This document shows positions 1-64,000 of a stretch of 64,000 bases of DNA, one piece after another. Position numbers and translations under genes: made by a program. The notes beneath the pieces are model-generated. The model was not told the DNA's origin and did no database searches. It worked only from the letters and a program-made list of their open reading frames with translations. The stretch is from assembly GCF_009866655.1 (NCBI RefSeq), contig NZ_CP047420.1:62001-126000 (forward strand), written 5' to 3'. How positions within the stretch are numbered: the stretch's first letter is position 1; the number at the start of each line of letters is the position of its first letter. The stretch is from Rathayibacter sp. VKM Ac-2804 (lineage in GTDB: Bacteria; Actinomycetota; Actinomycetes; Actinomycetales; Microbacteriaceae).

Positions 1-503
1 TCGATGCCGCGCCCCTCGAACTGCGCGGCCCAGTCCTCGCGCATCGGGCCCTCGTCGAAGGTGGAGATCTCCTCCAGCTCCGGGCCCGACCCGGCGACCA
101 CCAGGCGGCGCACGCCCGACCACAGCGTCGCTCCGTAGCACTGCACGCAGGGCCGCCAGTTGACGACCAGCTCGTGCGCCGGCAGGCCCTCGCCGCCCAG
201 GTCCCACGAGCCGAGCGCGGTCTGCGCGAGACCGAGCGCGGTGACCTCCGCGTGCCCCGAGGAGACCCCGCTGCCCAGGACGACGTTCACGCCGACCGAG
301 ACCACGCGGCCGGAGTCGCGCTCGACGACGATCGCCGCGAAGGGGCCGCCGTTGCCCTCGCGGAAGTTGCGGTCGGCCAGAGCGTGCACGAGGGCCATGC
401 GGTCCTCGCGCTCGGGCAGGAACTCGGGGACGTCGCGCACAGCGTCCTCGATCCAGGCGGGCAGGGCGATCTCGTAGCGGGTGGCGAGGCGGTCGATGTC
501 CAT
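1..503 (-). CDS. Nucleoside deaminase (CDA/guanine-deaminase fold), C-terminus beyond window
   Basis: Partial gene; it starts at the ATG at 503 and runs off the left edge, so at least 167 residues are present. The zinc site of the cytidine/deoxycytidylate deaminase superfamily is visible: a GHAEVT motif near residue 94 (His ligand, catalytic Glu) and PCVQC near residue 132 (the two Cys ligands). The family hydrolytically deaminates purine or pyrimidine bases; which base cannot be told. The spacing is closer to guanine deaminase/TadA-type enzymes than to small tetrameric cytidine deaminases (inference). A 38-base gap separates it from the esterase upstream on the same strand, so the two may be cotranscribed. 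Confidence 0.85.
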   Translation of the reverse strand, partial: MDIDRLATRYEIALPAWIEDAVRDVPEFLPEREDRMALVHALADRNFREGNGGPFAAIVVERDSGRVVSVGVNVVLGSGVSSGHAEVTALGLAQTALGSWDLGGEGLPAHELVVNWRPCVQCYGATLWSGVRRLVVAGSGPELEEISTFDEGPMREDWAAQFEGRGI

Positions 504-541
504 GCGTCCATGCTCCCATCCGGGGTGGCGGCAGCCGGACA

Positions 542-1495
542 TCACACCGAGAGGGCCGCCTGGAGGGCCGCCGCCTTCGCCGCCCAGAAGCGCTTCGCCA
601 CCCCGGTGCGGGAGAAGAGCGCGTCGAAGCCGTGGAAGGCGCCCTCGACGATCTCGAGCTCGCACGGAACTCCGGCCGCGCGGAGCCGCTCGGCGTAGCG
701 GACGTCCTCGTCGTGGAAGAGATCGAGCGTGCCGACGCCGATCCAGGCGGGCGGAAGGCCCGAGAGGTCGTCGCGGCGGGCGGGCGCGGCGTAGGGCGAG
801 ACGTCGGGGCCGCCGGGCTCGCCGCCGAGGTAGGACGTCCAGCCGAAGCGGTTGCTGCCCGGCGTCCACACGCGGACGCCGCGCGGCGCGGGGCCCGGGC
901 GGGTGACGGTGCGGTCGTCGAGCATCGGGTAGACCAGCAGCTGGAAGGCGGGCTGCGCTCCCCCGCGGTCGTGGGCGAGGAGGGTCGCCCCCGCGGCCAG
1001 GCCGGCGCCCGCGCTCGCGCCGCCGAGCGCGATCCGCGCGGGGTCGATGCCGCGCTCGTCGGCGTGCGCCGCGAGCCAGTGGAACGCGGCCAGCACGTCC
1101 TCGAGGGCGGCGGGCGCCGGGTGGGCGGGTGCGAGCCGGTAGCCGACCGAGAGGACCGTGATGCCGAGGGTCCGGGCGAAGGCGATGTTCGACGCCTCGT
1201 CGTCGAAGCGGCTGCCGAGCACCATGCCGCCGCCGTGCACCCAGACCAGCGCGGGTGCGGCACCGCGGAGGGTGCGCGGGCGGTAGCTGCGGGCCGGGAC
1301 CGGGTGGCCGTCCGGTCCCGGGATCTCGAGGTCCTCGACCACGAGGTCGGGCGGTGCCTCCCCGCCGGTGGCCTGGCGGCGGGTGGCGAGGCGGAGCAGG
1401 CGCGGGCCGAGGACGATCGGCGGGAGGAGGCGGCCGATCGCGAGGTCCGGATGGAAGAGGGGCGCCGTCGCGGCGCCGCGCGGTGACGCGGTCAT
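542..1495 (-). CDS. Alpha/beta hydrolase, HSL-type esterase/lipase
   Basis: 317 residues. The hormone-sensitive-lipase signature is clear: oxyanion-hole HGGG at 87-90, nucleophile elbow GGASAG with Ser161, acid Asp258 (GTLDLF) and catalytic His288 (EGAFHGF). The family hydrolyses short-chain acyl esters in the cytosol; no signal peptide is seen. I chose the ATG at 1495 because an AGGAG lies upstream of it; a GTG 24 bases upstream (1519) is the alternative. It is followed on the same strand by the deaminase. The natural substrate is unknown. Confidence 0.9.
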   Translation of the reverse strand: MTASPRGAATAPLFHPDLAIGRLLPPIVLGPRLLRLATRRQATGGEAPPDLVVEDLEIPGPDGHPVPARSYRPRTLRGAAPALVWVHGGGMVLGSRFDDEASNIAFARTLGITVLSVGYRLAPAHPAPAALEDVLAAFHWLAAHADERGIDPARIALGGASAGAGLAAGATLLAHDRGGAQPAFQLLVYPMLDDRTVTRPGPAPRGVRVWTPGSNRFGWTSYLGGEPGGPDVSPYAAPARRDDLSGLPPAWIGVGTLDLFHDEDVRYAERLRAAGVPCELEIVEGAFHGFDALFSRTGVAKRFWAAKAAALQAALSV

Positions 1496-1589
1496 GCGCG
1501 GGAGGCTACTCCTGCGCACCGCGCGAACGCCCCTCCCCGAGGAGGCCGGGCCCGGCTCGCGGGCGGGACCGGCCTCCGGCGGGTCGGAC

Positions 1590-2639
1590 CTACGGGCGGA
1601 CCAGCGTCTTGATCGCGCGGCGCTCGTCCATCGCGGCGTACGCCTCCGCGATCTCCTCGAGCGGCAGCTCCAGGTCGAAGACGAGGCCCGGCTCGATCGC
1701 GCCGCTCAGCACGTCGGGCAGCAGCTCCGCCATGTAGCCGCGGACCGGCGCGACGCCTCCGTTGACGCCGACGTTGGAGCCGAACATCTGGCGCACGGGC
1801 AGCTCGGGGCCGCCGTTGGGGACGCCGACGTAGCCGACCATGCCGCCGGGGCGGGCCGAGTCGAGGGCCTGCTGCATCGACTCCTTGGTGCCGACGCACT
1901 CGAGGACGCAGTCGGCGCCGATGCCGTCGGTGAGCTCGCGGACCCGGGCGACGCCCTCGTCCCCGCGGGTGTCGACGATGTGGGTCGCGCCGAAGCGGGT
2001 GGCGAGCGCCTGGCGGGACTCGTGCCGGGACATCGCGATGATCGTCGTCGCGCCGAGGCGCTTGGCCGCCAGCACGGCGCAGAGGCCGACCGCGCCGTCG
2101 CCGACGACCGCGACGGTGGAGCCCGCGGTGACCCCGGCCGAGACGGCGGCGTGGTGGCCGGTGCCCATCACGTCGGCGAGGGTGAGCAGGCTCGGGATGA
2201 GCGTCGGGTCGACGTCGGTGCCGACCGGGAAGAGCGTGCCGTCCGCGAGCGGGACGCGGACCTTCTCGCCCTGCGCGCCGTCGGCGAAGCCCTGCTCGCC
2301 GACCTCGGCGCCCCACCAGCCGCCGGTGAGGCAGGAGGTCGAGACGCCGTTCGCGCAGTTCGCGCAGGTGCCGTCGCAGACGTAGAAGGGGGCGATGACG
2401 AAGTCGCCGACCGCGATGTCGTGCACGTCGTCGCCGATCTCCTCGACGACGCCGACGAACTCGTGGCCGATGCGGTGCGCCTCCTTCGTCGGGGTGACGC
2501 CGCGGTAGGGCCAGAGGTCGGAGCCGCAGACGCACGCGGCGGTGACGCGGACGATCGCGTCGCGACCGGTGGACAGCACGGGGTCGGGCACCTCCTCGAG
2601 TCGGACGTCGCGCTCGCCGTGGATGATCGTTGCTCGCAT
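1590..2639 (-). CDS. Zinc-dependent alcohol dehydrogenase (MDR superfamily)
   Basis: 349 residues, the usual length for the medium-chain dehydrogenase family. Catalytic-zinc residues are Cys38 (CVCGSD) and the GHE at 58-60. The structural-zinc cysteines are at 88, 92, 95 and 103. A Rossmann segment VAVVGDGAVG near residue 177 binds NAD(P). It should oxidise an alcohol or polyol, or reduce an aldehyde; the substrate is not evident. The start ATG at 2639 lies after an AGGAG-like sequence. It stands alone between the esterase and the radC-like gene. Confidence 0.9.
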   Translation of the reverse strand: MRATIIHGERDVRLEEVPDPVLSTGRDAIVRVTAACVCGSDLWPYRGVTPTKEAHRIGHEFVGVVEEIGDDVHDIAVGDFVIAPFYVCDGTCANCANGVSTSCLTGGWWGAEVGEQGFADGAQGEKVRVPLADGTLFPVGTDVDPTLIPSLLTLADVMGTGHHAAVSAGVTAGSTVAVVGDGAVGLCAVLAAKRLGATTIIAMSRHESRQALATRFGATHIVDTRGDEGVARVRELTDGIGADCVLECVGTKESMQQALDSARPGGMVGYVGVPNGGPELPVRQMFGSNVGVNGGVAPVRGYMAELLPDVLSGAIEPGLVFDLELPLEEIAEAYAAMDERRAIKTLVRP

Positions 2640-2740
2640 GGGGACTCCTGCTCGAGAGGGGGTGGGGGCTCGACCACGCTACGCCGCTCGCGCGGAGCGA
2701 CAGGTGCCGGGACAGGGGCTTGCACGAACGTCCGCGGACG

Positions 2741-3421
2741 CTACGGCGGTGCCTCCCGCCAGCCGTCGGCGCCGACGACGACGTGCGCGACGAAGCGCAG
2801 CCCGCAGGCCGCGCACGCCTCGACGAGCGACCGCGTCACGGCGCGGTCGGAGGGGAGGACCTCCGCCGCACCCGCGTGGCTGTGGGCGAGGCTGACCGCG
2901 GCCGCACCCCGCGCCAGCACCTCGGCGAGGATCTCGGACACCGGCAGGTCGGCGTGGGCGGGCGGGCCGTCCGCGAGCGCGATGACGTCGCGCACGGCGC
3001 CCGCGGCGGTCAGGGCGACCGCGAGCACGGTCTCCGTCGGCCGTGCGGCGAGCAGCGGCGTCACCAGCTCAGCGAGGCCGGCCGCGTCGACGACGCGCGC
3101 GGCCCGCCCGGCGCGGTTCATCCTCCGCCGCAGCTCGAAGGACGCGACGATGCGGCAGGCCGCGACCTCGCCGACGCCGCGCAGGCGGACCAGGTCGGCG
3201 ACGCCCGCCCGCGATACCGCGTCGATGCCGCCGAAGCGTGCGAGCAGGCGCTGCGCGACGACGGTGGCGTTCGCCCCGCGGACCCCGCTGCCGATCAGCA
3301 CGGCCAGCGTCTCCGCGTCGGTCAGCGCCTCCGGACCGCGGGCGCGGAGCCGCTCGCGCGGCCGCTCCTCGGGCGCGAGGTCGGCCATGCGCGCGCCGGG
3401 GAGGCGGGTCGAGTGGTCCAT
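2741..3421 (-). CDS. radC: RadC-family JAB/MPN protein
   Basis: 226 residues with the RadC layout: an N-terminal helix-hairpin-helix region (LVRLRGVGEVAACRI near 78-92) and a C-terminal MPN/JAB domain with the metal motif HSH...PSD near 181-193. Canonical RadC reads HNHPSG...PSxxD; here the PSG is replaced by AGA and the Ser-Asp spacing is one residue shorter. The start ATG at 3421 was preferred to a longer frame (to 3544), because the extra 41 residues look like antisense low-complexity sequence. The cellular role of RadC proteins is unsettled; a DNA-repair role is historical. Confidence 0.8.
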   Translation of the reverse strand: MDHSTRLPGARMADLAPEERPRERLRARGPEALTDAETLAVLIGSGVRGANATVVAQRLLARFGGIDAVSRAGVADLVRLRGVGEVAACRIVASFELRRRMNRAGRAARVVDAAGLAELVTPLLAARPTETVLAVALTAAGAVRDVIALADGPPAHADLPVSEILAEVLARGAAAVSLAHSHAGAAEVLPSDRAVTRSLVEACAACGLRFVAHVVVGADGWREAPP

Positions 3422-3541
3422 GCCCGGCACGGTACGCGCGCGGACTGCCGCCGCGCGGCTCCGTCCTCCGCTCTGTGGACGGACCGCCCGCGGTCGCCCC
3501 CTGTGGAGGAGCCCCCGTGCCCGGCCGCCCCCCTCACTCTC

Positions 3542-3581
3542 CAAAAGTTGCGGTAGTGGCGCGCGACTACCGCAACTTTTG
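3542..3581. terminator. Perfect 16-bp inverted repeat downstream of clpB
   Basis: CAAAAGTTGCGGTAGT (3542-3557) is repeated exactly inverted at 3566-3581 around an 8-base GC loop. It lies between the clpB stop (3626) and the radC start (3421), and one arm begins with an A-run/T-run, so it can act as an intrinsic terminator. It is AT-richer than its surroundings and may also be a repeat element (family D). Confidence 0.6.
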
Positions 3582-3625
3582 AGGAATGGGAGGGGCGCGG
3601 GGGGAGGGCGCGGGGCGCGCCCGGG

Positions 3626-5773
<2,148 letters not shown>

Positions 5774-5796
5774 CTGCATCTCCTCCTTGCGGTTCG

Positions 5797-5823
5797 AAAG
5801 TTGAGTTCGAATGACTCAACTTT
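5797..5823. promoter_or_regulatory. HAIR-type HspR operator of clpB
   Basis: AAAGTTGAGT (5797-5806) and its exact inverse ACTCAACTTT (5814-5823) flank a 7-base spacer. The core TTGAGT-N7-ACTCAA matches the HspR-associated inverted repeat (CTTGAGT-N7-ACTCAAG) known from actinobacterial dnaK and clpB promoters. It ends about 23 bases before the clpB start, so HspR would block initiation. Confidence 0.85.
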
Positions 5824-5880
5824 ACGCCCGTCGGAACCATTCCCGCGGGGACGGCGAGTTCTGCGGCGGCGACTCGCAGC

Positions 5881-6390
5881 TCAGGCCGTGAGACGGCCCT
5901 CGCTCAGCCCGCCTCGGAGGGAGCCGAGCGCGTCGCGGAGGACCGCGCCCAGGCGCGACTCGCGCACTCCCGTCAGCGCCGCGATCTCGGGCTGGGAGTA
6001 GCGGCCCGCGACGGCGAGCAGCAGCAGCTCGCGGTCCGGGCAGGCCAGGGCGAGGAGCCCGTCGGCGAGCGGGCGCCGCGAGGGCTCGCGGGAGGAGCCG
6101 AGCGTCTCGCAGAGCACCTCGAGCAGCCACAGCACCGGCTCCGGAGCGCGGGCACCCTCGCGGGCGCGGCGCCACACGGAGGCGAACGCCTCGGTGCAGA
6201 TCCGGTCGCGAGCGGCGGCGTCGGCCTGCACGGTCGCGATCGACGCGGAGAAGAGCCCGCCGAAGCGGTCGAACAGCTCGGCGAACGCGGCACGGTCGCC
6301 GGTCGCGACGGCCCCGAGGAGGCGCGCGGCGGCCTCGGCCAGGGCGGGGCGGATCCGCTCCGCGCGCGCGTCGTCGCTACGTTCATGCAT
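5881..6390 (-). CDS. ECF-like sigma-70 family protein
   Basis: 169 residues. The N-terminal half (about 20-75) resembles sigma region 2, with GDRAAFAELFDRFGG followed by helices ending in AFASVWRRA. The C-terminal part, with YSQPEIAALTGVRESRLG, fits a region 4 helix-turn-helix. Both regions are divergent and the linker is short. ECF factors direct RNA polymerase to specific promoters; no anti-sigma gene is adjacent. Start at ATG 6390 (MHERSDD). It could be a non-sigma DNA-binding derivative. Confidence 0.65.
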   Translation of the reverse strand: MHERSDDARAERIRPALAEAAARLLGAVATGDRAAFAELFDRFGGLFSASIATVQADAAARDRICTEAFASVWRRAREGARAPEPVLWLLEVLCETLGSSREPSRRPLADGLLALACPDRELLLLAVAGRYSQPEIAALTGVRESRLGAVLRDALGSLRGGLSEGRLTA

Positions 6391-6636
6391 CTGCACACAC
6401 TGGCACCGCAACCCGGGTCGTGGCACCAGTTGCGGTCACACCCGTCAGGGGGTAACGGCACCGCGGCGCCCCGACGGGTCACCCGCACGCGGGTGCCGGT
6501 GGCGTCCTTCCGCGGTTCCCGTGCCGCCCCGGGGCGAGGGACCGGACGCCGTTGCGCAGCAGAGTCCGGCGCGCATGGGCGGGCGCGGCGTCGGCGATCG
6601 TGCCGACGCCCGTCTCGGGAGCGCCGGCGGGCCGGC

Positions 6637-7455
6637 TCAGAGCTTGGGCCAGCGCGCGCGGGCGAAGCAGAACACGCCGTACGCGATGAGCCCGACGGCC
6701 ACGGCGGCGAGCAGGGCCACGCCGAACGGCAGCTCGGTCAGCGACTTCAGCGCCTCGTCCAGCCCGCCCGCCTGCTCGGGGTCGTGCCGGACCGCGGCGA
6801 CGATCAGGAGGACGCCGAGCGCACCGAGCACGATGCCCTTGGCGACGTAGCCGGCGACGCCGAGGCCCGTGACGACGCGGCCGGCGGTCCCGCCGGGCAC
6901 GGCGATGTTCTTCAGGAACTTCTTCGAGGCGCCGCGGTAGACGAAGACGCCGCCCACGGCGAGGACCGCGAGCCCCGCGATCACGAGGAGGACGACGCCG
7001 CCCGGCGCGGCGAGGACCTGCGCGCTCGCACTCTGCGACGTCTCGGACGAGTCGGAGCTGCCGCCCGTCGCGAAGCGCAGAGTGGTCGCTCCGAGCGCGG
7101 CGTAGACGACGGCCTTCGCCGCCTCCTTCAGCCGGCTGCCCCAGCGCGACACCGCGCTGTCGCCGTCCGCGATCAGGAAGGCCTCGAGCACACCCCATAG
7201 GGCGAGCCCGAACAGGCCGATCGCGCAGACCCACAGCACGACCACTCCCCCGGGCTGCGCGGCGAGCTGCCCGAGCGCTCCGGTCTGGTCGGCCTCGCCG
7301 CCACCGCCTCGGGCGACCTGCAGGGCGATCACGCCGATGAGGATGTGGACGAGGCCGTTCGCGGCGTAGCCCCCGCGAGCGAGGGTGCGGATCGCGGTCG
7401 AGTCCTGCGCGTCGTCGGCAGCGCGCTTGGCCTGGGTGCCTGAGGGAGTGTTCAC
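6637..7455 (-). CDS. DUF1206 multi-pass membrane protein
   Basis: 272 residues from a GTG at 7455. About six hydrophobic segments are arranged as three helix pairs, each preceded by a Gly-Tyr/Val-Ala-x-Gly motif (GGYAANGLVHILIG, AVVYAALGATTLRF, AGYVAKGIVLGALG), the internal triplication of DUF1206. The function of the family is unknown; this is an integral cytoplasmic membrane protein. It stands alone, with 246 bases to the sigma-like gene downstream. Confidence 0.85.
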   Translation of the reverse strand: MNTPSGTQAKRAADDAQDSTAIRTLARGGYAANGLVHILIGVIALQVARGGGGEADQTGALGQLAAQPGGVVVLWVCAIGLFGLALWGVLEAFLIADGDSAVSRWGSRLKEAAKAVVYAALGATTLRFATGGSSDSSETSQSASAQVLAAPGGVVLLVIAGLAVLAVGGVFVYRGASKKFLKNIAVPGGTAGRVVTGLGVAGYVAKGIVLGALGVLLIVAAVRHDPEQAGGLDEALKSLTELPFGVALLAAVAVGLIAYGVFCFARARWPKL

Positions 7456-7658
7456 GATCCGGACGGTACGCGACTCCGCCCGCCGCGTCGAACCCGGGCC
7501 GTGGGCGCGGGCAGCCCGGGGAGCCCGCCGACCCCGATTCCCGGCGGGAGTCCGACGGCGGCACGCGTCGCTTCTCCACATGCTCTCCCCAGCCTGTGGA
7601 CGGCGGATCCCGCGTCGGACCGGCCTCGACTCCGGGGCGGACCCTGTGAGGACGGTCG

Positions 7659-7701
7659 TTCTCCACATCTCTCCACAGAGTTATCCACAGCTGTGGAGAT
7701 C
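7659..7701. other. Cluster of DnaA-box-like sequences
   Basis: A perfect TTATCCACA (7681-7689) is preceded by TTCTCCACA (7659-7667) and TCTCCACAG (7670-7678) and followed by CTGTGGAGA on the opposite orientation. Another TTCTCCACA is at 7572-7580. No dnaA or dnaN is nearby, so this is not the standard oriC arrangement. It may be a DnaA-titration or regulatory site, or chance. Confidence 0.35.
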
Positions 7702-7754
7702 TCTCCTGGGGAGAGAGCTGGAGTGGGCGCTCACCCCTGCTGCCGCTCTCCCCC

Positions 7755-7930
7755 TCAGCGCCCGATCGACCCGGCGAGGTCGGCGTGAGCGGCGATCGTC
7801 TCGATGAAGGCGGCGACGAGGGGGGTCGGGGGCGGCCCGGGTGAAGGCGGGGACAGCCCGCGTGGGGGCGGGATCCAACGGCAGGACGGCCCCGCGGAAG
7901 CCGCCGTCGAGGATGTTCCGCGGCACGACG
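7755..7930 (-). pseudogene. Remnant of a LysR-type regulator (C-terminal end)
   Basis: On the minus strand, the frame ending at 7755 gives PLVAAFIETIAAHADLAG, a typical LysR C-terminal tail. Further upstream but in another frame, GGFRGAVLPLDPAPTR resembles the preceding effector-domain strand. This suggests a 3' fragment with a frameshift. No start codon, HTH or rest of the gene is present. Assignment is by resemblance only; the left neighbour is non-coding DNA with DnaA-like boxes. Confidence 0.35.
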
Positions 7931-8088
7931 ACCTGCTGCAGGAGGTGTCCGGGCTGCTGGGCGAGGGGGTGCTGCGCACGACGCTCACCCGCGCACTGTC
8001 GCCCCTGAACGCGGGGACCCTGGCCCAGGCGCACCGCCTGGTCGAGGCCGGCGGGCGTCCCGGCGAGGTCGTGGTCAGCGGCTGGTGA
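7926..8088 (+). pseudogene. Remnant of a zinc-type quinone/alcohol oxidoreductase (C-terminal end)
   Basis: The frame ending at 8088 reads LLGEGVLRTTLTRALSP and then AQAHRLVEAGGRPGEVVVS. This matches the last strands of MDR oxidoreductases (pattern: length of barrier loop, AHRLVESG, GKVVL). About 55 residues of similarity follow a non-homologous Gly-rich leader. With the LysR-like tail on the other strand, it looks like a divergent regulator-target pair whose shared 5' halves have been deleted. Confidence 0.4.
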
Positions 8089-8106
8089 CGGTGCGGGCGG
8101 GGCTGG

Positions 8107-8628
8107 TCACACGTCGATCGCGTGGACCAGGCCGTCCTGCACGCTGCCGAGCCAGTCGTAGACCGCGCGGATCGCCTGCCCGGTCTCGTCTTCGGGCTCG
8201 ACGTCGTCGGAGTCGAGGATGCCGAGTCGCGCGGCGAGGGCGAGGCGCATGTCGGTGAGGCCGCGGAGCCAGGACAGCGCCTGGGGCGGCTCGAGGCGGA
8301 CGGTGACCTCGCCGAGCCCGGCGAACACGCGGGCGTGCCCGGAGCCCTCGCCCGCGTCGAGCGCGGCGGTGATCGCGCGGGCGTCGTCCATCTTGCGGCC
8401 GGCCAGGTCCGGGGCGGTGAAGCGGCGGAACTCGGCGGCGGCCTCGTCGTCGTCGCGGTAGGCGTCGGGGAGCAGGCGCGCCAGGGCGGGGTCGTCGCGG
8501 GCGTCCTCGGACGTGCCGCGATCGAGGAGCTCGAGCATCTCGCCGGCGAGGTGGCGGAGGATCCCGGCCTCCTCGCGGTCGAAGCGGGCCACGGCGGCGC
8601 CGGAGGAGTCGCGGCGGAAGGAGCGCAT
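8107..8628 (-). CDS. DUF2017 family protein
   Basis: 173 residues, mostly helical and acidic. The N-terminus [17 protein letters not shown] and the C-terminal WLGSVQDGLVHAI are typical of DUF2017, a small actinobacterial family found directly downstream of clpS. Its biochemical role is not known; conserved linkage suggests a part in Clp proteolysis (inference). It follows clpS on the same strand after a 58-base gap containing short tandem repeats. Confidence 0.85.
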   Translation of the reverse strand: MRSFRRDSSGAAVARFDREEAGILRHLAGEMLELLDRGTSEDARDDPALARLLPDAYRDDDEAAAEFRRFTAPDLAGRKMDDARAITAALDAGEGSGHARVFAGLGEVTVRLEPPQALSWLRGLTDMRLALAARLGILDSDDVEPEDETGQAIRAVYDWLGSVQDGLVHAIDV

Positions 8629-8645
8629 CAGCGGCCGCCGGCCGT

Positions 8646-8696
8646 GCGTCGGCGGGTCGAGCGTCGGCGGGCTGGGCCTCGGCGGGTCATGCGTCG
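8646..8696. repeat. Short tandem repeat, 15-16 bp period
   Basis: Three and a half degenerate copies of GCGTCGGCGGGTCGA run from the clpS-DUF2017 gap into the last codons of clpS; the clpS stop (8687-8689) lies inside the array. No function is evident. Confidence 0.6.
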
Positions 8697-8977
8697 GCCT
8701 TCTGCAGCGTCGCCCACAGGCCGTAGCCGTGCATAGCCTCCACGTGCCGCTCCATCTCCTCGCGGTTGCCGGTCGCGACCACGGCGCGCCCCTCCGTGTG
8801 CACCTGGAGCATGAGGCGCTCGGCCTCAGCGCGACCGAAGCCGAAATAGCTGCGGAAGACGTAGGACACGTACGACATCAGGTTCACCGGGTCGTCCCAG
8901 ACGAGCACGACCCACGGCACCTCGGCGGCCGAGCGGGTCGCCAGCCGCTCGTCGGCGCGCTCGATCGTGTCCACCAT
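8687..8977 (-). CDS. clpS: ClpS adaptor of the ClpCP protease
   Basis: 96 residues. The ClpS core is intact: [18 protein letters not shown] (about 24-41), with the Asp-Asp-Pro-x-Asn N-degron-binding motif, and [12 protein letters not shown] (about 59-70) with the conserved His. ClpS binds N-end-rule substrates (and aromatic or leucine N-termini) and delivers them to the Clp ATPase. The order clpS then DUF2017 is the common actinobacterial one. Start ATG at 8977. Confidence 0.95.
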
Positions 8978-9008
8978 CCCTCCAGCCTAGGTCGCGCGGT
9001 AGGGCCCC

Positions 9009-9138
9009 CATGCCGGTCGAGCAGCCACCTCCGGCGGCGTATCGAGACCCGGCCTCTGCAGAACGGTGGATCTCGATACGCCCGCTCCGCGGCTGCTCGA
9101 TCAGCATGCAGCGCCCGCTCCGCGGGCTGCTCGATAGC
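9009..9138. repeat. Family A composite inverted repeat, copy 1
   Basis: The left arm (9009-9049) starts CATGCCGGTCGAGCAG and ends TATCGAGACC. The right arm (9068-9108) is its imperfect inverse, starting GGATCTCGATACGCCCGC and ending TCGATCAGCATG. A CTGCAGA core separates them. A third partial arm follows (9111-9137). It ends 10 bases before the stop of the LLM oxidoreductase gene. Confidence 0.85.
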
Positions 9139-9147
9139 AGGGGGTGC

Positions 9148-10074
9148 TCAGGCCGACAGCCGCGGCAGGACCTCCCGGGCGAAGAAGTCGAGGTGGTCGA
9201 GGTCCTGGAGGTCCATGAACTGGAGGTAGACGCGCTCGGCGCCGGCCTCGCGGAGGGACTCGAGACGGTCGACGGTCTCGTCGACTCCGCCGGCGACGCC
9301 GTGCTCGCGCAGCTCGGCGGGCTCGCGGCCGATGGCGGCGGCGCGACGGACGAACTCCGCCTCGTCCGCTCCGCCGACCGCGATCAGCGCGACCGAGTGC
9401 ACGAGCGAGGACGGCTCGCGGCCGATCGCGGCGCACGCCTCATCGACGCGCTCGAACGATCCGGGGATCGCGTCGAACTCGGGGAAGGGCAGGTTGAACT
9501 CGCTGGCGAAGCGGGCCGCGAGCCGCGGGGTCCGCTTCGGCCCGCCTCCGCCGACGATCACCGGCAGCGGCAGCCGCGCGGGCTTGGGCAGCGCGGGCGA
9601 GTCGGTCAGCGTGTAGTGCTCGCCGGCGAACGAGTAGCGCTCGCCGACCGGGGTCGACCAGAGACCGGTGACGATCTCGAGCTGCTCCTCGAGCAGATCG
9701 AATCGGCGCGGCGGGAAGTCGATGCCGTAGGCGGCGTGCTCCTCCTCGAACCAGCCGGTGCCGAGGCCGAGCTCGACACGGCCGCCCGACATCGCGTCGA
9801 CCTGGGCGACCTGGATCGCGAGGATCCCCGGCGGCCGGTAAGTGACGGAGGAGACGAGCGTGCCGAGCGCGATCCGCTCGGTCTCGCGCGCGAGGCCTGC
9901 GAGGGTCGTCCACGCGTCGGTCGGACCGGGGCCGGGGTCGCCGTCGCCCATCCGGAGGTAGTGGTCGGAGCGGAAGAAGCCGTCGTAGCCGAGGGCTTCG
10001 GTGGCCTGCGCGACCGCGAGGAGATCCTCGTAGCTCGCGCCCTGCTGGGGTTCGGTGAAGACTCTGAACTGCAC
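9148..10074 (-). CDS. LLM-class (F420-type) flavin-dependent oxidoreductase
   Basis: 308 residues from GTG 10074 (VQFRVFTEP). It has the bacterial-luciferase TIM-barrel motifs: DGFFRSDHY (about 31-39), the SSVTYRPPGILA strand, SGGRVELGLGTGW (about 96-108) and VIVGGGGPKRTPRLAARFA (about 172-190). The short, single-barrel form without an FMN-reductase partner fits coenzyme F420-dependent LLM enzymes of actinobacteria, but FMN is possible. The substrate is unknown. Divergent from the BCCT transporter. Confidence 0.85.
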   Translation of the reverse strand: MQFRVFTEPQQGASYEDLLAVAQATEALGYDGFFRSDHYLRMGDGDPGPGPTDAWTTLAGLARETERIALGTLVSSVTYRPPGILAIQVAQVDAMSGGRVELGLGTGWFEEEHAAYGIDFPPRRFDLLEEQLEIVTGLWSTPVGERYSFAGEHYTLTDSPALPKPARLPLPVIVGGGGPKRTPRLAARFASEFNLPFPEFDAIPGSFERVDEACAAIGREPSSLVHSVALIAVGGADEAEFVRRAAAIGREPAELREHGVAGGVDETVDRLESLREAGAERVYLQFMDLQDLDHLDFFAREVLPRLSA

Positions 10075-10175
10075 GGGTCCAGCCTGCCGCACCGATCCGA
10101 GCGCCCTCGCCGCCCCCGCTCGCGACACGCCGCCCGTGTACGGTGGAGCTTTTGCCGTCGACGAGAGGCCCGCGC

Positions 10176-11846
10176 ATGCTCGAGCAGAAGACGTCCGAGA
10201 GGCCCCCGCAGCGCCTCGCCCGCTGGGTGTTCTGGCCGGCGGCGGTGATCACGCTCTCCATCGCCGCTTTCGCGATCATCGCTCCCGAGGTCGCCACCGA
10301 GGTCTTCGCCTCCCTGCAGACCACCGTCGTGAACACCTTCAGCTGGTACTACGTGCTGATCGCCGCGGTCTTCGTCGCCTTCGCGATCTGGATGGGCGTC
10401 AGCCGCTTCGGCGACATCAAGCTCGGCGCCGACGACGACGAGCCCGAGTTCTCGATGCTCTCCTGGATCTCGCTGCTCTTCGCGGCCGGAATGGGCATCG
10501 GCCTCGTCTTCTACGGCGTCGCGGAGCCGCTCACCCACTTCGCCACCCCGCGCCCCGGCGTCACCGGCACGGAGACGGAGCTCGCGCAGAGCGCCATCTC
10601 GCAGACCTACCTGCACTGGGGCGTGCACGCCTGGTCGATCTACGTGGTCGTCGGCCTCGCCCTCGCCTACGCGATCCACCGCCGCAAGCGCCCGGTCTCG
10701 ATCCGCTGGGCGCTCGAACCGCTGCTGGGCCGCCGGGTGCGCGGCGGCTGGGGCAACACGATCGACGTCGTCGCGCTGGTCGGCACGATGTTCGGCGTCG
10801 CGACGTCGCTCGGCCTCGGCGTCACCCAGATCTCGGCGGGCCTGGAGTCGAGCGGCATCGTCGACTCCTCGCTCACGGTGCAGATCATCGTCATCGCGGT
10901 CGTGACGGCGCTGACCGTCTTCTCGCTCGTCTCGGGCGTCGGCAAGGGCATGAAGTGGCTCTCGACCGGCAACCTGCTGCTCGCCGCCGCCCTGCTGGTG
11001 TTCGTGCTCGTCGCGGGCCCGACGCAGTTCCTGCTGCGCGAGTTCGTGCAGTCGCTCGGCAACTACCTGCAGAACTTCATCGGCCTCACCTTCACCGTCA
11101 GCGCCTACGCCGGCCGGGAGGGCGAGGCCTGGCAGGCGACCTGGACGACGTTCTACTGGGGCTGGTGGATGTCGTGGGCGCCGTTCGTCGGCATCTTCAT
11201 CGCCCGGGTCTCCAAGGGCCGCACCGTCCGCGAGTTCGTCGCGGGCGTGCTGCTGGTGCCGACGATCATGACCTTCCTCTGGTTCAGCGTGCTCGGCGGG
11301 ACGGCGCTCTTCCGCGAGCTCTACGGCGACGGCGGGCTCGTCGGCGCGGACGGCGCGGTGAGCACCGACACGGCGCTCTTCTCGATGCTGCAGGGCCTGC
11401 CGGCCGGCTCGGTGCTGGTCGTCGGCGCGATCATCCTGATCGGCGTCTTCTTCGTCACCTCCGCCGACTCCGGCGCCCTGGTGATGGCGATGATCGCGAC
11501 CGGCGGCGACGCGGAGCCGCGCAACGGCATCCGCGTCTTCTTCGCGCTCGCGACGGCCCTGCTGGCGCTCTCGCTGCTGATCGCCGGCGGGCTCGACGCC
11601 CTGCAGACGGCCGCGATCCTCTCGGCGCTGCCGTTCAGCGTGGTGATGATCCTGATGTGCGTGGCGACGGTGATCGCCTTCCGGAGGGAGATCCGGGCCT
11701 ACGACCGGGCCCGCCGGGCCGCCTTCGTCGGCGACATCGGCTCGTTCTACGGCCTCGAGGTGGAGGAGCCGCTCGAGCGCGAGCCGGCGCACCCGCTGAA
11801 GCGGCTGGCGCAGCGGATCAAGCCGGGGTCGACCCCGCGGGAGTAG
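10176..11846 (+). CDS. BCCT-family betaine/choline/carnitine transporter
   Basis: 556 residues, about 12 transmembrane helices. Family hallmarks: GMGIGLVFYGVAEPLTHF (about 105-122), the aromatic substrate-box stretch FYWGWWMSWAPFVG, and FVTSADSGALVMAM. BCCT proteins take up trimethylammonium osmolytes with Na+ or H+. The short charged tails at both ends are consistent with osmosensing members but do not prove it. ATG 10176 (MLEQKT) follows GAGAGG; a GTG at 10143 is less likely. A family A repeat starts 5 bases after the stop. Confidence 0.95.
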   Translation: MLEQKTSERPPQRLARWVFWPAAVITLSIAAFAIIAPEVATEVFASLQTTVVNTFSWYYVLIAAVFVAFAIWMGVSRFGDIKLGADDDEPEFSMLSWISLLFAAGMGIGLVFYGVAEPLTHFATPRPGVTGTETELAQSAISQTYLHWGVHAWSIYVVVGLALAYAIHRRKRPVSIRWALEPLLGRRVRGGWGNTIDVVALVGTMFGVATSLGLGVTQISAGLESSGIVDSSLTVQIIVIAVVTALTVFSLVSGVGKGMKWLSTGNLLLAAALLVFVLVAGPTQFLLREFVQSLGNYLQNFIGLTFTVSAYAGREGEAWQATWTTFYWGWWMSWAPFVGIFIARVSKGRTVREFVAGVLLVPTIMTFLWFSVLGGTALFRELYGDGGLVGADGAVSTDTALFSMLQGLPAGSVLVVGAIILIGVFFVTSADSGALVMAMIATGGDAEPRNGIRVFFALATALLALSLLIAGGLDALQTAAILSALPFSVVMILMCVATVIAFRREIRAYDRARRAAFVGDIGSFYGLEVEEPLEREPAHPLKRLAQRIKPGSTPRE

Positions 11847-11851
11847 GCGCC

Positions 11852-11894
11852 CGGATCTCGATACGCCCGCTTCGCGGGCTGCTCGACCAGCATG
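11852..11894. repeat. Family A repeat, single arm, copy 2
   Basis: A single right-type arm (GGATCTCGATACGCCC to TCGACCAGCATG) begins 5 bases after the BCCT stop. Its terminal CATG contains the ATG that should start the DUF3800 gene. Confidence 0.85.
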
Positions 11895-11896
11895 GG

Positions 11897-12772
11897 ATCT
11901 TCTACGTCGATGAATTCGGGAATCACACGCTCGACCGGAACGATGCACCGGGAATTCCGACCCTCAAGGAAGGCGCCAGCCAGTACTTCGTGCTCGGCGC
12001 CGTCGGAGTCCGAGACACGTCACGGCGTGCCCTGGCAGAGCGGATCGTCGACGTCAAGGAGAAGCACTTCGGTGTGCTCGCCGCATGCGATCTTCCGTGG
12101 GGTGATTCCGAGATCAAGGGTCGCCACCTCCGTCGGGTGGCACGCAGTGTCGCATCAGGACATCGTCTGGACAGGCCCGCTGCGTACCGGGCACTCGTCA
12201 CCGAGAAGCAGACGGCCGCCCTCTTCGAGGACGTCGGGCTGCTCTTCGACACCTTCCGCCCGCTCGTCTTCGCAGCGGCCGTGGACAAGCTCGAGATGGT
12301 GGAGACCGGACGCGACCTCATGCCGCTGGGCGTCGCCTACGCATACCTGCACCAGCGCGTCGCGACGACTGTGGGCGACTACTACTCCGGGGACGCCGCC
12401 ATGTTCGTCGCCGACCAGCAGTCCCAGCACGAGAAGTTCTTCCGCAGCGGCGGCCTGCGGGACGCGCGGGCGACCCTGGACAGGATGCTGCGGAGGAAGC
12501 CCGAGTACGACCTGGTGCTCGACAAGCCGCTGTGGGTCGACACGGAGCTCAGCCACTGGGATCGCGAGATCCTGCAACTCGCGGACATCGTCGCTTACTC
12601 GGCAGGCACCTACCTTCTGCAGGGCGGAGCGCCGGAGGAGCAGAGCTACCTCTGGGAGCAGATCCGACGGTGCATGGCACTGCACCAGAAGACGGGACTG
12701 CGCCTCGGTGCCGGGTTCTCGATGTATCCGAGCAGCGCGCGGATCCCGACGGGTGAGGCCGACGACGCGTGA
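11897..12772 (+). pseudogene. DUF3800 protein, frame broken at the start codon
   Basis: From 11897 the reading gives IFYVDEFGNHTLDRND, the Asp-Glu motif of DUF3800 (RNase H-like fold, often in defence or mobile-element settings), continuing 290 codons to TGA 12770-12772. No ATG, GTG or TTG precedes this motif in frame; only a CTG (11879) inside the repeat does. The ATG at 11892 is separated from the ATC codon by two bases (GG), not three, so one lost G in the GGG run explains the break. A later in-frame GTG near 11987 would omit the conserved motif. The rest of the frame is intact, so a sequencing error or recent mutation is likely. Confidence 0.6.
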
Positions 12773-13147
12773 GGGACCAGGCAGACGGAACCGGCGCGAT
12801 GCGGGGCCCGCCGGATTCCAGAAGCCCCCGCTCGCGCCGGTGGCGTCGACGCTAGCAGGCACTCCTCATCGCCTGTCGAGCAGGCGTGGCGACGTGGCGT
12901 TCGCTGCGGCGGATCTCGATGCGCCCGGCCGCGCCGGGCTGCTCGATCAGCATGCACTCGCAGCCGCCGGGTCACGCTGGTCGGAGGGCCACCGGAACAT
13001 GCTGGTCGAGGAGCCGCTGCAGGCGGCGTATCGACACCCGGCGACGTCGCTCGACTCGTTCCGGTCGGCGGGACGGCGCACTCACCGTACGATCGCCTCG
13101 CACGAGACCGACGTCCGCACCAGCGTCCCGCCCCCAGGAGCACCCGC
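12773..13147. repeat. Gene-free gap with two family A arms (copy 3)
   Basis: No coding sequence is supported here. A right-type arm lies at 12911-12954 and a left-type arm at 12998-13037 (CATGCTGGTCGAGGAGCC ... TATCGACAC), so the pair is arranged outward relative to copy 1. The last 110 bases must hold the promoter of the monooxygenase gene; AGGAG at 13136-13140 is its ribosome-binding site. Confidence 0.75.
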
Positions 13148-14515
13148 ATGACCGATCCCCGCCCGCTGCTCTTCAACGCGTTCGTGATGAACACGCCCTC
13201 GCACATCCACCACGGCCAGTGGCGGCGGCCCGGGGCGCGGCCCGGCGCGTTCGAGGACCTGGGGCACTGGATCGAGGTGGCGAGGACGCTCGAGCGCGGG
13301 GTGTTCGATGCGATCTTCTTCGCGGACGTCGTGGGTACCTACGGCGCGGTCGGCGCCTCGCTCGAGGTGAATGCGCGCGAGGGCCTGCAGCTGCCGAACA
13401 ACGACCCGTCGATCCTGCTGGCCGCCCTGATCGGCTCGACCGAGCACCTGGGCCTCGCGATGACGAGCTCGATCCTGCAGGCGCACCCGTTCGAGTTCGC
13501 GCGGCGGATGTCGACCCTCGACCACCTCTCGAAGGGCCGGGTCGCCTGGAACATCGTCACCAGCTACCAGGAGAACGCGGCCCGCAACTTCGGCCTCGAC
13601 CGCCTGACCGAGCACGACGCCCGCTACGCGCAGGCCGAGGAGTACCTCGACGTCGTCTACAAGCTGTGGGAGGGGTCGTGGGACGACGACGCCTCGGTCC
13701 GCGACCAGGCCGGCGCGTACTCCCGACCGGAATCGGTGCACCGCATCGACCACGCCGGCGCGAGCTACCGGGTCGAGGGCCCGCACCTCTCGGCGCCGTC
13801 GCCGCAGCGCACGCCGTTCCTCTTCCAGGCCGGCTCCTCGCCCGCCGGCCGCGCCTTCGCGGCCCGGCACGCGGAGGCGCAGTTCGTCGGCGGCTCGACG
13901 ACGGAGCAGACCCGCGAGCTGATCGCCTCGACCCGCGCGCTCACGGAGGCGGCCGGGCGCCGCGGTGACGACGTGCTGTTCTTCTCACCCCTGTCGGTGA
14001 TCGTAGGCAGCACCGAGCGCGAGGCCCGGGAGCGCGAGGCCGAGCTCGACGCGTACACGAGCGTCGACGCCCACCTGCTGCACGCCGGCCTCAGCGTCGA
14101 CCAGGCCGACGGGAAGCCCTTCCCGCCCGAGACGAAGCTGCGCGACATCGTCACCAACGGCAACCGCAGCACGCTCGAGTCGATGATCCGGCTGCTGCCC
14201 GACCGCGACGCGACCGTCGCCGACCTGGCCCGTCTCGCGGTGCGTCGTCACCAGCGCGTCGTCGGCACGCCCGAGCAGATCGCCGACCGGCTGTCGGAGC
14301 TGCGCGACGCGGGCGTCGACGGCATCAACCTCAACCACTGGTCGCTGCCCGACAGCTACGTCGAGTTCGTCGACGAGGTGATGCCGGTGCTGCGGGATCG
14401 CGGGCTGGCCCGCTCGGAGTACGCGCCGGGCGGCCTGCGCGAGCGGCTGACCGGAGCCGCGCGGCTGAACCCGCGGCACCCGGCGGCGCGCTACCGCGGA
14501 GCCTTCCGCGGCTGA
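13148..14515 (+). CDS. NtaA/SnaA/DszA-type FMN-dependent monooxygenase
   Basis: 455 residues, the length of the nitrilotriacetate monooxygenase family. Motifs: FDAIFFADVVGTYG (about 52-65), PNNDPSILLAALIGSTEHLG, STLDHLSKGRVAWNIVTS (about 120-137) and FLFQAGSSPAGRAFAARHAE. These enzymes use FMNH2 supplied by a separate reductase to oxidise N- or S-containing compounds; no reductase is adjacent and the substrate is unknown. AGGAG 8 bases before the ATG supports the start. Confidence 0.9.
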   Translation: MTDPRPLLFNAFVMNTPSHIHHGQWRRPGARPGAFEDLGHWIEVARTLERGVFDAIFFADVVGTYGAVGASLEVNAREGLQLPNNDPSILLAALIGSTEHLGLAMTSSILQAHPFEFARRMSTLDHLSKGRVAWNIVTSYQENAARNFGLDRLTEHDARYAQAEEYLDVVYKLWEGSWDDDASVRDQAGAYSRPESVHRIDHAGASYRVEGPHLSAPSPQRTPFLFQAGSSPAGRAFAARHAEAQFVGGSTTEQTRELIASTRALTEAAGRRGDDVLFFSPLSVIVGSTEREAREREAELDAYTSVDAHLLHAGLSVDQADGKPFPPETKLRDIVTNGNRSTLESMIRLLPDRDATVADLARLAVRRHQRVVGTPEQIADRLSELRDAGVDGINLNHWSLPDSYVEFVDEVMPVLRDRGLARSEYAPGGLRERLTGAARLNPRHPAARYRGAFRG

Positions 14516-14675
14516 CGGGGGTCGACCGCCTCGTCACCGGCCGCTCGCAGCGTCGTCAGCCGCGGAGGGCGGGCACGACCGAGGGCGGAAGCGGCGGATC
14601 GGGCGTTCTCGCGGGCCGGTCCGGCCCTTGCCGCCTCACTCGTGCGCGCGCCGGGCGGGAGCCCAGGTCGGTCGC

Positions 14676-14909
14676 TCAGCTGGGCGAGGGGACGAAGGGG
14701 TGCTCCGGCGGGTCCTGGTCGTCGTCGAGGCGCGAGTCGGCTCCCTCGTCGGTCGCCTCTCCGGACGCCTGCGTGTCGTCGGCCTGCGTGTCGTGGACCT
14801 GCGTGTCGTCGACCTCGGCGGGGTCCTCCGGCGGGACCGGCAGGGAGTCGGCGTCAGGACGGGTGGTGTCGGTGACGTCCTCGGGGGCGTCGAAGCCGAA
14901 GCTGCTCAT
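14676..14909 (-). CDS. Small acidic protein with DTQ repeats, unrecognised
   Basis: 77 residues, about a third Asp/Glu, probably disordered. It contains a repeat (DDTQVHDTQADDTQA) encoded by 15-18 base tandem units. ATG 14909 has GGAGAGGAC just upstream, which supports translation. No domain is recognisable; no signal peptide or membrane segment is seen. It stands alone between convergent and tandem neighbours. Confidence 0.6.
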   Translation of the reverse strand: MSSFGFDAPEDVTDTTRPDADSLPVPPEDPAEVDDTQVHDTQADDTQASGEATDEGADSRLDDDQDPPEHPFVPSPS

Positions 14910-15009
14910 GGTGTCCTCTCCGCGGCGCACCGGGAGGCGACGCCGCTGCCGGCAGCCTAGGTCGCGCATCCGGGAGCAGTCACCGGCTTGACGGTGCCGC
15001 CCCTTGCGA

Positions 15010-15100
15010 GCACCTTCGGCACGCGGATCCGACCTCGGCACGTGGGATCGCGCGATTCCGGCGAGCCGGACGACGTTTCACGAGCCGGAGGTCGGCGAGC
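15010..15100. repeat. Family B intergenic repeat, copy 1
   Basis: Units CGGCACGCGGATCC and CGGCACGTGGGATCG are followed by inverse-type units GGCGAGCCGGA and CACGAGCCGGAGGTCG. The same units occur near 18240-18405 and 44846-44925. Confidence 0.7.
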
Positions 15101-15145
15101 CTGGACCGCAGGGGAGCGAGCGGAAGCACGCGGCCGCTGCGACCG

Positions 15146-16048
15146 TCAGTGCACGTACTCCAGCAGGTCGACGCCCAGCGTGCGCATGCCGTCGAGCACC
15201 GCGAGGCGGTAGCGCAGGCTCGAGTCGTCGAACTGCGTGATCACGGCGTAGGCGACGCCGGCGCGCGGGCCGCGGAGCACGCCGACCTCGGCGCGGACGC
15301 CGGTGTCCGTGCCGGTCCGGTTGACCAGCAGCACGCCGTGGTCGGGCTGGCGGTGCGAGAGCGCGTCGAGGCCGAAGGCGGAGGCGACCATCGACAGGTC
15401 GCTGTTGAGCGAGAGCCAGCCGATCACGCGCGAGCTGACCGCCGCGTCGACGATCTCGCCGTTCGCGAGGGTCGCGAGCAGCCAGGTCAGCTCGCTGGCC
15501 GAGCCGATCGAGAGCTGCGGAGCGTCGTCCGGACCGCGCTCGTCGCGGACGACGTCGAGCAGGGCGGTGCGCGAGAGGCCGAGCGCCTCGGCCCGCTCGC
15601 GGACCGCGTCGAGGCCGACTCGGCGCAGGAGCACATTGGTGGCCAGGTTGTCGCTCGTCGCGCCGACGAGGGCGGCCAGGTCGGCGATCGGCATCGACGG
15701 GATCTGCAGGTGCTGCCAGATCCCCGTGCCGGTGACCGCGTCGGCGGCGGTGCGGTCGACGAGGCGCAGGTTCTCCTGGGGGTCGGTGGCGAGCCGCGCC
15801 GCGACCTCGATCAGGAGCACGATCGTGCCGACGGACGCCGTCGGCATCGAGACGGAGTCGTCGACCGCGAAGAGGGCGCGCCCGGTGCCGAGGTCGACCG
15901 CGCGCGCCGACACCACGACTCCGTCCAGCGCCAGCCGGCCGAGCGCGTCGAAGCCGCGCTGGAAGTCGTCGTGGTCGTACTCGCCCTTGTGGCGCCCGCG
16001 GCGGGCGCGGCGGTTCGCGCGGCGGGTCTCGTGGGCGGGGATCACCAC
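15146..16048 (-). CDS. Class A beta-lactamase-like serine hydrolase, degenerate
   Basis: 300 residues from GTG 16048, which is preceded by GGAGAGAGG; longer starts exist. The class A/DD-peptidase fold is recognisable: TASVGTIVLLIEVAARL (the SxxK region), ATSDNLATNVLL (intact SDN), VRDERGPDD (Glu166 region) and VNRTGTDTGVRAEVG (RTG for KTG). The Lys of SxxK is replaced by Thr (codon ACG), so penicillin hydrolysis is doubtful. No signal peptide is seen. It may be a non-catalytic or altered hydrolase. Confidence 0.75.
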   Translation of the reverse strand: MVIPAHETRRANRRARRGRHKGEYDHDDFQRGFDALGRLALDGVVVSARAVDLGTGRALFAVDDSVSMPTASVGTIVLLIEVAARLATDPQENLRLVDRTAADAVTGTGIWQHLQIPSMPIADLAALVGATSDNLATNVLLRRVGLDAVRERAEALGLSRTALLDVVRDERGPDDAPQLSIGSASELTWLLATLANGEIVDAAVSSRVIGWLSLNSDLSMVASAFGLDALSHRQPDHGVLLVNRTGTDTGVRAEVGVLRGPRAGVAYAVITQFDDSSLRYRLAVLDGMRTLGVDLLEYVH

Positions 16049-16214
16049 GGCGGCGGCCTCTCTCCGGGGTCGGTGGAACGGTCGATGCGGAGGGGCGGGA
16101 CGGGAGTCCGTCGATCCGCCGCGGGGACGCATCGGAGGACCGAGGACCCGCGGCATCGGTCGGCTCTCGATGCCCCGGGATCCGGCCGCGGTGCGGGACG
16201 GCAGCCGGCGAGGG

Positions 16215-18179
16215 CTACCAGATCGCGACGCGCTCGCTCGGCGGGAGCCAGAGGGCGTCGCCCTCGGTGACGTCAAAAGTAGCGTAGAACTCGTCGAGGT
16301 TCCGGACGATCTGGTTGCAGCGGAACTCCGACGGCGAGTGCGGATCGATCGCGAGCAGGCGGATCGTCTCCTCGTCGCGCGCCTTCTGCTGCCAGGCCTG
16401 TGCCCAGGAGAGGAAGAAGCGCTGGGCGCCCGTCAGGCCGTCGATCACGGGCGGCTCCTCGCCGTCCAGCGAGAGCAGGTACGCCTTCCACGCGATGCCG
16501 AGCCCGCCGAGGTCGCCGATGTTCTCGCCGATGGTGAGCGCGCCGTTGACGTGGTGACCGGGCGTGGTGGCCGGGGCGAGCGCGTCGTACTGCGCGATCA
16601 GCGCCTTCGTCCGCTCCTCGAACGCGGCCCGGTCGTCCTCGGTCCACCAGTCGGTGAGGCGGCCGTCGCCGTCGAAGCGCGAGCCCTGGTCGTCGAATCC
16701 GTGCCCGATCTCGTGCCCGATCACCGCGCCGATCGCGCCGTAGTTGGCGGCGGAGTCGCGGGACTCGTCGAAGAAGGGGAACTGCAGGATCGCGGCGGGG
16801 AAGACGATCTCGTTGAAGCCGGGGTTGTAGTACGCGTTGATGGTCTGCGGCGTCATGAACCACTCGTCGCGGTCCAGCGGCTTCCCGATCTTGCCGAGCT
16901 CGCGGTCGAACTCGAAGGCGGCGACGCGGCGGGCGTTGCCGACCAGGTCGGCGGGGTCGATCGTCAGGGCGGAGTAGTCGCGCCAGCGGACCGGGTAGCC
17001 GATCTTCGGCGTGAACTTCGCGAGCTTCTCCAGCGCGCGCTCACGGGTGTCGGCGCCCATCCACTCGAGGTCGACGATCGAGCGGCGGTAGGCCTCGATC
17101 AGGTTCGCGACGAGGACGTCCATCGCGGCCTTGGCGGTCTCGGGGAAGTGCCGCTCGACGTAGATCCGGCCGACGGCCTCGCCGAGCGAGCCCTCGACGA
17201 GCGAGACGGCGCGCTTCCAGCGCTCGCGCTTCTGCGGCGTGCCCGTGAGGGTGCGGCCGTAGAAGTCGAAGTTGGCGTCGACGAAGTCGCTGGAGAGGTA
17301 GGCCGCGGCGCCGCGGATCACCTGCCAGGACAGCCAGTCGCGCCAGGCGGGGAGGCGGTCGTCGGTCAGCAGGCCGGCGAGGCCCTCGAGGAAGCTCGGC
17401 TGGCGCACGACGACCTCGGCGAGCGCACCCTCCGGAGCGCCCATCGCGGTCAGCCAGACGTCGAGGTCGATGCCGGCGGCGAGCTCGGTGACCTCGGCCC
17501 AGGAGCGGAGGTTGTAGGTGGCCTGGCTGTCGCGGCTGCGCACCTTGTCCCAGTGCACGGCGGCGAGGTCGGTCTCGAGCGCGACGATGCGCTCCGCGCG
17601 CGCCTCGGGGGCGTCGATGCCGGCGAACCCGAGCATCCGCGCGACGAAGGGGAGGTAGGCCTCGCGGACGGAGGCGAACTCCTCCTCGCGGTAGTAGCTC
17701 TCGTCGGGAAGGCCGAGACCGCCCTGGTTCACGAAGACGAGGTAGCGCTCGGGGTCGCCCGGGTCGTTGTCGACGAAGAGGCCGAAGAGGCCGGGGACAC
17801 CGGAGCGCTCGAACTCGCCCACCGCGCGCAGGAGCCCGGGGATCGAGTCGACGCGCTGCACGGCGGCCAGGTCGTCGGCGATCGGCTGGGCGCCGAGCTC
17901 CTCGGCGCGCGCCTCGTCGAGGAACGAGGTGTAGAGGTCGCCGAACATGCGCGCCTCGGTGCCGCTCGGGGCCGACTGCGCCTCGACGATGATGTCGCGG
18001 ACCGCCTTCTCCGCCTCCTCCTGGAGCACGTGGAAGGAGCCGTAGCGCGCCTTGTCGCTCGGGATCTCGGTGCGGTCGATCCACAGGCCGTTCACGTGGC
18101 GGTAGAGGTCGTCCTGCGGACGCGTCGCCGGGTCGAGTTCGGAGAGGTCGATACCGGAGCGAGGCGTCGTCGAGGTCAT
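16215..18179 (-). CDS. M13-family (neprilysin/PepO) metalloendopeptidase
   Basis: 654 residues. Zinc site HEIGHGFDDQG (about 485-495) is the HExxH of M13, with the third ligand in ENIGDLGG (about 550-557). The substrate-binding NAYYNPGFNEIVFPA lies before it, and the C-terminal VAIW is characteristic. PepO-type enzymes cut small peptides. There is no signal peptide or membrane anchor, so it is probably cytosolic or secreted by another route. Start at ATG 18179 (MTSTTPRSG). It ends about 170 bases before the serine hydrolase start. Confidence 0.95.
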   Translation of the reverse strand: MTSTTPRSGIDLSELDPATRPQDDLYRHVNGLWIDRTEIPSDKARYGSFHVLQEEAEKAVRDIIVEAQSAPSGTEARMFGDLYTSFLDEARAEELGAQPIADDLAAVQRVDSIPGLLRAVGEFERSGVPGLFGLFVDNDPGDPERYLVFVNQGGLGLPDESYYREEEFASVREAYLPFVARMLGFAGIDAPEARAERIVALETDLAAVHWDKVRSRDSQATYNLRSWAEVTELAAGIDLDVWLTAMGAPEGALAEVVVRQPSFLEGLAGLLTDDRLPAWRDWLSWQVIRGAAAYLSSDFVDANFDFYGRTLTGTPQKRERWKRAVSLVEGSLGEAVGRIYVERHFPETAKAAMDVLVANLIEAYRRSIVDLEWMGADTRERALEKLAKFTPKIGYPVRWRDYSALTIDPADLVGNARRVAAFEFDRELGKIGKPLDRDEWFMTPQTINAYYNPGFNEIVFPAAILQFPFFDESRDSAANYGAIGAVIGHEIGHGFDDQGSRFDGDGRLTDWWTEDDRAAFEERTKALIAQYDALAPATTPGHHVNGALTIGENIGDLGGLGIAWKAYLLSLDGEEPPVIDGLTGAQRFFLSWAQAWQQKARDEETIRLLAIDPHSPSEFRCNQIVRNLDEFYATFDVTEGDALWLPPSERVAIW

Positions 18180-18229
18180 GGCGGTAAGCCTACGTCGGGG
18201 GTCGGACACGGCGGCCCCGGGGCGCGGGT

Positions 18230-18405
18230 CCGGCTCGCGGAACCGTTCCCGGCACTCGAGAACCGGCCGATCCGACGAGCCGGAGCCGATTCTGCGTGCC
18301 GGAGGTGCACCGGTCGGAACTCCGGCACGCGAGAACACGTCCGGCACGCTGGAACCGGCCAGTCCCACGAGCCGGAGCGGAGTCCGCGAGCCGGAGGTCA
18401 GCCAC
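18230..18405. repeat. Family B intergenic repeat, copy 2 (longest)
   Basis: Alternating units of the types CCGGCACGCGAGAAC / GGCACTCGAGAACCGG and ACGAGCCGGAGC / GCGAGCCGGAGGTC occur six to eight times in 175 bases. Opposite-type units can pair, giving several alternative hairpins between the M13 peptidase promoter and the end of the oxidoreductase gene. Confidence 0.7.
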
Positions 18406-18422
18406 CGGCAGCAGGCCGCGGC

Positions 18423-19283
18423 TCAGCGGGCGAGCTGCTCCTCGACGTAGGTGCGGATCGGGGTGGTCGGGCGGCCGATCAGGTGGGCGAGCGAGCCGTC
18501 GGTCTCGCCGAGGAGGCCGTCGGCGATGTTCGCGTCGAGGCCGACGACGAAGCCGACGCCGCCCTCGGGGACACCGGCCTCGGTGAGGATGCGGGCGTGC
18601 TCGGCGGAGTCGACGTGCGTGATCGCGGCGTCGCGGCCGGCGACCTCGCCGACGAGGGTCGCGAGCTCGTCGAAGCTCCAGGCGGTGTCGCCGGAGAGCT
18701 CGTGCACCGACCCGACGAGGGAGGCGTCGAGCAGGGCGACGGCGGCGGCCTCGGCGTAGTCGGAGCGGGCGGCACTGGAGACGCGGCCGTCGCCGGCGCT
18801 GGAGAGGGTGGTGCCGGTCGAGGCGAGCTCGGCGACCGTCTGCGTGTAGTTCTCGTTGTACCAGCCGTTGCGGAGGATCACGGCGGGGAGGCCCGCGGCG
18901 GCGATCGCCTCCTCCGTCGCCTTGTGCTCGGGGGCCAGGATCAGCGGGCTGGTCGTCGCCTTCGGGGCGCTCGTGTAGACCAGGCGCGCGCCGGCGCGGG
19001 CGGCGGCCTCGATCGCGGCGGTGTGCTGCGCGACGCGCTTGCCCACCTCCGAGCCGGAGACGAGCAGCACGGCCTCGGCGCCGGAGAAGGCGGCGTCGAG
19101 CGAGGCCGGGTCCTCGAAGTCGGCGACGGCGGTGCGGACGCCGAGATCGGCGGCGAGCGCCTCGAGCTTGGCGGCGTCGCGGCCGGTGGCGACGATGTCG
19201 GAGGCGGCGGTGCCGCGGGCGAGCAGGTGCTCGACGGCGAGACGGCCGAGGTGGCCGGTGGCTCCGGTGACGACGAGGGTCAT
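18423..19283 (-). CDS. NmrA/QorB-type NAD(P)H quinone oxidoreductase
   Basis: 286 residues. The N-terminal Rossmann motif is TGATGHLGRLAVEHLL (7-22). SAPKATTSPLILAPEHKATE resembles the central segment of E. coli QorB, and the atypical-SDR NGWYNENY near 145 is the family signature. It should reduce quinones with NADPH. It is divergent from an HxlR regulator with 113 bases between, the standard YtfH/QorR-QorB layout; regulation by electrophiles or quinones is therefore likely. Confidence 0.9.
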   Translation of the reverse strand: MTLVVTGATGHLGRLAVEHLLARGTAASDIVATGRDAAKLEALAADLGVRTAVADFEDPASLDAAFSGAEAVLLVSGSEVGKRVAQHTAAIEAAARAGARLVYTSAPKATTSPLILAPEHKATEEAIAAAGLPAVILRNGWYNENYTQTVAELASTGTTLSSAGDGRVSSAARSDYAEAAAVALLDASLVGSVHELSGDTAWSFDELATLVGEVAGRDAAITHVDSAEHARILTEAGVPEGGVGFVVGLDANIADGLLGETDGSLAHLIGRPTTPIRTYVEEQLAR

Positions 19284-19369
19284 GGGGTGGTCCTTCCGTT
19301 CGGGAGACGGCGGGTGGGGCGCCGTCGGTGAGGGGAACCGGGCGCCGCCGCGAGAACTTCCCGGAATGC

Positions 19370-19393
19370 AGTACCCACTATTTCGTTAGTACT
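19370..19393. promoter_or_regulatory. Putative HxlR operator
   Basis: AGTAC (19370-19374) and GTACT (19389-19393) form an inverted repeat with an AT-rich centre (CACTATTTCGTTA) in the gap between the quinone reductase and hxlR-type genes. Four bases after the repeat is the regulator start codon. GTAC half-sites are usual for HxlR/YodB proteins. Confidence 0.6.
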
Positions 19394-19396
19394 CCT

Positions 19397-19780
19397 ATGA
19401 CCATCACCGAGAGCCCCCTCCTCACGGGAGACGTCTACTCCGCCGACTGCCCGAGCCGCGAGGTCTTCGGGCACGTCACGAGCAAGTGGGGAGTACTCGT
19501 CCTCGCTGCCCTGGCCGAGCGCAGCCTGCGCTGGGGCGAGCTGCGGCGCCGGATCGGCGGCATCAGCGAGAAGATGCTGGCGCAGACCCTCCGGACCCTC
19601 GAGGAGGACGGCTTCGTGCACCGCGAGGCGCACGCCGTGATCCCGCCGCGGGTCGACTACGCGCTGACGCCGCTCGGAGCCGAGCTGGCCGAGCGGCTGC
19701 TGCCCGTCGTCGAGTGGATCGCGGGCAACGTCGGCGCGGTGCTGGCGGCCCGAGACGCCCGCCGGAGCGACGAAGGGTAG
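19397..19780 (+). CDS. HxlR-family transcriptional regulator
   Basis: 127 residues. The winged helix is clear: VFGHVTSKWGVLVLAAL (about 24-40), LRWGELRRRIGGISEKML (about 44-61) and LTPLGAELAE. Cys18 (SADCPSREVF) is the N-terminal cysteine that senses electrophiles or disulfide stress in HypR/YodB/QorR proteins. It probably represses itself and the divergent quinone reductase. Confidence 0.92.
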   Translation: MTITESPLLTGDVYSADCPSREVFGHVTSKWGVLVLAALAERSLRWGELRRRIGGISEKMLAQTLRTLEEDGFVHREAHAVIPPRVDYALTPLGAELAERLLPVVEWIAGNVGAVLAARDARRSDEG

Positions 19781-19800
19781 CCTCACCTTCTTGTGAGAAC

Positions 19801-19822
19801 GTTCATGTTCCGTTCAGGGAGA
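19801..19822 (+). promoter_or_regulatory. PHO-box-like direct repeat upstream of phoX
   Basis: GTTCATGTTCC and GTTCAGGGAGA are consecutive 11-base units starting with GTTCA, the unit length and core of actinobacterial PhoP boxes. They lie about 77-98 bases before the phoX start and just after the end of the HxlR gene. Confidence 0.55.
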
Positions 19823-19898
19823 GGCCTCCGCTGAGCGGCGTGCGCGTCCCTTCGCCCTGGTCGACTCGGACGCACTGCTGCCGATCGAAGGACACCGC

Positions 19899-22319
19899 AT
19901 GACCGACACCGCCCGCCGCCCGCTCCTCCTCCCCATGGCGGGGCACGTGCGCGGCAAGCGCAGCCCTGTCACCTGCGCCCTGAAGTGCGCCAACGCGTGC
20001 TCGACCGCCACCTGCAACACCTCGCACAACAGCTCGTTCCGCGACATCGTCGCGCGGCAGATCTCGCGCCGCAGCGCCCTCGGCCTCGGCCTCGCCGGCG
20101 CGGTCACTGTCGCCGTCGCCTCGGCCGGCGGCGCCCCCACCGCGGAGGCCGCCGTCGCCGGCGCCGCGGTCGGCGGCTCCCCGCTCGCCTTCACCCCGAT
20201 CGCCCCGGTCCCCTACACGGTCGACGAGTTCACCGTCCCCGAGGGCTTCGCCTGGCAGCCGATCATCCGCTGGGGCGACCCGCTCTTCGCCGACAGCCCC
20301 GCCTTCGACATCGAGAACCAGACGGAGGCCGCCCAGGCCGCCCAGTTCGGCTACAACAACGACTACACCGACATCGTCGAGATCCCCGGCTCGAAGCGCC
20401 TGCGCGCGCTGCTGGTCGTGAACCACGAGTACACGAACGAGTCGATCATGTTCTCGGCCGCTCAGCTCGAGGCGGAGCCCGAGCGCGTGCGCGCCGTCGG
20501 CCGCGCCGCCCACGGCCTCAGCGTCGTCGAGCTGGTGCGCACCGCCGTCGACCGCCCCTGGGCCTACGTCCGCGGTGGCGAGCACAACCGCCGCTACCTG
20601 ATCGACACCCCCTACGAGGTCACCGGCGCCGCGGCCGGCTCGGCGCTGCTGAAGACCGTCGCCGACCCGACGGGGCGCTCCGTCCTCGGCACGCTCGGCA
20701 ACTGCTCCGGCGGCACCACGCCGTGGGGCACGATCCTCTCGGGCGAGGAGAACTTCAACGGCTACTTCCGCGCGACCGCGACCAGCGACGCCGAGAAGCG
20801 CTACGGACTCGCCGACGCCGAGACCGCGCGCCTCTGGGAACTCGACGACCCCCGCTTCGACGCCCGCACGCCCGGCTACGAGAACGAGCCCAACCGCTTC
20901 GGCTGGATCGTCGAGTTCGACCCCTTCGAGCCGGAGTCCACCCCGAAGAAGCACACCGCGCTCGGCCGCCTGAAGCACGAGGGCGCGAACGTCATCGTCG
21001 CCCCCGACGGCCGCGTGGTCGCCTACCAGGGCGACGACGAGCGCTTCGACTACCTCTACAAGTTCGTCTCGAAGAAGCGCTACATCGAGGGCGACCGCGC
21101 GCACAACAAGACGCTGCTCGAGGAGGGCGACCTCTTCGTCGCGAGCTTCACCGGCGACTCCCCCGTCGCCGAGATCACCGGCACCGGCGCGGTCCCCTCC
21201 GACGGCGGCTTCGACGGCATCGGCGCCTGGCTGCCCCTGGTCGTCGACGGCGCGTCGATGATCGCCGGCATGAGCGTCGAGGAGGTGCTCGTGCACACCC
21301 GCATGGCCGCCGACATCGCCGGCGCGACCAAGATGGACCGCTGCGAGGACGTCCAGCCGAGCCTGGTCAGCGGCCGGATCTACGTCGCCTGCACCAACAA
21401 CTCCAACCGCGGCACCGAGGGCAAGGAGGGGCCGACGGAGGTCAACCCGCGCACCGAGAACCGCGACGGCCACATCGTCGAGATCATCGAGGACGGCGGC
21501 GACCAGACCGGCCGCACCTTCACCTGGAACCTGCTGATGCTGTGCGGCGACGTCGCGCAGGGCGACACGGTGTACTTCTCCGGCTTCCCGGTCGACCAGG
21601 TCTCGCCGATCTCCTGCCCGGACAACCTCGCCTTCGACTCGGTCGGGAACCTCTGGATCTCGACCGACGGCGCCCCCAGCGGCATCGGCTACAACGACGG
21701 CCTCTTCAAGGTGGCGCTCGAGGGCGCCGAGCGCGGCCGGGTGGAGCAGTTCCTCTCGGTCCCGCGCGACGCCGAGACCTGCGGGCCGATCGTGCACGAC
21801 CAGGACCAGCACGTGTTCGTGGCCGTCCAGCACCCGGGCGAGGAGGGCACCTTCGAGGCGCCCACCTCGTACTTCCCGGACTTCGCGGCCGTCGGAGCCC
21901 TCGCGGCCGGCGCCGTGGCGGCGCCGCGCCCGACGATCGTGCAGATCCTGCCGGCCTCGCAGCTCGTCGCCCCGACGCCCACGCCGACCGCCGGGCCCAC
22001 CACGGCGCCGACGGCGACTCCGACGGCCGCGCCCACCTCGGGACCGACCTCCGCGCCGACGGCGGCACCCACCGCCGGGCCGACCGCGACGCCGACGGCC
22101 GGACCGACCGCCGGGCCCACCGTGCCGACGGCCGCGCCGACCGGCACGCCCGTTCCGCTGCCCGTCGGCGGCGGCACGACCGGCGGACTCGCCTCGACCG
22201 GCGTCGAGAGCGTCGGCCTCGTCGCCGGAGCGGCGGCGCTGCTCACCGCGGGGGCTGCCGCGCTGGGTCTGGGTGCGCGCCGCCGCGCGGCCGGCACGGA
22301 GGCCGAGCCCGAGGCCTGA
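19899..22319 (+). CDS. phoX: PhoX-type alkaline phosphatase, Tat-exported and sortase-anchored
   Basis: 806 residues. N-terminal Cys cluster (26, 30, 34, 39) precedes a twin-arginine signal SRRSALGLGLAG (56-67). The DUF839/PhoX beta-propeller follows, with NCSGGTTPWGTILSGEENF (about 267-285) and KHEGANVIVAPDGRVVAY. PhoX is a Ca/Fe-dependent phosphomonoesterase. After about residue 690 comes a Pro-Thr-Ala spacer, then LASTG (764-768), a hydrophobic stretch and an ARRR tail: an LAxTG sorting signal of the class E sortase kind. It is expected on the cell wall, induced by phosphate starvation (PHO-box-like site upstream). Confidence 0.9.
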   Translation: MTDTARRPLLLPMAGHVRGKRSPVTCALKCANACSTATCNTSHNSSFRDIVARQISRRSALGLGLAGAVTVAVASAGGAPTAEAAVAGAAVGGSPLAFTPIAPVPYTVDEFTVPEGFAWQPIIRWGDPLFADSPAFDIENQTEAAQAAQFGYNNDYTDIVEIPGSKRLRALLVVNHEYTNESIMFSAAQLEAEPERVRAVGRAAHGLSVVELVRTAVDRPWAYVRGGEHNRRYLIDTPYEVTGAAAGSALLKTVADPTGRSVLGTLGNCSGGTTPWGTILSGEENFNGYFRATATSDAEKRYGLADAETARLWELDDPRFDARTPGYENEPNRFGWIVEFDPFEPESTPKKHTALGRLKHEGANVIVAPDGRVVAYQGDDERFDYLYKFVSKKRYIEGDRAHNKTLLEEGDLFVASFTGDSPVAEITGTGAVPSDGGFDGIGAWLPLVVDGASMIAGMSVEEVLVHTRMAADIAGATKMDRCEDVQPSLVSGRIYVACTNNSNRGTEGKEGPTEVNPRTENRDGHIVEIIEDGGDQTGRTFTWNLLMLCGDVAQGDTVYFSGFPVDQVSPISCPDNLAFDSVGNLWISTDGAPSGIGYNDGLFKVALEGAERGRVEQFLSVPRDAETCGPIVHDQDQHVFVAVQHPGEEGTFEAPTSYFPDFAAVGALAAGAVAAPRPTIVQILPASQLVAPTPTPTAGPTTAPTATPTAAPTSGPTSAPTAAPTAGPTATPTAGPTAGPTVPTAAPTGTPVPLPVGGGTTGGLASTGVESVGLVAGAAALLTAGAAALGLGARRRAAGTEAEPEA

Positions 22320-22339
22320 TCCGGCGCCGACGGTGCGCG

Positions 22340-22420
22340 TCCGATCTGCAGGCGATCGAGGTCTCCGCAGCGCCCTTCCCGGGACGGAAGGCGTTCTCCG
22401 CGGGCCGATCGCCTGCAGAA
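22340..22420. repeat. Family C hairpin, copy 1
   Basis: TCTGCAGGCGATCG (22345-22358) pairs with CGATCGCCTGCAGA (22406-22419); an inner CTTCCcgggacGGAAG pair tightens the loop. It lies 20 bases after phoX and could terminate it. A second, related hairpin is on the other side of the PAP2 gene. Confidence 0.75.
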
Positions 22421-22485
22421 CGGACCGCCACCTGCAGAACGGGCCGGTCCCGAGACGGATCAGCGGGTGCGCTAGGTTGGGCGCG

Positions 22486-23007
22486 ATGTCGACCCTCCGG
22501 AGCCGCGAGTCCGCGGTCATCGTCGCCGTGCAGCGCTCGCCGCTGGCACCGCCCCTGCGCCCGATCGCCCGATGGCTGAGCTTCTTCGGCGAGCACGCCG
22601 CGGGCTGGCTGCTGCTGGGCGTGGTCGGTGCGTTCGCCGATCCGTCGCGCTTCTGGGCGTGGGCGCTCTGCGACGTCGCGATCGTCGTCGCGCACGGGCT
22701 GTCGATCGTGATCAAGCGCGTCGTCCGGCGGCCGCGGCCCCTCGGCGAGGGTGTCGAGGTGCGGGGCACGGCGCCGAGCAAGTTGAGCTTCCCGAGCTCG
22801 CACGCGTCCTCGACCACCGCGGCGGCGATCGTGTTCGCCGTGATGCTGCCCGCGCTCTGGCCGCTCGCCGTCCTCGTGGTGCTGGTGATGCTGCTGTCCC
22901 GGATCGTGCTCGGGATGCACTTCCCGACCGACGTGCTCGCGGGCGCCGCGCTCGGCACGCTCGCGGCGTCGGCGGCGCTGCCGTTCCTGCCGCTGCTCTC
23001 GGCCTAG
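22486..23007 (+). CDS. PAP2-superfamily membrane phosphatase
   Basis: 173 residues with about four to five membrane helices. The acid-phosphatase signature is complete: KRVVRRPRP (77-85), PSSHAS (103-108) and SRIVLGMHFPTDV (138-150, with catalytic His145 and Asp149). It dephosphorylates a lipid phosphate. Given the DPPR synthase and DprE1/E2 genes 7-10 kb away, decaprenyl-phosphoribose-5-phosphate phosphatase is one candidate; undecaprenyl-diphosphate phosphatase is another (inference). It is flanked by two family C hairpins. Confidence 0.85.
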   Translation: MSTLRSRESAVIVAVQRSPLAPPLRPIARWLSFFGEHAAGWLLLGVVGAFADPSRFWAWALCDVAIVVAHGLSIVIKRVVRRPRPLGEGVEVRGTAPSKLSFPSSHASSTTAAAIVFAVMLPALWPLAVLVVLVMLLSRIVLGMHFPTDVLAGAALGTLAASAALPFLPLLSA

Positions 23008-23038
23008 CTTCCGGGCGCGGGGGCGTCTGCCATCCGTT

Positions 23039-23123
23039 GTCCGATCTGCAGGCGATCCGCGCGTCCGTCTTCCGCGCCTCGCGGTGGAAGGCGCCTTCCG
23101 CATCGGATCGCCTGCGGATCAGA
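23039..23123. repeat. Family C hairpin, copy 2
   Basis: TCCGATCTGCAGGCGATCCG (23040-23059) pairs with CGGATCGCCTGCGGATCAGA (23104-23123); inner GCCTTCC/GGAAGGC pairs are also present. It follows the PAP2 stop and lies between convergent genes, so it may terminate both. Confidence 0.75.
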
Positions 23124-23198
23124 CGAGAGCCTTCCGGCAGGAAGGCGGAGCGGCCGCGGCCGACGAGGCGGTGGTGAGAGGAGGCGGTGAGTAGCCGG

Positions 23199-23846
23199 TC
23201 AGAGGAGGCGGCGGGCCGAGGCCCAGGCGGTGAGCTCGTAGCGGGAGGAGAGCTGCAGCTTCCGCAGGACCGCCGACACGTGGGACTCGACGGTCTTCAC
23301 CGAGATGAAGAGCTCGGCGGCGGCCTCCTTGTAGGCGTAGCCGCGAGCGATCAGCCGCATCACCTCGCGCTCGCGGGCCGAGAGGCGGTCGAGCTCGTCC
23401 ACGGACTCCGCCTGCTCGCCCGAGAGGGCGCCGAACGCGTCGAGGACGAAGCCGGCCAGGCGCGGGGAGAAGACGGCGTCGCCGCCGTCCACCGCGAGGA
23501 CCGCCCGGCTGACCTCGGCGCCGGAGCTCGTCTTGGTGATGTAGCCGCGAGCGCCGGCGCGGATGACGCCGACCACGTCCTCCGCCGCGTCCGAGACGCT
23601 GAGCGCGAGGAAGCGGACCGCCTCGAGGTGCGCGGCGCTGCGGCGCAGGACCTCGGCGCCGCCGCCGCCCGCCCCGCCGGGCAGGTGCACGTCGAGCAGC
23701 ACCACGTCCGGACGCTCGGCCGCGACCAGCGCGACGGCGGAGTCGACGTCGGCCGCCTCGCCGACGACGTCGAGCTCGGGGGCGAGATCGGCGCGCAGAC
23801 CGGAGCGGAAGATGGAGTGGTCGTCGACCAGCACGACGCGGGTCAC
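23199..23846 (-). CDS. NarL/LuxR-type response regulator
   Basis: 215 residues from GTG 23846. Receiver domain 1-125: acidic pair Asp8-Asp9, phosphoacceptor Asp52 (VLLDVHLPG), and Lys in GYITKTSSG. The C-terminal LuxR HTH (LSAREREVMRLIARGYAY ... ISVKTVESHVSAVLRKL) binds DNA. The start overlaps the stop of the kinase gene (GTGA), so the pair is cotranscribed and coupled. Likely regulator of envelope-stress genes, including the divergent PspC protein (inference). Confidence 0.93.
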   Translation of the reverse strand: MTRVVLVDDHSIFRSGLRADLAPELDVVGEAADVDSAVALVAAERPDVVLLDVHLPGGAGGGGAEVLRRSAAHLEAVRFLALSVSDAAEDVVGVIRAGARGYITKTSSGAEVSRAVLAVDGGDAVFSPRLAGFVLDAFGALSGEQAESVDELDRLSAREREVMRLIARGYAYKEAAAELFISVKTVESHVSAVLRKLQLSSRYELTAWASARRLL

Positions 23847-25060
23847 CGCTCGGCCCCCGCCGGCAGGCGCAGGTGGACCTCGGTGCCCGCGCCGCCCGCT
23901 CCGGGCCGGACGGTCGCGCTGCCGCCCGCGCGCGCCATCCGCCCGACGATCGACTCCCGGATGCCGAGGCGGTCGCCCGGGAGGGCGCCGAGGTCGACTC
24001 CGGGGCCGCGGTCGCGGACGAACACGTCGACCCCGGCGGCGGAGGACTCGACGTAGACCGACACGTCGCCGCCCGCGTGCCGAGCGGCGTTGAGCATCGC
24101 CTCGCGGGTCGCGGCCAGCACGGGCGCGGCGCCCGGCACCGAGGCCCCCACCGCGACCACCTCGAGCGTCGCCGGCCAGTCGAGCTCGATCGCGGCGGCG
24201 ATGGCGCGGATCTCGGCCGCCAGGTCGTTCGCCACCGGCACGTCGCGCTCGAACAGCCAGTCGCGCAGCTCCCGCTCCTGCGCGCGGGCGATGCGGGCGA
24301 CCTCGCTCGACGCGCCCGCGCGGTTCTGGATCAGGGCCAGGGTCTGCAGCACGGAGTCGTGCAGGTGCGCGGCGATCTCGGCGCGCTGCTCCTCGCGGAC
24401 CCGCGCCGCCCGCTCGCCCATCAGCTCGGTCCACAGCGTGACGACCCGGGGGGCGGCGAGCACGCCCGCGGCGACGAGCAGGACGCCGACCGCCAGCACC
24501 GCGTTGACCGCGCTGGGGCGCGCCGTGAGCACGACGGCCCCGGCGACGACGAGGACGGCGCAGGAGGCGAGGCGGACGACGGTGGAGGAGCGCGCCGAGC
24601 GCGAGGTGTCGCCGCGGTCGAAGCCCAGGCTCCAGGCGACGGCGCCGCCCGAGAGCAGCGCGACGGCGGCGAGCGCCCGGGTGACGTCCGCGTCGTCGCC
24701 CCCGCGGAGCGCGACGAGGACCGAGAGCGTCGCGGCGCCGGCGACGCCGACGAGCAGCGCGGCGACCGGGACGGAGCGGCGCACGCCGGCCGCCTCCCCG
24801 CCGGCGTCGCGCAGGGGCACGAGCGCCCAGAGCCACAGGTAGAGCAGTGCGCCGCCGCCGCCCAGCAGGGTCGCGACGATCGCGAGGAAGCGGACCGTCC
24901 CGACGCGCAGGCCCAGGTGCTCGGCGAGCGCCGCGCACACGCCGCCGAGGACGACCCTCCGCTGACGGCGCAGCGGCGGCCGGGCCGACGGCGCTCGGCC
25001 CGGTGGCGGCCCGCTCAGCGGCGGACTCCCGGCGGTGCTCGGGAGGGTGGGTGTGCTCAC
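23843..25060 (-). CDS. Sensor histidine kinase with N-terminal PspC domain
   Basis: 405 residues from GTG 25060. Order: Pro-rich head; PspC domain (about 30-85, RRVVLGGVCAALAEHLGL); several membrane helices; HisKA_3 with HLHDSVLQTLALIQNRA (phospho-His near 234); and HATPase with REAMLNAARHAGG and RDRGPGVDLG. It phosphorylates the downstream LuxR regulator. PspC fusion suggests sensing of membrane stress, as in LiaS/PspC kinases of actinobacteria. Divergent from a second PspC gene across 104 bases. Confidence 0.92.
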   Translation of the reverse strand: MSTPTLPSTAGSPPLSGPPPGRAPSARPPLRRQRRVVLGGVCAALAEHLGLRVGTVRFLAIVATLLGGGGALLYLWLWALVPLRDAGGEAAGVRRSVPVAALLVGVAGAATLSVLVALRGGDDADVTRALAAVALLSGGAVAWSLGFDRGDTSRSARSSTVVRLASCAVLVVAGAVVLTARPSAVNAVLAVGVLLVAAGVLAAPRVVTLWTELMGERAARVREEQRAEIAAHLHDSVLQTLALIQNRAGASSEVARIARAQERELRDWLFERDVPVANDLAAEIRAIAAAIELDWPATLEVVAVGASVPGAAPVLAATREAMLNAARHAGGDVSVYVESSAAGVDVFVRDRGPGVDLGALPGDRLGIRESIVGRMARAGGSATVRPGAGGAGTEVHLRLPAGAER

Positions 25061-25164
25061 CCCTGCATCCAAACAGGTCGTCGGGGTCGACGGGGTGGGA
25101 GTCGGGGTCGGATCAGGGGTTCCCCCGATGGTCGGCGGCTGTGGAGGAGCGTCACACTCGAGCC

Positions 25165-26913
25165 ATGACAGCAGCGAGCACGATCCCGCCGGCGCAGGAG
25201 GACACGGCGGGCGACCCGCCGACTCCCGGCCCCTCCGCACCCGGCGAGCCCGGCCCGGGCTACTCCGGCTCGGACCCCTCCGACCCCGGCCCGGGCGCCG
25301 CGGGCCCCGGCCCCTCCGGCCCCGACGCCCCCTCCGAGAACCGCTTCCTCCTCTGGCTGCGCTCGCTCGACCTGGCCCGCCGGCCCGGCTGGGTCGGCGG
25401 CGTCTGCGCCGGCATCGCCGACCGCCTCGGCATCGACCCGTTGATCGTGCGCGGGGTCTTCGTCGTCGTCGCCGTGCTGGGCGGCCCGGCCTTCCTCTTC
25501 TACGCGGCAGCCTGGCTGCTGCTGCCCGACGAGGACGGCGTGCTGCCGGTCGAGGAGCTGCTCGGCGGCCGCCTGACCCGCGTGCACGCCGCCATCGGGG
25601 CCCTCGTCCTCGCCTCGATGCTCCCCGTCGCGCAGGGCTTCTGGTCGCTCGGCGGCGCGTACACCGGCGCGGCGCCCTGGGCGCCCGCCACCGGCCGCGC
25701 CCTCTGGACCGTCGTCGTCCTCGTGCTCATCGTGCTCTTCGTGGTTTGGATCGCCCGCCGCTCCGGTCGAGCCGACCGGACGCCCCCGCCGTACGGCACC
25801 CCCGCAGGACCCGGCGCCTCGACCGCCGGCTACCCCGCTCCCAGCGGAGAGCCCGCGAGCGGCGCTCGCCTCCTGCCCCCGCAGCGCCCCACCGAGGCGC
25901 GCCCGAGCACCCCGGAGGACCTCGCGCTGTGGCGCGAGCGCCAGGAGGAGTGGAAGGCCGAGCGGGAGGCGTTCCGCGCCCAGGAGAGCGCGACCGCCCG
26001 CGAGACGGCCCGCGCCCGAGCGGAGGAGTCTCGCCAGCGAGCGGGCGCCATCACCGCGGCTCGGCTCGAGCGGCGGCGACAGCACCGCGAGGCGAACCCG
26101 CGGCTGCGGCGGAGCGTCACCCTGCTCGTGCTCGGCCTGGCGGCCGTCGCCGGTGCGATCGCGTCGCTCACCGTCTCCGGCTCGACCGCGACCGTGGTCG
26201 GCTTCAGCGTCGCGACCCTGGTGCTCGGGCTCGCGATCGTGGCGGCCGGGCTGCTCCGCCGGCGCGCGATCCTCCTGATCGCTGTCTCGGTGATCACGGT
26301 GCTGACGGCCTCGACGGCGTCGCTCGTCCCGCCCGAGCGCCGGCTGCTGCCGATGCTCAGCTCGTACGGCCTCTCGAACGCGGTTCCCGGCAGCTACGCG
26401 ATGGTGGCGGGCGACCTGCAGATCACGATCGACCCGTCGCTGGGTGACCCGGGCGAGGTGATCGACGTCTGGCAGGGCGCCGGGAACATCACCGTCATGC
26501 CGATGGAGGGGGCGGCGGTCCGCCTCGAGGCGACCACGGCGAACGGCTACTACTGGCTGACGACCGCCTTCGCCGACGGCGACGTGGGGTCCGACCCGGT
26601 GGACGTCGAGTACAGCCGCGACGGAGCCACCTGGACGCAGACCTTCGGCGACCCGGACGCCGAGCCGGTCGTCGTCCGGATCGCGCAGGGCCGCGGCGGG
26701 GTCACCGTCTACGACCGGACCGCCGAGGACTCGACCAGCGGCGCCGCACTCGACCCGGACGGCCCTGCGACCGCGGAACCGACCGACCTCCCGGCCCCGG
26801 CGGACACCGACGCCCCGACGGATCCCGGCACCACGACGGACCCCGGCACCCCGACAGACCCCGGCAGCACGACCGGAACCGACAGCACGACCCCGACGGA
26901 GGCAGGACGATGA
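25165..26913 (+). CDS. PspC-domain membrane protein
   Basis: 582 residues. A Pro/Gly-rich head (1-58), PspC domain (about 63-118; GWVGGVCAGIADRLGIDP), a helix pair, a long Arg/Glu-rich region (about 245-315), four further helices, then a soluble C-terminal part resembling toast-rack/DUF2154 sheets, and a Thr-Pro-Asp tail of PTDPGT units. It is probably the partner or target of the divergent two-component system. Envelope-stress role is inferred from domain and context. Confidence 0.85.
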   Translation: MTAASTIPPAQEDTAGDPPTPGPSAPGEPGPGYSGSDPSDPGPGAAGPGPSGPDAPSENRFLLWLRSLDLARRPGWVGGVCAGIADRLGIDPLIVRGVFVVVAVLGGPAFLFYAAAWLLLPDEDGVLPVEELLGGRLTRVHAAIGALVLASMLPVAQGFWSLGGAYTGAAPWAPATGRALWTVVVLVLIVLFVVWIARRSGRADRTPPPYGTPAGPGASTAGYPAPSGEPASGARLLPPQRPTEARPSTPEDLALWRERQEEWKAEREAFRAQESATARETARARAEESRQRAGAITAARLERRRQHREANPRLRRSVTLLVLGLAAVAGAIASLTVSGSTATVVGFSVATLVLGLAIVAAGLLRRRAILLIAVSVITVLTASTASLVPPERRLLPMLSSYGLSNAVPGSYAMVAGDLQITIDPSLGDPGEVIDVWQGAGNITVMPMEGAAVRLEATTANGYYWLTTAFADGDVGSDPVDVEYSRDGATWTQTFGDPDAEPVVVRIAQGRGGVTVYDRTAEDSTSGAALDPDGPATAEPTDLPAPADTDAPTDPGTTTDPGTPTDPGSTTGTDSTTPTEAGR

Positions 26914-27182
26914 CCGCGCAGAGCACCACCGCCACGCAGACCAGCACCGCCCCCGAGACCGCGCAGCGGCCCAGGATCCGCGCCGGCGCGGTCGTCTGGG
27001 GACTCGTCCAGGCCGTCGTGGCGGTCCTCCTGCTCCTCGTCGCCGCCGACGCCGGGCTGCGGACCGCCGTCGTCGACTGGGCGCTCTCGCTCGGCCCGGC
27101 CGGAGCCGCCGCGATCGCGATCGCCGCGCTGGGCACGATCGCCCTCCTGATCGGCCTCGTCCGGGTCCTCGATCGGCGCTGA
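26910..27182 (+). CDS. Small two-helix membrane protein
   Basis: 90 residues. The Thr/Ala-rich head is followed by two hydrophobic helices (about 28-50 and 62-85) and an Arg-rich end (VRVLDRR). The start overlaps the stop of the PspC gene (ATGA), so translation is coupled. No known family is recognised; a role with the PspC protein is inferred from the overlap. Confidence 0.8.
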   Translation: MTAQSTTATQTSTAPETAQRPRIRAGAVVWGLVQAVVAVLLLLVAADAGLRTAVVDWALSLGPAGAAAIAIAALGTIALLIGLVRVLDRR

Positions 27183-27221
27183 CGAGCGGCAGGACCGCGC
27201 CCACCACCCGGAAGCGCGCAA

Positions 27222-27280
27222 CATCAGCCAGGAGTGCCCCTCATCGCCCGTCAGCGATGAGACGGCCTCCTGGCTGATGT
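27222..27280. terminator. Nested inverted repeat after the PspC operon
   Basis: ACATCAGCCAGGAG (27222-27235) pairs exactly with CTCCTGGCTGATGT (27267-27280). CTCATCGC (27240-27247) and GCGATGAG (27254-27261) form an inner stem. This is a strong 59-base cruciform 40 bases after the operon's last stop, with no T-run. Confidence 0.65.
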
Positions 27281-27336
27281 CCGTGCACGCCCCGCGCCCG
27301 GAGCGACCGGCGCACCCACCCGCAACCCCCTAGGCC

Positions 27337-27374
27337 GAGGCCGGACACGAGCGCAGACTCGCAGTCCGGCCTCG
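27337..27374. repeat. 11-bp inverted repeat before the antiporter
   Basis: CGAGGCCGGAC (27337-27347) and GTCCGGCCTCG (27364-27374) are exact inverses around 16 bases. They lie about 90 bases upstream of the antiporter start. The role is unknown; regulatory or a second terminator. Confidence 0.5.
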
Positions 27375-27463
27375 ACCGCGCGCGCGAGCCTCCGCCCGCG
27401 CACGGACAGGCGCCTCCCCCTCCCCGAATCGAGACCGCCGATGCCGCACGCCGCCCGCAGGAC

Positions 27464-29191
27464 ATGCCGATGGAGCTGAGCATCGCCGCCGTCATCGGCG
27501 TCGCCGTCCTCGTGGCCGTCGCCGCGTTCGCCCGCCGGCTCGGCGTCGCCGCGCCCATCGCGCTGGTGCTCGCCGGCGTCGGCCTCTCCTTCCTCCCCGG
27601 TGTCCCCGAGGTGGTCGTGCCGCACGAGTGGGTGCTCGACGGCGTGCTGCCGCCCCTGCTCTACGCCGCGGCGATCAGCGTGCCGTTCGTGGACTTCCGC
27701 CGGAACATCGCCACCATCAGCGGCCTCTCGGTGGTGCTCGTGCTGATCTCGGCCGCCGGGATCGGAGCGCTGCTCTTCGTCCTGCTGCCCGAGCTGGGCC
27801 TGCCGCTCGCCATCGCGGTCGGCGCGATCATCAGCCCGCCCGACGCGGTCGCGGCCACGAGCGTCGGCCGGCGCCTCGGCCTGCCGCCGCGACTGCTCAC
27901 CCTGCTCGAGGGCGAGGGCCTGATCAACGACGCGACGGCGCTCGTCCTCCTGCGCTCGGCCCTGGCCGCCGCGGCCGGCACGCTCGCGACCCCGTGGGCG
28001 GCGATCGGCGACTTCCTCTACGCCGTGGTGGTGGCCGTGATCGTCGGCCTGGTCGCGAGCATCGTCACGGTGTTCGTCCGCTCCCGTCTCGAGGACCCGG
28101 TGCTCAACACCGTCGTCTCCTTCGTCGTGCCGTTCGTCGCGTTCATCCCGGCCGAGACCCTGGGCGCCTCGGGCGTGCTCGCCGTCGTCGTCGCGGGCCT
28201 GCACACCGGGCACGCCTCCTCCCGCGCCTTCACCGCGCAGTCGCGCGTGAACGACCGCATCAACTGGCGCACCGTGCAGTTCCTCCTCGAGAACGGCGTC
28301 TTCCTGCTGATCGGACTCGAGATCCGCAGCCTGATCGAGGACGCCGACAGCGCCGCCCTCACCATCCCGGCGGCGGTCGGCATCGGCCTCGTCGCCACGG
28401 CCGGGCTCATCGTCGTCCGCTTCGCCTGGGTCGGCCCGGTGCTGCTCGGCGAGCGCTGGCAGACCCGCCGGGCCGAGCGGCGGGCGCGCGAGCAGAAGGA
28501 GCTGCTGGAGTCGACGGGCGGGGTGCGGCTGCCGCGCGCGGAGCGCAGCAAGGCCCGGCGGCGGTACCAGCTGCGCCGCTCGGACTACCGCCACTTCAGC
28601 ACCAACGACCTGGGCTGGCGCGGCGGCCTGGTGCTGGGCTGGTCGGGCATGCGCGGAGTGGTCACCCTCGCCGCCGCGCAGTCCTTGCCGGAGGACATCC
28701 CCTACCGTCCGCAGCTGGTGCTGATCGCCTTCACCGTGGCGGTGTCGACGCTGCTGATCCAGGGCAGCACCCTGCCGCTGCTCATCCGCGCCACCGGGAT
28801 CCGCGGGGTCGACGTGCCGGAGGACCAGCGCGAGCTCGCGGGCCTGCTCGACGAGATCACCGAGAAGGGGCTCTCCGTCCTCGAGAAGCCGGGCGAGGTG
28901 GTCGAGGGCGTCGACGACGTCGACCCGGACGTGCTCGAGCGGGTGCGCCAGACCTCGTTCCTGCGCTCGGAGGCGGCGTGGGAGCGGGCGCGCGGCTCCC
29001 GGCGCGACGTGGCCGACACTCCGCACCGGCTCTACCGGGCGCTGCGGCTCGCCGTCGTCTCGGCCGAGCGCGAGGCCCTGCTCGACGCGCGGTCCCGCCG
29101 CGCGTACCCGCAGCGGATCCTGGGCCAGGCGCAGGCGCTGCTCGACCTCGAGGAGACCCGGCTGCGACTGCGGCGCGGGTCGACGTCGTAG
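27464..29191 (+). CDS. CPA1-family Na+/H+ antiporter
   Basis: 575 residues; about 12 helices in the first 430 residues and a cytosolic tail. Ion-binding motifs are AIISPPDAVAATSVG (about 122-136) and EGEGLINDATALVLL (about 148-162), with the ND/DA residues typical of NhaP/NhaA-like CPA1 exchangers. It exports Na+ (or K+) in exchange for H+. Two in-frame ATGs (27464, 27470) share an AGGA; I take the first. Confidence 0.92.
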   Translation: MPMELSIAAVIGVAVLVAVAAFARRLGVAAPIALVLAGVGLSFLPGVPEVVVPHEWVLDGVLPPLLYAAAISVPFVDFRRNIATISGLSVVLVLISAAGIGALLFVLLPELGLPLAIAVGAIISPPDAVAATSVGRRLGLPPRLLTLLEGEGLINDATALVLLRSALAAAAGTLATPWAAIGDFLYAVVVAVIVGLVASIVTVFVRSRLEDPVLNTVVSFVVPFVAFIPAETLGASGVLAVVVAGLHTGHASSRAFTAQSRVNDRINWRTVQFLLENGVFLLIGLEIRSLIEDADSAALTIPAAVGIGLVATAGLIVVRFAWVGPVLLGERWQTRRAERRAREQKELLESTGGVRLPRAERSKARRRYQLRRSDYRHFSTNDLGWRGGLVLGWSGMRGVVTLAAAQSLPEDIPYRPQLVLIAFTVAVSTLLIQGSTLPLLIRATGIRGVDVPEDQRELAGLLDEITEKGLSVLEKPGEVVEGVDDVDPDVLERVRQTSFLRSEAAWERARGSRRDVADTPHRLYRALRLAVVSAEREALLDARSRRAYPQRILGQAQALLDLEETRLRLRRGSTS

Positions 29192-29230
29192 CGGCGGACC
29201 CGGACGAGGGCCCGGGGCCGGGGATCGGAC

Positions 29231-30115
29231 TCAGCCCGTGGTCGTCCGGGTCATGATCGCGACGACGAACAGCCCCGCCCAAAGCGCACCGCAGACCAGC
29301 AGCCGGAGGTTGCCGAGCACGATGTCCTCCGGCGCCGAGGCCCGCCCGCGCTCGATGTCGAGGGCGTAGAGGAAGAGCGCCGCGCCGAACGGCACGACCG
29401 ACGCCATCGACCAGAGCGAGTTCTCGCCGTTGATGAACAGTGCCCACAGCGCGTAGGAGATCATCGTCAGCGATGCGGCGACCGACCAGATGAAGCGCAG
29501 GTAGCCCGGCGTGTAGACCTTGAGGGTCGAGCGGGTGTGGCTCTCCTCCTTGCCCTCGCTCTGCAGCTTCTCGGAGTAGCGCTTGCCCGCGACCATGAAC
29601 AGCGAGCCCGAGGACACCGCGAGCAGGAACCACTGCGTCAGCGGGATGTCCGCGATGGCCGCGCCCGAGATCGCGCGGAGGACGAATCCGCCCGCCACGA
29701 TCAGGATGTCGATGACCGGCTCGTGCTTGAGCCAGAGGCAGTACGAGATCTGCATCACCAGGTAGGCCGCGAGCGTCGCCGCGAACCACGTGAAGCCGAG
29801 GAGGAAGGTCACCAGCACCGGCACGATCATCAGCACGAACGCGGCCGGCCAGGCGACCTTCAGCGGCAGCGCCCCGGACGCGATCGCGCGGAAGCGCTTC
29901 TTCGGGTGCACGCGGTCGGACTCGACGTCGAGCAGGTCGTTGAGGAGGTAGCCGCCGGACGAGGCCAGGCTGAACGCGATCACGCCGACGACGGTCGCGA
30001 CGAGGATCTCGGGCTCGAGGATGCGCGCGGCGGCGACCGGAGCGGCCAGCACCAGGACGTTCTTCAGCCACTGGCGCGGGCGCATGGCGGCGACGAGTGC
30101 GCGGGCGGTGTTCAC
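29231..30115 (-). CDS. Decaprenyl-phosphate phosphoribosyltransferase (DPPR synthase, UbiA family)
   Basis: 294 residues, about nine helices. The first Asp-rich motif NDLLDVESD (59-67), followed by HPKKRFRAIASG, is the DPPR-synthase form of the UbiA motif (the Rv3806c type has NDxxDxxxDxxHPxKR). It transfers phosphoribose from PRPP to a polyprenyl phosphate, the first step to polyprenyl-phosphoryl arabinose. It is divergent from gtrA-dprE1-dprE2, which act later in the same pathway. A 147-base gap holds both promoters. Confidence 0.92.
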   Translation of the reverse strand: MNTARALVAAMRPRQWLKNVLVLAAPVAAARILEPEILVATVVGVIAFSLASSGGYLLNDLLDVESDRVHPKKRFRAIASGALPLKVAWPAAFVLMIVPVLVTFLLGFTWFAATLAAYLVMQISYCLWLKHEPVIDILIVAGGFVLRAISGAAIADIPLTQWFLLAVSSGSLFMVAGKRYSEKLQSEGKEESHTRSTLKVYTPGYLRFIWSVAASLTMISYALWALFINGENSLWSMASVVPFGAALFLYALDIERGRASAPEDIVLGNLRLLVCGALWAGLFVVAIMTRTTTG

Positions 30116-30262
30116 GACGTCTCCCTCTCGGGGAACAGGGCCTGGAACGGCCGGATCGGGCGGGATCGGGGTGACGCGGGCCCAACCTACAATCGGGGGT
30201 GAACGCGCTCCATCCGCCCGGATCCGCAGCGCTCACGACCGGAGCACCACGGAGGGAAGCGC

Positions 30263-30673
30263 ATGCGGACGACCGCGCTGTACGTCGTCTTCGCGATCCT
30301 TGCAACGGCGGTGAATCTGAGCACGCAGATGCTCGTCGAGCTCGCCGTCGACGCGGAGTGGGCCACCGTCGCCGCGGTGCTCGCGGGCACCCTGACGGGG
30401 GTGATCGCCAAGTACGTGCTCGACAAGCGCTTCATCTTCAAGCACGAGACGATGAATGCGGCGCACGGGCTGAAGACGTTCCTCCTCTACGGCGTGATGA
30501 GCGGCGTGACGACCCTGATCTTCTGGGGCTTCGAGTTCGGCTTCGACGCCCTCTTCGGCACGGACCTCGCCCGCTACACCGGGGCCGTCATCGGCCTGGC
30601 CATCGGCTACGTCGCCAAGTACCACCTCGACAAGAACGTCACGTTCTCCGGCCCGCGAGAGGAGCCCGCATGA
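30263..30673 (+). CDS. GtrA-family membrane protein
   Basis: 136 residues, four helices (about 5-27, 35-55, 72-95, 102-122). The GtrA pattern is seen in AKYVLDKRFIF after helix 2 and AKYHLDKNVTF at the end. GtrA proteins are thought to move or bind polyprenyl-linked sugars, and the homologue next to the DprE genes has been linked to arabinan or polyprenyl-arabinose handling. The ATGA overlap with dprE1 means coupled translation. Confidence 0.9.
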   Translation: MRTTALYVVFAILATAVNLSTQMLVELAVDAEWATVAAVLAGTLTGVIAKYVLDKRFIFKHETMNAAHGLKTFLLYGVMSGVTTLIFWGFEFGFDALFGTDLARYTGAVIGLAIGYVAKYHLDKNVTFSGPREEPA

Positions 30674-31968
30674 CCAGCCCCGTCTCCTCCTGGGGCCTGC
30701 TCTCGCGCGACGAGCACCGGGTCACCCGGATCACGAGCGTCGAGCAGGCGCAGGCCGCGCTGGCCGCGGGCGACAGCGGGATCGCCTACGGCCTCGGCCG
30801 CAGCTACGGCGACGTCGCGCTCAACGGCGGCGGCAGGATCTGGGACTTCAGCGGCTTCGACCGCCTCCTGGCCTTCGACGAGGAGACCGGCGTGCTCCGG
30901 GCCGAGCCGGGCGTGCTGCTGCGCGACGTGCAGGCCGTCTTCTCCCCGCGCGGCTGGATGCTGCCGGTCACCCCCGGCACCAAGAACGTGACCCTCGCCG
31001 GCGCGATCGCGAACGACGTGCACGGCAAGAACCACGCCTCCGCCGGCACGATCGGCCGGCACGTGCGCTCCTTCACGCTGCTGCGCAGCGACGGGTCGTC
31101 CTCGCGCTGCACGCCGACCGAGAACGTCGAGCTGTTCGAGGCGACGATCGGCGGCCTCGGGCTCACCGGGCTGATCGTCGAGGTGGAGCTCGGGCTCGCG
31201 CGCGTCCCCGGGCCGTGGCTCGTCAGTGAGGACGTGCCGTTCCAGACCCTCGAGGGGTACCTCGACCTCGTGCACGAGTCGATGGACGTCTTCGAGCACA
31301 CGGTCGCCTGGATCGACGTGACCACGGGCGGCGGGCGCCGCGGCGTCTACTCCCGCGCCGACAGCACGGCCGCCCCGGAGCTGCCCGAGACGCGGCCGGG
31401 CTCGCTGAAGGTGCCCTTCGCCTTCCCGCTGTCGGTCGTCAACCGCGCGACGCTGCCGCTGCTCAACCGCGCCTACTACCGCCTGAAGGCGACCCGCGCC
31501 CGCCGCTCGGTGCAGCACTACGAGCAGTTCAACTACCCGCTCGACGCGATCGAGGGCTGGAACACGATGTACGGCCCGCGCGGCTTCTACCAGTACCAGA
31601 GCACCGTGCCGTGGGAGGGGGCGCTCGAGACGACCCGCGAGATGCTCGCGCTGATCGCGGCCTCGGGCACCGGCTCCTTCCTCGGCGTGCTGAAGACCTT
31701 CGGGGCGCTGGAGTCGCCGGGCCTGCTGAGCTTCCCGGCGCCCGGGGTCTGCTTCGCGCTCGACTTCCCCAACACGCCCGTCGCGCTGCCGCTGTTCGAG
31801 CGCCTCGACGCGCTGGTGCTCGCCGCGGGCGGCCGGCTCTACCCGGCGAAGGACGCGCGCATGACGCGCGAGATGTTCGAGGCCGGCTTCCCGCGCCTCG
31901 CCGAATTCGCCCTCCAGCGCGACCCGGGGATCTCCTCCGGCTTCTCGCGCCGAGTCCTCGGGAGCTGA
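30670..31968 (+). CDS. dprE1: Decaprenylphosphoryl-beta-D-ribose 2'-oxidase
   Basis: 432 residues, VAO-type FAD oxidoreductase. FAD-binding YGLGRSYGDVAL (40-51) and LPVTPGTKNVTLAGAIANDV, then HGKNH (118-122) with the flavin-contact His of DprE1. It oxidises polyprenyl-phosphoribose at C2, the first half of the epimerisation to arabinose. In the C-terminal half PGVCFALDFPN aligns with the Cys387 region of the M. tuberculosis enzyme; by length the Cys position appears to be Ala. Start ATG 30670 overlaps gtrA; dprE2 follows after one base. Confidence 0.93.
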   Translation: MTSPVSSWGLLSRDEHRVTRITSVEQAQAALAAGDSGIAYGLGRSYGDVALNGGGRIWDFSGFDRLLAFDEETGVLRAEPGVLLRDVQAVFSPRGWMLPVTPGTKNVTLAGAIANDVHGKNHASAGTIGRHVRSFTLLRSDGSSSRCTPTENVELFEATIGGLGLTGLIVEVELGLARVPGPWLVSEDVPFQTLEGYLDLVHESMDVFEHTVAWIDVTTGGGRRGVYSRADSTAAPELPETRPGSLKVPFAFPLSVVNRATLPLLNRAYYRLKATRARRSVQHYEQFNYPLDAIEGWNTMYGPRGFYQYQSTVPWEGALETTREMLALIAASGTGSFLGVLKTFGALESPGLLSFPAPGVCFALDFPNTPVALPLFERLDALVLAAGGRLYPAKDARMTREMFEAGFPRLAEFALQRDPGISSGFSRRVLGS

Positions 31969-31969
31969 C

Positions 31970-32719
31970 GTGAGCACTGGTACCCCCTCCAAGATCGTCG
32001 TGGTCGGAGCGACCTCCGCCATCGCCGAGCACACGCTGCGGCTGTGGCTGGGCACGGGCGCGCGCTCGGCGCTGCTGGTCGGCCGCGACGCCGGCCGGCT
32101 GGAGGCGCTGGCGACGGATCTGCGCGTGCGCTTCCCCGCCGCCGCGCTCTCGGTCGCCGCGGTCGACCTGACCGATCCCGCCGCGATCTCCTCGGTCGTC
32201 GCGACCTCGCTCGAGGGCGGCGCCCCCGACTCCGTGCTGATCGCCCACGGCACGATGACGACCCAGGACGAGGCGTCCGCCGACCTCGCCGTCGCCCGCG
32301 ACGTCCTCGTCGTCACCGGGGTCTCGGTGGCCCTCTGGATGGAGGCGTACGCGAACGCGCTGACCTCCGGGAGCATCGGCGTGATCGGCTCCGTCGCCGG
32401 CGACCGCGGCCGCAAGACCAACTACGTCTACGGCTCCGCCAAGGGCCTGGTCGAGCGCTTCGCCCAGGGCCTGCAGCACCGCCTGGCCGGCTCGCGCCTG
32501 TCCGTCGTGCTGATCAAGCCCGGCCCGACCGACACCCCGATGACGGCCTCGCTGAAGCAGAGCGGAGCGTCGCTGGCGCCGGTCGAGTCGGTCGCGAAGG
32601 ACGTCGCCGCCGCGATGGCCTCCGGGCGCGCGGTCGCCTACGCCCCGGCCAAGTGGCGCGTCATCATGACGGTCATCCGCCTGATGCCGTCTCCGATCTT
32701 CAACCGCCTGAACATCTGA
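31970..32719 (+). CDS. dprE2: Decaprenylphosphoryl-2-keto-ribose reductase
   Basis: 249 residues from GTG 31970, one base after the dprE1 stop. SDR features: VVGATSAIAEHTLRLWL (10-26), AHGTM near 91, and catalytic YGSAKG near 153-158. IKPGPTDTPMT is typical of DprE2. It reduces the keto intermediate to polyprenyl-phosphoryl arabinose with NADH. Forms an operon with gtrA and dprE1; a family A repeat starts 4 bases after the stop. Confidence 0.92.
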   Translation: MSTGTPSKIVVVGATSAIAEHTLRLWLGTGARSALLVGRDAGRLEALATDLRVRFPAAALSVAAVDLTDPAAISSVVATSLEGGAPDSVLIAHGTMTTQDEASADLAVARDVLVVTGVSVALWMEAYANALTSGSIGVIGSVAGDRGRKTNYVYGSAKGLVERFAQGLQHRLAGSRLSVVLIKPGPTDTPMTASLKQSGASLAPVESVAKDVAAAMASGRAVAYAPAKWRVIMTVIRLMPSPIFNRLNI

Positions 32720-32723
32720 CGCC

Positions 32724-32763
32724 GGGTCTCGATACGCCCCTCCGGGGCTGCTCGACCAGCATG
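32724..32763. repeat. Family A repeat, single arm, copy 4a
   Basis: GGGTCTCGATACGCCCCTCC ... CTCGACCAGCATG, starting 4 bases after the dprE2 stop. Confidence 0.85.
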
Positions 32764-32795
32764 CAGCGCGGGGCATACCGGCCCGCGCTGTCTAT

Positions 32796-32893
32796 GCAGT
32801 CCCTGGCACGCCTCCCCCATGCTGATCAGGCAGTCCCTGGCAGGCCTTCTTCATGCTGATCGAGTAGCTCGCGGAGCGGGCGTATCGAGATCC
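32796..32893. repeat. 34-bp direct repeat joined to a family A arm (copy 4b)
   Basis: GCAGTCCCTGGCA-GCCT...CATGCTGATC occurs at 32796 and again at 32830 (period 34). The second runs into a left-type family A arm (32852-32893) that ends TATCGAGATCC. This looks like partial duplication of a repeat end. No coding function seen in 32720-33002. Confidence 0.7.
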
Positions 32894-33002
32894 ACCGTCG
32901 TCAGAAGTCCGGTCCACCGCGGCAACGCACGGAACGCGCCGATCTCCGCGTCACGGCCCGCGAAGTCGTGTTCCTCGTTCACCGTCGGGGCACACTGGTC
33001 TG

Positions 33003-33853
33003 ATGACGATCGCTTGGTTCTCAAGGTGCACGACGGGGTGGTCCTCGCCTCCGACAGTGCCACGACGCTGACGCAGACCCGCTCGGACGGCTCGATCGAT
33101 GTCGTCAACATCTACAACAACGCCGACAAGCTCTTCAATCTGCAGAAGGCACTCCCGATCGGCGCGATCACCTGGGGGCTGGGGAACATCGGCCCGGCTT
33201 CCATGTCGACCCTCGCGAAAGACCTCCGGCACCGCTTCACCTCGAGTGACGACGACCGCTGGAGCGTGCTGCCCGGGTCGTACACGATGCAGGAGGTCTC
33301 GCGTCTCGTCGAGGAGTTCCTCTTCGACGAGCGCTACGAGCCCCTTCACCGCGGAGTCGCCGCACACGAGCTGCCGTCGCTCGGATTCCTCACCGCGGGC
33401 TACTCCGCCGGTGCGGACCATCCGCAGATCTTCCACCTCTCGATCGAAGGCGGTCGGGCGACCAGCACTGAGGTGCTCACCGGAGAAGCGGGCGCGATGT
33501 GGTGGGGGCAGCCCGAGGCCATTGCGCGCCTGTTGAACGGCGTGAGCCTCGATACCGGCCCCGCGTTGATCAATCTCGGCCTCGAGCCTTCGCAGGCTCC
33601 GACGGTCGCCGCGCAGTTGCGCGATCAGCTCGCGACGCGCATCGTCTCCCCTGCGATGCCGATCCAGGACGCCGTCGAACTGGCACAATTCCTCGTGTAC
33701 ACGACGATCCAGTTCGTGCGGTTCACCCCGGGGAATCCGACCGTCGGCGGTCCGATCGACATCGCGACCATCACCAAGCACGAGGGCTTCAAGTGGGTGG
33801 CCCGCAAGCACTATTACGACCACGACCTCAATCCACCGCAGGAGACGACATGA
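33003..33853 (+). pseudogene. Proteasome-like Ntn-hydrolase, apparent -1 frameshift after codon 4
   Basis: From ATG 33003 the codons are Met-Thr-Ile-Ala; the frame then continues one base early, at 33014, as LVLKVHDGVVLASDSATT and stays open to TGA 33851-33853. With one base restored (a TT that would be TTT) the reading is 283-284 residues. After Met removal it has Thr1 and Asp17 at proteasome beta spacing, and the DKLFNL Lys follows. Proteasome/HslV-type Ntn hydrolases use Thr1 as nucleophile. TTG 33014 is the only alternative start and would lose Thr1. The small gene downstream overlaps its stop (ATGA). Function of the family member is unknown. Confidence 0.6.
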
Positions 33854-34020
33854 GCAGTCAGAGCTTCCCGGACAGCAACGTCTACCGTTCGCAGAGTCAA
33901 GGCGCTGCAGTCGGCGCCGCACGAGCCACGTCGGGGTCGTACGATCCGCGTCCGAGCCAGGGTACGAAGACGCCGCCGCAGAGGATCGTCCTCCATCCGG
34001 GCGGTACCTCCGCTCGATAG
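33850..34020 (+). CDS. 56-residue Ser/Pro/Gly-rich protein coupled to the Ntn-hydrolase gene
   Basis: Met, then SSQSFPDSNVYRSQSQG..., ending HPGGTSAR. It has no hydrophobic segment, is basic at the end, and is probably disordered. ATG 33850 overlaps the previous stop (ATGA), the main evidence for expression. Its own stop codon (TAG, 34018-34020) lies inside a family A repeat (CTCGATAG), so the repeat may have set the C-terminus. It is not Pup: no GGQ/GGE end. No family recognised. Confidence 0.6.
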   Translation: MSSQSFPDSNVYRSQSQGAAVGAARATSGSYDPRPSQGTKTPPQRIVLHPGGTSAR

Positions 34021-34083
34021 CCCTCCGCGGCTGCTCGACCGGCACATGCTGATCGGGTAGCCCGCAGGGCGGCCGCATCGATA
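34013..34083. repeat. Family A repeat pair, copy 5
   Basis: Right-type arm (CTCGATAGCCCTCCGCGG ... GACCGGCACATG) followed at once by a left-type arm (CATGCTGATCGGGTAGCC ... CATCGATA). The first arm includes the stop codon of the 56-residue protein. Confidence 0.75.
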
Positions 34084-34166
34084 TTCGTGTCTCCCCGTGG
34101 AATCACCTCCGGAAGGGGGATCTGCAAGGGGGTCCGCCGCAGACGGCCGCGTTCTACGCTCGGCGC

Positions 34167-34544
34167 ATGCCCCTCCGCAGTGCTGCGAGTGCCCCCGCCG
34201 TCCTTCCGCAGATCGCCGCGCCCAGCGCTCGACAGCGGGCCGCGGCCGAGGTGCTCGGGCACGTCGTGGTCGCCCTGGCGGTCGGGTCGGCGCTGCTGCT
34301 GCTGGCGTCGGCGAGCGTCGCGGGGCTGCCGTTCCTGCCCGGTGGGGGCCGCGTGCCTCCGTTCGAGGCGTGGTCGCTGATGCGGACCTCGGCGACGGTG
34401 CAGATCGGCGCCGCGGTGCTCGCCGCCGGCCTCGCCGCGCTCGCGCGGGCGGGCGGCTGCCGCGTCCGCGCCGACCGCTGGTGCCTCGTCGCCGCCCTCA
34501 GCGCCGCCGCCGGCGCCGTGCTGCTGGCAGCCCCGCCGCTCTGA
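34167..34544 (+). CDS. Small membrane protein, unrecognised
   Basis: 125 residues with three hydrophobic segments (about 28-52, 68-92, 103-124) and a basic cytoplasmic head. ATG 34167. No family recognised. It is convergent with the exopolysaccharide operon, separated by the double hairpin at 34548-34621. Coding potential is supported by the alternating hydrophobic pattern, not by homology. Confidence 0.55.
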   Translation: MPLRSAASAPAVLPQIAAPSARQRAAAEVLGHVVVALAVGSALLLLASASVAGLPFLPGGGRVPPFEAWSLMRTSATVQIGAAVLAAGLAALARAGGCRVRADRWCLVAALSAAAGAVLLAAPPL

Positions 34545-34547
34545 CGC

Positions 34548-34621
34548 CGCCGAGGCGTCCTCGAACGGTCGAGACGTCCAGGTGGAACGGGACGCCTCGA
34601 CCGTAACGGGACGCCTCGGCG
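34548..34621. terminator. Nested double inverted repeat (family E) between convergent genes
   Basis: CGCCGAGGCGTCC (34548-34560) pairs exactly with GGACGCCTCGGCG (34609-34621). Inside, CGGTCGAGACGTCC (34566-34579) pairs with GGACGCCTCGACCG (34590-34603) with one mismatch. Likely a bidirectional terminator; it shares the word GACGCCTCG four times. Confidence 0.65.
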
Positions 34622-34628
34622 AGCGCCC

Positions 34629-36563
34629 CTACGCCGGCGCCCCGATCGTGGAGTCCTCGTAGTCCTCCGTGAGGCCGTGGGGCGTCTTCTCCCACTTGTG
34701 CGGGCTGAAGACGATCTGCCAGGCCGCGCGCCAGGCCGAGATGGAGTGCAGCACCCAGTAGACGGGGTTCAGGATCGCGAACGCCGCGACCCGCCAGTTG
34801 TAGCGCTTCCACGCCGCGATCCCCGAGACGACGATCATCAGCGTGTTCGAGAAGAGCATGTTCGTCGTCCCCGCGACGATCAGCCACTCCGGCAGATCCA
34901 GCCCCAGGAACTGCACGCCGATGTAGGTGATCACGGTGAAGCCGAGCACCAGCGGGTAGAGCAGGAAGGCGACCGGCGTCCCCATGATCAGAGCCACGAG
35001 GCTCAGCGAGCCCAGCACCCCGTTCACCTTGAACCAGCGGATCGGGTGCCGCGTGTTCACTCCCGCGGTCATCATGTAGCCCTTGATCCACCGGGTGCGC
35101 TGCTTGATCCACGCGGGGACCTCGGCGCACGCCTCCTCCCAGGTGTTGGAGTCGACGACGCCCACCCGGTAGCCGTGCGCGGCCACGCGCAGGCCGAGGT
35201 CGGCGTCCTCCGTGACGTTGTACGGGTCCCAGGCGCCGAGCTCGCGCAGCACGCGGGTCTCGAAGTGGTTCGAGGTGCCGCCGAGCGGGATCGGCAGGTG
35301 CGACTGGTCGAGGCCGGGCAGCATCGCGCCGAACCAGTGCGCGTACTCGACGGCGAACATCCGGGTGAGCACGTTGTAGTCGGCGTTGAAGTAGCTCAGC
35401 GCGCCCTGCAGGCAGACCAGCTGCTTCTGCTCCGGATCCACGTGCTCGCGCTCGAAGGCGTCCTCGCGGAACAGCCGCACGCACTTGCGCAGCTGGTCGG
35501 GGTCGGGCCGGTCCTCCGCGTCGTAGATCACCACGAACTCGCCGCGGGCGAAGCTGAGCCCGTAGTTGCAGGCGCGCGGCTTGGTCTGCGGGCCGCCCGG
35601 GGGCACGATCACCATCCGCACGTACTCCGGCGGGCTCATCCGGCGCACCGCCGCGATCGTCTCGTCGTCGTCGGCCTCGAGCAGCACGAGCACCTCGAGC
35701 TTGGCCTTGGGGTAGTCGAGGGCGCCGAGGTTCACCAGCAGCTTGCTGATGATGTTGGCCTCCTTGTAGGCGGGGACGAGGATCGTGTAGATCGGCAGCT
35801 CCTCGTCGGTCATCCGCGGCGGCGAGACGTCGAGGCCGCGGCGGCCGCGCTCGATCGCCACCTCCTCCTCCCAGGCCTTCACCGAGCTCTGGTTGAGCGG
35901 GGCGCGCAGGCCGGCCAGCGCCTTGAAGGCGATGTTCATCAGGAAGAGCAGGTTCGCCGAGGCGAGCACGATCACGAAGGTGAGGCTCGGCGCCAGCACC
36001 GCGCCGACGATCACGATCGCGGCGACCACGAGCGGAGTGATCACCTGCCAGCGGCGCAGCCCCGACTTGGCCGACTCGTCGCCGCTCTGCACCGCGAGCG
36101 AGTCGGCCGCGCCGAAGAGCAGGGCGGCGCGGCAGGCGTTCTCCACGGCCTGGAAGACGTCCCAGTCGGTCGTGGTCCGCACGGCGACGACCTCGACCTC
36201 GAGCATCGCGCGGGCCTCGGCGAGCATCTCCTCGGTCGGCGGGACGGAGGTGGCGATGACGCCGGTCCCGTCGGACAGCACGCGCCAGGGCAGCCAACCC
36301 GCGCCGACCAGGGTCGAGGCGCCGATGCGGGCCAGCAGCGCGGCTCCCGGCGGCTCCTCGACCAGGTCGATCATCGGCGCGTCCCACTGCTCCGCCAGCG
36401 CCGCGTACATCTCGCGGCGGGTGACGGCGCCGTCGATGATGAGGTGCCGGCCGAGCAGGCCACCCTCGCGCGCCTGCCGGCGCAGGGCCTCGTCGAGCTG
36501 CTCGCTCGTGATCAGGCCGCGGGCGAGCAGGATCTCGCCCACCCGGGCGGTGGCGGTCGCCAT
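34629..36563 (-). CDS. MshEN-GT2 fusion: c-di-GMP-binding-type polysaccharide synthase
   Basis: 644 residues. Residues 7-30 (RVGEILLARGLITSEQ...ALRRQ) and 37-59 (LLGRHLIIDGAVTRRE...ALAEQ) are the two 24-residue motifs of an MshEN domain, an established c-di-GMP receptor. Helices at about 165-205 lead to a GT2 domain: DAED near 347, TEDADLG near 449, QRTRW near 488. The rest is membrane helices. The QxxRW motif marks processive synthases. E. coli NfrB has the same parts in the reverse order. It starts 2 bases after the GT-C stop, in one operon with it and the BcsB-like gene. Confidence 0.9.
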   Translation of the reverse strand: MATATARVGEILLARGLITSEQLDEALRRQAREGGLLGRHLIIDGAVTRREMYAALAEQWDAPMIDLVEEPPGAALLARIGASTLVGAGWLPWRVLSDGTGVIATSVPPTEEMLAEARAMLEVEVVAVRTTTDWDVFQAVENACRAALLFGAADSLAVQSGDESAKSGLRRWQVITPLVVAAIVIVGAVLAPSLTFVIVLASANLLFLMNIAFKALAGLRAPLNQSSVKAWEEEVAIERGRRGLDVSPPRMTDEELPIYTILVPAYKEANIISKLLVNLGALDYPKAKLEVLVLLEADDDETIAAVRRMSPPEYVRMVIVPPGGPQTKPRACNYGLSFARGEFVVIYDAEDRPDPDQLRKCVRLFREDAFEREHVDPEQKQLVCLQGALSYFNADYNVLTRMFAVEYAHWFGAMLPGLDQSHLPIPLGGTSNHFETRVLRELGAWDPYNVTEDADLGLRVAAHGYRVGVVDSNTWEEACAEVPAWIKQRTRWIKGYMMTAGVNTRHPIRWFKVNGVLGSLSLVALIMGTPVAFLLYPLVLGFTVITYIGVQFLGLDLPEWLIVAGTTNMLFSNTLMIVVSGIAAWKRYNWRVAAFAILNPVYWVLHSISAWRAAWQIVFSPHKWEKTPHGLTEDYEDSTIGAPA

Positions 36564-36565
36564 GG

Positions 36566-38248
36566 TCAGCCTCCGAGCCGCTCGTAGATGACGTAGATCC
36601 CCTGCGCGAACACCGGGCGGTAGCGGGTGTCGAAGGAGGAGTCGCGCGTGATCGCGTCGTAGACGAGGTCGGCGACGCCGGTCTCGCTGAGCTCGGGCGC
36701 GTCCGCGGTGGTCACGAAGACCCACTTCGCGTGCGTGTACGGGGCGGCGAGCGCCTCGTCGAACAGCTCGCCGGCCGAGCGGTTGTAGTACTCGGCCAGC
36801 GGCACGCCGATCTCGGGCAGCAGCGCGTTGCCGGCCGCGCTCTCGTCGATCAGGATGCCGCCGCCGTCGTAGTGCTCGCTCAGGAATCGGGCAGCGGCGG
36901 TCGCGCCCGACGCCTCCTTGATCGAGACGTAGCCGGTCGCCTCCGCGATGACGGCGTTGCGGTCCAGGTCCTGCGCCCACCAGGCGGTCTGCGCGCCGAG
37001 CAGCACGAGCACGAGACCGAGGGCGCCCGCGCCGATCCGCGGCAGCCGCCGCAGCGCGTCGACCAGCACGGCGCCCAGCACCGCGAGGAACGGCAGCACC
37101 GACAGCGCGTAGCGGTTGTTCCACCAGTTGGTCGGCAGGGTCTGGTCGTTGTTCATGTGCGTCTGGCCGAGGTAGAGGCTCAGCAGCGAGAAGGCGTAGG
37201 AGACGATCATCAGCCAGATCACGAGCGCGTCGTCCGAGATCCCGCGCCGCCAGGCCAGCACGAGCGCACCGGCGAGGCCGAGCGCGACCGTGAGCAGGCC
37301 CGAGGTCTCGAGGACCGCCCAGTTGTACGACCAGAGCGTCAGCCCCGCGTTGCCCTGGTACGCGAGCAGCCCCGCGTCGGCGACCGCCTTCTGCAGGTTC
37401 GCGGCCGAGTACTGGCCGTTCATGAACTCGAGCGGGTTGCTGTAGACGGCGAAGTTGTAGACCAGCCACCAGACGATGGCGATCAGCGGCAGGATCCCGA
37501 AGGCGCTCGCCATCTTGATCGCGTAGACGAACGACCGCTTCCTCCGCCAGGCGACGATCAGCACCACGAACGTGCCGCCGAAGACCAGCACCCAGCCCTC
37601 GTAGCGCGAGAGCGTCGCGGCCGCGGCGGGCAGGCCGGAGAAGACCATCATCTCGCCGGCGCTGAGGTTGCGCCGGCTGGTGACCCAGTGCGCGAGCCCG
37701 GAGAAGCAGCCGACCATCGTGACGATCAGCACCGGCTCCGTCATCGCGGTCGAGAAGGCGTAGAGCACGCCGGGGTTCGCCAGCACCAGCAGCACCGCGG
37801 TGAGCCGGCCGGCGCGCAGGTGGCCCACCCGCGCCGAGATCCGGTAGACGCCGCAGGCCGTGCCGGCCAGGCAGATCATCCCGAGCAGCCCCGCCGCCCA
37901 GCCCGTGTGCCACAGCCAGAGCGACTGGACGAACGGGATCAGGATCAGGCTCGGCACCGGCAGCCACACCGTGCCGAGCTGGGTGAAGCCGGGCGCCTTC
38001 GAGTCGAAGATGCGCCGCGAGATGGAGAGGTGGCTCTGGGTGTCGGCGTAGGCGAGGTTGATCCCGGAGGAGGTGGTCACCAGGCAGGCCGCGAAGCCCA
38101 CCAGCAGCGAGACCACCAGGATCACGACCGTGCCGGGCACCTGCCGCCCGGTGACGGGCCGGCCGAGGCGGGCCCACGCCTCCCGCCACCAGGGCCGGCG
38201 GGCGGGCGCGCCGGCCACCGGCGGCGGGGCGGCGATCGTGCTGGTCAT
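36566..38248 (-). CDS. GT-C membrane glycosyltransferase (ArnT/PMT/GT39-like)
   Basis: 560 residues, about 11-13 helices. The first outer loop has INLAYADTQSHLSISRRIF (about 63-81) with the Asp expected of GT-C enzymes; a soluble C-terminal portion of about 130 residues follows. GT-C enzymes use polyprenyl-phosphate sugars as donors outside the membrane. The dprE1/dprE2/DPPR-synthase genes 4-9 kb away make such a donor, so polyprenyl-phosphoryl arabinose is a plausible substrate (inference). Tight operon: 8 bases after the BcsB-like gene and 2 before the GT2 gene. Confidence 0.8.
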   Translation of the reverse strand: MTSTIAAPPPVAGAPARRPWWREAWARLGRPVTGRQVPGTVVILVVSLLVGFAACLVTTSSGINLAYADTQSHLSISRRIFDSKAPGFTQLGTVWLPVPSLILIPFVQSLWLWHTGWAAGLLGMICLAGTACGVYRISARVGHLRAGRLTAVLLVLANPGVLYAFSTAMTEPVLIVTMVGCFSGLAHWVTSRRNLSAGEMMVFSGLPAAAATLSRYEGWVLVFGGTFVVLIVAWRRKRSFVYAIKMASAFGILPLIAIVWWLVYNFAVYSNPLEFMNGQYSAANLQKAVADAGLLAYQGNAGLTLWSYNWAVLETSGLLTVALGLAGALVLAWRRGISDDALVIWLMIVSYAFSLLSLYLGQTHMNNDQTLPTNWWNNRYALSVLPFLAVLGAVLVDALRRLPRIGAGALGLVLVLLGAQTAWWAQDLDRNAVIAEATGYVSIKEASGATAAARFLSEHYDGGGILIDESAAGNALLPEIGVPLAEYYNRSAGELFDEALAAPYTHAKWVFVTTADAPELSETGVADLVYDAITRDSSFDTRYRPVFAQGIYVIYERLGG

Positions 38249-38256
38249 GCGCTCGG

Positions 38257-40329
38257 TCAGTCGGTCGAGGAGGGGCGCGCGGCGGGCTGGTCGCCCTCCG
38301 CGATCGGCGCGGATCCCGGCGCGGCGGCGGGATCGGCTGACTCGCCGGCCGCCCGCTCCTGCGCGTCGACGTAGGCGGCGACCTTCCGCGACCGGCGGCG
38401 GCGCGCCAGCCAGCCGAGCAGGATGAGCGCCCCGATCACCACGATCGCGATCACGAACCAGATCGCGTAGGAGGAGTAGTCGTCCTTCACCTCGTCCTGC
38501 GGGGTGATCTCGTTGCTGTCGATCGCGACCGGGTCGCTCTCCGTCGATCCGGAGACGGCGAGGTTGCCGGACAGCGAGGTCCAGCCCTCCTCGGCGGCCC
38601 ATCCGGCGATCGAGGACTGCAGCCCGGAGGACGCGGTCGCGTCGCCGTCCGCGCTCCAGCCGCCCAGCAGCACGATCTCGCGGCCGTCCGTCGTGAAGGC
38701 CTCGAGCGCCGCGTACGGCGCCTCGGTGCCGACGCCGTAGCTGAGGCGCGAGGCGTCGATCGCCGTGAAGGCGGCGAGGCGCAGCGGCGTCTTCAGCGCC
38801 TCGGCCTCGTCGGTGCCGGCGCCCACGACGACCCCGGAGCGGTCCGAGTCGACGAACTCGTCGACTCCGACGACCGAGACGGCGAGGGGGTCGGAGTCGA
38901 CCCGCTGCAGCGCGGTGACGAGGTCGCCGGCGCTGCGCAGGGCGTCGGCGCCGGTCGCGGACCCGCCGAACGCGACGGCGAGCTCGCCGCCGAACGCCTG
39001 CGGGAAGCGGCCGAAGCCCGGGGCCGCGGACTCGCCGCGGACACCGGTCACGGTCGAGCCGGCGCCGTCGACGAAGAACTCGATCGGCACGGAGTCGGCC
39101 GAGCCGATGCAGGCGCCGTCGCTCTCGCGCACGGCCGAGAGCGTCACCGAGAGCCCGTTCGACGCGCTGAGCTGGCCGGTCGGCACCGGCAGCGTCATCG
39201 CGACGTCGGTGTCGGCGCCGAGCACGGTCGAGCCGATCAGGAAGTCGTTCCAGTAGACGTTGGCGGTCGCGGTGATGCCCTCGGGGACGGCGGAGTGCGT
39301 GCCCACGAGGTTCAGCTCGACGCTCGAGACGGGTCCGCCGAACGCGGACTGCGTGATCGTCGTGTAGCTCGTCGACGCCCCGGTGCTGCCGAGGGCGATG
39401 CGCTCGGTGCCGAAGTCGGCCAGCGAGTGCTCGAGCGAGCTCGACGGGACGACCTTCTGCGCGAGGCCGGTGGTGGTCGCGCTCGAGGCCAGGCCGGCGT
39501 ACTCGCTGCCGAGGGCCGCTCCGGCCGCGGCCAGGTCGGCCTCCGCGCCGGTGAGGGTCAGCTCGGGCACGCCGCCGGCGTCGCCGATCGCGCTGACGAC
39601 GTCGCCGTCCCCCGCGGTGAAGCGGACGATGCGGCCCTGCGCGGCGTCGAGGACCGGGCGGCCCTCGGTGGCGCTCTCCTCCGACACGGTGATCGCGGTG
39701 CCGGAGGAGTAGCGCGAGGCGAGCGAGGCGGCGGCCGAGAGCCCCGCGGCGCGCAGGGCGTCGTCGGCGCCGTCGGGCACGACGATCGAGACGCCGGTGA
39801 CCGCGTCCGAGAAGAAGTCGCCGACCGTGGTCGGCGCGGTCGGCGTGCCGTCGACGACGACGCCCAGGTCCGAGACGGTCAGCAGATCCGTCCCGACCTC
39901 GCAGAGCGCGCCGGCCGAGCCGTCGGACCCGCCGAGGCGGACGCCGATCGCGAGCACGCCGTCGACGACGTCGGAGGCCTGGACCGGGGCGTCGATCGCC
40001 GTCGCGGTGGCGGCGTCGAGCGTCTGCACGACGCGGCCCGACACGACGACCGAGAGCTGCCCGGTCAGCGGCTCCAGCGGGGTGAGCGACGCGATCACGC
40101 GGGTCGGCACGACGCCGTCGGCGACCGGGACGGTGACGAACTGCAGCTCGGACCCGGCCGCGACCGAGAGCACGGCCTCGCTCGCGAGGCCCTGGACGGT
40201 GCCGCCGGTGGCCGGATCGACGAGGTCGGCCGCGGCCGCGGGAGACGCGGCGCCGAAGGCGAGGCCGAGGCAGAGGACCGGGACGAGCACCGGGACGAGG
40301 GCGCGTCGAGGCAGGAGCGAGGAAGCCAT
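38257..40329 (-). CDS. BcsB-like secreted, membrane-anchored protein
   Basis: 690 residues: signal peptide (1-33, ending AAAA), a long beta-rich exterior, one helix near 622-645 followed by ARRRRSRK, and a Pro/Ala tail in the cytoplasm. This layout, the ANVYWNDFLIG strand and the linked GT2 gene match the cellulose-synthase regulatory subunit BcsB, which guides the nascent glucan. Sequence similarity is weak, so the call rests on architecture and context. First gene of a three-gene operon; 128 bases downstream of the GGDEF-EAL gene. Confidence 0.7.
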   Translation of the reverse strand: MASSLLPRRALVPVLVPVLCLGLAFGAASPAAAADLVDPATGGTVQGLASEAVLSVAAGSELQFVTVPVADGVVPTRVIASLTPLEPLTGQLSVVVSGRVVQTLDAATATAIDAPVQASDVVDGVLAIGVRLGGSDGSAGALCEVGTDLLTVSDLGVVVDGTPTAPTTVGDFFSDAVTGVSIVVPDGADDALRAAGLSAAASLASRYSSGTAITVSEESATEGRPVLDAAQGRIVRFTAGDGDVVSAIGDAGGVPELTLTGAEADLAAAGAALGSEYAGLASSATTTGLAQKVVPSSSLEHSLADFGTERIALGSTGASTSYTTITQSAFGGPVSSVELNLVGTHSAVPEGITATANVYWNDFLIGSTVLGADTDVAMTLPVPTGQLSASNGLSVTLSAVRESDGACIGSADSVPIEFFVDGAGSTVTGVRGESAAPGFGRFPQAFGGELAVAFGGSATGADALRSAGDLVTALQRVDSDPLAVSVVGVDEFVDSDRSGVVVGAGTDEAEALKTPLRLAAFTAIDASRLSYGVGTEAPYAALEAFTTDGREIVLLGGWSADGDATASSGLQSSIAGWAAEEGWTSLSGNLAVSGSTESDPVAIDSNEITPQDEVKDDYSSYAIWFVIAIVVIGALILLGWLARRRRSRKVAAYVDAQERAAGESADPAAAPGSAPIAEGDQPAARPSSTD

Positions 40330-40457
40330 GGGGCGGTGTTCCGATCGGCATACGGGAGCCCGGGAGGTCCGGCGCTCGAGGATGGAGAGTGGAACGGTCG
40401 TGCACGGACGAGGGCGGAGAACCGCGGAGGTCCGGGAGGAGAAGCCCCGTTCTCGCG

Positions 40458-42791
40458 TCAGTCTAGGCAGTCGCCGACGGCCGATCCGGTGGTCAGCAGC
40501 CGCTGCTCCGCCCCCGTCCGAGTGTCAGGCCGGCCGTAGACGAAACCCTGCACATCGGTCACCCCGAGCTCGCGCAGGGCGACGATCGTCCCCTCGTCCT
40601 CCGCGCCCTCGACGATCATCCGGACCCCGACGGCGACGGCGAACGACTGCATCGCCCGGACGATCTCGCGCTGGCGCATCTCGGTCGTCAGCTCGGCGAT
40701 CAGGGCGCGGTCGAGCTTCACGATGTCGAGCGGGAAGGTCGCGACGGCGAGCGCGGAGGAGCCCTCGGTGCCGAAGTCGTCGAGCGCCAGCAGCACGCCT
40801 CCGTCGCGCAGGGCCTGCGCCTGCGCGCGCAGCGTGTCCGTCGCTCCCGCGAGCGAGCCCTCGCTCAGCTCGAGGCAGAACTGCACGCCCGGGAACCGCG
40901 CGGGGACGGCGGCGAAGAACGGGCCGAGCCGGTCGGCGGCGAGCTGCTCCAGGTCCGCGTTGACGCTCATGCACTCCACCCCGGCCCCGGAGTCGCGGAA
41001 GCAGGCGGCGGCGGACATCGCCTTCTCCACCACCTGGACGGTCAGCTCGTCGAGCAGGCCGGCGTGGCGCACGGTCCGGATGAGCAGGGACGGGTCGATC
41101 CGCCCGAGCGCCGGGTCCTCCAGCCGCACGAGCGCCTCATAGGCCCAGATCCGGTCGGTGCGGAGGTCGACGACGGGCTGGAAGGCGAGGTCGAGGGTGC
41201 GGTCGCGGAGGGCGCGCGACGCGGCCTGGCGGACCGGGTCGGTCAGCACCGAGGTGACGTCCAGGCTGCTCGAGCGCCCGCGGCCCGAGCGGCCCCGGCC
41301 GCGCTTGAGCGCGAGCATGCTGCGGTCGGCCTCGATCACGATGGTCGTCGGGTCCGGCTCCTCGTGCGCCGAGAAGGCGACGCCGACGGTCACGACCGGG
41401 GCGAGCGTGTCGCCGTCGACGGTCGCCGGCTCGCTCACCCGCTCGACCAGGGCCTGCGCCCGGGCGCGCGCGTCCTCGGCCGAGTCGAGTCCGCGCAGGA
41501 TCAGCGCGAACTCGTCGCCGCCGACCCGCGCGGCGAACCCGCCCTCGACGGTGACCTCCGCGAGGCGCTCGCCGACCACGCGCAGCATCTTGTCGCCCAC
41601 GTGGTGCCCGCGGCCGTCGTTGAGCTCCTTGAAGTCGTCGAGGTCGAGGAAGAGCACGGCGATGCCCTCGAAGGGCGTCCGGTCGCGGTTGGCGGCGACG
41701 AGCGCCCCCTGGAACGCGCGCTGGTTCGGCAGCCCGGTCAGCGCGTCGTGGTCGACGGAGCGCCGCAGCGACTCGACGTCGTAGCGGGTGGCGAGCGTGT
41801 CGGCGCCCATGTGCGCGAGGGCGTCGAGGATCTGCTCGTCCTCGGCGTCGAACGGGACCGCGCTGACCCGCTTGGACGCGACGACGTAGCGGGTCCGGCC
41901 GTCGGGAAGGACCATGGCCGAGGCGATCTCGCTCCCGGAGGCCGGCTCGTCCCGCACCTCGATGGCGTCCGCCTCGATCGAGGTCCGCGCATGCACGACG
42001 ATCTTCCGCTCGGCCTGCGCCACGGTCCCCCAGGGCAGCCCGAGCGCCGCGTCGAGGACGCCGGAGAGCCGGCGCCGCACCCGGCCCACCTCGATCCGCT
42101 TCGCGACGCTGAAGACCAGCGCGCCGACCACGAGGACGACCATCGGGCTCTGCTCGATCGCGGGGTCCCCCGCCATCGCCGGCACGACGACCGCGTCGAG
42201 GAACCAGACGACCGTGCTGAGCGCCCAGACGAGGAGGAGATAGGCCCCGACCCGCTTGGGCGCGAGGGCGCCGAAGCCGAGCTCCCACTGCATCCCCCAG
42301 CGGCCGCGCTGGCGGACCAGGTCGACGAGCAGGATCACGGCGAGGAAGAGGGCACTGGCCGCGAGCAGCGCGATCGGCGGCGTCAGCGCGGCCCTCGTCG
42401 CCTGGAACACGGTCACGAAGAGCAGGGCGGCGAGCGAGCCGAGACCGGTGACGTAGCCGGCCACCGCGAGGCTCCGGGTCTGCAGCAGCTGCGTGACGAG
42501 GCTCGCCGCCGTCCACACGCCGAGCAGGCGGAACGGGTCGGCCTCCGGGGCCATGATCACGAGGAGCGTGACCGTCAGCCCGGCGATCGGCATCCCCGAG
42601 CGGCGGCCGAGGTTCATCCGCAGCGACGCGGTGAGGGCGACGGCGACCCCGAACGCGGCGACGAACGCCCAGCTGATCGGCGGAGTGATGATCAGCAGCG
42701 CGGTCGCCCGGGCCACGAGGACGAGCGCGAAGACGGTCAGCGCACCCGCGATCGCGATGTCGAGGAGGCCCAGCTCGCGCGTACGGTGCAT
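40458..42791 (-). CDS. Membrane GGDEF-EAL protein (c-di-GMP synthesis/breakdown)
   Basis: 777 residues from ATG 42791. N-terminal helices (about 1-245, MASE-like), a short GAF-like region, then GGDEF with RVGGDEFALIL (near 423, intact) and EAL with YEALVRLED (near 551), ELSEGS, LALDDFGTEGSSALA, KLDRAL and EGAEDEG. Both active-site sets look complete, so it may make and degrade c-di-GMP. The linked MshEN synthase is the obvious local target (inference). It shares a 122-base intergenic region with the divergent beta-helix gene. Confidence 0.9.
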   Translation of the reverse strand: MHRTRELGLLDIAIAGALTVFALVLVARATALLIITPPISWAFVAAFGVAVALTASLRMNLGRRSGMPIAGLTVTLLVIMAPEADPFRLLGVWTAASLVTQLLQTRSLAVAGYVTGLGSLAALLFVTVFQATRAALTPPIALLAASALFLAVILLVDLVRQRGRWGMQWELGFGALAPKRVGAYLLLVWALSTVVWFLDAVVVPAMAGDPAIEQSPMVVLVVGALVFSVAKRIEVGRVRRRLSGVLDAALGLPWGTVAQAERKIVVHARTSIEADAIEVRDEPASGSEIASAMVLPDGRTRYVVASKRVSAVPFDAEDEQILDALAHMGADTLATRYDVESLRRSVDHDALTGLPNQRAFQGALVAANRDRTPFEGIAVLFLDLDDFKELNDGRGHHVGDKMLRVVGERLAEVTVEGGFAARVGGDEFALILRGLDSAEDARARAQALVERVSEPATVDGDTLAPVVTVGVAFSAHEEPDPTTIVIEADRSMLALKRGRGRSGRGRSSSLDVTSVLTDPVRQAASRALRDRTLDLAFQPVVDLRTDRIWAYEALVRLEDPALGRIDPSLLIRTVRHAGLLDELTVQVVEKAMSAAACFRDSGAGVECMSVNADLEQLAADRLGPFFAAVPARFPGVQFCLELSEGSLAGATDTLRAQAQALRDGGVLLALDDFGTEGSSALAVATFPLDIVKLDRALIAELTTEMRQREIVRAMQSFAVAVGVRMIVEGAEDEGTIVALRELGVTDVQGFVYGRPDTRTGAEQRLLTTGSAVGDCLD

Positions 42792-42913
42792 GCTGGCATG
42801 GTAGGCGGTGGTCCGACGCGGGGCACCCGGGCCCGGCTGTCGACGATCCCTGCGGTCCGAACGCCCCAGTTCGGAGGTCTGCACGCGGTGGCGCGGCGCA
42901 GGACTGTGAGCCC

Positions 42914-44164
42914 ATGCCTCCCCTTACCGCTCTGACTGCCGACCTCACCCGTCGCAGCCTCTTCGCCTCCCCCCTGGGCGTCGCTCTGGCCGATTCCGCC
43001 CCCTCCGACCCCGTCCTGCACTCCGAGATCGCCGCACCGGGCGGGGTCGCCGGCCTCGACTCCACCGCCACCGTCCCCGTCGCCCAGCTGCCCGAGGCGG
43101 TCCGCACCGTCTCCGGCGAGCGCCCCGTCGCGAAGGGCGAGCTCGTCTACAACGTCCAGGACTACGGCGCGACCGGCGACGGCAGCACCGACGACCTCCC
43201 CGCCATCGACGCCGCGATCGACGCGGCCGTCGCCAGCTACGGCGGTGTCGTGTACTTCCCGCGCGGCATCTACCGCATCGCCGGTTCGATCGGCCGCGCC
43301 GGGGGCCTCGCGAGCATCGCCTTCCGCGGCGCGGGCGAGCTGTCCACGCGGATCCGCTCGCTGACGAACGCCCCCGTCGTCACCGGCGCCTTCTCCGCCT
43401 GCCGCTTCGACAACCTGATCCTCGACGCGAACGACCTCGGCTCGCCCTGCGTCTCCGCGCACCTGGACAAGACCGTGCTCGACTCGCTGCAGCTCTACGG
43501 CTGGACCGGCTACGGGATGCGCCTGAACGACGGCACCTTCGGCGACCTCGGCCTGCTCAACCGCATCCAGCGCTGCAGCATCGACCAGTGCACGGGCATC
43601 GGCATCTGGACGGGCTACCGGATGATCGACTCCTGGATCGTCGAGAACAACATCGGCGCGAGCTACGCCGACCTCTCGATCGAGGGCGGTCCGATCCGCA
43701 TCCTCGGCAACCACCTCGACGGCTCGCCGCAGATCAACATCGAGCTGCGCGGCAACCGCCGCGTCACGATCGCGAACAACATCATGGAGGGGGCGCGCAA
43801 GCAGTCCCTCGTCTACACGATGCCGCCGTGGCTGACCGAGGACCTCGCGCAGATCCAGATCGTCGGCAACGCGATCAGCAACGGCGGCAAGGCCGCGGCG
43901 AACACCTACCCCGCCATCGCGATCCTCGGCGTCTCGCCGACCGCCCGGACCGTCGGCTTCAGCATCACCGGCAACATCTTCGCCTGCGAGGACGCCGGCT
44001 CCGGCTGGACCCACTGCGTCGAGGCCCTGAACGCCCGCGCCGTCTCCGTCCTCGGCAACCAGTGGGCGACCGGCCACGTGAACGCCAAGCCGGTCCGCGC
44101 CGTCGGCAGCACGGCCTACGAGGTGATCGGCAACCACGGCGACAACGCGGTGAAGACCACGTAG
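42914..44164 (+). CDS. Right-handed beta-helix (pectate-lyase-3-like) protein
   Basis: 416 residues. VQDYGATGDGSTDDLPAI (about 77-94) and GGVVYFPRGIYRIAGS (about 107-122) are the entry of the pectate_lyase_3/GH28-type beta-helix, followed by coils rich in Asn (NNIMEG, GNAISNGG, GNIFACE). Such proteins bind or cut polysaccharides. The N-terminus has LTRRSLFASPLGVALADSA, which could be a Tat-like or lipoprotein-free signal (uncertain). Divergent from the c-di-GMP gene, so a link to the exopolysaccharide is plausible. Confidence 0.75.
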   Translation: MPPLTALTADLTRRSLFASPLGVALADSAPSDPVLHSEIAAPGGVAGLDSTATVPVAQLPEAVRTVSGERPVAKGELVYNVQDYGATGDGSTDDLPAIDAAIDAAVASYGGVVYFPRGIYRIAGSIGRAGGLASIAFRGAGELSTRIRSLTNAPVVTGAFSACRFDNLILDANDLGSPCVSAHLDKTVLDSLQLYGWTGYGMRLNDGTFGDLGLLNRIQRCSIDQCTGIGIWTGYRMIDSWIVENNIGASYADLSIEGGPIRILGNHLDGSPQINIELRGNRRVTIANNIMEGARKQSLVYTMPPWLTEDLAQIQIVGNAISNGGKAAANTYPAIAILGVSPTARTVGFSITGNIFACEDAGSGWTHCVEALNARAVSVLGNQWATGHVNAKPVRAVGSTAYEVIGNHGDNAVKTT

Positions 44165-44169
44165 CCGTC

Positions 44170-44406
44170 GGCCGCCGGCCGAGCAGCCCCGCAGGGGCGC
44201 GTCCATGCTGGTCGAGCAGCCCCGAAGGGGCGTATCGAGACCCACCCACCCCCGGGAGGGCGGATCTGCAGACCCGCCTCCCGGTGACGCCGGATCTCGA
44301 TACGCCCGCTCCGCGGCCTACTCGATCAGCATGGAAGGGCCGCCCGCTCACTCCCCGCCCCGTTGCATGCTGGTCGAGCGGCCCCGTCGGGGCGCATCGA
44401 GACCCA
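44170..44406. repeat. Family A repeat cluster, copy 6 (composite element plus extra arms)
   Basis: A partial arm (44177-44202) precedes a left arm (44204-44243), a core containing GGATCTGCAGACCC, and a right arm (44291-44333), together 130 bp like copies 1 and 8. Another left arm follows at 44366-44404. The cluster fills the whole gap of 273 bases. Confidence 0.85.
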
Positions 44407-44437
44407 CCCATCGCCCGACCCGTGCCACCCTGTCCGC

Positions 44438-44821
44438 ATGCCCCGACTCGACGCCTCCGTCACCGCGCACGTCGACGCGATGCACCACCCGCGCCGCGAC
44501 CAGATCGAGCGCACGCGCGAGGCGGTCCTCGCCGCCGACGAGCGCCTCATCGAGTCGGTGAAGTGGAACGCCCCGAGCTACGCGATCGGCGCGCACCTGG
44601 TGACCCTCCGCCTCCGCCCCGGCGACCGCGTCGAGGTGATCCTGCACCGCGGCACCGCGCCCCTCCCGGACCGTCGCCTCGCCGACGCCCTGTCCGACCC
44701 CGACCACCGCCTCGACTGGCGCGCCCCCGACCGCGCCGTCCTGGCACTCGCCCCCGGCGAGGACCCGTCCTGGCTCACCCGTCTCGTCGCACAGTGGCTG
44801 GCGGCCATCGCCCCGCGCTGA
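44438..44821 (+). CDS. DUF1801 (YdhG-like) protein
   Basis: 127 residues. VDAMHHPRRDQIERTREAVL, then SVKWNAPSYAIGAHLVTLRL (about 48-67) is the YdhG_co core. The family is of unknown function, related to iron-chaperone frataxin-like folds. ATG 44438. It stands alone after the repeat cluster; its neighbour is convergent. Confidence 0.85.
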   Translation: MPRLDASVTAHVDAMHHPRRDQIERTREAVLAADERLIESVKWNAPSYAIGAHLVTLRLRPGDRVEVILHRGTAPLPDRRLADALSDPDHRLDWRAPDRAVLALAPGEDPSWLTRLVAQWLAAIAPR

Positions 44822-44845
44822 CTCGCTCGCCCCTCTCCCGACCTC

Positions 44846-44925
44846 CGGCACGCGGATCCACCTCCGGCACGCCGGAACCGCCCGGTCCCGCGAGCCGAAC
44901 CCGATCCCGCGAGCCCGAGGTCCTC
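44846..44925. repeat. Family B intergenic repeat, copy 3
   Basis: CTCCGGCACGCGGATCC and CTCCGGCACGCCGGAACC are followed by CCCGCGAGCCGAACC and CCCGCGAGCCCGAGG; the two halves are near-inverses. It lies between convergent genes and could terminate both. Confidence 0.7.
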
Positions 44926-44950
44926 CCGAGCCGCGCACCCGCCCCGCGCG

Positions 44951-45868
44951 TCAGCGCCAGGCCAGCGCCGACCGCTCGGCCCAGTACTCCCCCGGATCCT
45001 GTGCCGGCAGCCCCTCCGGCACCGCGACGGCCCGCGCGCGCACGTTCTCCCGCAGCTGCCCCGGAGTCGCCGCCCCGCTCAGCACCACGTCGGCCCACGA
45101 CTGCCCGAGCGCCGCACCGAGCGCGACGTCCTCCGGCGCCGCGGGCAGCCGCCGCAGCAGCTCCGGCGCGCGGTCACCGACGAGCCGCCCGTTCGCGAGC
45201 GCCTCCTTGACCACCACGGTCCATCCGGCGTCGTGCGCTTCGGCGAGCGCCGCTCCCGCCGAGCGCTCCAGCAGGTTCCAGGTCGTCTGCACCGTGCTGA
45301 ACGGCGAGTCCGGGATCGCCAGGGCGAGCCGGATCGTCCGCGCCTGCTCCGGTCCGCTGGTCGAGAGCCCGACCGCGACCCCGGATCCCGCGAGCCCGCG
45401 CAGCCGATCCAGCAGCGCCCGGTCGACGAGCGCCGGGCTCTCCGGAGTGATCGAGTGCACGAGGTAGCGGTCCGGAGCGCTGCCCAGCGCCGCGAGCGTC
45501 GCCGACCACTGGCGCTCGAGCATCGCGACCGAGTGCTCCTTGCGCTCGTGCACGGCCGCGTCCATCGCCCACTCGCCGACGTACTCGTAGCCCCACTTCG
45601 ACTCGACGGTCAGCTCGCTGCGCCGCTCCGGATGCTCCGCGAGCCAGCCGCCGAGGAACTCCTCGGCGCGCCCGTAGGACCGGGCCACGTCGGAGAAGCG
45701 GACGCCCAGATCCCACGCCGTGTCGAGCAGCTCGTGCGTGCGCCCGCGGAGGGCCTCGACGCTGCGCCCCTCCGGCGGCCCGAGGTCGCCGTCGCGCCCC
45801 GCGGTGATGTAAGCCGGTCGCCCGACGGCGGCCAGGCCGAGGCCGAGGCGGGGAGTGCGGGATGCCAT
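44951..45868 (-). CDS. Aldo/keto reductase
   Basis: 305 residues. AKR catalytic set: Asp in FSDVARSYGRAEEFLG (about 56-71, with the Tyr), Lys in VESKWGYEY, His in YLVHSITPES. The C-terminal LGQSWADVVLSGAATPGQL binds NADPH. It reduces carbonyls; the substrate is unknown (L-fucose/galactose dehydrogenase-like members have this form). ATG 45868. Divergent from the MATE gene. Confidence 0.9.
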   Translation of the reverse strand: MASRTPRLGLGLAAVGRPAYITAGRDGDLGPPEGRSVEALRGRTHELLDTAWDLGVRFSDVARSYGRAEEFLGGWLAEHPERRSELTVESKWGYEYVGEWAMDAAVHERKEHSVAMLERQWSATLAALGSAPDRYLVHSITPESPALVDRALLDRLRGLAGSGVAVGLSTSGPEQARTIRLALAIPDSPFSTVQTTWNLLERSAGAALAEAHDAGWTVVVKEALANGRLVGDRAPELLRRLPAAPEDVALGAALGQSWADVVLSGAATPGQLRENVRARAVAVPEGLPAQDPGEYWAERSALAWR

Positions 45869-45944
45869 GGTGCTCGTTCCGTCCGGGGGTGCCTCCACCG
45901 TAGCCACCGCCCGCGCGCCCCGCCCGTCCCGCTACCGTCGAGCG

Positions 45945-47258
45945 GTGACCACCGCCGACCGCCGCACCCTCGACCGCAGCATCCTGCGGCTCGCCGTGCC
46001 CGCGCTCGGGGCGCTGATCGCCGAGCCGCTGTTCCTGCTCACCGACTCCGCCCTCGTCGGCCACCTCGGTGCGGTGCCGCTCGCCGGCCTCGCCCTCGGC
46101 GGCGCGGTGCTGCAGACGATCGTCGGCCTGATGGTGTTCCTCGCCTACAGCACGACTCCCCGGGTCGGCCGCGCGCTCGGCGAGGGCGACGAGCGCCGGG
46201 CGGTGGCGGCCGGGATCGACGGCGGCTGGCTCGCGCTCGCGCTCGGCGCGGTCATCGCGGTCGCCGGAGCCATCGCCGCCCCCGCCCTCATCGGACTCTT
46301 CGGCGCGGAGCCCGCAGTCGCCGATGCAGGGGTCCGCTACCTCTCGGTGAGCATGGCCGGGATCCCCGCGATGCTGGGCGTCTTCGCGCTCACCGGGCTG
46401 CTCCGCGGCTTCCAGGACACCCGCACCCCGCTGATCATCGCGGGCGGCGGATTCGCGCTGAACGCGGCCCTGAACGCCGTGCTGATCTACCCCGCCGGCC
46501 TGGGGATAACCGGGTCCGCCCTGGGGACGGTCGTCGCGCAGTGGGGGATGTTCGGCGCCTACGCGGTGATCGCGCTGCGGCTCGCCCGGCGCACCCGCGC
46601 ACCGCTGCGCCCGCACTCCGCCGGACTGCGCGCCTCCGCCGGTTCGGGCGGCTGGCTCCTGCTGCGCACCGCCTCGCTGCGCGCCGCCATCCTGATCGCC
46701 GTCGCGGTCGCCGGCTCGCTCGGCGCCGAGGAGCTCGGCGCGTTCCAAGTCGCGATGACGATGTTCTCCACCGTCGCCTTCGCCCTCGACGCCGTCGCGA
46801 TCGCGGCGCAGGCGCTGCTCGGCCGCCTCCTCGGCGAGGGCGACCCCGCGCAGGCCCGAGCGGTGGCGAAACGCTGTGTGACCTGGGGAATCGGCGCGGG
46901 AGTCACCCTCGGAGCGGTCATCGTCGCGACCAGCGGAGTGCTCCCGTTCGTCTTCTCGAGCGACGCGGAGGTGCTCCGCCTGCTCCCCGCGGCCCTCGTC
47001 GTGGTAGGCCTGACGGCCCCGCTCGGCGGCTACGTCTTCGTCCTCGACGGGGTGCTGATCGGCGCCGGCGACGGCCGCTACCTCGCGCTGAGCGGCCTCG
47101 CGAACCTCGCCGTCCTCGCCCCGCTGGCCCTCCTCGCGCCCCTCGCGCCCGAGGACTGGCGCCTCCTGGCCCTCTGGATCGCCTACGCCGTCGGCTTCCT
47201 CGGCGCCCGCGCGCTCACCCTCGGCCTCCGCTTCCGCGGCGACGTCTGGCTCCGCTGA
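45945..47258 (+). CDS. MATE-family efflux transporter (DinF-like)
   Basis: 437 residues from GTG 45945; 12 helices. Motifs: LAVPALGALIAEPLFLLTDSA (first helix region), LRGFQDTRTPL (about 167-177) and the repeat FALDAVAIAAQAL in the second half. DinF-type MATE proteins export cationic drugs or organic anions in exchange for Na+ or H+. No regulator adjacent. Confidence 0.92.
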   Translation: MTTADRRTLDRSILRLAVPALGALIAEPLFLLTDSALVGHLGAVPLAGLALGGAVLQTIVGLMVFLAYSTTPRVGRALGEGDERRAVAAGIDGGWLALALGAVIAVAGAIAAPALIGLFGAEPAVADAGVRYLSVSMAGIPAMLGVFALTGLLRGFQDTRTPLIIAGGGFALNAALNAVLIYPAGLGITGSALGTVVAQWGMFGAYAVIALRLARRTRAPLRPHSAGLRASAGSGGWLLLRTASLRAAILIAVAVAGSLGAEELGAFQVAMTMFSTVAFALDAVAIAAQALLGRLLGEGDPAQARAVAKRCVTWGIGAGVTLGAVIVATSGVLPFVFSSDAEVLRLLPAALVVVGLTAPLGGYVFVLDGVLIGAGDGRYLALSGLANLAVLAPLALLAPLAPEDWRLLALWIAYAVGFLGARALTLGLRFRGDVWLR

Positions 47259-47333
47259 CCCTCGAACGAAGTTTCGAACACCCTGTGGACAACCCTGTGC
47301 ACAACTCCCGGCGACCCCCGCGTCCACCCCTCC

Positions 47334-47396
47334 CCGCGAGATGCCACTTGAGTACGCGACACGCCGCGAAACGCGGTCACAAGTGGCATCTCGCGG
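47334..47396. terminator. Perfect 17-bp inverted repeat between convergent genes
   Basis: CCGCGAGATGCCACTTG (47334-47350) is exactly inverted at 47380-47396. An inner CCGCGaaaCGCGG (47363-47375) forms a second stem. It lies between the MATE gene and the LacI gene, 16 bases before the latter's stop. TGTGGACAA and TGTGCACAA just upstream resemble DnaA boxes. Confidence 0.7.
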
Positions 47397-47412
47397 AGGG
47401 GATCAGGGCGCG

Positions 47413-48492
47413 TCAGCGCGGAGGAGCGCTCGTCGTGCCGCGGTGGAAGACGGCCTCGAAGCAGACCGGCTCGGCCTCGTCGCCGGCGATCAGCGCGAGC
47501 ACGGCGCGGGCGGCGGCCCGGCCCTTCTCGACCGCGGGCTGCGCCATCGTCGTCAGGTCGTACTCGGCGGCGAGCCCCGGCACCTGCACGCCGTCGAAGC
47601 CGACCACGGACACGTCCGCGGGCACCCGCAGCCCGAGGCGCTCGGCGGCGAGGATCACGCCGGCCGCCAGCAGGTCGCTCTGCGCGATCACGGCCGTCGG
47701 CGGCTCGTCCGCGCCGAGCAGCGCCTGCCCGGCCGCGACGCCCTCGTCCACCGTGCTCGCCCCCGCGGTGACCACGTCCAGGTCGCCGAACACGTCCTGC
47801 GCCCCGAGCAGCCGCTCGACCGCCGTGATGCTCGGACTCGAGCGCCAGTCCGCCGGGAGCGGTCCGCGCCGCCGGTCCTTCGCGAAGGGCAGCGAGACGA
47901 CGGCGACGCGCTCGTGCCCGAGCTCCCGCAGATGCTCGGCCAGCGTGCGGGTCGCCTCCCGGTTGTCGAGCGAGACGACGGCAGCGCCGAGATCGGAGAC
48001 CCCCTCGACCACCACGACCGGCACGCCGCGGCGCCGCAGCACCGCCACCGAGTCGTCGACGGAGGGACTGCAGCCGACCAGGATCATCGCGTCCACCGGC
48101 GCCGTCGCCAGCAGTCCCGAGCCGCCCTCGGTCTCGGTGAGCAGCAGGATGCCCGCATCGGCCCCGCCCAGCACGTCCGCGATGCCGTCGAGCATCGCGA
48201 TCTTGATCGGGTCGCGGAAGGCGTGCAGCACGCGCTCGTCGACGACGACCCCGACGATCCCCGAGCGCCCGCGCCGGAGCGACTGCGCCCGCGGATCCGG
48301 TCCGGCGTAGTCGAGCTCGGCGGCGGCCTGCAGCACCCGCTCGCGGGTCCCGGCCGAGACCGGCCCGGCGCCGCTGAAGACGAGGGAGGCGGTCGACGGC
48401 GACACTCCTGCCCGGCTCGCGACCCGCGCGAGGGTCGGTCGCGACGTCGGCGATCCGGCGCTCTTCGACTCCACGGCCCTGCTCGACTCCAC
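47413..48492 (-). CDS. LacI-family transcriptional regulator
   Basis: 359 residues from GTG 48492, which has GAGGAG just upstream; an ATG at 48582 would add 30 residues but has no ribosome-binding site and lies within the putative operator. HTH: LARVASRAGVSPSTASLVFSG (about 20-40), then the periplasmic-binding-type effector domain (GIVGVVVDERVLHAF ... VVGFDGVQVPG). It probably controls the divergent MFS-SDR genes. The ligand is unknown. Confidence 0.9.
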   Translation of the reverse strand: MESSRAVESKSAGSPTSRPTLARVASRAGVSPSTASLVFSGAGPVSAGTRERVLQAAAELDYAGPDPRAQSLRRGRSGIVGVVVDERVLHAFRDPIKIAMLDGIADVLGGADAGILLLTETEGGSGLLATAPVDAMILVGCSPSVDDSVAVLRRRGVPVVVVEGVSDLGAAVVSLDNREATRTLAEHLRELGHERVAVVSLPFAKDRRRGPLPADWRSSPSITAVERLLGAQDVFGDLDVVTAGASTVDEGVAAGQALLGADEPPTAVIAQSDLLAAGVILAAERLGLRVPADVSVVGFDGVQVPGLAAEYDLTTMAQPAVEKGRAAARAVLALIAGDEAEPVCFEAVFHRGTTSAPPR

Positions 48493-48580
48493 GGTGCTCC
48501 TCGTCCCCGGTCCGGAGGCCGTCGTCGGGCGACTCGTCCTTGACCGGTCCGGGCGTTCCGGATAGCTTAGACCGGCCCGC

Positions 48581-48596
48581 ATCGAATCGATTCGAT
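48581..48596. promoter_or_regulatory. 16-bp palindrome, likely LacI operator
   Basis: ATCGAATCGATTCGAT is its own inverse with a central CG, as LacI-family sites have. It lies between the regulator (start 48492) and the MFS gene (start 48646), and is AT-richer than its flanks. Confidence 0.7.
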
Positions 48597-48645
48597 TCCG
48601 TTCGATCCGGCCCCACGACCGCCCCGCGATCAGCCAGGACCCCGC

Positions 48646-49890
48646 ATGACCTCGACCTCCGCCCTCAGCCGCCCCCAGCTCGTCGCCTGGCGGAACGCCG
48701 TCTTCACGATCTTCGTGCTGAGCGGCCTCTCGATCGCCACCTGGGTCTCGCGCACTCCCGCCATCCGCGATGAGCTGCAGCTCTCCACCTCGGGCGTGGG
48801 CCTGCTGATCCTCTCGATGTCGATCGGCGCCATCGTCGGCCTCAGCCTCTCGACCGTGATCATGTCGGTGCTCGGCGCCCGCCGCGGCATGGTCGCCGGG
48901 CTCGTCGTCTGCTCCTCCGGTCTCGCGCTCCTCGGTCTGGCGGCCGACGCGTTCGGTGCCCTCCCGCTCGCCTTCGCGGGCATGGTGCTGCTCGGCTTCG
49001 GCAACGGCGCGGTCGACGTGATGATGAACGTCGAGGGCGCCGCGAACGAGAAGGCCTTCGGCAAGACCCTGCTCCCCCTCTTCCACGCCTTCTTCAGCCT
49101 CGGCACCGTCCTCGGCGCGATCCTCGGCGCCGCCGCCTCCGCGCTCGCCGTGCCCGTCGCCGCGCACCTCTGCGGCGTCGCCGTCGTCGTGGTGCTCACC
49201 GTCTCGGCCGCGATCCGCTCCGTCCCCGTCCGCGACGAGCTCGACACCGCGGGCGTCGCCACCGTCGCGAAGGCGCCGGTCCGCGAGCGCGTCGCCGCCT
49301 CGCTCGGCGTCTGGCGGGACGGGCGCCTCGTCCTGATCGGTCTGATCATGCTGGGCATGGCCTTCGCGGAGGGCTCGGCCAACGACTGGCTGACCCTCGC
49401 GATGGTCGACGGCCACGGCACCGACAAGACCACCGCCGCGATCGTCTTCGGCGTCTTCGTCGCGGCGATGACCGTCGGCCGCGTGCTCGGCGGGCCCGTG
49501 CTCGACCGCTTCGGCCGGGTGCCCGTGCTGCGCGCCTCCGCAGGCCTGGCCATCGTCGGCATCCTCCTCTTCATCCTCGCCCCGGTCGACGGGCTCGTGA
49601 TCGCGGGAGCGGTCGCCTGGGGTCTGGGCTGCTCGCTCGGCTTCCCGGTCGGCATGTCCGCCGCGGCCGAGGGCCCCCACTCGGCGGCCCGGGTCAGCGC
49701 CGTCGCGATGCTCGGCTACGTCGCCTTCCTGGTCGGCCCGCCCGCGATCGGCTTCCTCGGCGAGCACTTCGGGCTGCTGAACGCGCTGTTCCTGGTGCTC
49801 GCGCTCGTCGTCGTCGCCGGAGTCGCCTCGCCCGCCGCCCGGTCGCAGAAGGCCCCGGCGGAGCGCGTGCAGGACGGAGCGTCCGCGTGA
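48646..49890 (+). CDS. MFS transporter
   Basis: 414 residues with 12 helices. Motif A-like signatures occur in loop 2-3 and loop 8-9 (GRVLGGPVLDRFGRVPVL, about 284-301). The pattern NGAVDVMMNVEGAANEKAFG (about 123-142) resembles the YbjJ-type sugar-efflux subgroup. The substrate is unknown. It forms an operon with the SDR gene (GTGA overlap) under the LacI regulator. Confidence 0.9.
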   Translation: MTSTSALSRPQLVAWRNAVFTIFVLSGLSIATWVSRTPAIRDELQLSTSGVGLLILSMSIGAIVGLSLSTVIMSVLGARRGMVAGLVVCSSGLALLGLAADAFGALPLAFAGMVLLGFGNGAVDVMMNVEGAANEKAFGKTLLPLFHAFFSLGTVLGAILGAAASALAVPVAAHLCGVAVVVVLTVSAAIRSVPVRDELDTAGVATVAKAPVRERVAASLGVWRDGRLVLIGLIMLGMAFAEGSANDWLTLAMVDGHGTDKTTAAIVFGVFVAAMTVGRVLGGPVLDRFGRVPVLRASAGLAIVGILLFILAPVDGLVIAGAVAWGLGCSLGFPVGMSAAAEGPHSAARVSAVAMLGYVAFLVGPPAIGFLGEHFGLLNALFLVLALVVVAGVASPAARSQKAPAERVQDGASA

Positions 49891-50699
49891 GCGCCCCCGG
49901 CCTCGAGCCCTGCCGCGTCGCCGTCGTCACCGGCGCCAACCACGGCATCGGCGCCGCGATCGCGGAGCGCCTGGCCGCCGACGGGCTCGCCGTGCTGGTC
50001 GCCTTCCTCGCCGAGGAGCTGCCGGAGCACGAGCCGGAGCGCCAGCGCCTCGCCCACCGCACCGACGGCGAGCAGGTCGCCGAGCGGATCCGCGCCGCCG
50101 GCGGCCGCGCCCGCGCCGTCTCCGCCGACCTCCGCGACGCCGCCTCCGCCGCCCTGCTGCTCGACGCCGCGGAGGAGTCGCTCGGCCCGGTCGACGTCCT
50201 CGTGCACAACGCCACCGGCTCGATCGTCGACACCTTCCGCGCCCGGGCGAGGGACTGGATGGGCCGCCCCCAGCGCCGCGTCGACGCCGCGAGCATCGAC
50301 CGGGTGCTCGGCATCGACGCCCGCGCCGGCGCGCTGCTGATCGCCGAGCTCGCCGAGCGGCTGGAGCGCCGCGGCGGCCACGGCGGGCGGATCGTCACGC
50401 TCACCTCGGGCGGCGAGCGCGGCTTCCCCGGCGAGGTCTCCTACGGCGCCGCCAAGGCCGCCCTGGTGAACTACACGATCTCCGCCTCGCTCGAGCTCAG
50501 CCCGCTCGGCGTGACCGCCAACGCGGTCCACCCGCCCGTCACCGACACCGGCTGGGTCACCGACGACGTCCACGCCGCCGTCGCCGCGAACGACGCCTTC
50601 TTCGACGTCGCCCGCCCCGACGAGGTCGCCGACCTCGTCTCCTACCTCGTCTCCCCCGCCGGCCGCCGCGTCACCGGCAACGTCCTCCGCATGGCCTGA
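49887..50699 (+). CDS. SDR-family oxidoreductase
   Basis: 270 residues from GTG 49887, overlapping the MFS stop. Cofactor motif VVTGANHGIGAAIAERLA (13-30), NAT near 108 and catalytic YGAAKAALVNY (about 186-196). A 20-30 residue insertion after beta-2 (ELPEHEPERQRLAHRTDG) is unusual and was kept in frame. Classical 3-oxoacyl-reductase-like SDR; the substrate is unknown but probably related to the cargo of the MFS transporter. Confidence 0.88.
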   Translation: MSAPGLEPCRVAVVTGANHGIGAAIAERLAADGLAVLVAFLAEELPEHEPERQRLAHRTDGEQVAERIRAAGGRARAVSADLRDAASAALLLDAAEESLGPVDVLVHNATGSIVDTFRARARDWMGRPQRRVDAASIDRVLGIDARAGALLIAELAERLERRGGHGGRIVTLTSGGERGFPGEVSYGAAKAALVNYTISASLELSPLGVTANAVHPPVTDTGWVTDDVHAAVAANDAFFDVARPDEVADLVSYLVSPAGRRVTGNVLRMA

Positions 50700-50705
50700 C
50701 ACCCC

Positions 50706-50797
50706 CGGATCTCGCCACGGCCCCTCCGCGGCCTCCTCGATCAGCACGGATCCGCTTCGTGCCGATCGAGCGGCCCCGCAGGGGCGTCTCGAGACCC
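50706..50797. repeat. Family A repeat pair, copy 7
   Basis: Right-type arm (50706-50748, starting 6 bases after the SDR stop) and left-type arm (50760-50797), separated by 11 bases; more diverged than the other copies (CTCGCCACGG for CTCGATACGC). Confidence 0.75.
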
Positions 50798-50840
50798 ACC
50801 CGCCGGCCCCCGCCCGACCGTCGCCGTCTATCCTCGACGG

Positions 50841-51536
50841 GTGCGTCTCGTCATCGCGCGCTGCTCCGTCGACTACACCGGCCGTCTCAGCGCCCACCTC
50901 CCCCTCGCCACCCGACTCCTGCTGGTCAAGGCCGACGGCAGCGTCCTCGTGCACTCGGACGGCGGCTCCTACAAGCCGCTGAACTGGATGAGCCCCCCGT
51001 GCACCCTCAGCACCGGCGAGCCCGACGAGGACGCCCTCGCGGCCGGAGTCCTCGAGCAGTGGACGGTCACGCACAAGAAGACCGGCGACGCCCTCGTGGT
51101 CTCGATCCACGAGGTGCTGCACGATTCGGCGCACGAGCTCGGCGTCGATCCCGGCCTGATCAAGGACGGCGTCGAGGCCCACCTGCAGCGCCTGCTGGCG
51201 GAGCAGATCGATCTGCTGGGTGAGGGCCACACTCTCGTCCGCCGCGAGTACATGACGGCGATCGGGCCGGTCGACATCCTCGCCCGCGATTCCTCCGGCG
51301 CCGCTGTCGCAGTCGAGATCAAGCGCCGCGGAGAGATCGACGGGGTCGAGCAGCTGACCCGCTATCTCGAGCTGATGAATCGCGATCCGCACCTCTCGCC
51401 GGTGACGGGAGTGTTCGCCGCTCAGGAGATCAAGCCGCAGGCCAGGACCCTCGCGCAGGACCGCGGAATCCGCTGCGTCGTGCTCGACTACGAGTCGATG
51501 CGCGGCGTCGACGACTCGCACACGCGCCTCTTCTAG
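50841..51536 (+). CDS. nucS: NucS/EndoMS mismatch endonuclease
   Basis: 231 residues from GTG 50841. N-terminal dimer domain ([16 protein letters not shown]), C-terminal RecB-like nuclease with GPVDILARD (about 149-157) and [20 protein letters not shown] (the D-ExK active site). The tail DDSHTRLF is the beta-clamp-binding end known in NucS. It cuts both strands at G-T, G-G and T-T mismatches; actinobacteria lack MutS/MutL and use it instead. It is transcribed alone and ends at a strong terminator. Confidence 0.95.
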
Positions 51537-51601
51537 CGCCCGCGTCCCCCTTTCCAGGGTCCCGCTGCGGGATTCCGGGAGCGGCCGCAGAAACCCGCAC
51601 G

Positions 51602-51637
51602 CGAAAGGCCCCGTCGACGGATCGACGGGGCCTTTCG
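51602..51637. terminator. Bidirectional terminator, nucS / lsr2
   Basis: CGAAAGGCCCCGTCGA (51602-51617), a 4-base loop, and the exact inverse TCGACGGGGCCTTTCG (51622-51637). GC-rich stem closed by AAA/TTT, between two convergent genes. Confidence 0.9.
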
Positions 51638-51675
51638 ACGGGGTGGCGCGACCTCTCGGTGCGCCGGGCGCGACT

Positions 51676-52017
51676 CTACTTGTGCGCGGCGGCGTAGGCC
51701 GCCTGGACCTCGGCGGGGATGCGGCCGCGGTCGGACACCTGGTGTCCGTTGGCGTTCGCCCACTCGCGGACGGCCTTGAGCTGCTTGGGGTCGCTCTTCG
51801 ACGCCGAGGCGACCGACGTGGCGGCAGCCGGACGCGATCCGACGCGACGGCCGTTCGAGACGAACTTCTCCAGAGCGGAGTGCAGCTCGGCGATGTTGTC
51901 CGGTCCGAGGTCGATCTCGTAGTTGGCTCCGTCGATGCTGAAGCGGACGGTGCCGCCGTCACCGGAGTCGATAGGCGTTCCGTCGATATCGTCGACAAGC
52001 GTGATCTTCTGGGCCAC
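51676..52017 (-). CDS. lsr2: Lsr2 nucleoid-associated protein
   Basis: 113 residues from GTG 52017, preceded by an ideal AGGAGG. N-terminal dimerisation domain (AQKITLVDDIDGTPIDSG ... YEIDL) and a C-terminal DNA-binding domain with RPAAA near 63 and VREWANANGHQVSDRGRIPAEV (the RGR AT-hook-like loop that enters the minor groove). Lsr2 binds AT-rich DNA and silences acquired genes. Its 247-base upstream region is AT-richer than the surroundings, which suggests autoregulation (inference). Confidence 0.97.
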   Translation of the reverse strand: MAQKITLVDDIDGTPIDSGDGGTVRFSIDGANYEIDLGPDNIAELHSALEKFVSNGRRVGSRPAAATSVASASKSDPKQLKAVREWANANGHQVSDRGRIPAEVQAAYAAAHK

Positions 52018-52264
52018 TTTTCCTCCTGGATGTCACTGACAGGAGAAGACGATACCCCTTCTCCACCGTCCGACGAGTACTTATCGGCGCCATTCGCGCG
52101 AATCATCGCCATGATCTGCGCCGATACTCAGGATAAGCCGGTGCAATCCGCCTGAGAATCGGCTCATCTCTCCGCCATCCGTCGTATATCGCATCTCGTC
52201 GTCGAATGAGCGCGATTGTCGCGACAGATTCGAGAGATGGCGCGAACCCGGATACCGTGAAGAC

Positions 52265-52702
52265 ATGCCCCGGAGGAACGGACCCCCTGCCCGCCCGTCG
52301 CGACCCGGCCCCTACCGCAACACGGCGGCGCGCGAAGCGCTCGAGGCGCTGGTCGCCGACGCGACCGCGGAGGGGGTGGAGCGCCTCCTCACCGCCTGCC
52401 TCGAGGGCTCGCTCGTCGTGGACGTCACCGGCTCGCAGCCCGGCGGAGTGCCGCACGTGCGGGTGGTCGCGACGACCACCGGCGAGCAGGTGCTCCCGCT
52501 CTTCACCTCCACCGATGAGCTGCGCGCCGCGGTCCCACGGCAGCAGCACCCGCGCGTGCAGATGCTGGTCCTGCCCGGCCGCGAGGCGTTCGCGCTGATC
52601 CGCACCGCCGACTTCGTGGCCGTCCAGCTCGACGCCGGCTCGATCGCCCAGGTCGTCGCCCGGTCGTTCATCGAGCAGTCCCTCGACGCCGCGGCACCGT
52701 AG
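52265..52702 (+). CDS. SseB-domain protein
   Basis: 145 residues. The SseB pattern: LLTACLEGSLVVDV, then LPLFTSTDELRAAVP (about 78-92) and VQLDAGS near 121. The SseB domain is found in several actinobacterial proteins of unknown role and in type III/VII secretion contexts. ATG 52265. Followed 64 bases later by a HAD phosphatase gene, possibly in one transcript. Confidence 0.75.
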   Translation: MPRRNGPPARPSRPGPYRNTAAREALEALVADATAEGVERLLTACLEGSLVVDVTGSQPGGVPHVRVVATTTGEQVLPLFTSTDELRAAVPRQQHPRVQMLVLPGREAFALIRTADFVAVQLDAGSIAQVVARSFIEQSLDAAAP

Positions 52703-52766
52703 AGTGTTCCCCCCGACGGGGCGCACCGCCGGGATCACCTTCGTCCCTCGAGGGCAGGAGCCCGCC

Positions 52767-53462
52767 ATGTCCGACACCACCCTCGCGCCCGACGCCCAGC
52801 CCGGCATCGAGGCGACCTGGAGCTGCATCCTCTTCGATCTCGACGGCACGATCACCGACTCGGCGCCCGGCATCACCGGCACCCTGGTCGAGACCTTCGT
52901 CGAGCTCGGCCGCCCGGTCCCGACCCCCGCGGAGCTGCTCGCCTACGTCGGCCCGCCGCTGCTCGACGCGTTCCGCGAGCTGGGCGGGATGAGCGTCGAC
53001 GAGGCGCAGGCGGCCCTCGTCGTCTACCGCCGCCGCTACAACGCCGGCGGGCTCTTCGACTCCAGCGTCTACCCCGGTCTGCCGGAGCTGCTGGCGGGCA
53101 TCGCCGCCTCGGGCATCCCGCTCTCGCTCGCCACCTCGAAGCCGGAGTCCGCCGCGCGGCGCGTCCTCGAGCACTACGGGCTCGCCCAGCACTTCACGAT
53201 CATCTGCGGCGCCTCGGAGGACGAGGTCCGCAGCGCGAAGGCGGACGTGGTGGAGGAGGCGCTGCGCCGCCTCCGCGAGATCGGGGTCGACCTCTCGACG
53301 CCCGTCATGGTCGGCGACCGCGAGCACGACGTGCACGGCGCCGCGGCCCACGGGGTGCCGACGATCATGGTCGAGTGGGGCTACGGCTCGCCGATCGAGG
53401 CGGTCGGCACGATCGCGGTGGTCTCGGGCGCGGACGAGCTGCGGGCGCTGCTGCTGCCGTGA
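52767..53462 (+). CDS. HAD-superfamily phosphatase (Gph-like)
   Basis: 231 residues. HAD motifs: I, ILFDLDGTITDS (about 21-32); II, LSLATSKPES; III, Lys near 145; IV, MVGDREHDVHGA (about 183-194). The helical cap (about 35-100) resembles phosphoglycolate phosphatase/AHBA-type HAD proteins. It should act on a small phosphorylated metabolite. GGGCAGGAGC before the ATG supports the start. Confidence 0.9.
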   Translation: MSDTTLAPDAQPGIEATWSCILFDLDGTITDSAPGITGTLVETFVELGRPVPTPAELLAYVGPPLLDAFRELGGMSVDEAQAALVVYRRRYNAGGLFDSSVYPGLPELLAGIAASGIPLSLATSKPESAARRVLEHYGLAQHFTIICGASEDEVRSAKADVVEEALRRLREIGVDLSTPVMVGDREHDVHGAAAHGVPTIMVEWGYGSPIEAVGTIAVVSGADELRALLLP

Positions 53463-53534
53463 GGCGCGCACCCGCGAGCGGGGCGCTCCTCCTGCGGCGC
53501 GCCCTTCCCGTCGCGGGCCCCGTACGATGAGGGC

Positions 53535-53705
53535 ATGACTGGTCTGGGCGTCGTCCTCTCTTTCGTGCTCTTCCTCGGCGGCATCCTGGTGCTCGGCAAC
53601 TCGTTCCTGCTGCCCGACCTCGCCGGCTTCCTCTTCTTCGGCGGGATCCTGATGATCTCGGCGTCGCTCGGGCTCGCCTTCCACCTGCTGCCGAAGTCGG
53701 AGTAG
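53535..53705 (+). CDS. 56-residue two-helix membrane protein
   Basis: Short but well-formed: MTGLGVVLSFVLFLGG... with hydrophobic helices at about 4-22 and 28-50, and ending LLPKSE. ATG 53535 lies 72 bases after the HAD gene. No family known to me; similar tiny proteins occur in related genomes (recollection). The long hydrophobic alternation supports translation. Too short for most gene callers. Confidence 0.65.
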   Translation: MTGLGVVLSFVLFLGGILVLGNSFLLPDLAGFLFFGGILMISASLGLAFHLLPKSE

Positions 53706-53753
53706 CGCTCAGCGCCTCCCGCGCACCGCGGCCGCCCGGCGCCGCGCGGGCTC

Positions 53754-54218
53754 TCAGCCCAGGTAGTTCGCGTCGAGGTTGATGACGTTGCCGATGTAGA
53801 CCGCCTCGCCCGCCCCCGCGACGCCGGGGTTCATCCGCAGCAGCTGCTGCACGGGGATCCCGAAGCGCTGGGCGATGTCGAAGAACGAGTCGCCCGAGAC
53901 CACGGTGTAGGTCACGATGTCGCCCGCGGCGTTCCTGGTCGGCTCGCCGGACGCACCGGGGACCGCGCCGTTGTCCACGGCGAACGCCGTCTCCGGGATC
54001 ACCGGGACGTCGTTCGGAGTGAAGGTGACCGTCGCCTCCGGAACCGGCACGAAGACCGTGGCGGTCGACTGCGGGAGCGCCGCCGTGACGGTCGGATCGG
54101 GAGTCGGCGTCGCCGTGGCGAAGACCGTGACCGTGGGGGCCGGAGCCGGTGCGGAGCAGCCGGCGAGCGCCGCCGCCGCCACGAGCGCGAGCGCGCCTCC
54201 GAGTACTCGTGCGCGCAT
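53754..54218 (-). CDS. LysM-domain lipoprotein
   Basis: 154 residues. Signal peptide with lipobox LAGC (Cys near 23), a Thr/Pro/Val-rich linker (ATPTPDPT), then one LysM domain (about 105-150; YTVVSGDSFFDIAQRFGIPVQQLL). LysM binds peptidoglycan, so this is an outer-leaflet lipoprotein that contacts the wall. ATG 54218. It stands alone. Confidence 0.9.
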   Translation of the reverse strand: MRARVLGGALALVAAAALAGCSAPAPAPTVTVFATATPTPDPTVTAALPQSTATVFVPVPEATVTFTPNDVPVIPETAFAVDNGAVPGASGEPTRNAAGDIVTYTVVSGDSFFDIAQRFGIPVQQLLRMNPGVAGAGEAVYIGNVINLDANYLG

Positions 54219-54324
54219 CTGCTCCCCCTCGTCGCGCCCTCCCCCGGGCGCACGGTCCCACCCTAGAAGAAGGACGGGGAGCGGAGTGACCGGACGGCGC
54301 GGCGGATCGGACGCCGGGCGCCGG

Positions 54325-54627
54325 TCACGCTTTCGGCTCGGGCAGCAGCCGCAGCCCGCCGCCGCCGTTCGCCGCATCCATCAGCACCTCGACCCAGGAC
54401 GGGTTGATCGTCGGCTGGCGACTGCCGGCGAAGTGGAACTGCAGCGCGATGTTCGGATTCATCCAGAACGAGTGGCGGCCGCGCGCCCCCTCGGGCATCG
54501 AGTCGAGGGTGAGGCTGAAGCGCTCGTCGCGCCGGAACTTCGCGTAGACGACGATCTGCAGGTGCGCGAGGGTCCGGTCCTCGATCTCGATCACGGCCGG
54601 CGGTGTGCCGTAGAGGAATTGACCCAT
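54325..54627 (-). CDS. DUF7882-type small protein
   Basis: 100 residues. MGQFLYGTPPAVIEIEDRT, VYAKFRRDERF and HSFWMNPNIALQFHFAG are typical of a small Microbacteriaceae family. It is often wrongly labelled ATP-dependent DNA ligase, but it lacks the ligase motif. Function is unknown. It lies 44 bases after the MarR gene on the same strand, with CTAG repeats in between. Confidence 0.8.
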   Translation of the reverse strand: MGQFLYGTPPAVIEIEDRTLAHLQIVVYAKFRRDERFSLTLDSMPEGARGRHSFWMNPNIALQFHFAGSRQPTINPSWVEVLMDAANGGGGLRLLPEPKA

Positions 54628-54642
54628 GGAGCCAGCCTATCC

Positions 54643-54676
54643 CTAGTCCGACTCTTTACTAGAAGGTCTAGCTAGT
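54643..54676. promoter_or_regulatory. CTAG-rich site between the MarR and DUF7882 genes
   Basis: Four CTAG words (54643, 54659, 54668, 54672) and an ACTAG...CTAGT imperfect palindrome in 34 bases, in DNA where CTAG is otherwise rare. Possibly the MarR operator or an internal promoter. Confidence 0.4.
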
Positions 54677-55229
54677 TCTCGGCTTCGTCGGAGGCGGCGG
54701 CGGGGGCGGCGGCGCCCGTCTCGACCTCGTCCGCGTCGATCTCGTCGACGGCGGCGCCCATCCGGCGGAGGAAGTTGACGACCACCTCGGCCTCACCCGC
54801 GTCGAGGTCCTCGGCGATCTCGAGCATCCGGCGGTGCATCTGCTGCAGCGTCTCGCGGACCTCCTGATCGCTGTCGACCGTGGCCTCGACGACGATGCCG
54901 CGCCGGTCGCTCGGGTGCGGCTTCCGCACCAGGTGCCCGCTGCGGACGAGGCGGTCGATCAGCACGGTGGTCGAGGCGGAGGAGATCGAGAGGTGGGCGG
55001 CGAGGTCCTTCGCGCTGACGAGGTCGCCCTCGCGCTGCCGGCGGAGCAGGAACTGGATCGCGATGAGGTCGGTCTCGCCCATCGCCATCTTCTCGCGCGT
55101 GCGGCGGCGCATCGCGACCTCGGAGACGCGGTAGCCGCGCATCGCGCTCAGCACCTCGACGGCACGACGCGTCGACGACTCGTCCGGGTACCAGTAGCCG
55201 GCGCCGCCCCGGACCGTCGTCTCGCTCAT
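54672..55229 (-). CDS. MarR-family transcriptional regulator
   Basis: 185 residues. The winged helix spans about 48-125: TDLIAIQFLLRRQ, LVSAKDLAAHLSISSASTT (recognition helix) and HPSDRRGIVVEAT (the wing DxRR motif). The N-terminal 40 residues and the acidic C-terminus are extra. Likely a repressor of its own operon with DUF7882. ATG 55229. The divergent ABC-F gene starts 77 bases away. Confidence 0.9.
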   Translation of the reverse strand: MSETTVRGGAGYWYPDESSTRRAVEVLSAMRGYRVSEVAMRRRTREKMAMGETDLIAIQFLLRRQREGDLVSAKDLAAHLSISSASTTVLIDRLVRSGHLVRKPHPSDRRGIVVEATVDSDQEVRETLQQMHRRMLEIAEDLDAGEAEVVVNFLRRMGAAVDEIDADEVETGAAAPAAASDEAEN

Positions 55230-55305
55230 CCGGCCATCCTAGACGCGCGTGCAATCAGGCCGTCTAGCGAGATCGGGCCCCCGCGCACCCGCCTACGCTG
55301 GACCG

Positions 55306-56976
<1,671 letters not shown>

Positions 56977-56991
56977 CCCGCGCGCTCGACC

Positions 56992-58236
56992 TCACAGCGA
57001 CGCGGCGCGCGCCAGCAGCAGCGCGCGGGTGCGCTCGTTGCCGGCCAGCGAGGCGGCCGTCGCGAGCTCGGCCCGCGCCTCCTCCCGCCGGCCCAGGCGC
57101 GCGAGCAGCTCGCCGCGCACACTCGGCAGCAGGTGCGAGGCCCGCAGGGCGCCCTCGGTCGCGAGCCGGTCGACGACGAGCAGCGCGGAGGCGGGGCCGG
57201 TCGCCATCGACAGCGCGACGGCGCGGTTCAGCTCGACGACCGGACTCGGCGACACCCGCCCGAGGATCTCGTACAGCAGCACGATGCGCTCCCAGTCGGT
57301 CGCGGCCACGCTCGGCGCGATCGCGTGGCACTCGGCGATCGCCGCCTGCAGTCCGTAGGAGCCGCGGCCCTTGCCGACGCGATCGGCGCGCCGCAGCGCC
57401 TCCCGGCCGCGCTCGATCTGGCCGCGGTCCCAGCGGGTGCGGTCCTGGTCCTCGAGCAGGACCGGAGAGCCGTCGGGCGCCGTCCGCGCCGCGAACCGGG
57501 AGGCCTGCAGCTCCATCAGGGCGAGCAGCCCCAGCACCTCGGGCTCGCGCGGCAGGAGCGCGGCGAGCACCCGCCCGAGCCGCAGCGCCTCCCCCGCCAC
57601 CTCGGTGCGCAGCCAGCGGTCCCCCGAGGTCGCCGCGTAGCCCTCCGTGAAGACCAGATAGACGACCCCGAGCACCGCGTCGAGCCGCGCCTTCCACTCC
57701 GCCGGCTCCGGGACCTCGAACGGCACGCCCGACGCCGCGAGCGACTTCTTCGCCCGGACGATGCGCTGCTGGACGGTCGCGACCGGCACCAGGAACAGCC
57801 GCGCGATCGCCTCCGTCCCGAGCCCGCCGACGAGGCGCAGGGTGAGCGCGATGCTCGCCTCCCGGGACAGGACGGGGTGGCAGGCGGTGAAGACCAGCCG
57901 GAGCACGTCGTCCTCGATCGGCCGCCACTCGACGTCGATGCTTTCCTCGAGGGTGCGCGCGAGCAGGCGGTAGCGGTCGTCGAGCGCGGTCCTGCGCCGC
58001 CAGCCGTCGATCGCCCGGCGCTTGGCCACCGCCGTCAGCCAGGCCCCGGCGTTGCGCGGGACACCGGTCGTCGGCCACTGCTCGAGCGCCTCGACGAGGG
58101 CCTCCTGCGCCAGGTCCTCGGCCACGCCGACGTCACCGGTGACCCGGGCGAGCGTCGCGACGATGCGCGCGCTCTCGATGCGCCAGACGGCGGCGACCCG
58201 TGCGCGGGTCTCCTGCCCGGGAGCCGTCGGCGTCAT
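56992..58236 (-). CDS. ECF42-type sigma factor with long C-terminal extension
   Basis: 414 residues. Region 2 with VAEDLAQEALVEALEQWP (about 36-53), region 4 with GGLGTEAIARLFLVPVATVQQRI (about 135-157), then a 230-residue DUF6596/TPR-like extension carrying VVELNRAVALSMATGP near 342. The extension and the preceding YciI gene are the marks of ECF42, which has no anti-sigma factor and is probably regulated through its own C-terminus. It starts 1 base after the YciI stop, so they form an operon. Confidence 0.92.
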   Translation of the reverse strand: MTPTAPGQETRARVAAVWRIESARIVATLARVTGDVGVAEDLAQEALVEALEQWPTTGVPRNAGAWLTAVAKRRAIDGWRRRTALDDRYRLLARTLEESIDVEWRPIEDDVLRLVFTACHPVLSREASIALTLRLVGGLGTEAIARLFLVPVATVQQRIVRAKKSLAASGVPFEVPEPAEWKARLDAVLGVVYLVFTEGYAATSGDRWLRTEVAGEALRLGRVLAALLPREPEVLGLLALMELQASRFAARTAPDGSPVLLEDQDRTRWDRGQIERGREALRRADRVGKGRGSYGLQAAIAECHAIAPSVAATDWERIVLLYEILGRVSPSPVVELNRAVALSMATGPASALLVVDRLATEGALRASHLLPSVRGELLARLGRREEARAELATAASLAGNERTRALLLARAASL

Positions 58237-58237
58237 G

Positions 58238-58678
58238 TCAGCCGTTCTCGGCGCGGGCCTTCTCGTCCTCGCGCCAGCCGGCCTCCTTCTGCAGGTACTC
58301 GTTGTCGGCGAAGTCCGCGAAGTCGCTCTCGTCGGTGACGCGGCGCACCTCGAGCGTGTTGCCGGGGACGAGCGGGCAGCGCAGCGCCCACTCCTTCGCC
58401 TCCTCCTTCGAGGAGACCTGGATGATCCAGAAGCCGTTGAACAGCTCGTGCGTCTCGCCGTAGGGGCCGTCGGTGATCGCGGCCGGCTCGGAGGAGAAGT
58501 CGACCACGAACCCGGAGGTCGCGACGTCGTCGGAGAGGCCCTCGCCCGCGAGCAGGACGCCCGCGGTGATCATCGCCTCGTTGTACTGCCCCATCCGGGT
58601 GATGATCTCGTCGAACGGGATCTCCTCGTAGGCGGCCTTGGCGGCGTCGGTCGCGCGCATGATCAGCATGTACTTCAC
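58238..58678 (-). CDS. YciI/DGPF-domain protein linked to ECF42
   Basis: 146 residues from GTG 58678, which has GAGGAGAAC just before it. YCII fold: KYMLIMRATDAAKA, ITDGPYGETHELFNGFWII (DGPF motif near 72-90) and VEVRRV-type strand. Such proteins are commonly encoded with ECF42 and are usually among its targets; enzymatic role unknown. First gene of the operon. Confidence 0.9.
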   Translation of the reverse strand: MKYMLIMRATDAAKAAYEEIPFDEIITRMGQYNEAMITAGVLLAGEGLSDDVATSGFVVDFSSEPAAITDGPYGETHELFNGFWIIQVSSKEEAKEWALRCPLVPGNTLEVRRVTDESDFADFADNEYLQKEAGWREDEKARAENG

Positions 58679-59035
58679 GGTGTTCTCCTCGAGAGTCGCG
58701 GGCGCTGTCTGCGCCCTCCTACTATCGCGTCGAACGGCGCCCCCCGATATCGACACCTCCACCGAGAAGAATCGGAATCATGCCGGTCGGCGTCTCGGTG
58801 GTGAGCGAAAGGACCCGCGGCGGCCCGTTCATGCTGGTCGAGTAGCCCCGAAGGGGTGTATCGAGACCCGCCGTCACCAGCAGGGCGGGTCTGCAGACTC
58901 CACTTCTGACGCTGGCGGATCTCGATACGCCCGCTGCGCGGGCTACTCGATCAGCATGGCTATCCCCATACGAACTAGGTGATCGTTCCCAGGAGACCCA
59001 CCCACCCAGCACGCCGACCCGCCGCCCCGGCCGTC
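58679..59035. repeat. Gene-free gap with a composite family A element (copy 8)
   Basis: Left arm 58830-58869 (CATGCTGGTCGAGTAGCC ... TATCGAGACCC), a core with GGCGGGTCTGCAGAC, and right arm 58917-58958 (GGATCTCGATACGCCCGC ... TCGATCAGCATG): 129 bp, the same size as copy 6. The first 100 bases must hold the YciI-ECF42 promoter. No gene is seen. Confidence 0.85.
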
Positions 59036-59419
59036 CTACTTCCGCCCGCGCGCCGCCCGCTTCGCCGCGTTGAACGCGATCGCCGCGCGCACGAGCCCCG
59101 CGAGCGCCTCCTCCTGGATCGCGTCCCCCTCGGCGAACTCCACCGAGCGGCGCTGGTTCCCGCCGAGCTCCCCGTTGAAGATCCCCGCCGGATCCTCGAG
59201 CGACGCCCCGTACATGAAGCCGAGCTTCACCTTCTTCTGGAAGATGTTGCCGACCACGAGGATGCCGTCGAGCTCCCAGACCGGCGCGCCCCTCCACTTC
59301 CACTCCTCGACGATGCCCGGATCGACTTCGAGGATGATCCGCCGCGCCTCACCGAGCAGCTCCCCCCGCCAATCGGGATGCTTCGCGATCAGGCCGTCGA
59401 TCTCCTCGCCGGGCGTCAC
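59036..59419 (-). CDS. DUF1801 protein in the luxS operon
   Basis: 127 residues from GTG 59419, overlapping the mtn stop (GTGA). IVEEWKWRGAPVWELDGI (about 38-55), VKLGFMYGASLED and FNAAKRAARGRK are typical of the YdhG/DUF1801 family. It is third in an operon with luxS and mtn. The role is unknown; translational coupling to SAH recycling genes suggests association with that pathway, or only convenience. Confidence 0.88.
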   Translation of the reverse strand: MTPGEEIDGLIAKHPDWRGELLGEARRIILEVDPGIVEEWKWRGAPVWELDGILVVGNIFQKKVKLGFMYGASLEDPAGIFNGELGGNQRRSVEFAEGDAIQEEALAGLVRAAIAFNAAKRAARGRK

Positions 59420-60132
59420 GCGGCCACGCCGGCGGGCACCGCGTCGAGCAGCGCGCGCACCACCGCGGCCGAGCGGTCCGCAGCGTCGTCCACGTGCGCC
59501 TCGAACGAGCCCGGCTCGCAGAGGTCCGAGATGCCGCGCACCGAGACGAACGGCAGCCCGTGCACGTACGCGGTCTGCGCGAGCGAGACCGACTCCATGT
59601 CGGTCGCCAGTGCCCCGTCGTAGAGGCCGCGCACCCGCGCGACGTGGTCGCCGGACACGAAGACGTCCCCGGACACGATCAGTCCGCGCCGCACGGTGAT
59701 CCCGCCGCCGTCCGGCAGCGACGCCGTGAGCTCCGCGGCGAGCGCCGGCCCGTGCCCCGAGTAGCGCGCCGGCATCCCCGGCACCTGCCCCATCGCGTAG
59801 CCGAACGCCTGCGCGTCCGCGTCGGTCTGCACGTACTCGTCGCCGACGACCACGTCGCCGACGCGCACCTCGGCCCCGAGTCCGCCCGCCGACCCCGCGC
59901 TGATCACCAGCGGCGCCCCGCCGACGCGGAGGATCGCCGCCGTCAGTCCGCCGGCCGCGTTCACGAGTCCCACGCCGGTGCGCACGAGCAGCACCGGGTG
60001 GCCGCCGACCTCGAGCGACCACTGCAGGGCGTTGCCCACCGCGACGGGCTCCGGTGCACCACCGGCCGCGACGAGGAACGGCTCGGCCTCCTCGTCCATC
60101 GCGACGAGGACGATCGCCTCGACCGCGCTCAC
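59416..60132 (-). CDS. mtnN: 5'-methylthioadenosine/S-adenosylhomocysteine nucleosidase
   Basis: 238 residues from GTG 60132. Nucleosidase motifs: [21 protein letters not shown] (about 78-98), SGDVFVSGD and the catalytic [12 protein letters not shown] (about 177-188), and RGISDLCEP with the catalytic Asp. It splits SAH into adenine and S-ribosylhomocysteine, the substrate of LuxS next door. It overlaps both neighbours by GTGA. Confidence 0.93.
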
Positions 60133-60596
60133 GCGGTGACCTGCTCCCACTGGTCGCGCTGCGCGAGGAAGGTGCGCGCCGCGTCCTGAGCGCCCTCGAG
60201 CGAGTGGTTCGCGCCCCAGCCGCACTGCGTCTCGTTCGCCGCGGGGACCTCGGTGGCCTCGGTGATGTCGCGGAGGGTCGACTCGACCAGATCGAGCACC
60301 TCGGCGAGCTCGGGCTCGCCCTGCAGGATCAGGTAGAAGCCGGTCTGGCAGCCCATCGGCGAGAAGTCGACGACGCGGTCGGAGTGGTTGCGCGACTTCT
60401 CGGCGAACAGGTGCTCGAGCGAGTGCACGGTCGGCATCTCGAGGTGTCCGCGGTTGGGCTGGGTGAAGCGCACGTCGTACTTGACGAGGTGGTCCCCCGC
60501 CGGGAGGGTCTTGGCGTCGGCCAGGCGCACGTAGGGCGCGGCGACGGTGCGGTGATCGAGGTTGAACGACTCGACGTTCATGCGCGGCTGATCCAC
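60129..60596 (-). CDS. luxS: S-ribosylhomocysteine lyase
   Basis: 155 residues from GTG 60596 (AAGGAG 7 bases upstream; an ATG 30 bases further up lacks one). The metal motif [13 protein letters not shown] (HxxEH) lies near 52-64, followed by [12 protein letters not shown] (near 77-88; catalytic Cys) and [12 protein letters not shown]. It makes homocysteine and DPD, the AI-2 precursor. Together with mtn it recycles SAH. A single family A arm lies upstream of the operon. Confidence 0.96.
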
Positions 60597-60684
60597 GGTG
60601 GTCTCCTTCTCCTGGGGTTCCTCCATTGTCCCCCCGCGCCGCAGTCGCATCGGGATCCGCAGCCCCGCCGTGCTGACGGTGGGC

Positions 60685-60724
60685 GGGTCTCGATACGCCC
60701 CTACGGGGCTACTCGACCAGCATG
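60685..60724. repeat. Family A repeat, single arm, copy 9
   Basis: GGGTCTCGATACGCCCCTAC ... CTCGACCAGCATG, between luxS (divergent) and the ribbon-helix-helix gene. Confidence 0.85.
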
Positions 60725-60761
60725 GGACCGCCCTCGGCTGCGGTCCTCCAGCGCCCGAGCA

Positions 60762-61022
60762 GTGCACGCTGAGGGCGCCGACGCGGCGGACGACGCGCGG
60801 GCCGCACTGCTGGCGGCCACCGGCGCCGCCACGCTCGACGACGCCGTGATCATCGCCAGGGGCCGCCCGCGGCTCGACGGCGGGGAGCCCGCCGGCCCGG
60901 TGTGGAAGGTCCGCTCGACCAGAGGGCTGGACCAGGAGGTGAGCCGGCTCGCGAAGAGCCGCGGCGTCAGCAAGTCGCAGATCCTCCGCGAGGCCGCTGC
61001 GGCCTACGTCGAGGCGTCCTGA
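60762..61022 (+). CDS. Ribbon-helix-helix (CopG-like) protein
   Basis: 86 residues from GTG 60762. The C-terminal 45 residues hold a ribbon-helix-helix domain: [35 protein letters not shown], with KVRSTRG the strand that contacts DNA. No toxin gene is adjacent, so it may be a solitary regulator or an orphan antitoxin. The start is uncertain. Confidence 0.6.
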
Positions 61023-61044
61023 CCCGGCGGCTCCGCCGACACCA

Positions 61045-61737
61045 CTAGCGCGCCGGCGCGTCCTCGCCCGGGACGAAGCGGTAGCCCATCCCCGCCTCCG
61101 TCAGCAGGAACCGCGGGTGCGCCGGGTCGGGCTCGAGCTTCTTGCGCAGCTGCGCCAGGTAGAGGCGGAGGTAGCCGGTGTCGGTCACGTGCGCCGGTCC
61201 CCAGATCTCGTCGAGCAGCGAGCGCCGGGTGACGAGCTTGCCCGCGTTGCGCACCAGGATCTCGAGCACCTGCCACTCCGTCGGCGTCAGCCGCACCGAG
61301 GCGCCGTCCCGGGTCGCGCTCTTCGCGACCAGGTCCACGGTCACGTCGCCGATCACCACCAGCGGCTCGCCCTCGGCCGGCTGCACGCGCCGCGACAGCG
61401 CCCGGATGCGCGCGAGCACCTCGTCCATCGAGAACGGCTTGGTCACGTAGTCGTCCGCACCGGCGTCGAGCGCGCCCACCTTGTCCGCCGAGCCCGTGCG
61501 CCCCGACACCACGAGTACCGGCGCGCTCGTCCAGCCGCGCAGGGCGTGGATCACCTCGATCCCGTCGAGCCGCGGCATGCCCAGGTCGATCATGTAGAGG
61601 TCCGGCCGCTCGTCGATCGCGCGGTTGATCGCCTCGGTCCCGTCGCCCGCGGTGACCACGTCGTAGCCGCGGGCGGTCAGCGTGATCCGCAGCGCCCGCA
61701 GGATCTGCGGGTCGTCGTCGGCGATCAGGATCTTCAT
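61045..61737 (-). CDS. kdpE: KdpE response regulator (OmpR type)
   Basis: 230 residues. Receiver: Asp8-Asp9-Asp10, phosphoacceptor Asp52 ([12 protein letters not shown]), Thr/Lys in [19 protein letters not shown] and TKPFSMDE. The C-terminal winged helix has [18 protein letters not shown] and [19 protein letters not shown], as in KdpE. The start overlaps the kdpD stop (ATGA). It activates the kdpFABC potassium pump genes, which are not in this window. Confidence 0.93.
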
Positions 61738-64000
61738 GCGGCTCCTCCGGAGGCGTCGGTCTCGGCGGCCGTGCTGCTCTCGGCGGCCACGGCGGCGGCC
61801 ACCACCGGCAGCGTCACCACCATCGTCAGCCCGCCGCCCGGGGTGTCCTCGGTCTCGAGCGTCCCGCCCATCCCCTCGGTGAACCCCTTCGACAGCGCGA
61901 GGCCCAGTCCCAGCCCGGTCGTGTTGTCGTCGTCGCCGAGGCGCTGGAACGGCACGAAGACCTCCGCCCGGCGCTCGGGCGGGATCCCCGGCCCGTGGTC
62001 GACGATCCGGATCTGCGCCGTCCCGCCGAAGACGCTGGTCGAGACGCGCACCCGGGTCCCGGACGGCGCGTAGCGCACCGCGTTCGCGAGCAGGTTCACC
62101 ACGACCCGCTGCAGCAGCACCCCGTCGGCGAGCAGCTCCGGGCAGTCGAGGTCGAGATCGAGGTCGACCTCGCCCGGCCCGAGCCCCAGCTCGTCGAGCG
62201 CGGGCAGCACCACGTCGGCCGCGTCGAGCGGGGCCAGCGAGACGGCGAGCGCCCCCGCCTCGAGCCGGGTCACGTCGAGCAGATCGGTGACCAGCGCGCC
62301 CAGGGTGGTGAGGCTCTCGTCGGCGGTCGCGAGCAGCTCCTCCCGGTCGCGGTCGCTCCACTCGACGTCGCGCGAGCGCAGCCCCGAGACGGCGGCGGTC
62401 GCGGCCGCCAGCGGCCGGCGGAGGTCGTGGCTGACCGCCGAGAGCAGCGCGCTGCGCACCCGGTCGGTCTCGGCCAGCGGAGCCAGCGAGCTCGCCGTCT
62501 CGCTCAGCGCCGCGTTCTCCAGGACGGAGTCCAGCTGCGCGGCGACCACCTGCAGCAGCCGCCGCTCGCTGCCCTCGAGCTCGCGGCCGTGCAGCTCCAG
62601 CTCCGCATGCGCGCCGACCGGGATCCGCACGGGCTCCCCGTCGGGCCGCGGCTCGCCGTCCGCGGCGACGACCGCGCCGTCCCGCACCAGCCGCACGCCG
62701 GTCAGGCCGAACGCCTCGCGGGAGCGCTCGAGGATCGCCTGCAGCGCCCCCTGCCCGCGGATCACCCCGCCCGCGATCGTCGCCAGCAGCTCCGCCTCCG
62801 CCCCTGAGCGCTTCGCCGCGCGCGAGCGCCGCGCCGCGCGGTCGACCACGGCGCTCACCAGCGCCGCGTTCAGCACGTAGAGCACGAGCGCGAGCGCGTG
62901 CAGCGGCTCGTCGACGGTGATCGTGTACAGCGGATCGACGAAGAAGTAGTCGAGGGTGAGCCCCGAGAGCACGGCCGCGAACAGCGCCGGCCAGAGCCCG
63001 CCGACGAGCGCGACGAGCACCACGAGCAGCTGGTACGAGAGCACGTCGCTCGTGATCGACTCGTCGCTGCGCAGACTCGACAGCAGCCAGGTCACCAGCG
63101 GCCCGCCGACGAGCGCGAGCGCCGTGCCGAGGATCCTGCGCCGCAGGGTGAGCGCGCCGTCGAGCCGCGGCAGCACCGCCGTCCGCCCGGCCGCCGAGTG
63201 GTTGACGATGTGGACGTCGATGTTGCCCGACTCGCGGATCACGGTCGCGCCGATCCCCGGGGTGAGCGCCGCGGCGAGGCGGCTGCGCCGGCTCACGCCG
63301 AGCACCAGCTGCGTGGCGTTCACCGAGCGGGCGAACTCGACCAGCGTCCGCGGCACGTCCTCGCCGACGACCTGGTGGTAGCTCCCGCCGAGCGACTCGA
63401 CCAGCGCGCGCTGCGACTCGAGCACCTGCGGCCGCGGCGTGCGCAGCCCGTCGGGCGTCACCACATGCACGGCGAGCAGGTCGCCGGCGGAGGCGCGCGC
63501 GGCGATCCGCGCGCCGCGGCGCAGCAGGGTCTCCCCCTCCGTGCCGCCGGTGAGCGTCACGACCACCCGCTCGCGGGCCTCCCAGGTGCTGTCGATGCCG
63601 TGCTCGCCGCGGTAGTCGCGCAGCGCGCTGTCGACCTCGTCGGCGAGCCAGAGCAGGGCGAGCTCGCGCAGCGCGGTGAGGTTGCCGAGGCGGAAGTAGT
63701 TCGAGAGCGCGGCGTCGATGCGCTCCGGCGGGTAGACCCGCCCGTCGGCGAGGCGGTCGCGCAGGGCCTGCGGAGCGAGGTCGACGACCTCGATCTGGTC
63801 GGCCGCGCGGAGCACGGCGTCGGGGATCGTCTCGCGCTGCGGCGCTCCGGTGATCGCCTGCACGACGTCGTTGAGCGAGGCGATGTGCTGGATGTTCACC
63901 GTGGAGAAGACCGTGATCCCGGCGTCGAGGAGCGCCGTCACGTCCTCCCAGCGCTTGTCGTGCCGCGAGCCGGGCGCATTGGTGTGCGCGAGCTCGTCGA
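61734..64000 (-). CDS. kdpD: KdpD osmosensitive K+ channel histidine kinase, N-terminus beyond window
   Basis: At least 755 residues visible. The stretch DELAHTNAPGSRHDKRWE and FSTVNIQHIASLNDV, in the KdpD sensor domain, is at the right edge, followed by a Usp-like domain, four membrane helices (about 62850-63130), a GAF region, HisKA with AVSHDLRRPLAAATAA and HATPase with NLLANAVRYAP, DHGPGIPPE and GLGLGLALSKGF. It senses K+ limitation and phosphorylates KdpE. Gene continues past 64000. Confidence 0.95.
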   Translation of the reverse strand, partial: DELAHTNAPGSRHDKRWEDVTALLDAGITVFSTVNIQHIASLNDVVQAITGAPQRETIPDAVLRAADQIEVVDLAPQALRDRLADGRVYPPERIDAALSNYFRLGNLTALRELALLWLADEVDSALRDYRGEHGIDSTWEARERVVVTLTGGTEGETLLRRGARIAARASAGDLLAVHVVTPDGLRTPRPQVLESQRALVESLGGSYHQVVGEDVPRTLVEFARSVNATQLVLGVSRRSRLAAALTPGIGATVIRESGNIDVHIVNHSAAGRTAVLPRLDGALTLRRRILGTALALVGGPLVTWLLSSLRSDESITSDVLSYQLLVVLVALVGGLWPALFAAVLSGLTLDYFFVDPLYTITVDEPLHALALVLYVLNAALVSAVVDRAARRSRAAKRSGAEAELLATIAGGVIRGQGALQAILERSREAFGLTGVRLVRDGAVVAADGEPRPDGEPVRIPVGAHAELELHGRELEGSERRLLQVVAAQLDSVLENAALSETASSLAPLAETDRVRSALLSAVSHDLRRPLAAATAAVSGLRSRDVEWSDRDREELLATADESLTTLGALVTDLLDVTRLEAGALAVSLAPLDAADVVLPALDELGLGPGEVDLDLDLDCPELLADGVLLQRVVVNLLANAVRYAPSGTRVRVSTSVFGGTAQIRIVDHGPGIPPERRAEVFVPFQRLGDDDNTTGLGLGLALSKGFTEGMGGTLETEDTPGGGLTMVVTLPVVAAAVAAESSTAAETDASGGAA

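Follow-up and report, generated by a model that had tools for sequence, protein, structure and literature searches.

A locus in Rathayibacter sp. VKM Ac-2804 quite probably encodes a Gram-positive, synthase-dependent exopolysaccharide operon that is gated by c-di-GMP and whose product is decorated by a GT-C enzyme. Judging from sequence, a surface sugar polymer would probably be made and decorated only when c-di-GMP is present. The locus comprises five open reading frames at positions 34629..44164 of the window (the whole stretch of DNA analysed, 64,000 nucleotides), and its gene content, folds, motifs, conservation and tie to GGDEF genes were established computationally.

Four of the genes lie in a row on the reverse strand. 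They code for a GGDEF-EAL enzyme (40458..42791), an exoprotein of BcsB fold anchored by a C-terminal helix (38257..40329), a GT-C-fold transmembrane glycosyltransferase (36566..38248) and a GT2 synthase with an N-terminal MshEN domain (34629..36563), separated by 128, 8 and 2 bp, respectively; an alternative start of the GGDEF-EAL frame is possible at 42884. The fifth gene, divergent on the forward strand (42914..44164), encodes a beta-helix protein with a rhamnogalacturonase/pectate-lyase-type domain match. A first-pass annotation had described the same four-gene row, with 8 and 2 bases between the last three genes and a divergent beta-helix gene upstream, and the coordinates, strands and gaps agree with it. 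Its locus bounds hold for the five frames but may be too narrow, as the locus may also include a block at 29231-32719, outside these bounds. The block consists of a decaprenyl-phosphate phosphoribosyltransferase of the UbiA family (DPPR synthase; 29231..30115, reverse strand; NF008978, 335 bits, cut-off 207), a GtrA family protein that is a candidate lipid-sugar flippase (30263..30673, forward; NF037976, 165 bits, cut-off 50), a DprE1-like FAD oxidase (30670..31968, forward) and a DprE2-like SDR reductase (31970..32719, forward), the last two scoring below their family cut-offs (NF053785, 337 bits against 500; NF053786, 131 bits against 250). A scan for promoter-like sites found none, and terminator-like signals (3 versus a shuffled mean of 1.5, s.d. 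1.3) were dropped as a signal. A known riboswitch near the operon was likewise dropped, given zero Rfam matches in 28000-46000.

The GT2 synthase carries MshEN at its N terminus, as first proposed, with both models above their cut-offs: the NCBIfam c-di-GMP motif NF053729 covers residues 7-59 (57.4 bits, cut-off 38) and PF05157 residues 61-143 (31.1 bits, cut-off 23.1). The MshEN c-di-GMP domain is built from two 24-residue motifs and a 5-residue linker. Eleven of the 12 key residues are present, the second Arg being gone; Leu occupies the position of R38 in MshE, where Arg is kept in 8 of 46 intact members. The Subtercola boreus homologue (L008) likewise has 11 of the 12, and that of Nocardioides szechwanensis has an N terminus lacking the motif. 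Within positions 5-172, a profile of the GT2 family aligned with chains of MshE, PilB and PilF; within 255-566 it aligned with BcsA. By Pfam and NCBIfam matches and alignment, the catalytic domain spans ~255-500, and hydrophobic stretches flank it on both sides as judged by eye. DAED, TED and QRTRW are invariant in all 24 aligned sequences, the Rathayibacter GT2 included, in agreement with its earlier description as a QxxRW enzyme. No PilZ domain was found in the Pfam scan at E 0.1, which fits the proposal that MshEN stands in place of the PilZ of BcsA. The scores against the NfrB equivalog NF008411 (25.6 bits) and the CelA equivalog TIGR03030 (40.1 bits) fall below the cut-offs of 1170 and 699.1. 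In a shuffle control, 9 of 2000 shuffles scored at least 8 in the 12-residue MshEN count; because the count alone also reaches 8 at odd places in three synthases (L103, L104 and L107), the model score was taken as a second measure. The idea that synthases lacking the motif conceal an MshEN at the C terminus, as in NfrB, was rejected, as a whole-ORF scan with the 53-column model found none.

For the two proteins encoded upstream, sequence-profile searches of the PDB with the BcsB-like and GT-C families gave nothing, and matches came from fold comparison alone. The Rathayibacter BcsB-like sequence itself has no Pfam match, PF03170 (BcsB) included; PF03170 occurs in 7 among 36 listed relatives, those at 39-40% identity. 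A signal peptide is visible by eye. When its model, with a pLDDT of only 69.7, was compared with PDB folds, the first 22 matches all proved by title to be BcsB chains or entries that contain BcsB (E 6e-24 to 3e-16; TM (query) 0.29-0.48). The GT-C protein is also without a Pfam match, and its model (pLDDT 89.9) matches ALG12, DPY19, OST and ArnT (E 2.7e-6 to 2.2e-4; TM (query) 0.47-0.56). Its D69, invariant in 34 sequences, is a candidate for the catalytic Asp that GT-C enzymes have in the first outer loop. The predicted models, a check suggested with the first-pass annotation, support the BcsB and GT-C folds.

The GGDEF-EAL enzyme has both domains by Pfam and NCBIfam, with the motif residues kept in the alignment and a hydrophobic N-terminal part, both as judged by eye. 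Its own genome yielded two GGDEF genes, this one included, and the GGDEF-EAL gene is absent from the locus in two of the nine Rathayibacter genomes with the synthase. The beta-helix protein, which has RRSLF near the N terminus (by eye), is perhaps secreted. Its gene adjoins the BcsB-like or GGDEF-EAL gene in the Rathayibacter loci, and two Subtercola loci have it close to GGDEF/EAL genes.

The BcsB-like, GT-C and GT2 genes share a locus in 52 of the 80 named GT2 loci, in the order BcsB-GT-C-GT2 in 40 of the 52, and this association is more than chance. The earlier reading had been staked on co-occurrence in relatives and survives this comparison, and the gene set does recur in the Microbacteriaceae, the frame then chosen, but is not confined to them: trio loci lie mostly in Actinobacteria and Chloroflexota, and the operon also occurs in Pseudarthrobacter and Paenarthrobacter, in the latter with a GGDEF gene alongside. 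GT2 matches were obtained in 37 of 249 genomes of a first search set (4 with short catalytic-only matches left out), 33 of 393 of a second (23 starting at position 140 or later left out) and 33 of 147 of a third (6 of non-operon type left out). The GT-C profile was built by iteration over the retrieved loci; single-sequence search matched GT-C in 47 loci and BcsB-like in 52, and the Chloroflexota GT-C matches, mostly covering less than half of the profile, entered through iteration.

The operon is tied to c-di-GMP signalling at several levels. Among 15 Rathayibacter genomes, counted one by one whatever their relatedness, the synthase and any GGDEF gene occur in the identical nine. The search for GGDEF genes covered the genomes behind 50 of the 80 named loci; with 3 GGDEF-negative and 11 other loci excluded, a GGDEF gene lies within 21 of the remaining 36 loci versus 1.1 expected, or within 11 of 21 versus 0.86 when one locus is taken per genus. 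At L006, L023, L025 and L030, the GGDEF gene of the locus is the only one found in the genome.

The c-di-GMP motif itself follows the same division. In operon-type synthases (at least 800 bits, best copy per genome), it is kept in 37/37 GGDEF-positive genomes and lost in 3/3 GGDEF-negative genomes, a 40/40 concordance (Fisher 1e-4, relatedness ignored) for which the cuts of 8 of 12 residues, 45 bits and 800 bits were chosen after the scores were seen. Raising the motif cut to 60 bits makes exceptions of L138 (47.2 bits) and L022 (54.9 bits), barely above the 45-bit cut and both with 7/12 residues and from genomes that hold 17 and 21 GGDEF genes, respectively; the NP33 genome (L030/L035) holds two further operon-type copies, both without the motif. 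Across the wider GT2 set, the motif is kept in 49/74 GGDEF-positive versus 0/28 GGDEF-negative genomes. In the other 25 GGDEF-positive genomes no GT2 has a good motif; they include those of L036, L040, L044 and L057, exceptions below 800 bits with a poor or no motif, and one Microbacteriaceae subfamily in which the motif is degraded in GGDEF-positive and GGDEF-negative genomes alike. The motif comparison covered 92 genomes, with nine dropped as identical over the C-terminal 400 residues and GT2 fragments starting past position 190 excluded, and a recheck of 22 GGDEF-negative genomes gave weak matches, below the family cut-off, in six. When relatedness is allowed for, five independent pairs differ in GGDEF, of which two to three (once one) run in the predicted direction and none against, which is not significant. 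The comparison as a whole supports the original proposal of a c-di-GMP-triggered exopolysaccharide under local GGDEF-EAL control, with the motif link not significant once relatedness is considered.

From these results we infer c-di-GMP binding, activation, a polymer, its donor and an order of events. The adjacent GGDEF-EAL enzyme, or the second one elsewhere, would make c-di-GMP, which would bind the N-terminal MshEN of the GT2 synthase and switch on polymerisation. The synthase would build and extrude a chain from nucleotide sugar, and the BcsB-fold protein would receive this chain and guide it outside the membrane, where the GT-C enzyme may add side sugars from a polyprenyl-phosphate donor. 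In Rathayibacter, the donor is perhaps decaprenyl-phospho-arabinose made by the DPPR synthase, DprE1- and DprE2-like proteins and flipped by GtrA.

An improbable alternative is that the operon makes a polysaccharide for which MshEN is purely structural or serves assembly, the GGDEF-synthase link reflecting shared ancestry or ecology. The loss of the R38 position in most members, the non-significant pairs test and the Microbacteriaceae subfamily with its degraded motif would fit such a role, but the 40/40 concordance with its three losses, the matching presence and absence across the Rathayibacter genomes and the local enrichment of GGDEF across genera argue for gating. QRTRW, the BcsA-matching catalytic domain and the BcsB-fold partner are marks of processive synthases, which makes it quite improbable that the GT2 is non-processive and joins the GT-C enzyme in glycosylating a polymer or protein already present on the cell surface, with the BcsB-fold protein serving as scaffold, even though the neighbouring lipid-linked-sugar genes resemble Gtr-type extracellular glycosylation as outlined in the introduction of PMC13390465.

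Lipid-linked-sugar genes occur in 14/52 trio loci versus 0/28 other GT2 loci, and their position beside the operon suggests that the GT-C enzyme decorates the polymer outside the cell. The DPPR synthase/GtrA/DprE block may supply the donor; the chance that it is a neighbour from another pathway, with the GT-C enzyme using a different donor, falls only a little short of even. The block adjoins the operon in two genera only and did not turn up in the flanks retrieved for Paenarthrobacter, Pseudarthrobacter, Alpinimonas, Glutamicibacter, others or L004; yet it is the same block in both Rathayibacter and Subtercola, and the absence of lipid-sugar genes from all 28 non-trio loci also speaks against coincidence. 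So does GtrB, present mostly with GtrA at loci of Nocardioides, Pseudoclavibacter and one Microbacteriaceae MAG. GtrA and GtrB are both found at L022, L025, L026, L028, L030 and L076, and the lipid-linked-sugar gene of L025 matches sll0501 (5eke, 5ekp; E 3e-74); in the Rathayibacter window GtrA was found and GtrB was not identified.

Returning to the c-di-GMP-gated operon, we tentatively suggest that c-di-GMP in Rathayibacter could be a single-client messenger, with one or two GGDEF-EAL enzymes running this synthase and the whole gained or lost as a unit, and with a BcsAB-like, MshEN-gated extruder joined to Gtr-like decoration fed by lipid-linked arabinose. In our judgement, c-di-GMP use in actinobacteria beyond Streptomyces is little studied; a literature search found nothing joining Rathayibacter with c-di-GMP and, for the Microbacteriaceae, three papers with one to three mentions each. 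What the locus offers is a concrete effector with an enzyme next to it, and some of the genomes yielded a single GGDEF gene only; there, the question of one diguanylate cyclase serving one synthase is directly addressable. A further prediction is a class of polymers that are gated by c-di-GMP and receive their decoration from lipid-linked sugars.

Like BcsA-BcsB, the Rathayibacter operon combines a GT2 catalytic core, a BcsB-fold partner and a c-di-GMP control domain joined to the GT2, but it has MshEN instead of PilZ and an extra GT-C gene. The Bacillus ydaJKLMN and Listeria pssA-E systems also pair a GT2 and a BcsB-like protein with a c-di-GMP receptor, which there, unlike here, is a separate degenerate GGDEF protein.

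The MshEN-GT2 architecture is not new, since E. coli NfrB (NfrBA-YbcH) already has one, and the BcsB/GT-C operon is a variant. According to PMC8669469, NfrB is a c-di-GMP-controlled GT2 with DxD/TED/QxxRW motifs as here, but its MshEN is C-terminal rather than N-terminal and its partner is the outer-membrane protein NfrA, where the loci studied here have BcsB-like and GT-C genes. The same paper places homologues of NfrB mainly in gamma- and betaproteobacteria, rarely in Gram-positives, with a linked GGDEF gene in most pseudomonads. One GT2 homologue is named XagB by JGI; Xanthomonas XagB belongs to a polysaccharide gene set under the HD-GYP protein RpfG, as described in PMC3609779. Gtr-type glycosylation, as introduced in PMC13390465, consists of a GT-A enzyme, a GtrA flippase and a GT-C enzyme. 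The present loci share the pairing of GT-C and GtrA, to which GtrB is added in Nocardioides and some others, but differ in their donor genes for DPPR synthase, DprE1- and DprE2-like proteins in Rathayibacter and Subtercola and in being coupled to an MshEN-GT2 synthase.

The window lies on a 4.09-Mb contig of a Rathayibacter genome, and its open reading frames bear out the four minus-strand genes and divergent β-helix gene of the first-pass annotation. Domain searches recovered MshEN and GT2 in P0001 (34629..36563, minus strand) and GGDEF and EAL in P0004 (40458..42791, minus), both as claimed, and a rhamnogalacturonase-type β-helix in P0005 (42914..44164, plus). P0002 (36566..38248, minus) and P0003 (38257..40329, minus), described as GT-C and BcsB-like, had zero Pfam matches. 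AlphaFold models searched with Foldseek agree with both descriptions, as P0002 groups with GT-C enzymes and the first 22 PDB matches of P0003 are all BcsB chains or entries containing BcsB, the P0003 model being of moderate confidence (pLDDT 69.7, pTM 0.55). The nearest P0003 homologue (99% identity) is from Rathayibacter sp. VKM Ac-2835.

An intergenic repeat with the core GGGTCTCGATACGCCC...GCTGCTCGACCAGCATG is dispersed over 32718-32914, 34021-34044 and 44171-44415; the segment from 32.7 to 44.4 kb has inverted copies of it at either end, whose 40-nt arms are 98% complementary. Between the DprE2 and GT2 genes, a 344-residue ORF (32819-33853) gave zero Pfam or NCBIfam matches at E 0.001 and is unmatched in the compared GT2 loci, including those of other Rathayibacter; it looks as if inserted at this site. 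A further ORF (23843-25240) contains part of a MacS-like histidine kinase and a weak PspC-like segment, both below cut-offs.

The trio of BcsB-like, GT-C and GT2 genes is a real, widespread operon type. Named genomes were scanned with a GT2 alignment, and BcsB-like and GT-C genes were detected with profiles iterated on the best 80 of at least 554 confirmed loci. Among these best 80, 52 have the trio, ordered BcsB-GT-C-GT2 in 40, BcsB-GT2-GT-C in nine from Chloroflexota and GT-C-BcsB-GT2-GT-C in two from Gemmatimonadota; it is inverted in locus L026. Other genes can intervene, as in L032, where the GT2 domain starts ~3.6 kb past GT-C. Within Microbacteriaceae the synthase is patchy, with matches in 37 of 249 genomes, 33 of them starting at position 85 or earlier. 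One trio locus, L044, is from a MAG labelled Acidobacteria; its GT2 is almost that of L057, from a MAG labelled Acidimicrobiaceae, so one label or bin is doubtful. In L004 the C-terminal part of GT2 is present a second time on its own (13341-13715), ~1.4 kb downstream of the complete gene. In L005 (Rathayibacter sp. VKM Ac-2630), where a GGDEF gene was sought in the locus and not found, BcsB-like and GT-C are each split over two frames (6157-9995), reflecting either decay or sequencing error.

Control by c-di-GMP was tested along three lines: GGDEF genes at the loci, their distribution across Rathayibacter, and retention of the MshEN motif. GGDEF genes are concentrated at these loci: 21 of 36 have one, against ~1.1 expected by chance from GGDEF gene number per genome, and at one locus per genus the count is 11 of 21 (0.86 expected). 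In L006, L023, L025 and L030 the local gene, its GGDEF motif intact, is the only one found in the genome, and any c-di-GMP that a GGDEF enzyme makes there must therefore come from it. Among 15 Rathayibacter genomes, each at least 92% complete, nine have the synthase and exactly those nine have any GGDEF gene; in no case does the synthase stand without a GGDEF gene. Five of the nine have two GGDEF genes, one in the operon ~5 kb from GT2; in G238 and G827 the operon copy is the sole one, and G821 and G823 lack it and keep another. The G821 locus (L155, 12122-15749) has no GGDEF-EAL gene between its BcsB-like and β-helix genes, and a GGDEF-EAL gene is retained elsewhere. In the genome that contains the window, each of the two GGDEF proteins has an EAL domain as well, so the sign of each could go either way.

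Two measures, a count of 12 key residues and a 53-column model, were applied to the 53-residue MshEN c-di-GMP motif of the GT2s examined. At least eight key residues are present in 46 of 59 genomes with a GGDEF gene but in 0 of 24 without; a second search of 22 GGDEF-less genomes, allowing E values to 1, gave six weak matches, none above the family cut-off. By the 53-column model, with Nocardioides added, 49 of 74 genomes with GGDEF and 0 of 28 without have the motif (Fisher 1e-10, relatedness ignored). Operon-type GT2s (at least 800 bits, with the best copy taken from each genome) keep the motif in 37/37 genomes with GGDEF and have lost it in 3/3 without, namely Nocardioides szechwanensis (L028), Nocardioides sp. 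GY 10127 (L032) and a 1.4-Mb Microbacteriaceae MAG (L026), again by a Fisher test that ignores relatedness. On the catalytic-domain tree, motif state changes nine times and GGDEF state seven; five independent pairs, too few for significance, include two to three as predicted and none opposite.

Nocardioides sp. NP33 (L030, L035) has three operon-type copies, one with the motif and two without. A Microbacteriaceae GT2 subfamily (L096-L108, L126-L132), found in genomes with and without GGDEF, keeps an MshEN-like N terminus, most members having only 4-6 of the 12 key residues; this N terminus is absent altogether from L103 and L104.

Genes for lipid-linked sugars also occur at part of the trio loci. 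The window encodes a DPPR synthase, a GtrA protein and DprE1-like and DprE2-like enzymes (29231-32719); in mycobacteria, the route through DPPR synthase, DprE1 and DprE2 is known to yield decaprenyl-phospho-arabinose. This block adjoins the operon in L003, L005, L007 and L155-L157 (Rathayibacter, genus tool-assigned) and in three Subtercola loci, with the DprE genes convergent to GT2; the full flank of L004 and the short flank of L006 showed no such block. Loci from Nocardioides and Pseudoclavibacter, and L026, contain a gene of GtrB type, in most cases accompanied by GtrA. Among the best 80 of at least 554 loci, such genes are present in 14 of 52 trio loci versus 0 of 28 others, some of these others being short, which suggests that the GT-C may use lipid-linked sugars.

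The trio operon likely makes a polymer with a synthase that is likely gated by c-di-GMP, and the polymer may plausibly be decorated from lipid-linked sugars. Because two operon-type members score close to the motif threshold and further copies in one genome are motif-less, our confidence, still fairly high, is slightly lower than at first.

Within the partly covered, mostly non-subscription literature, no description of the trio operon turned up. The titles and abstract openings listed on MshEN, alone or with BcsB, in Actinobacteria and on c-di-GMP in Rathayibacter or Microbacteriaceae give no account of it, nor do those on BcsB with GGDEF in Arthrobacter, GtrA/GtrB with c-di-GMP, cyclase with synthase in Nocardioides, and DprE1 with exopolysaccharide. 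Among known systems, XagB is treated in PMC3609779, synthase-dependent operons are surveyed in PMC7112194, and a GtrA-type system of Actinoplanes is the subject of PMC13390465, in which c-di-GMP is not mentioned. NfrB (PMC8669469) establishes MshEN-GT2 as a genuine c-di-GMP-controlled design. The MshEN binding rules of PMC5013675 include eight changed positions for the non-binding XpsE; P0001 clearly deviates only at R38, and has Met at position L54.
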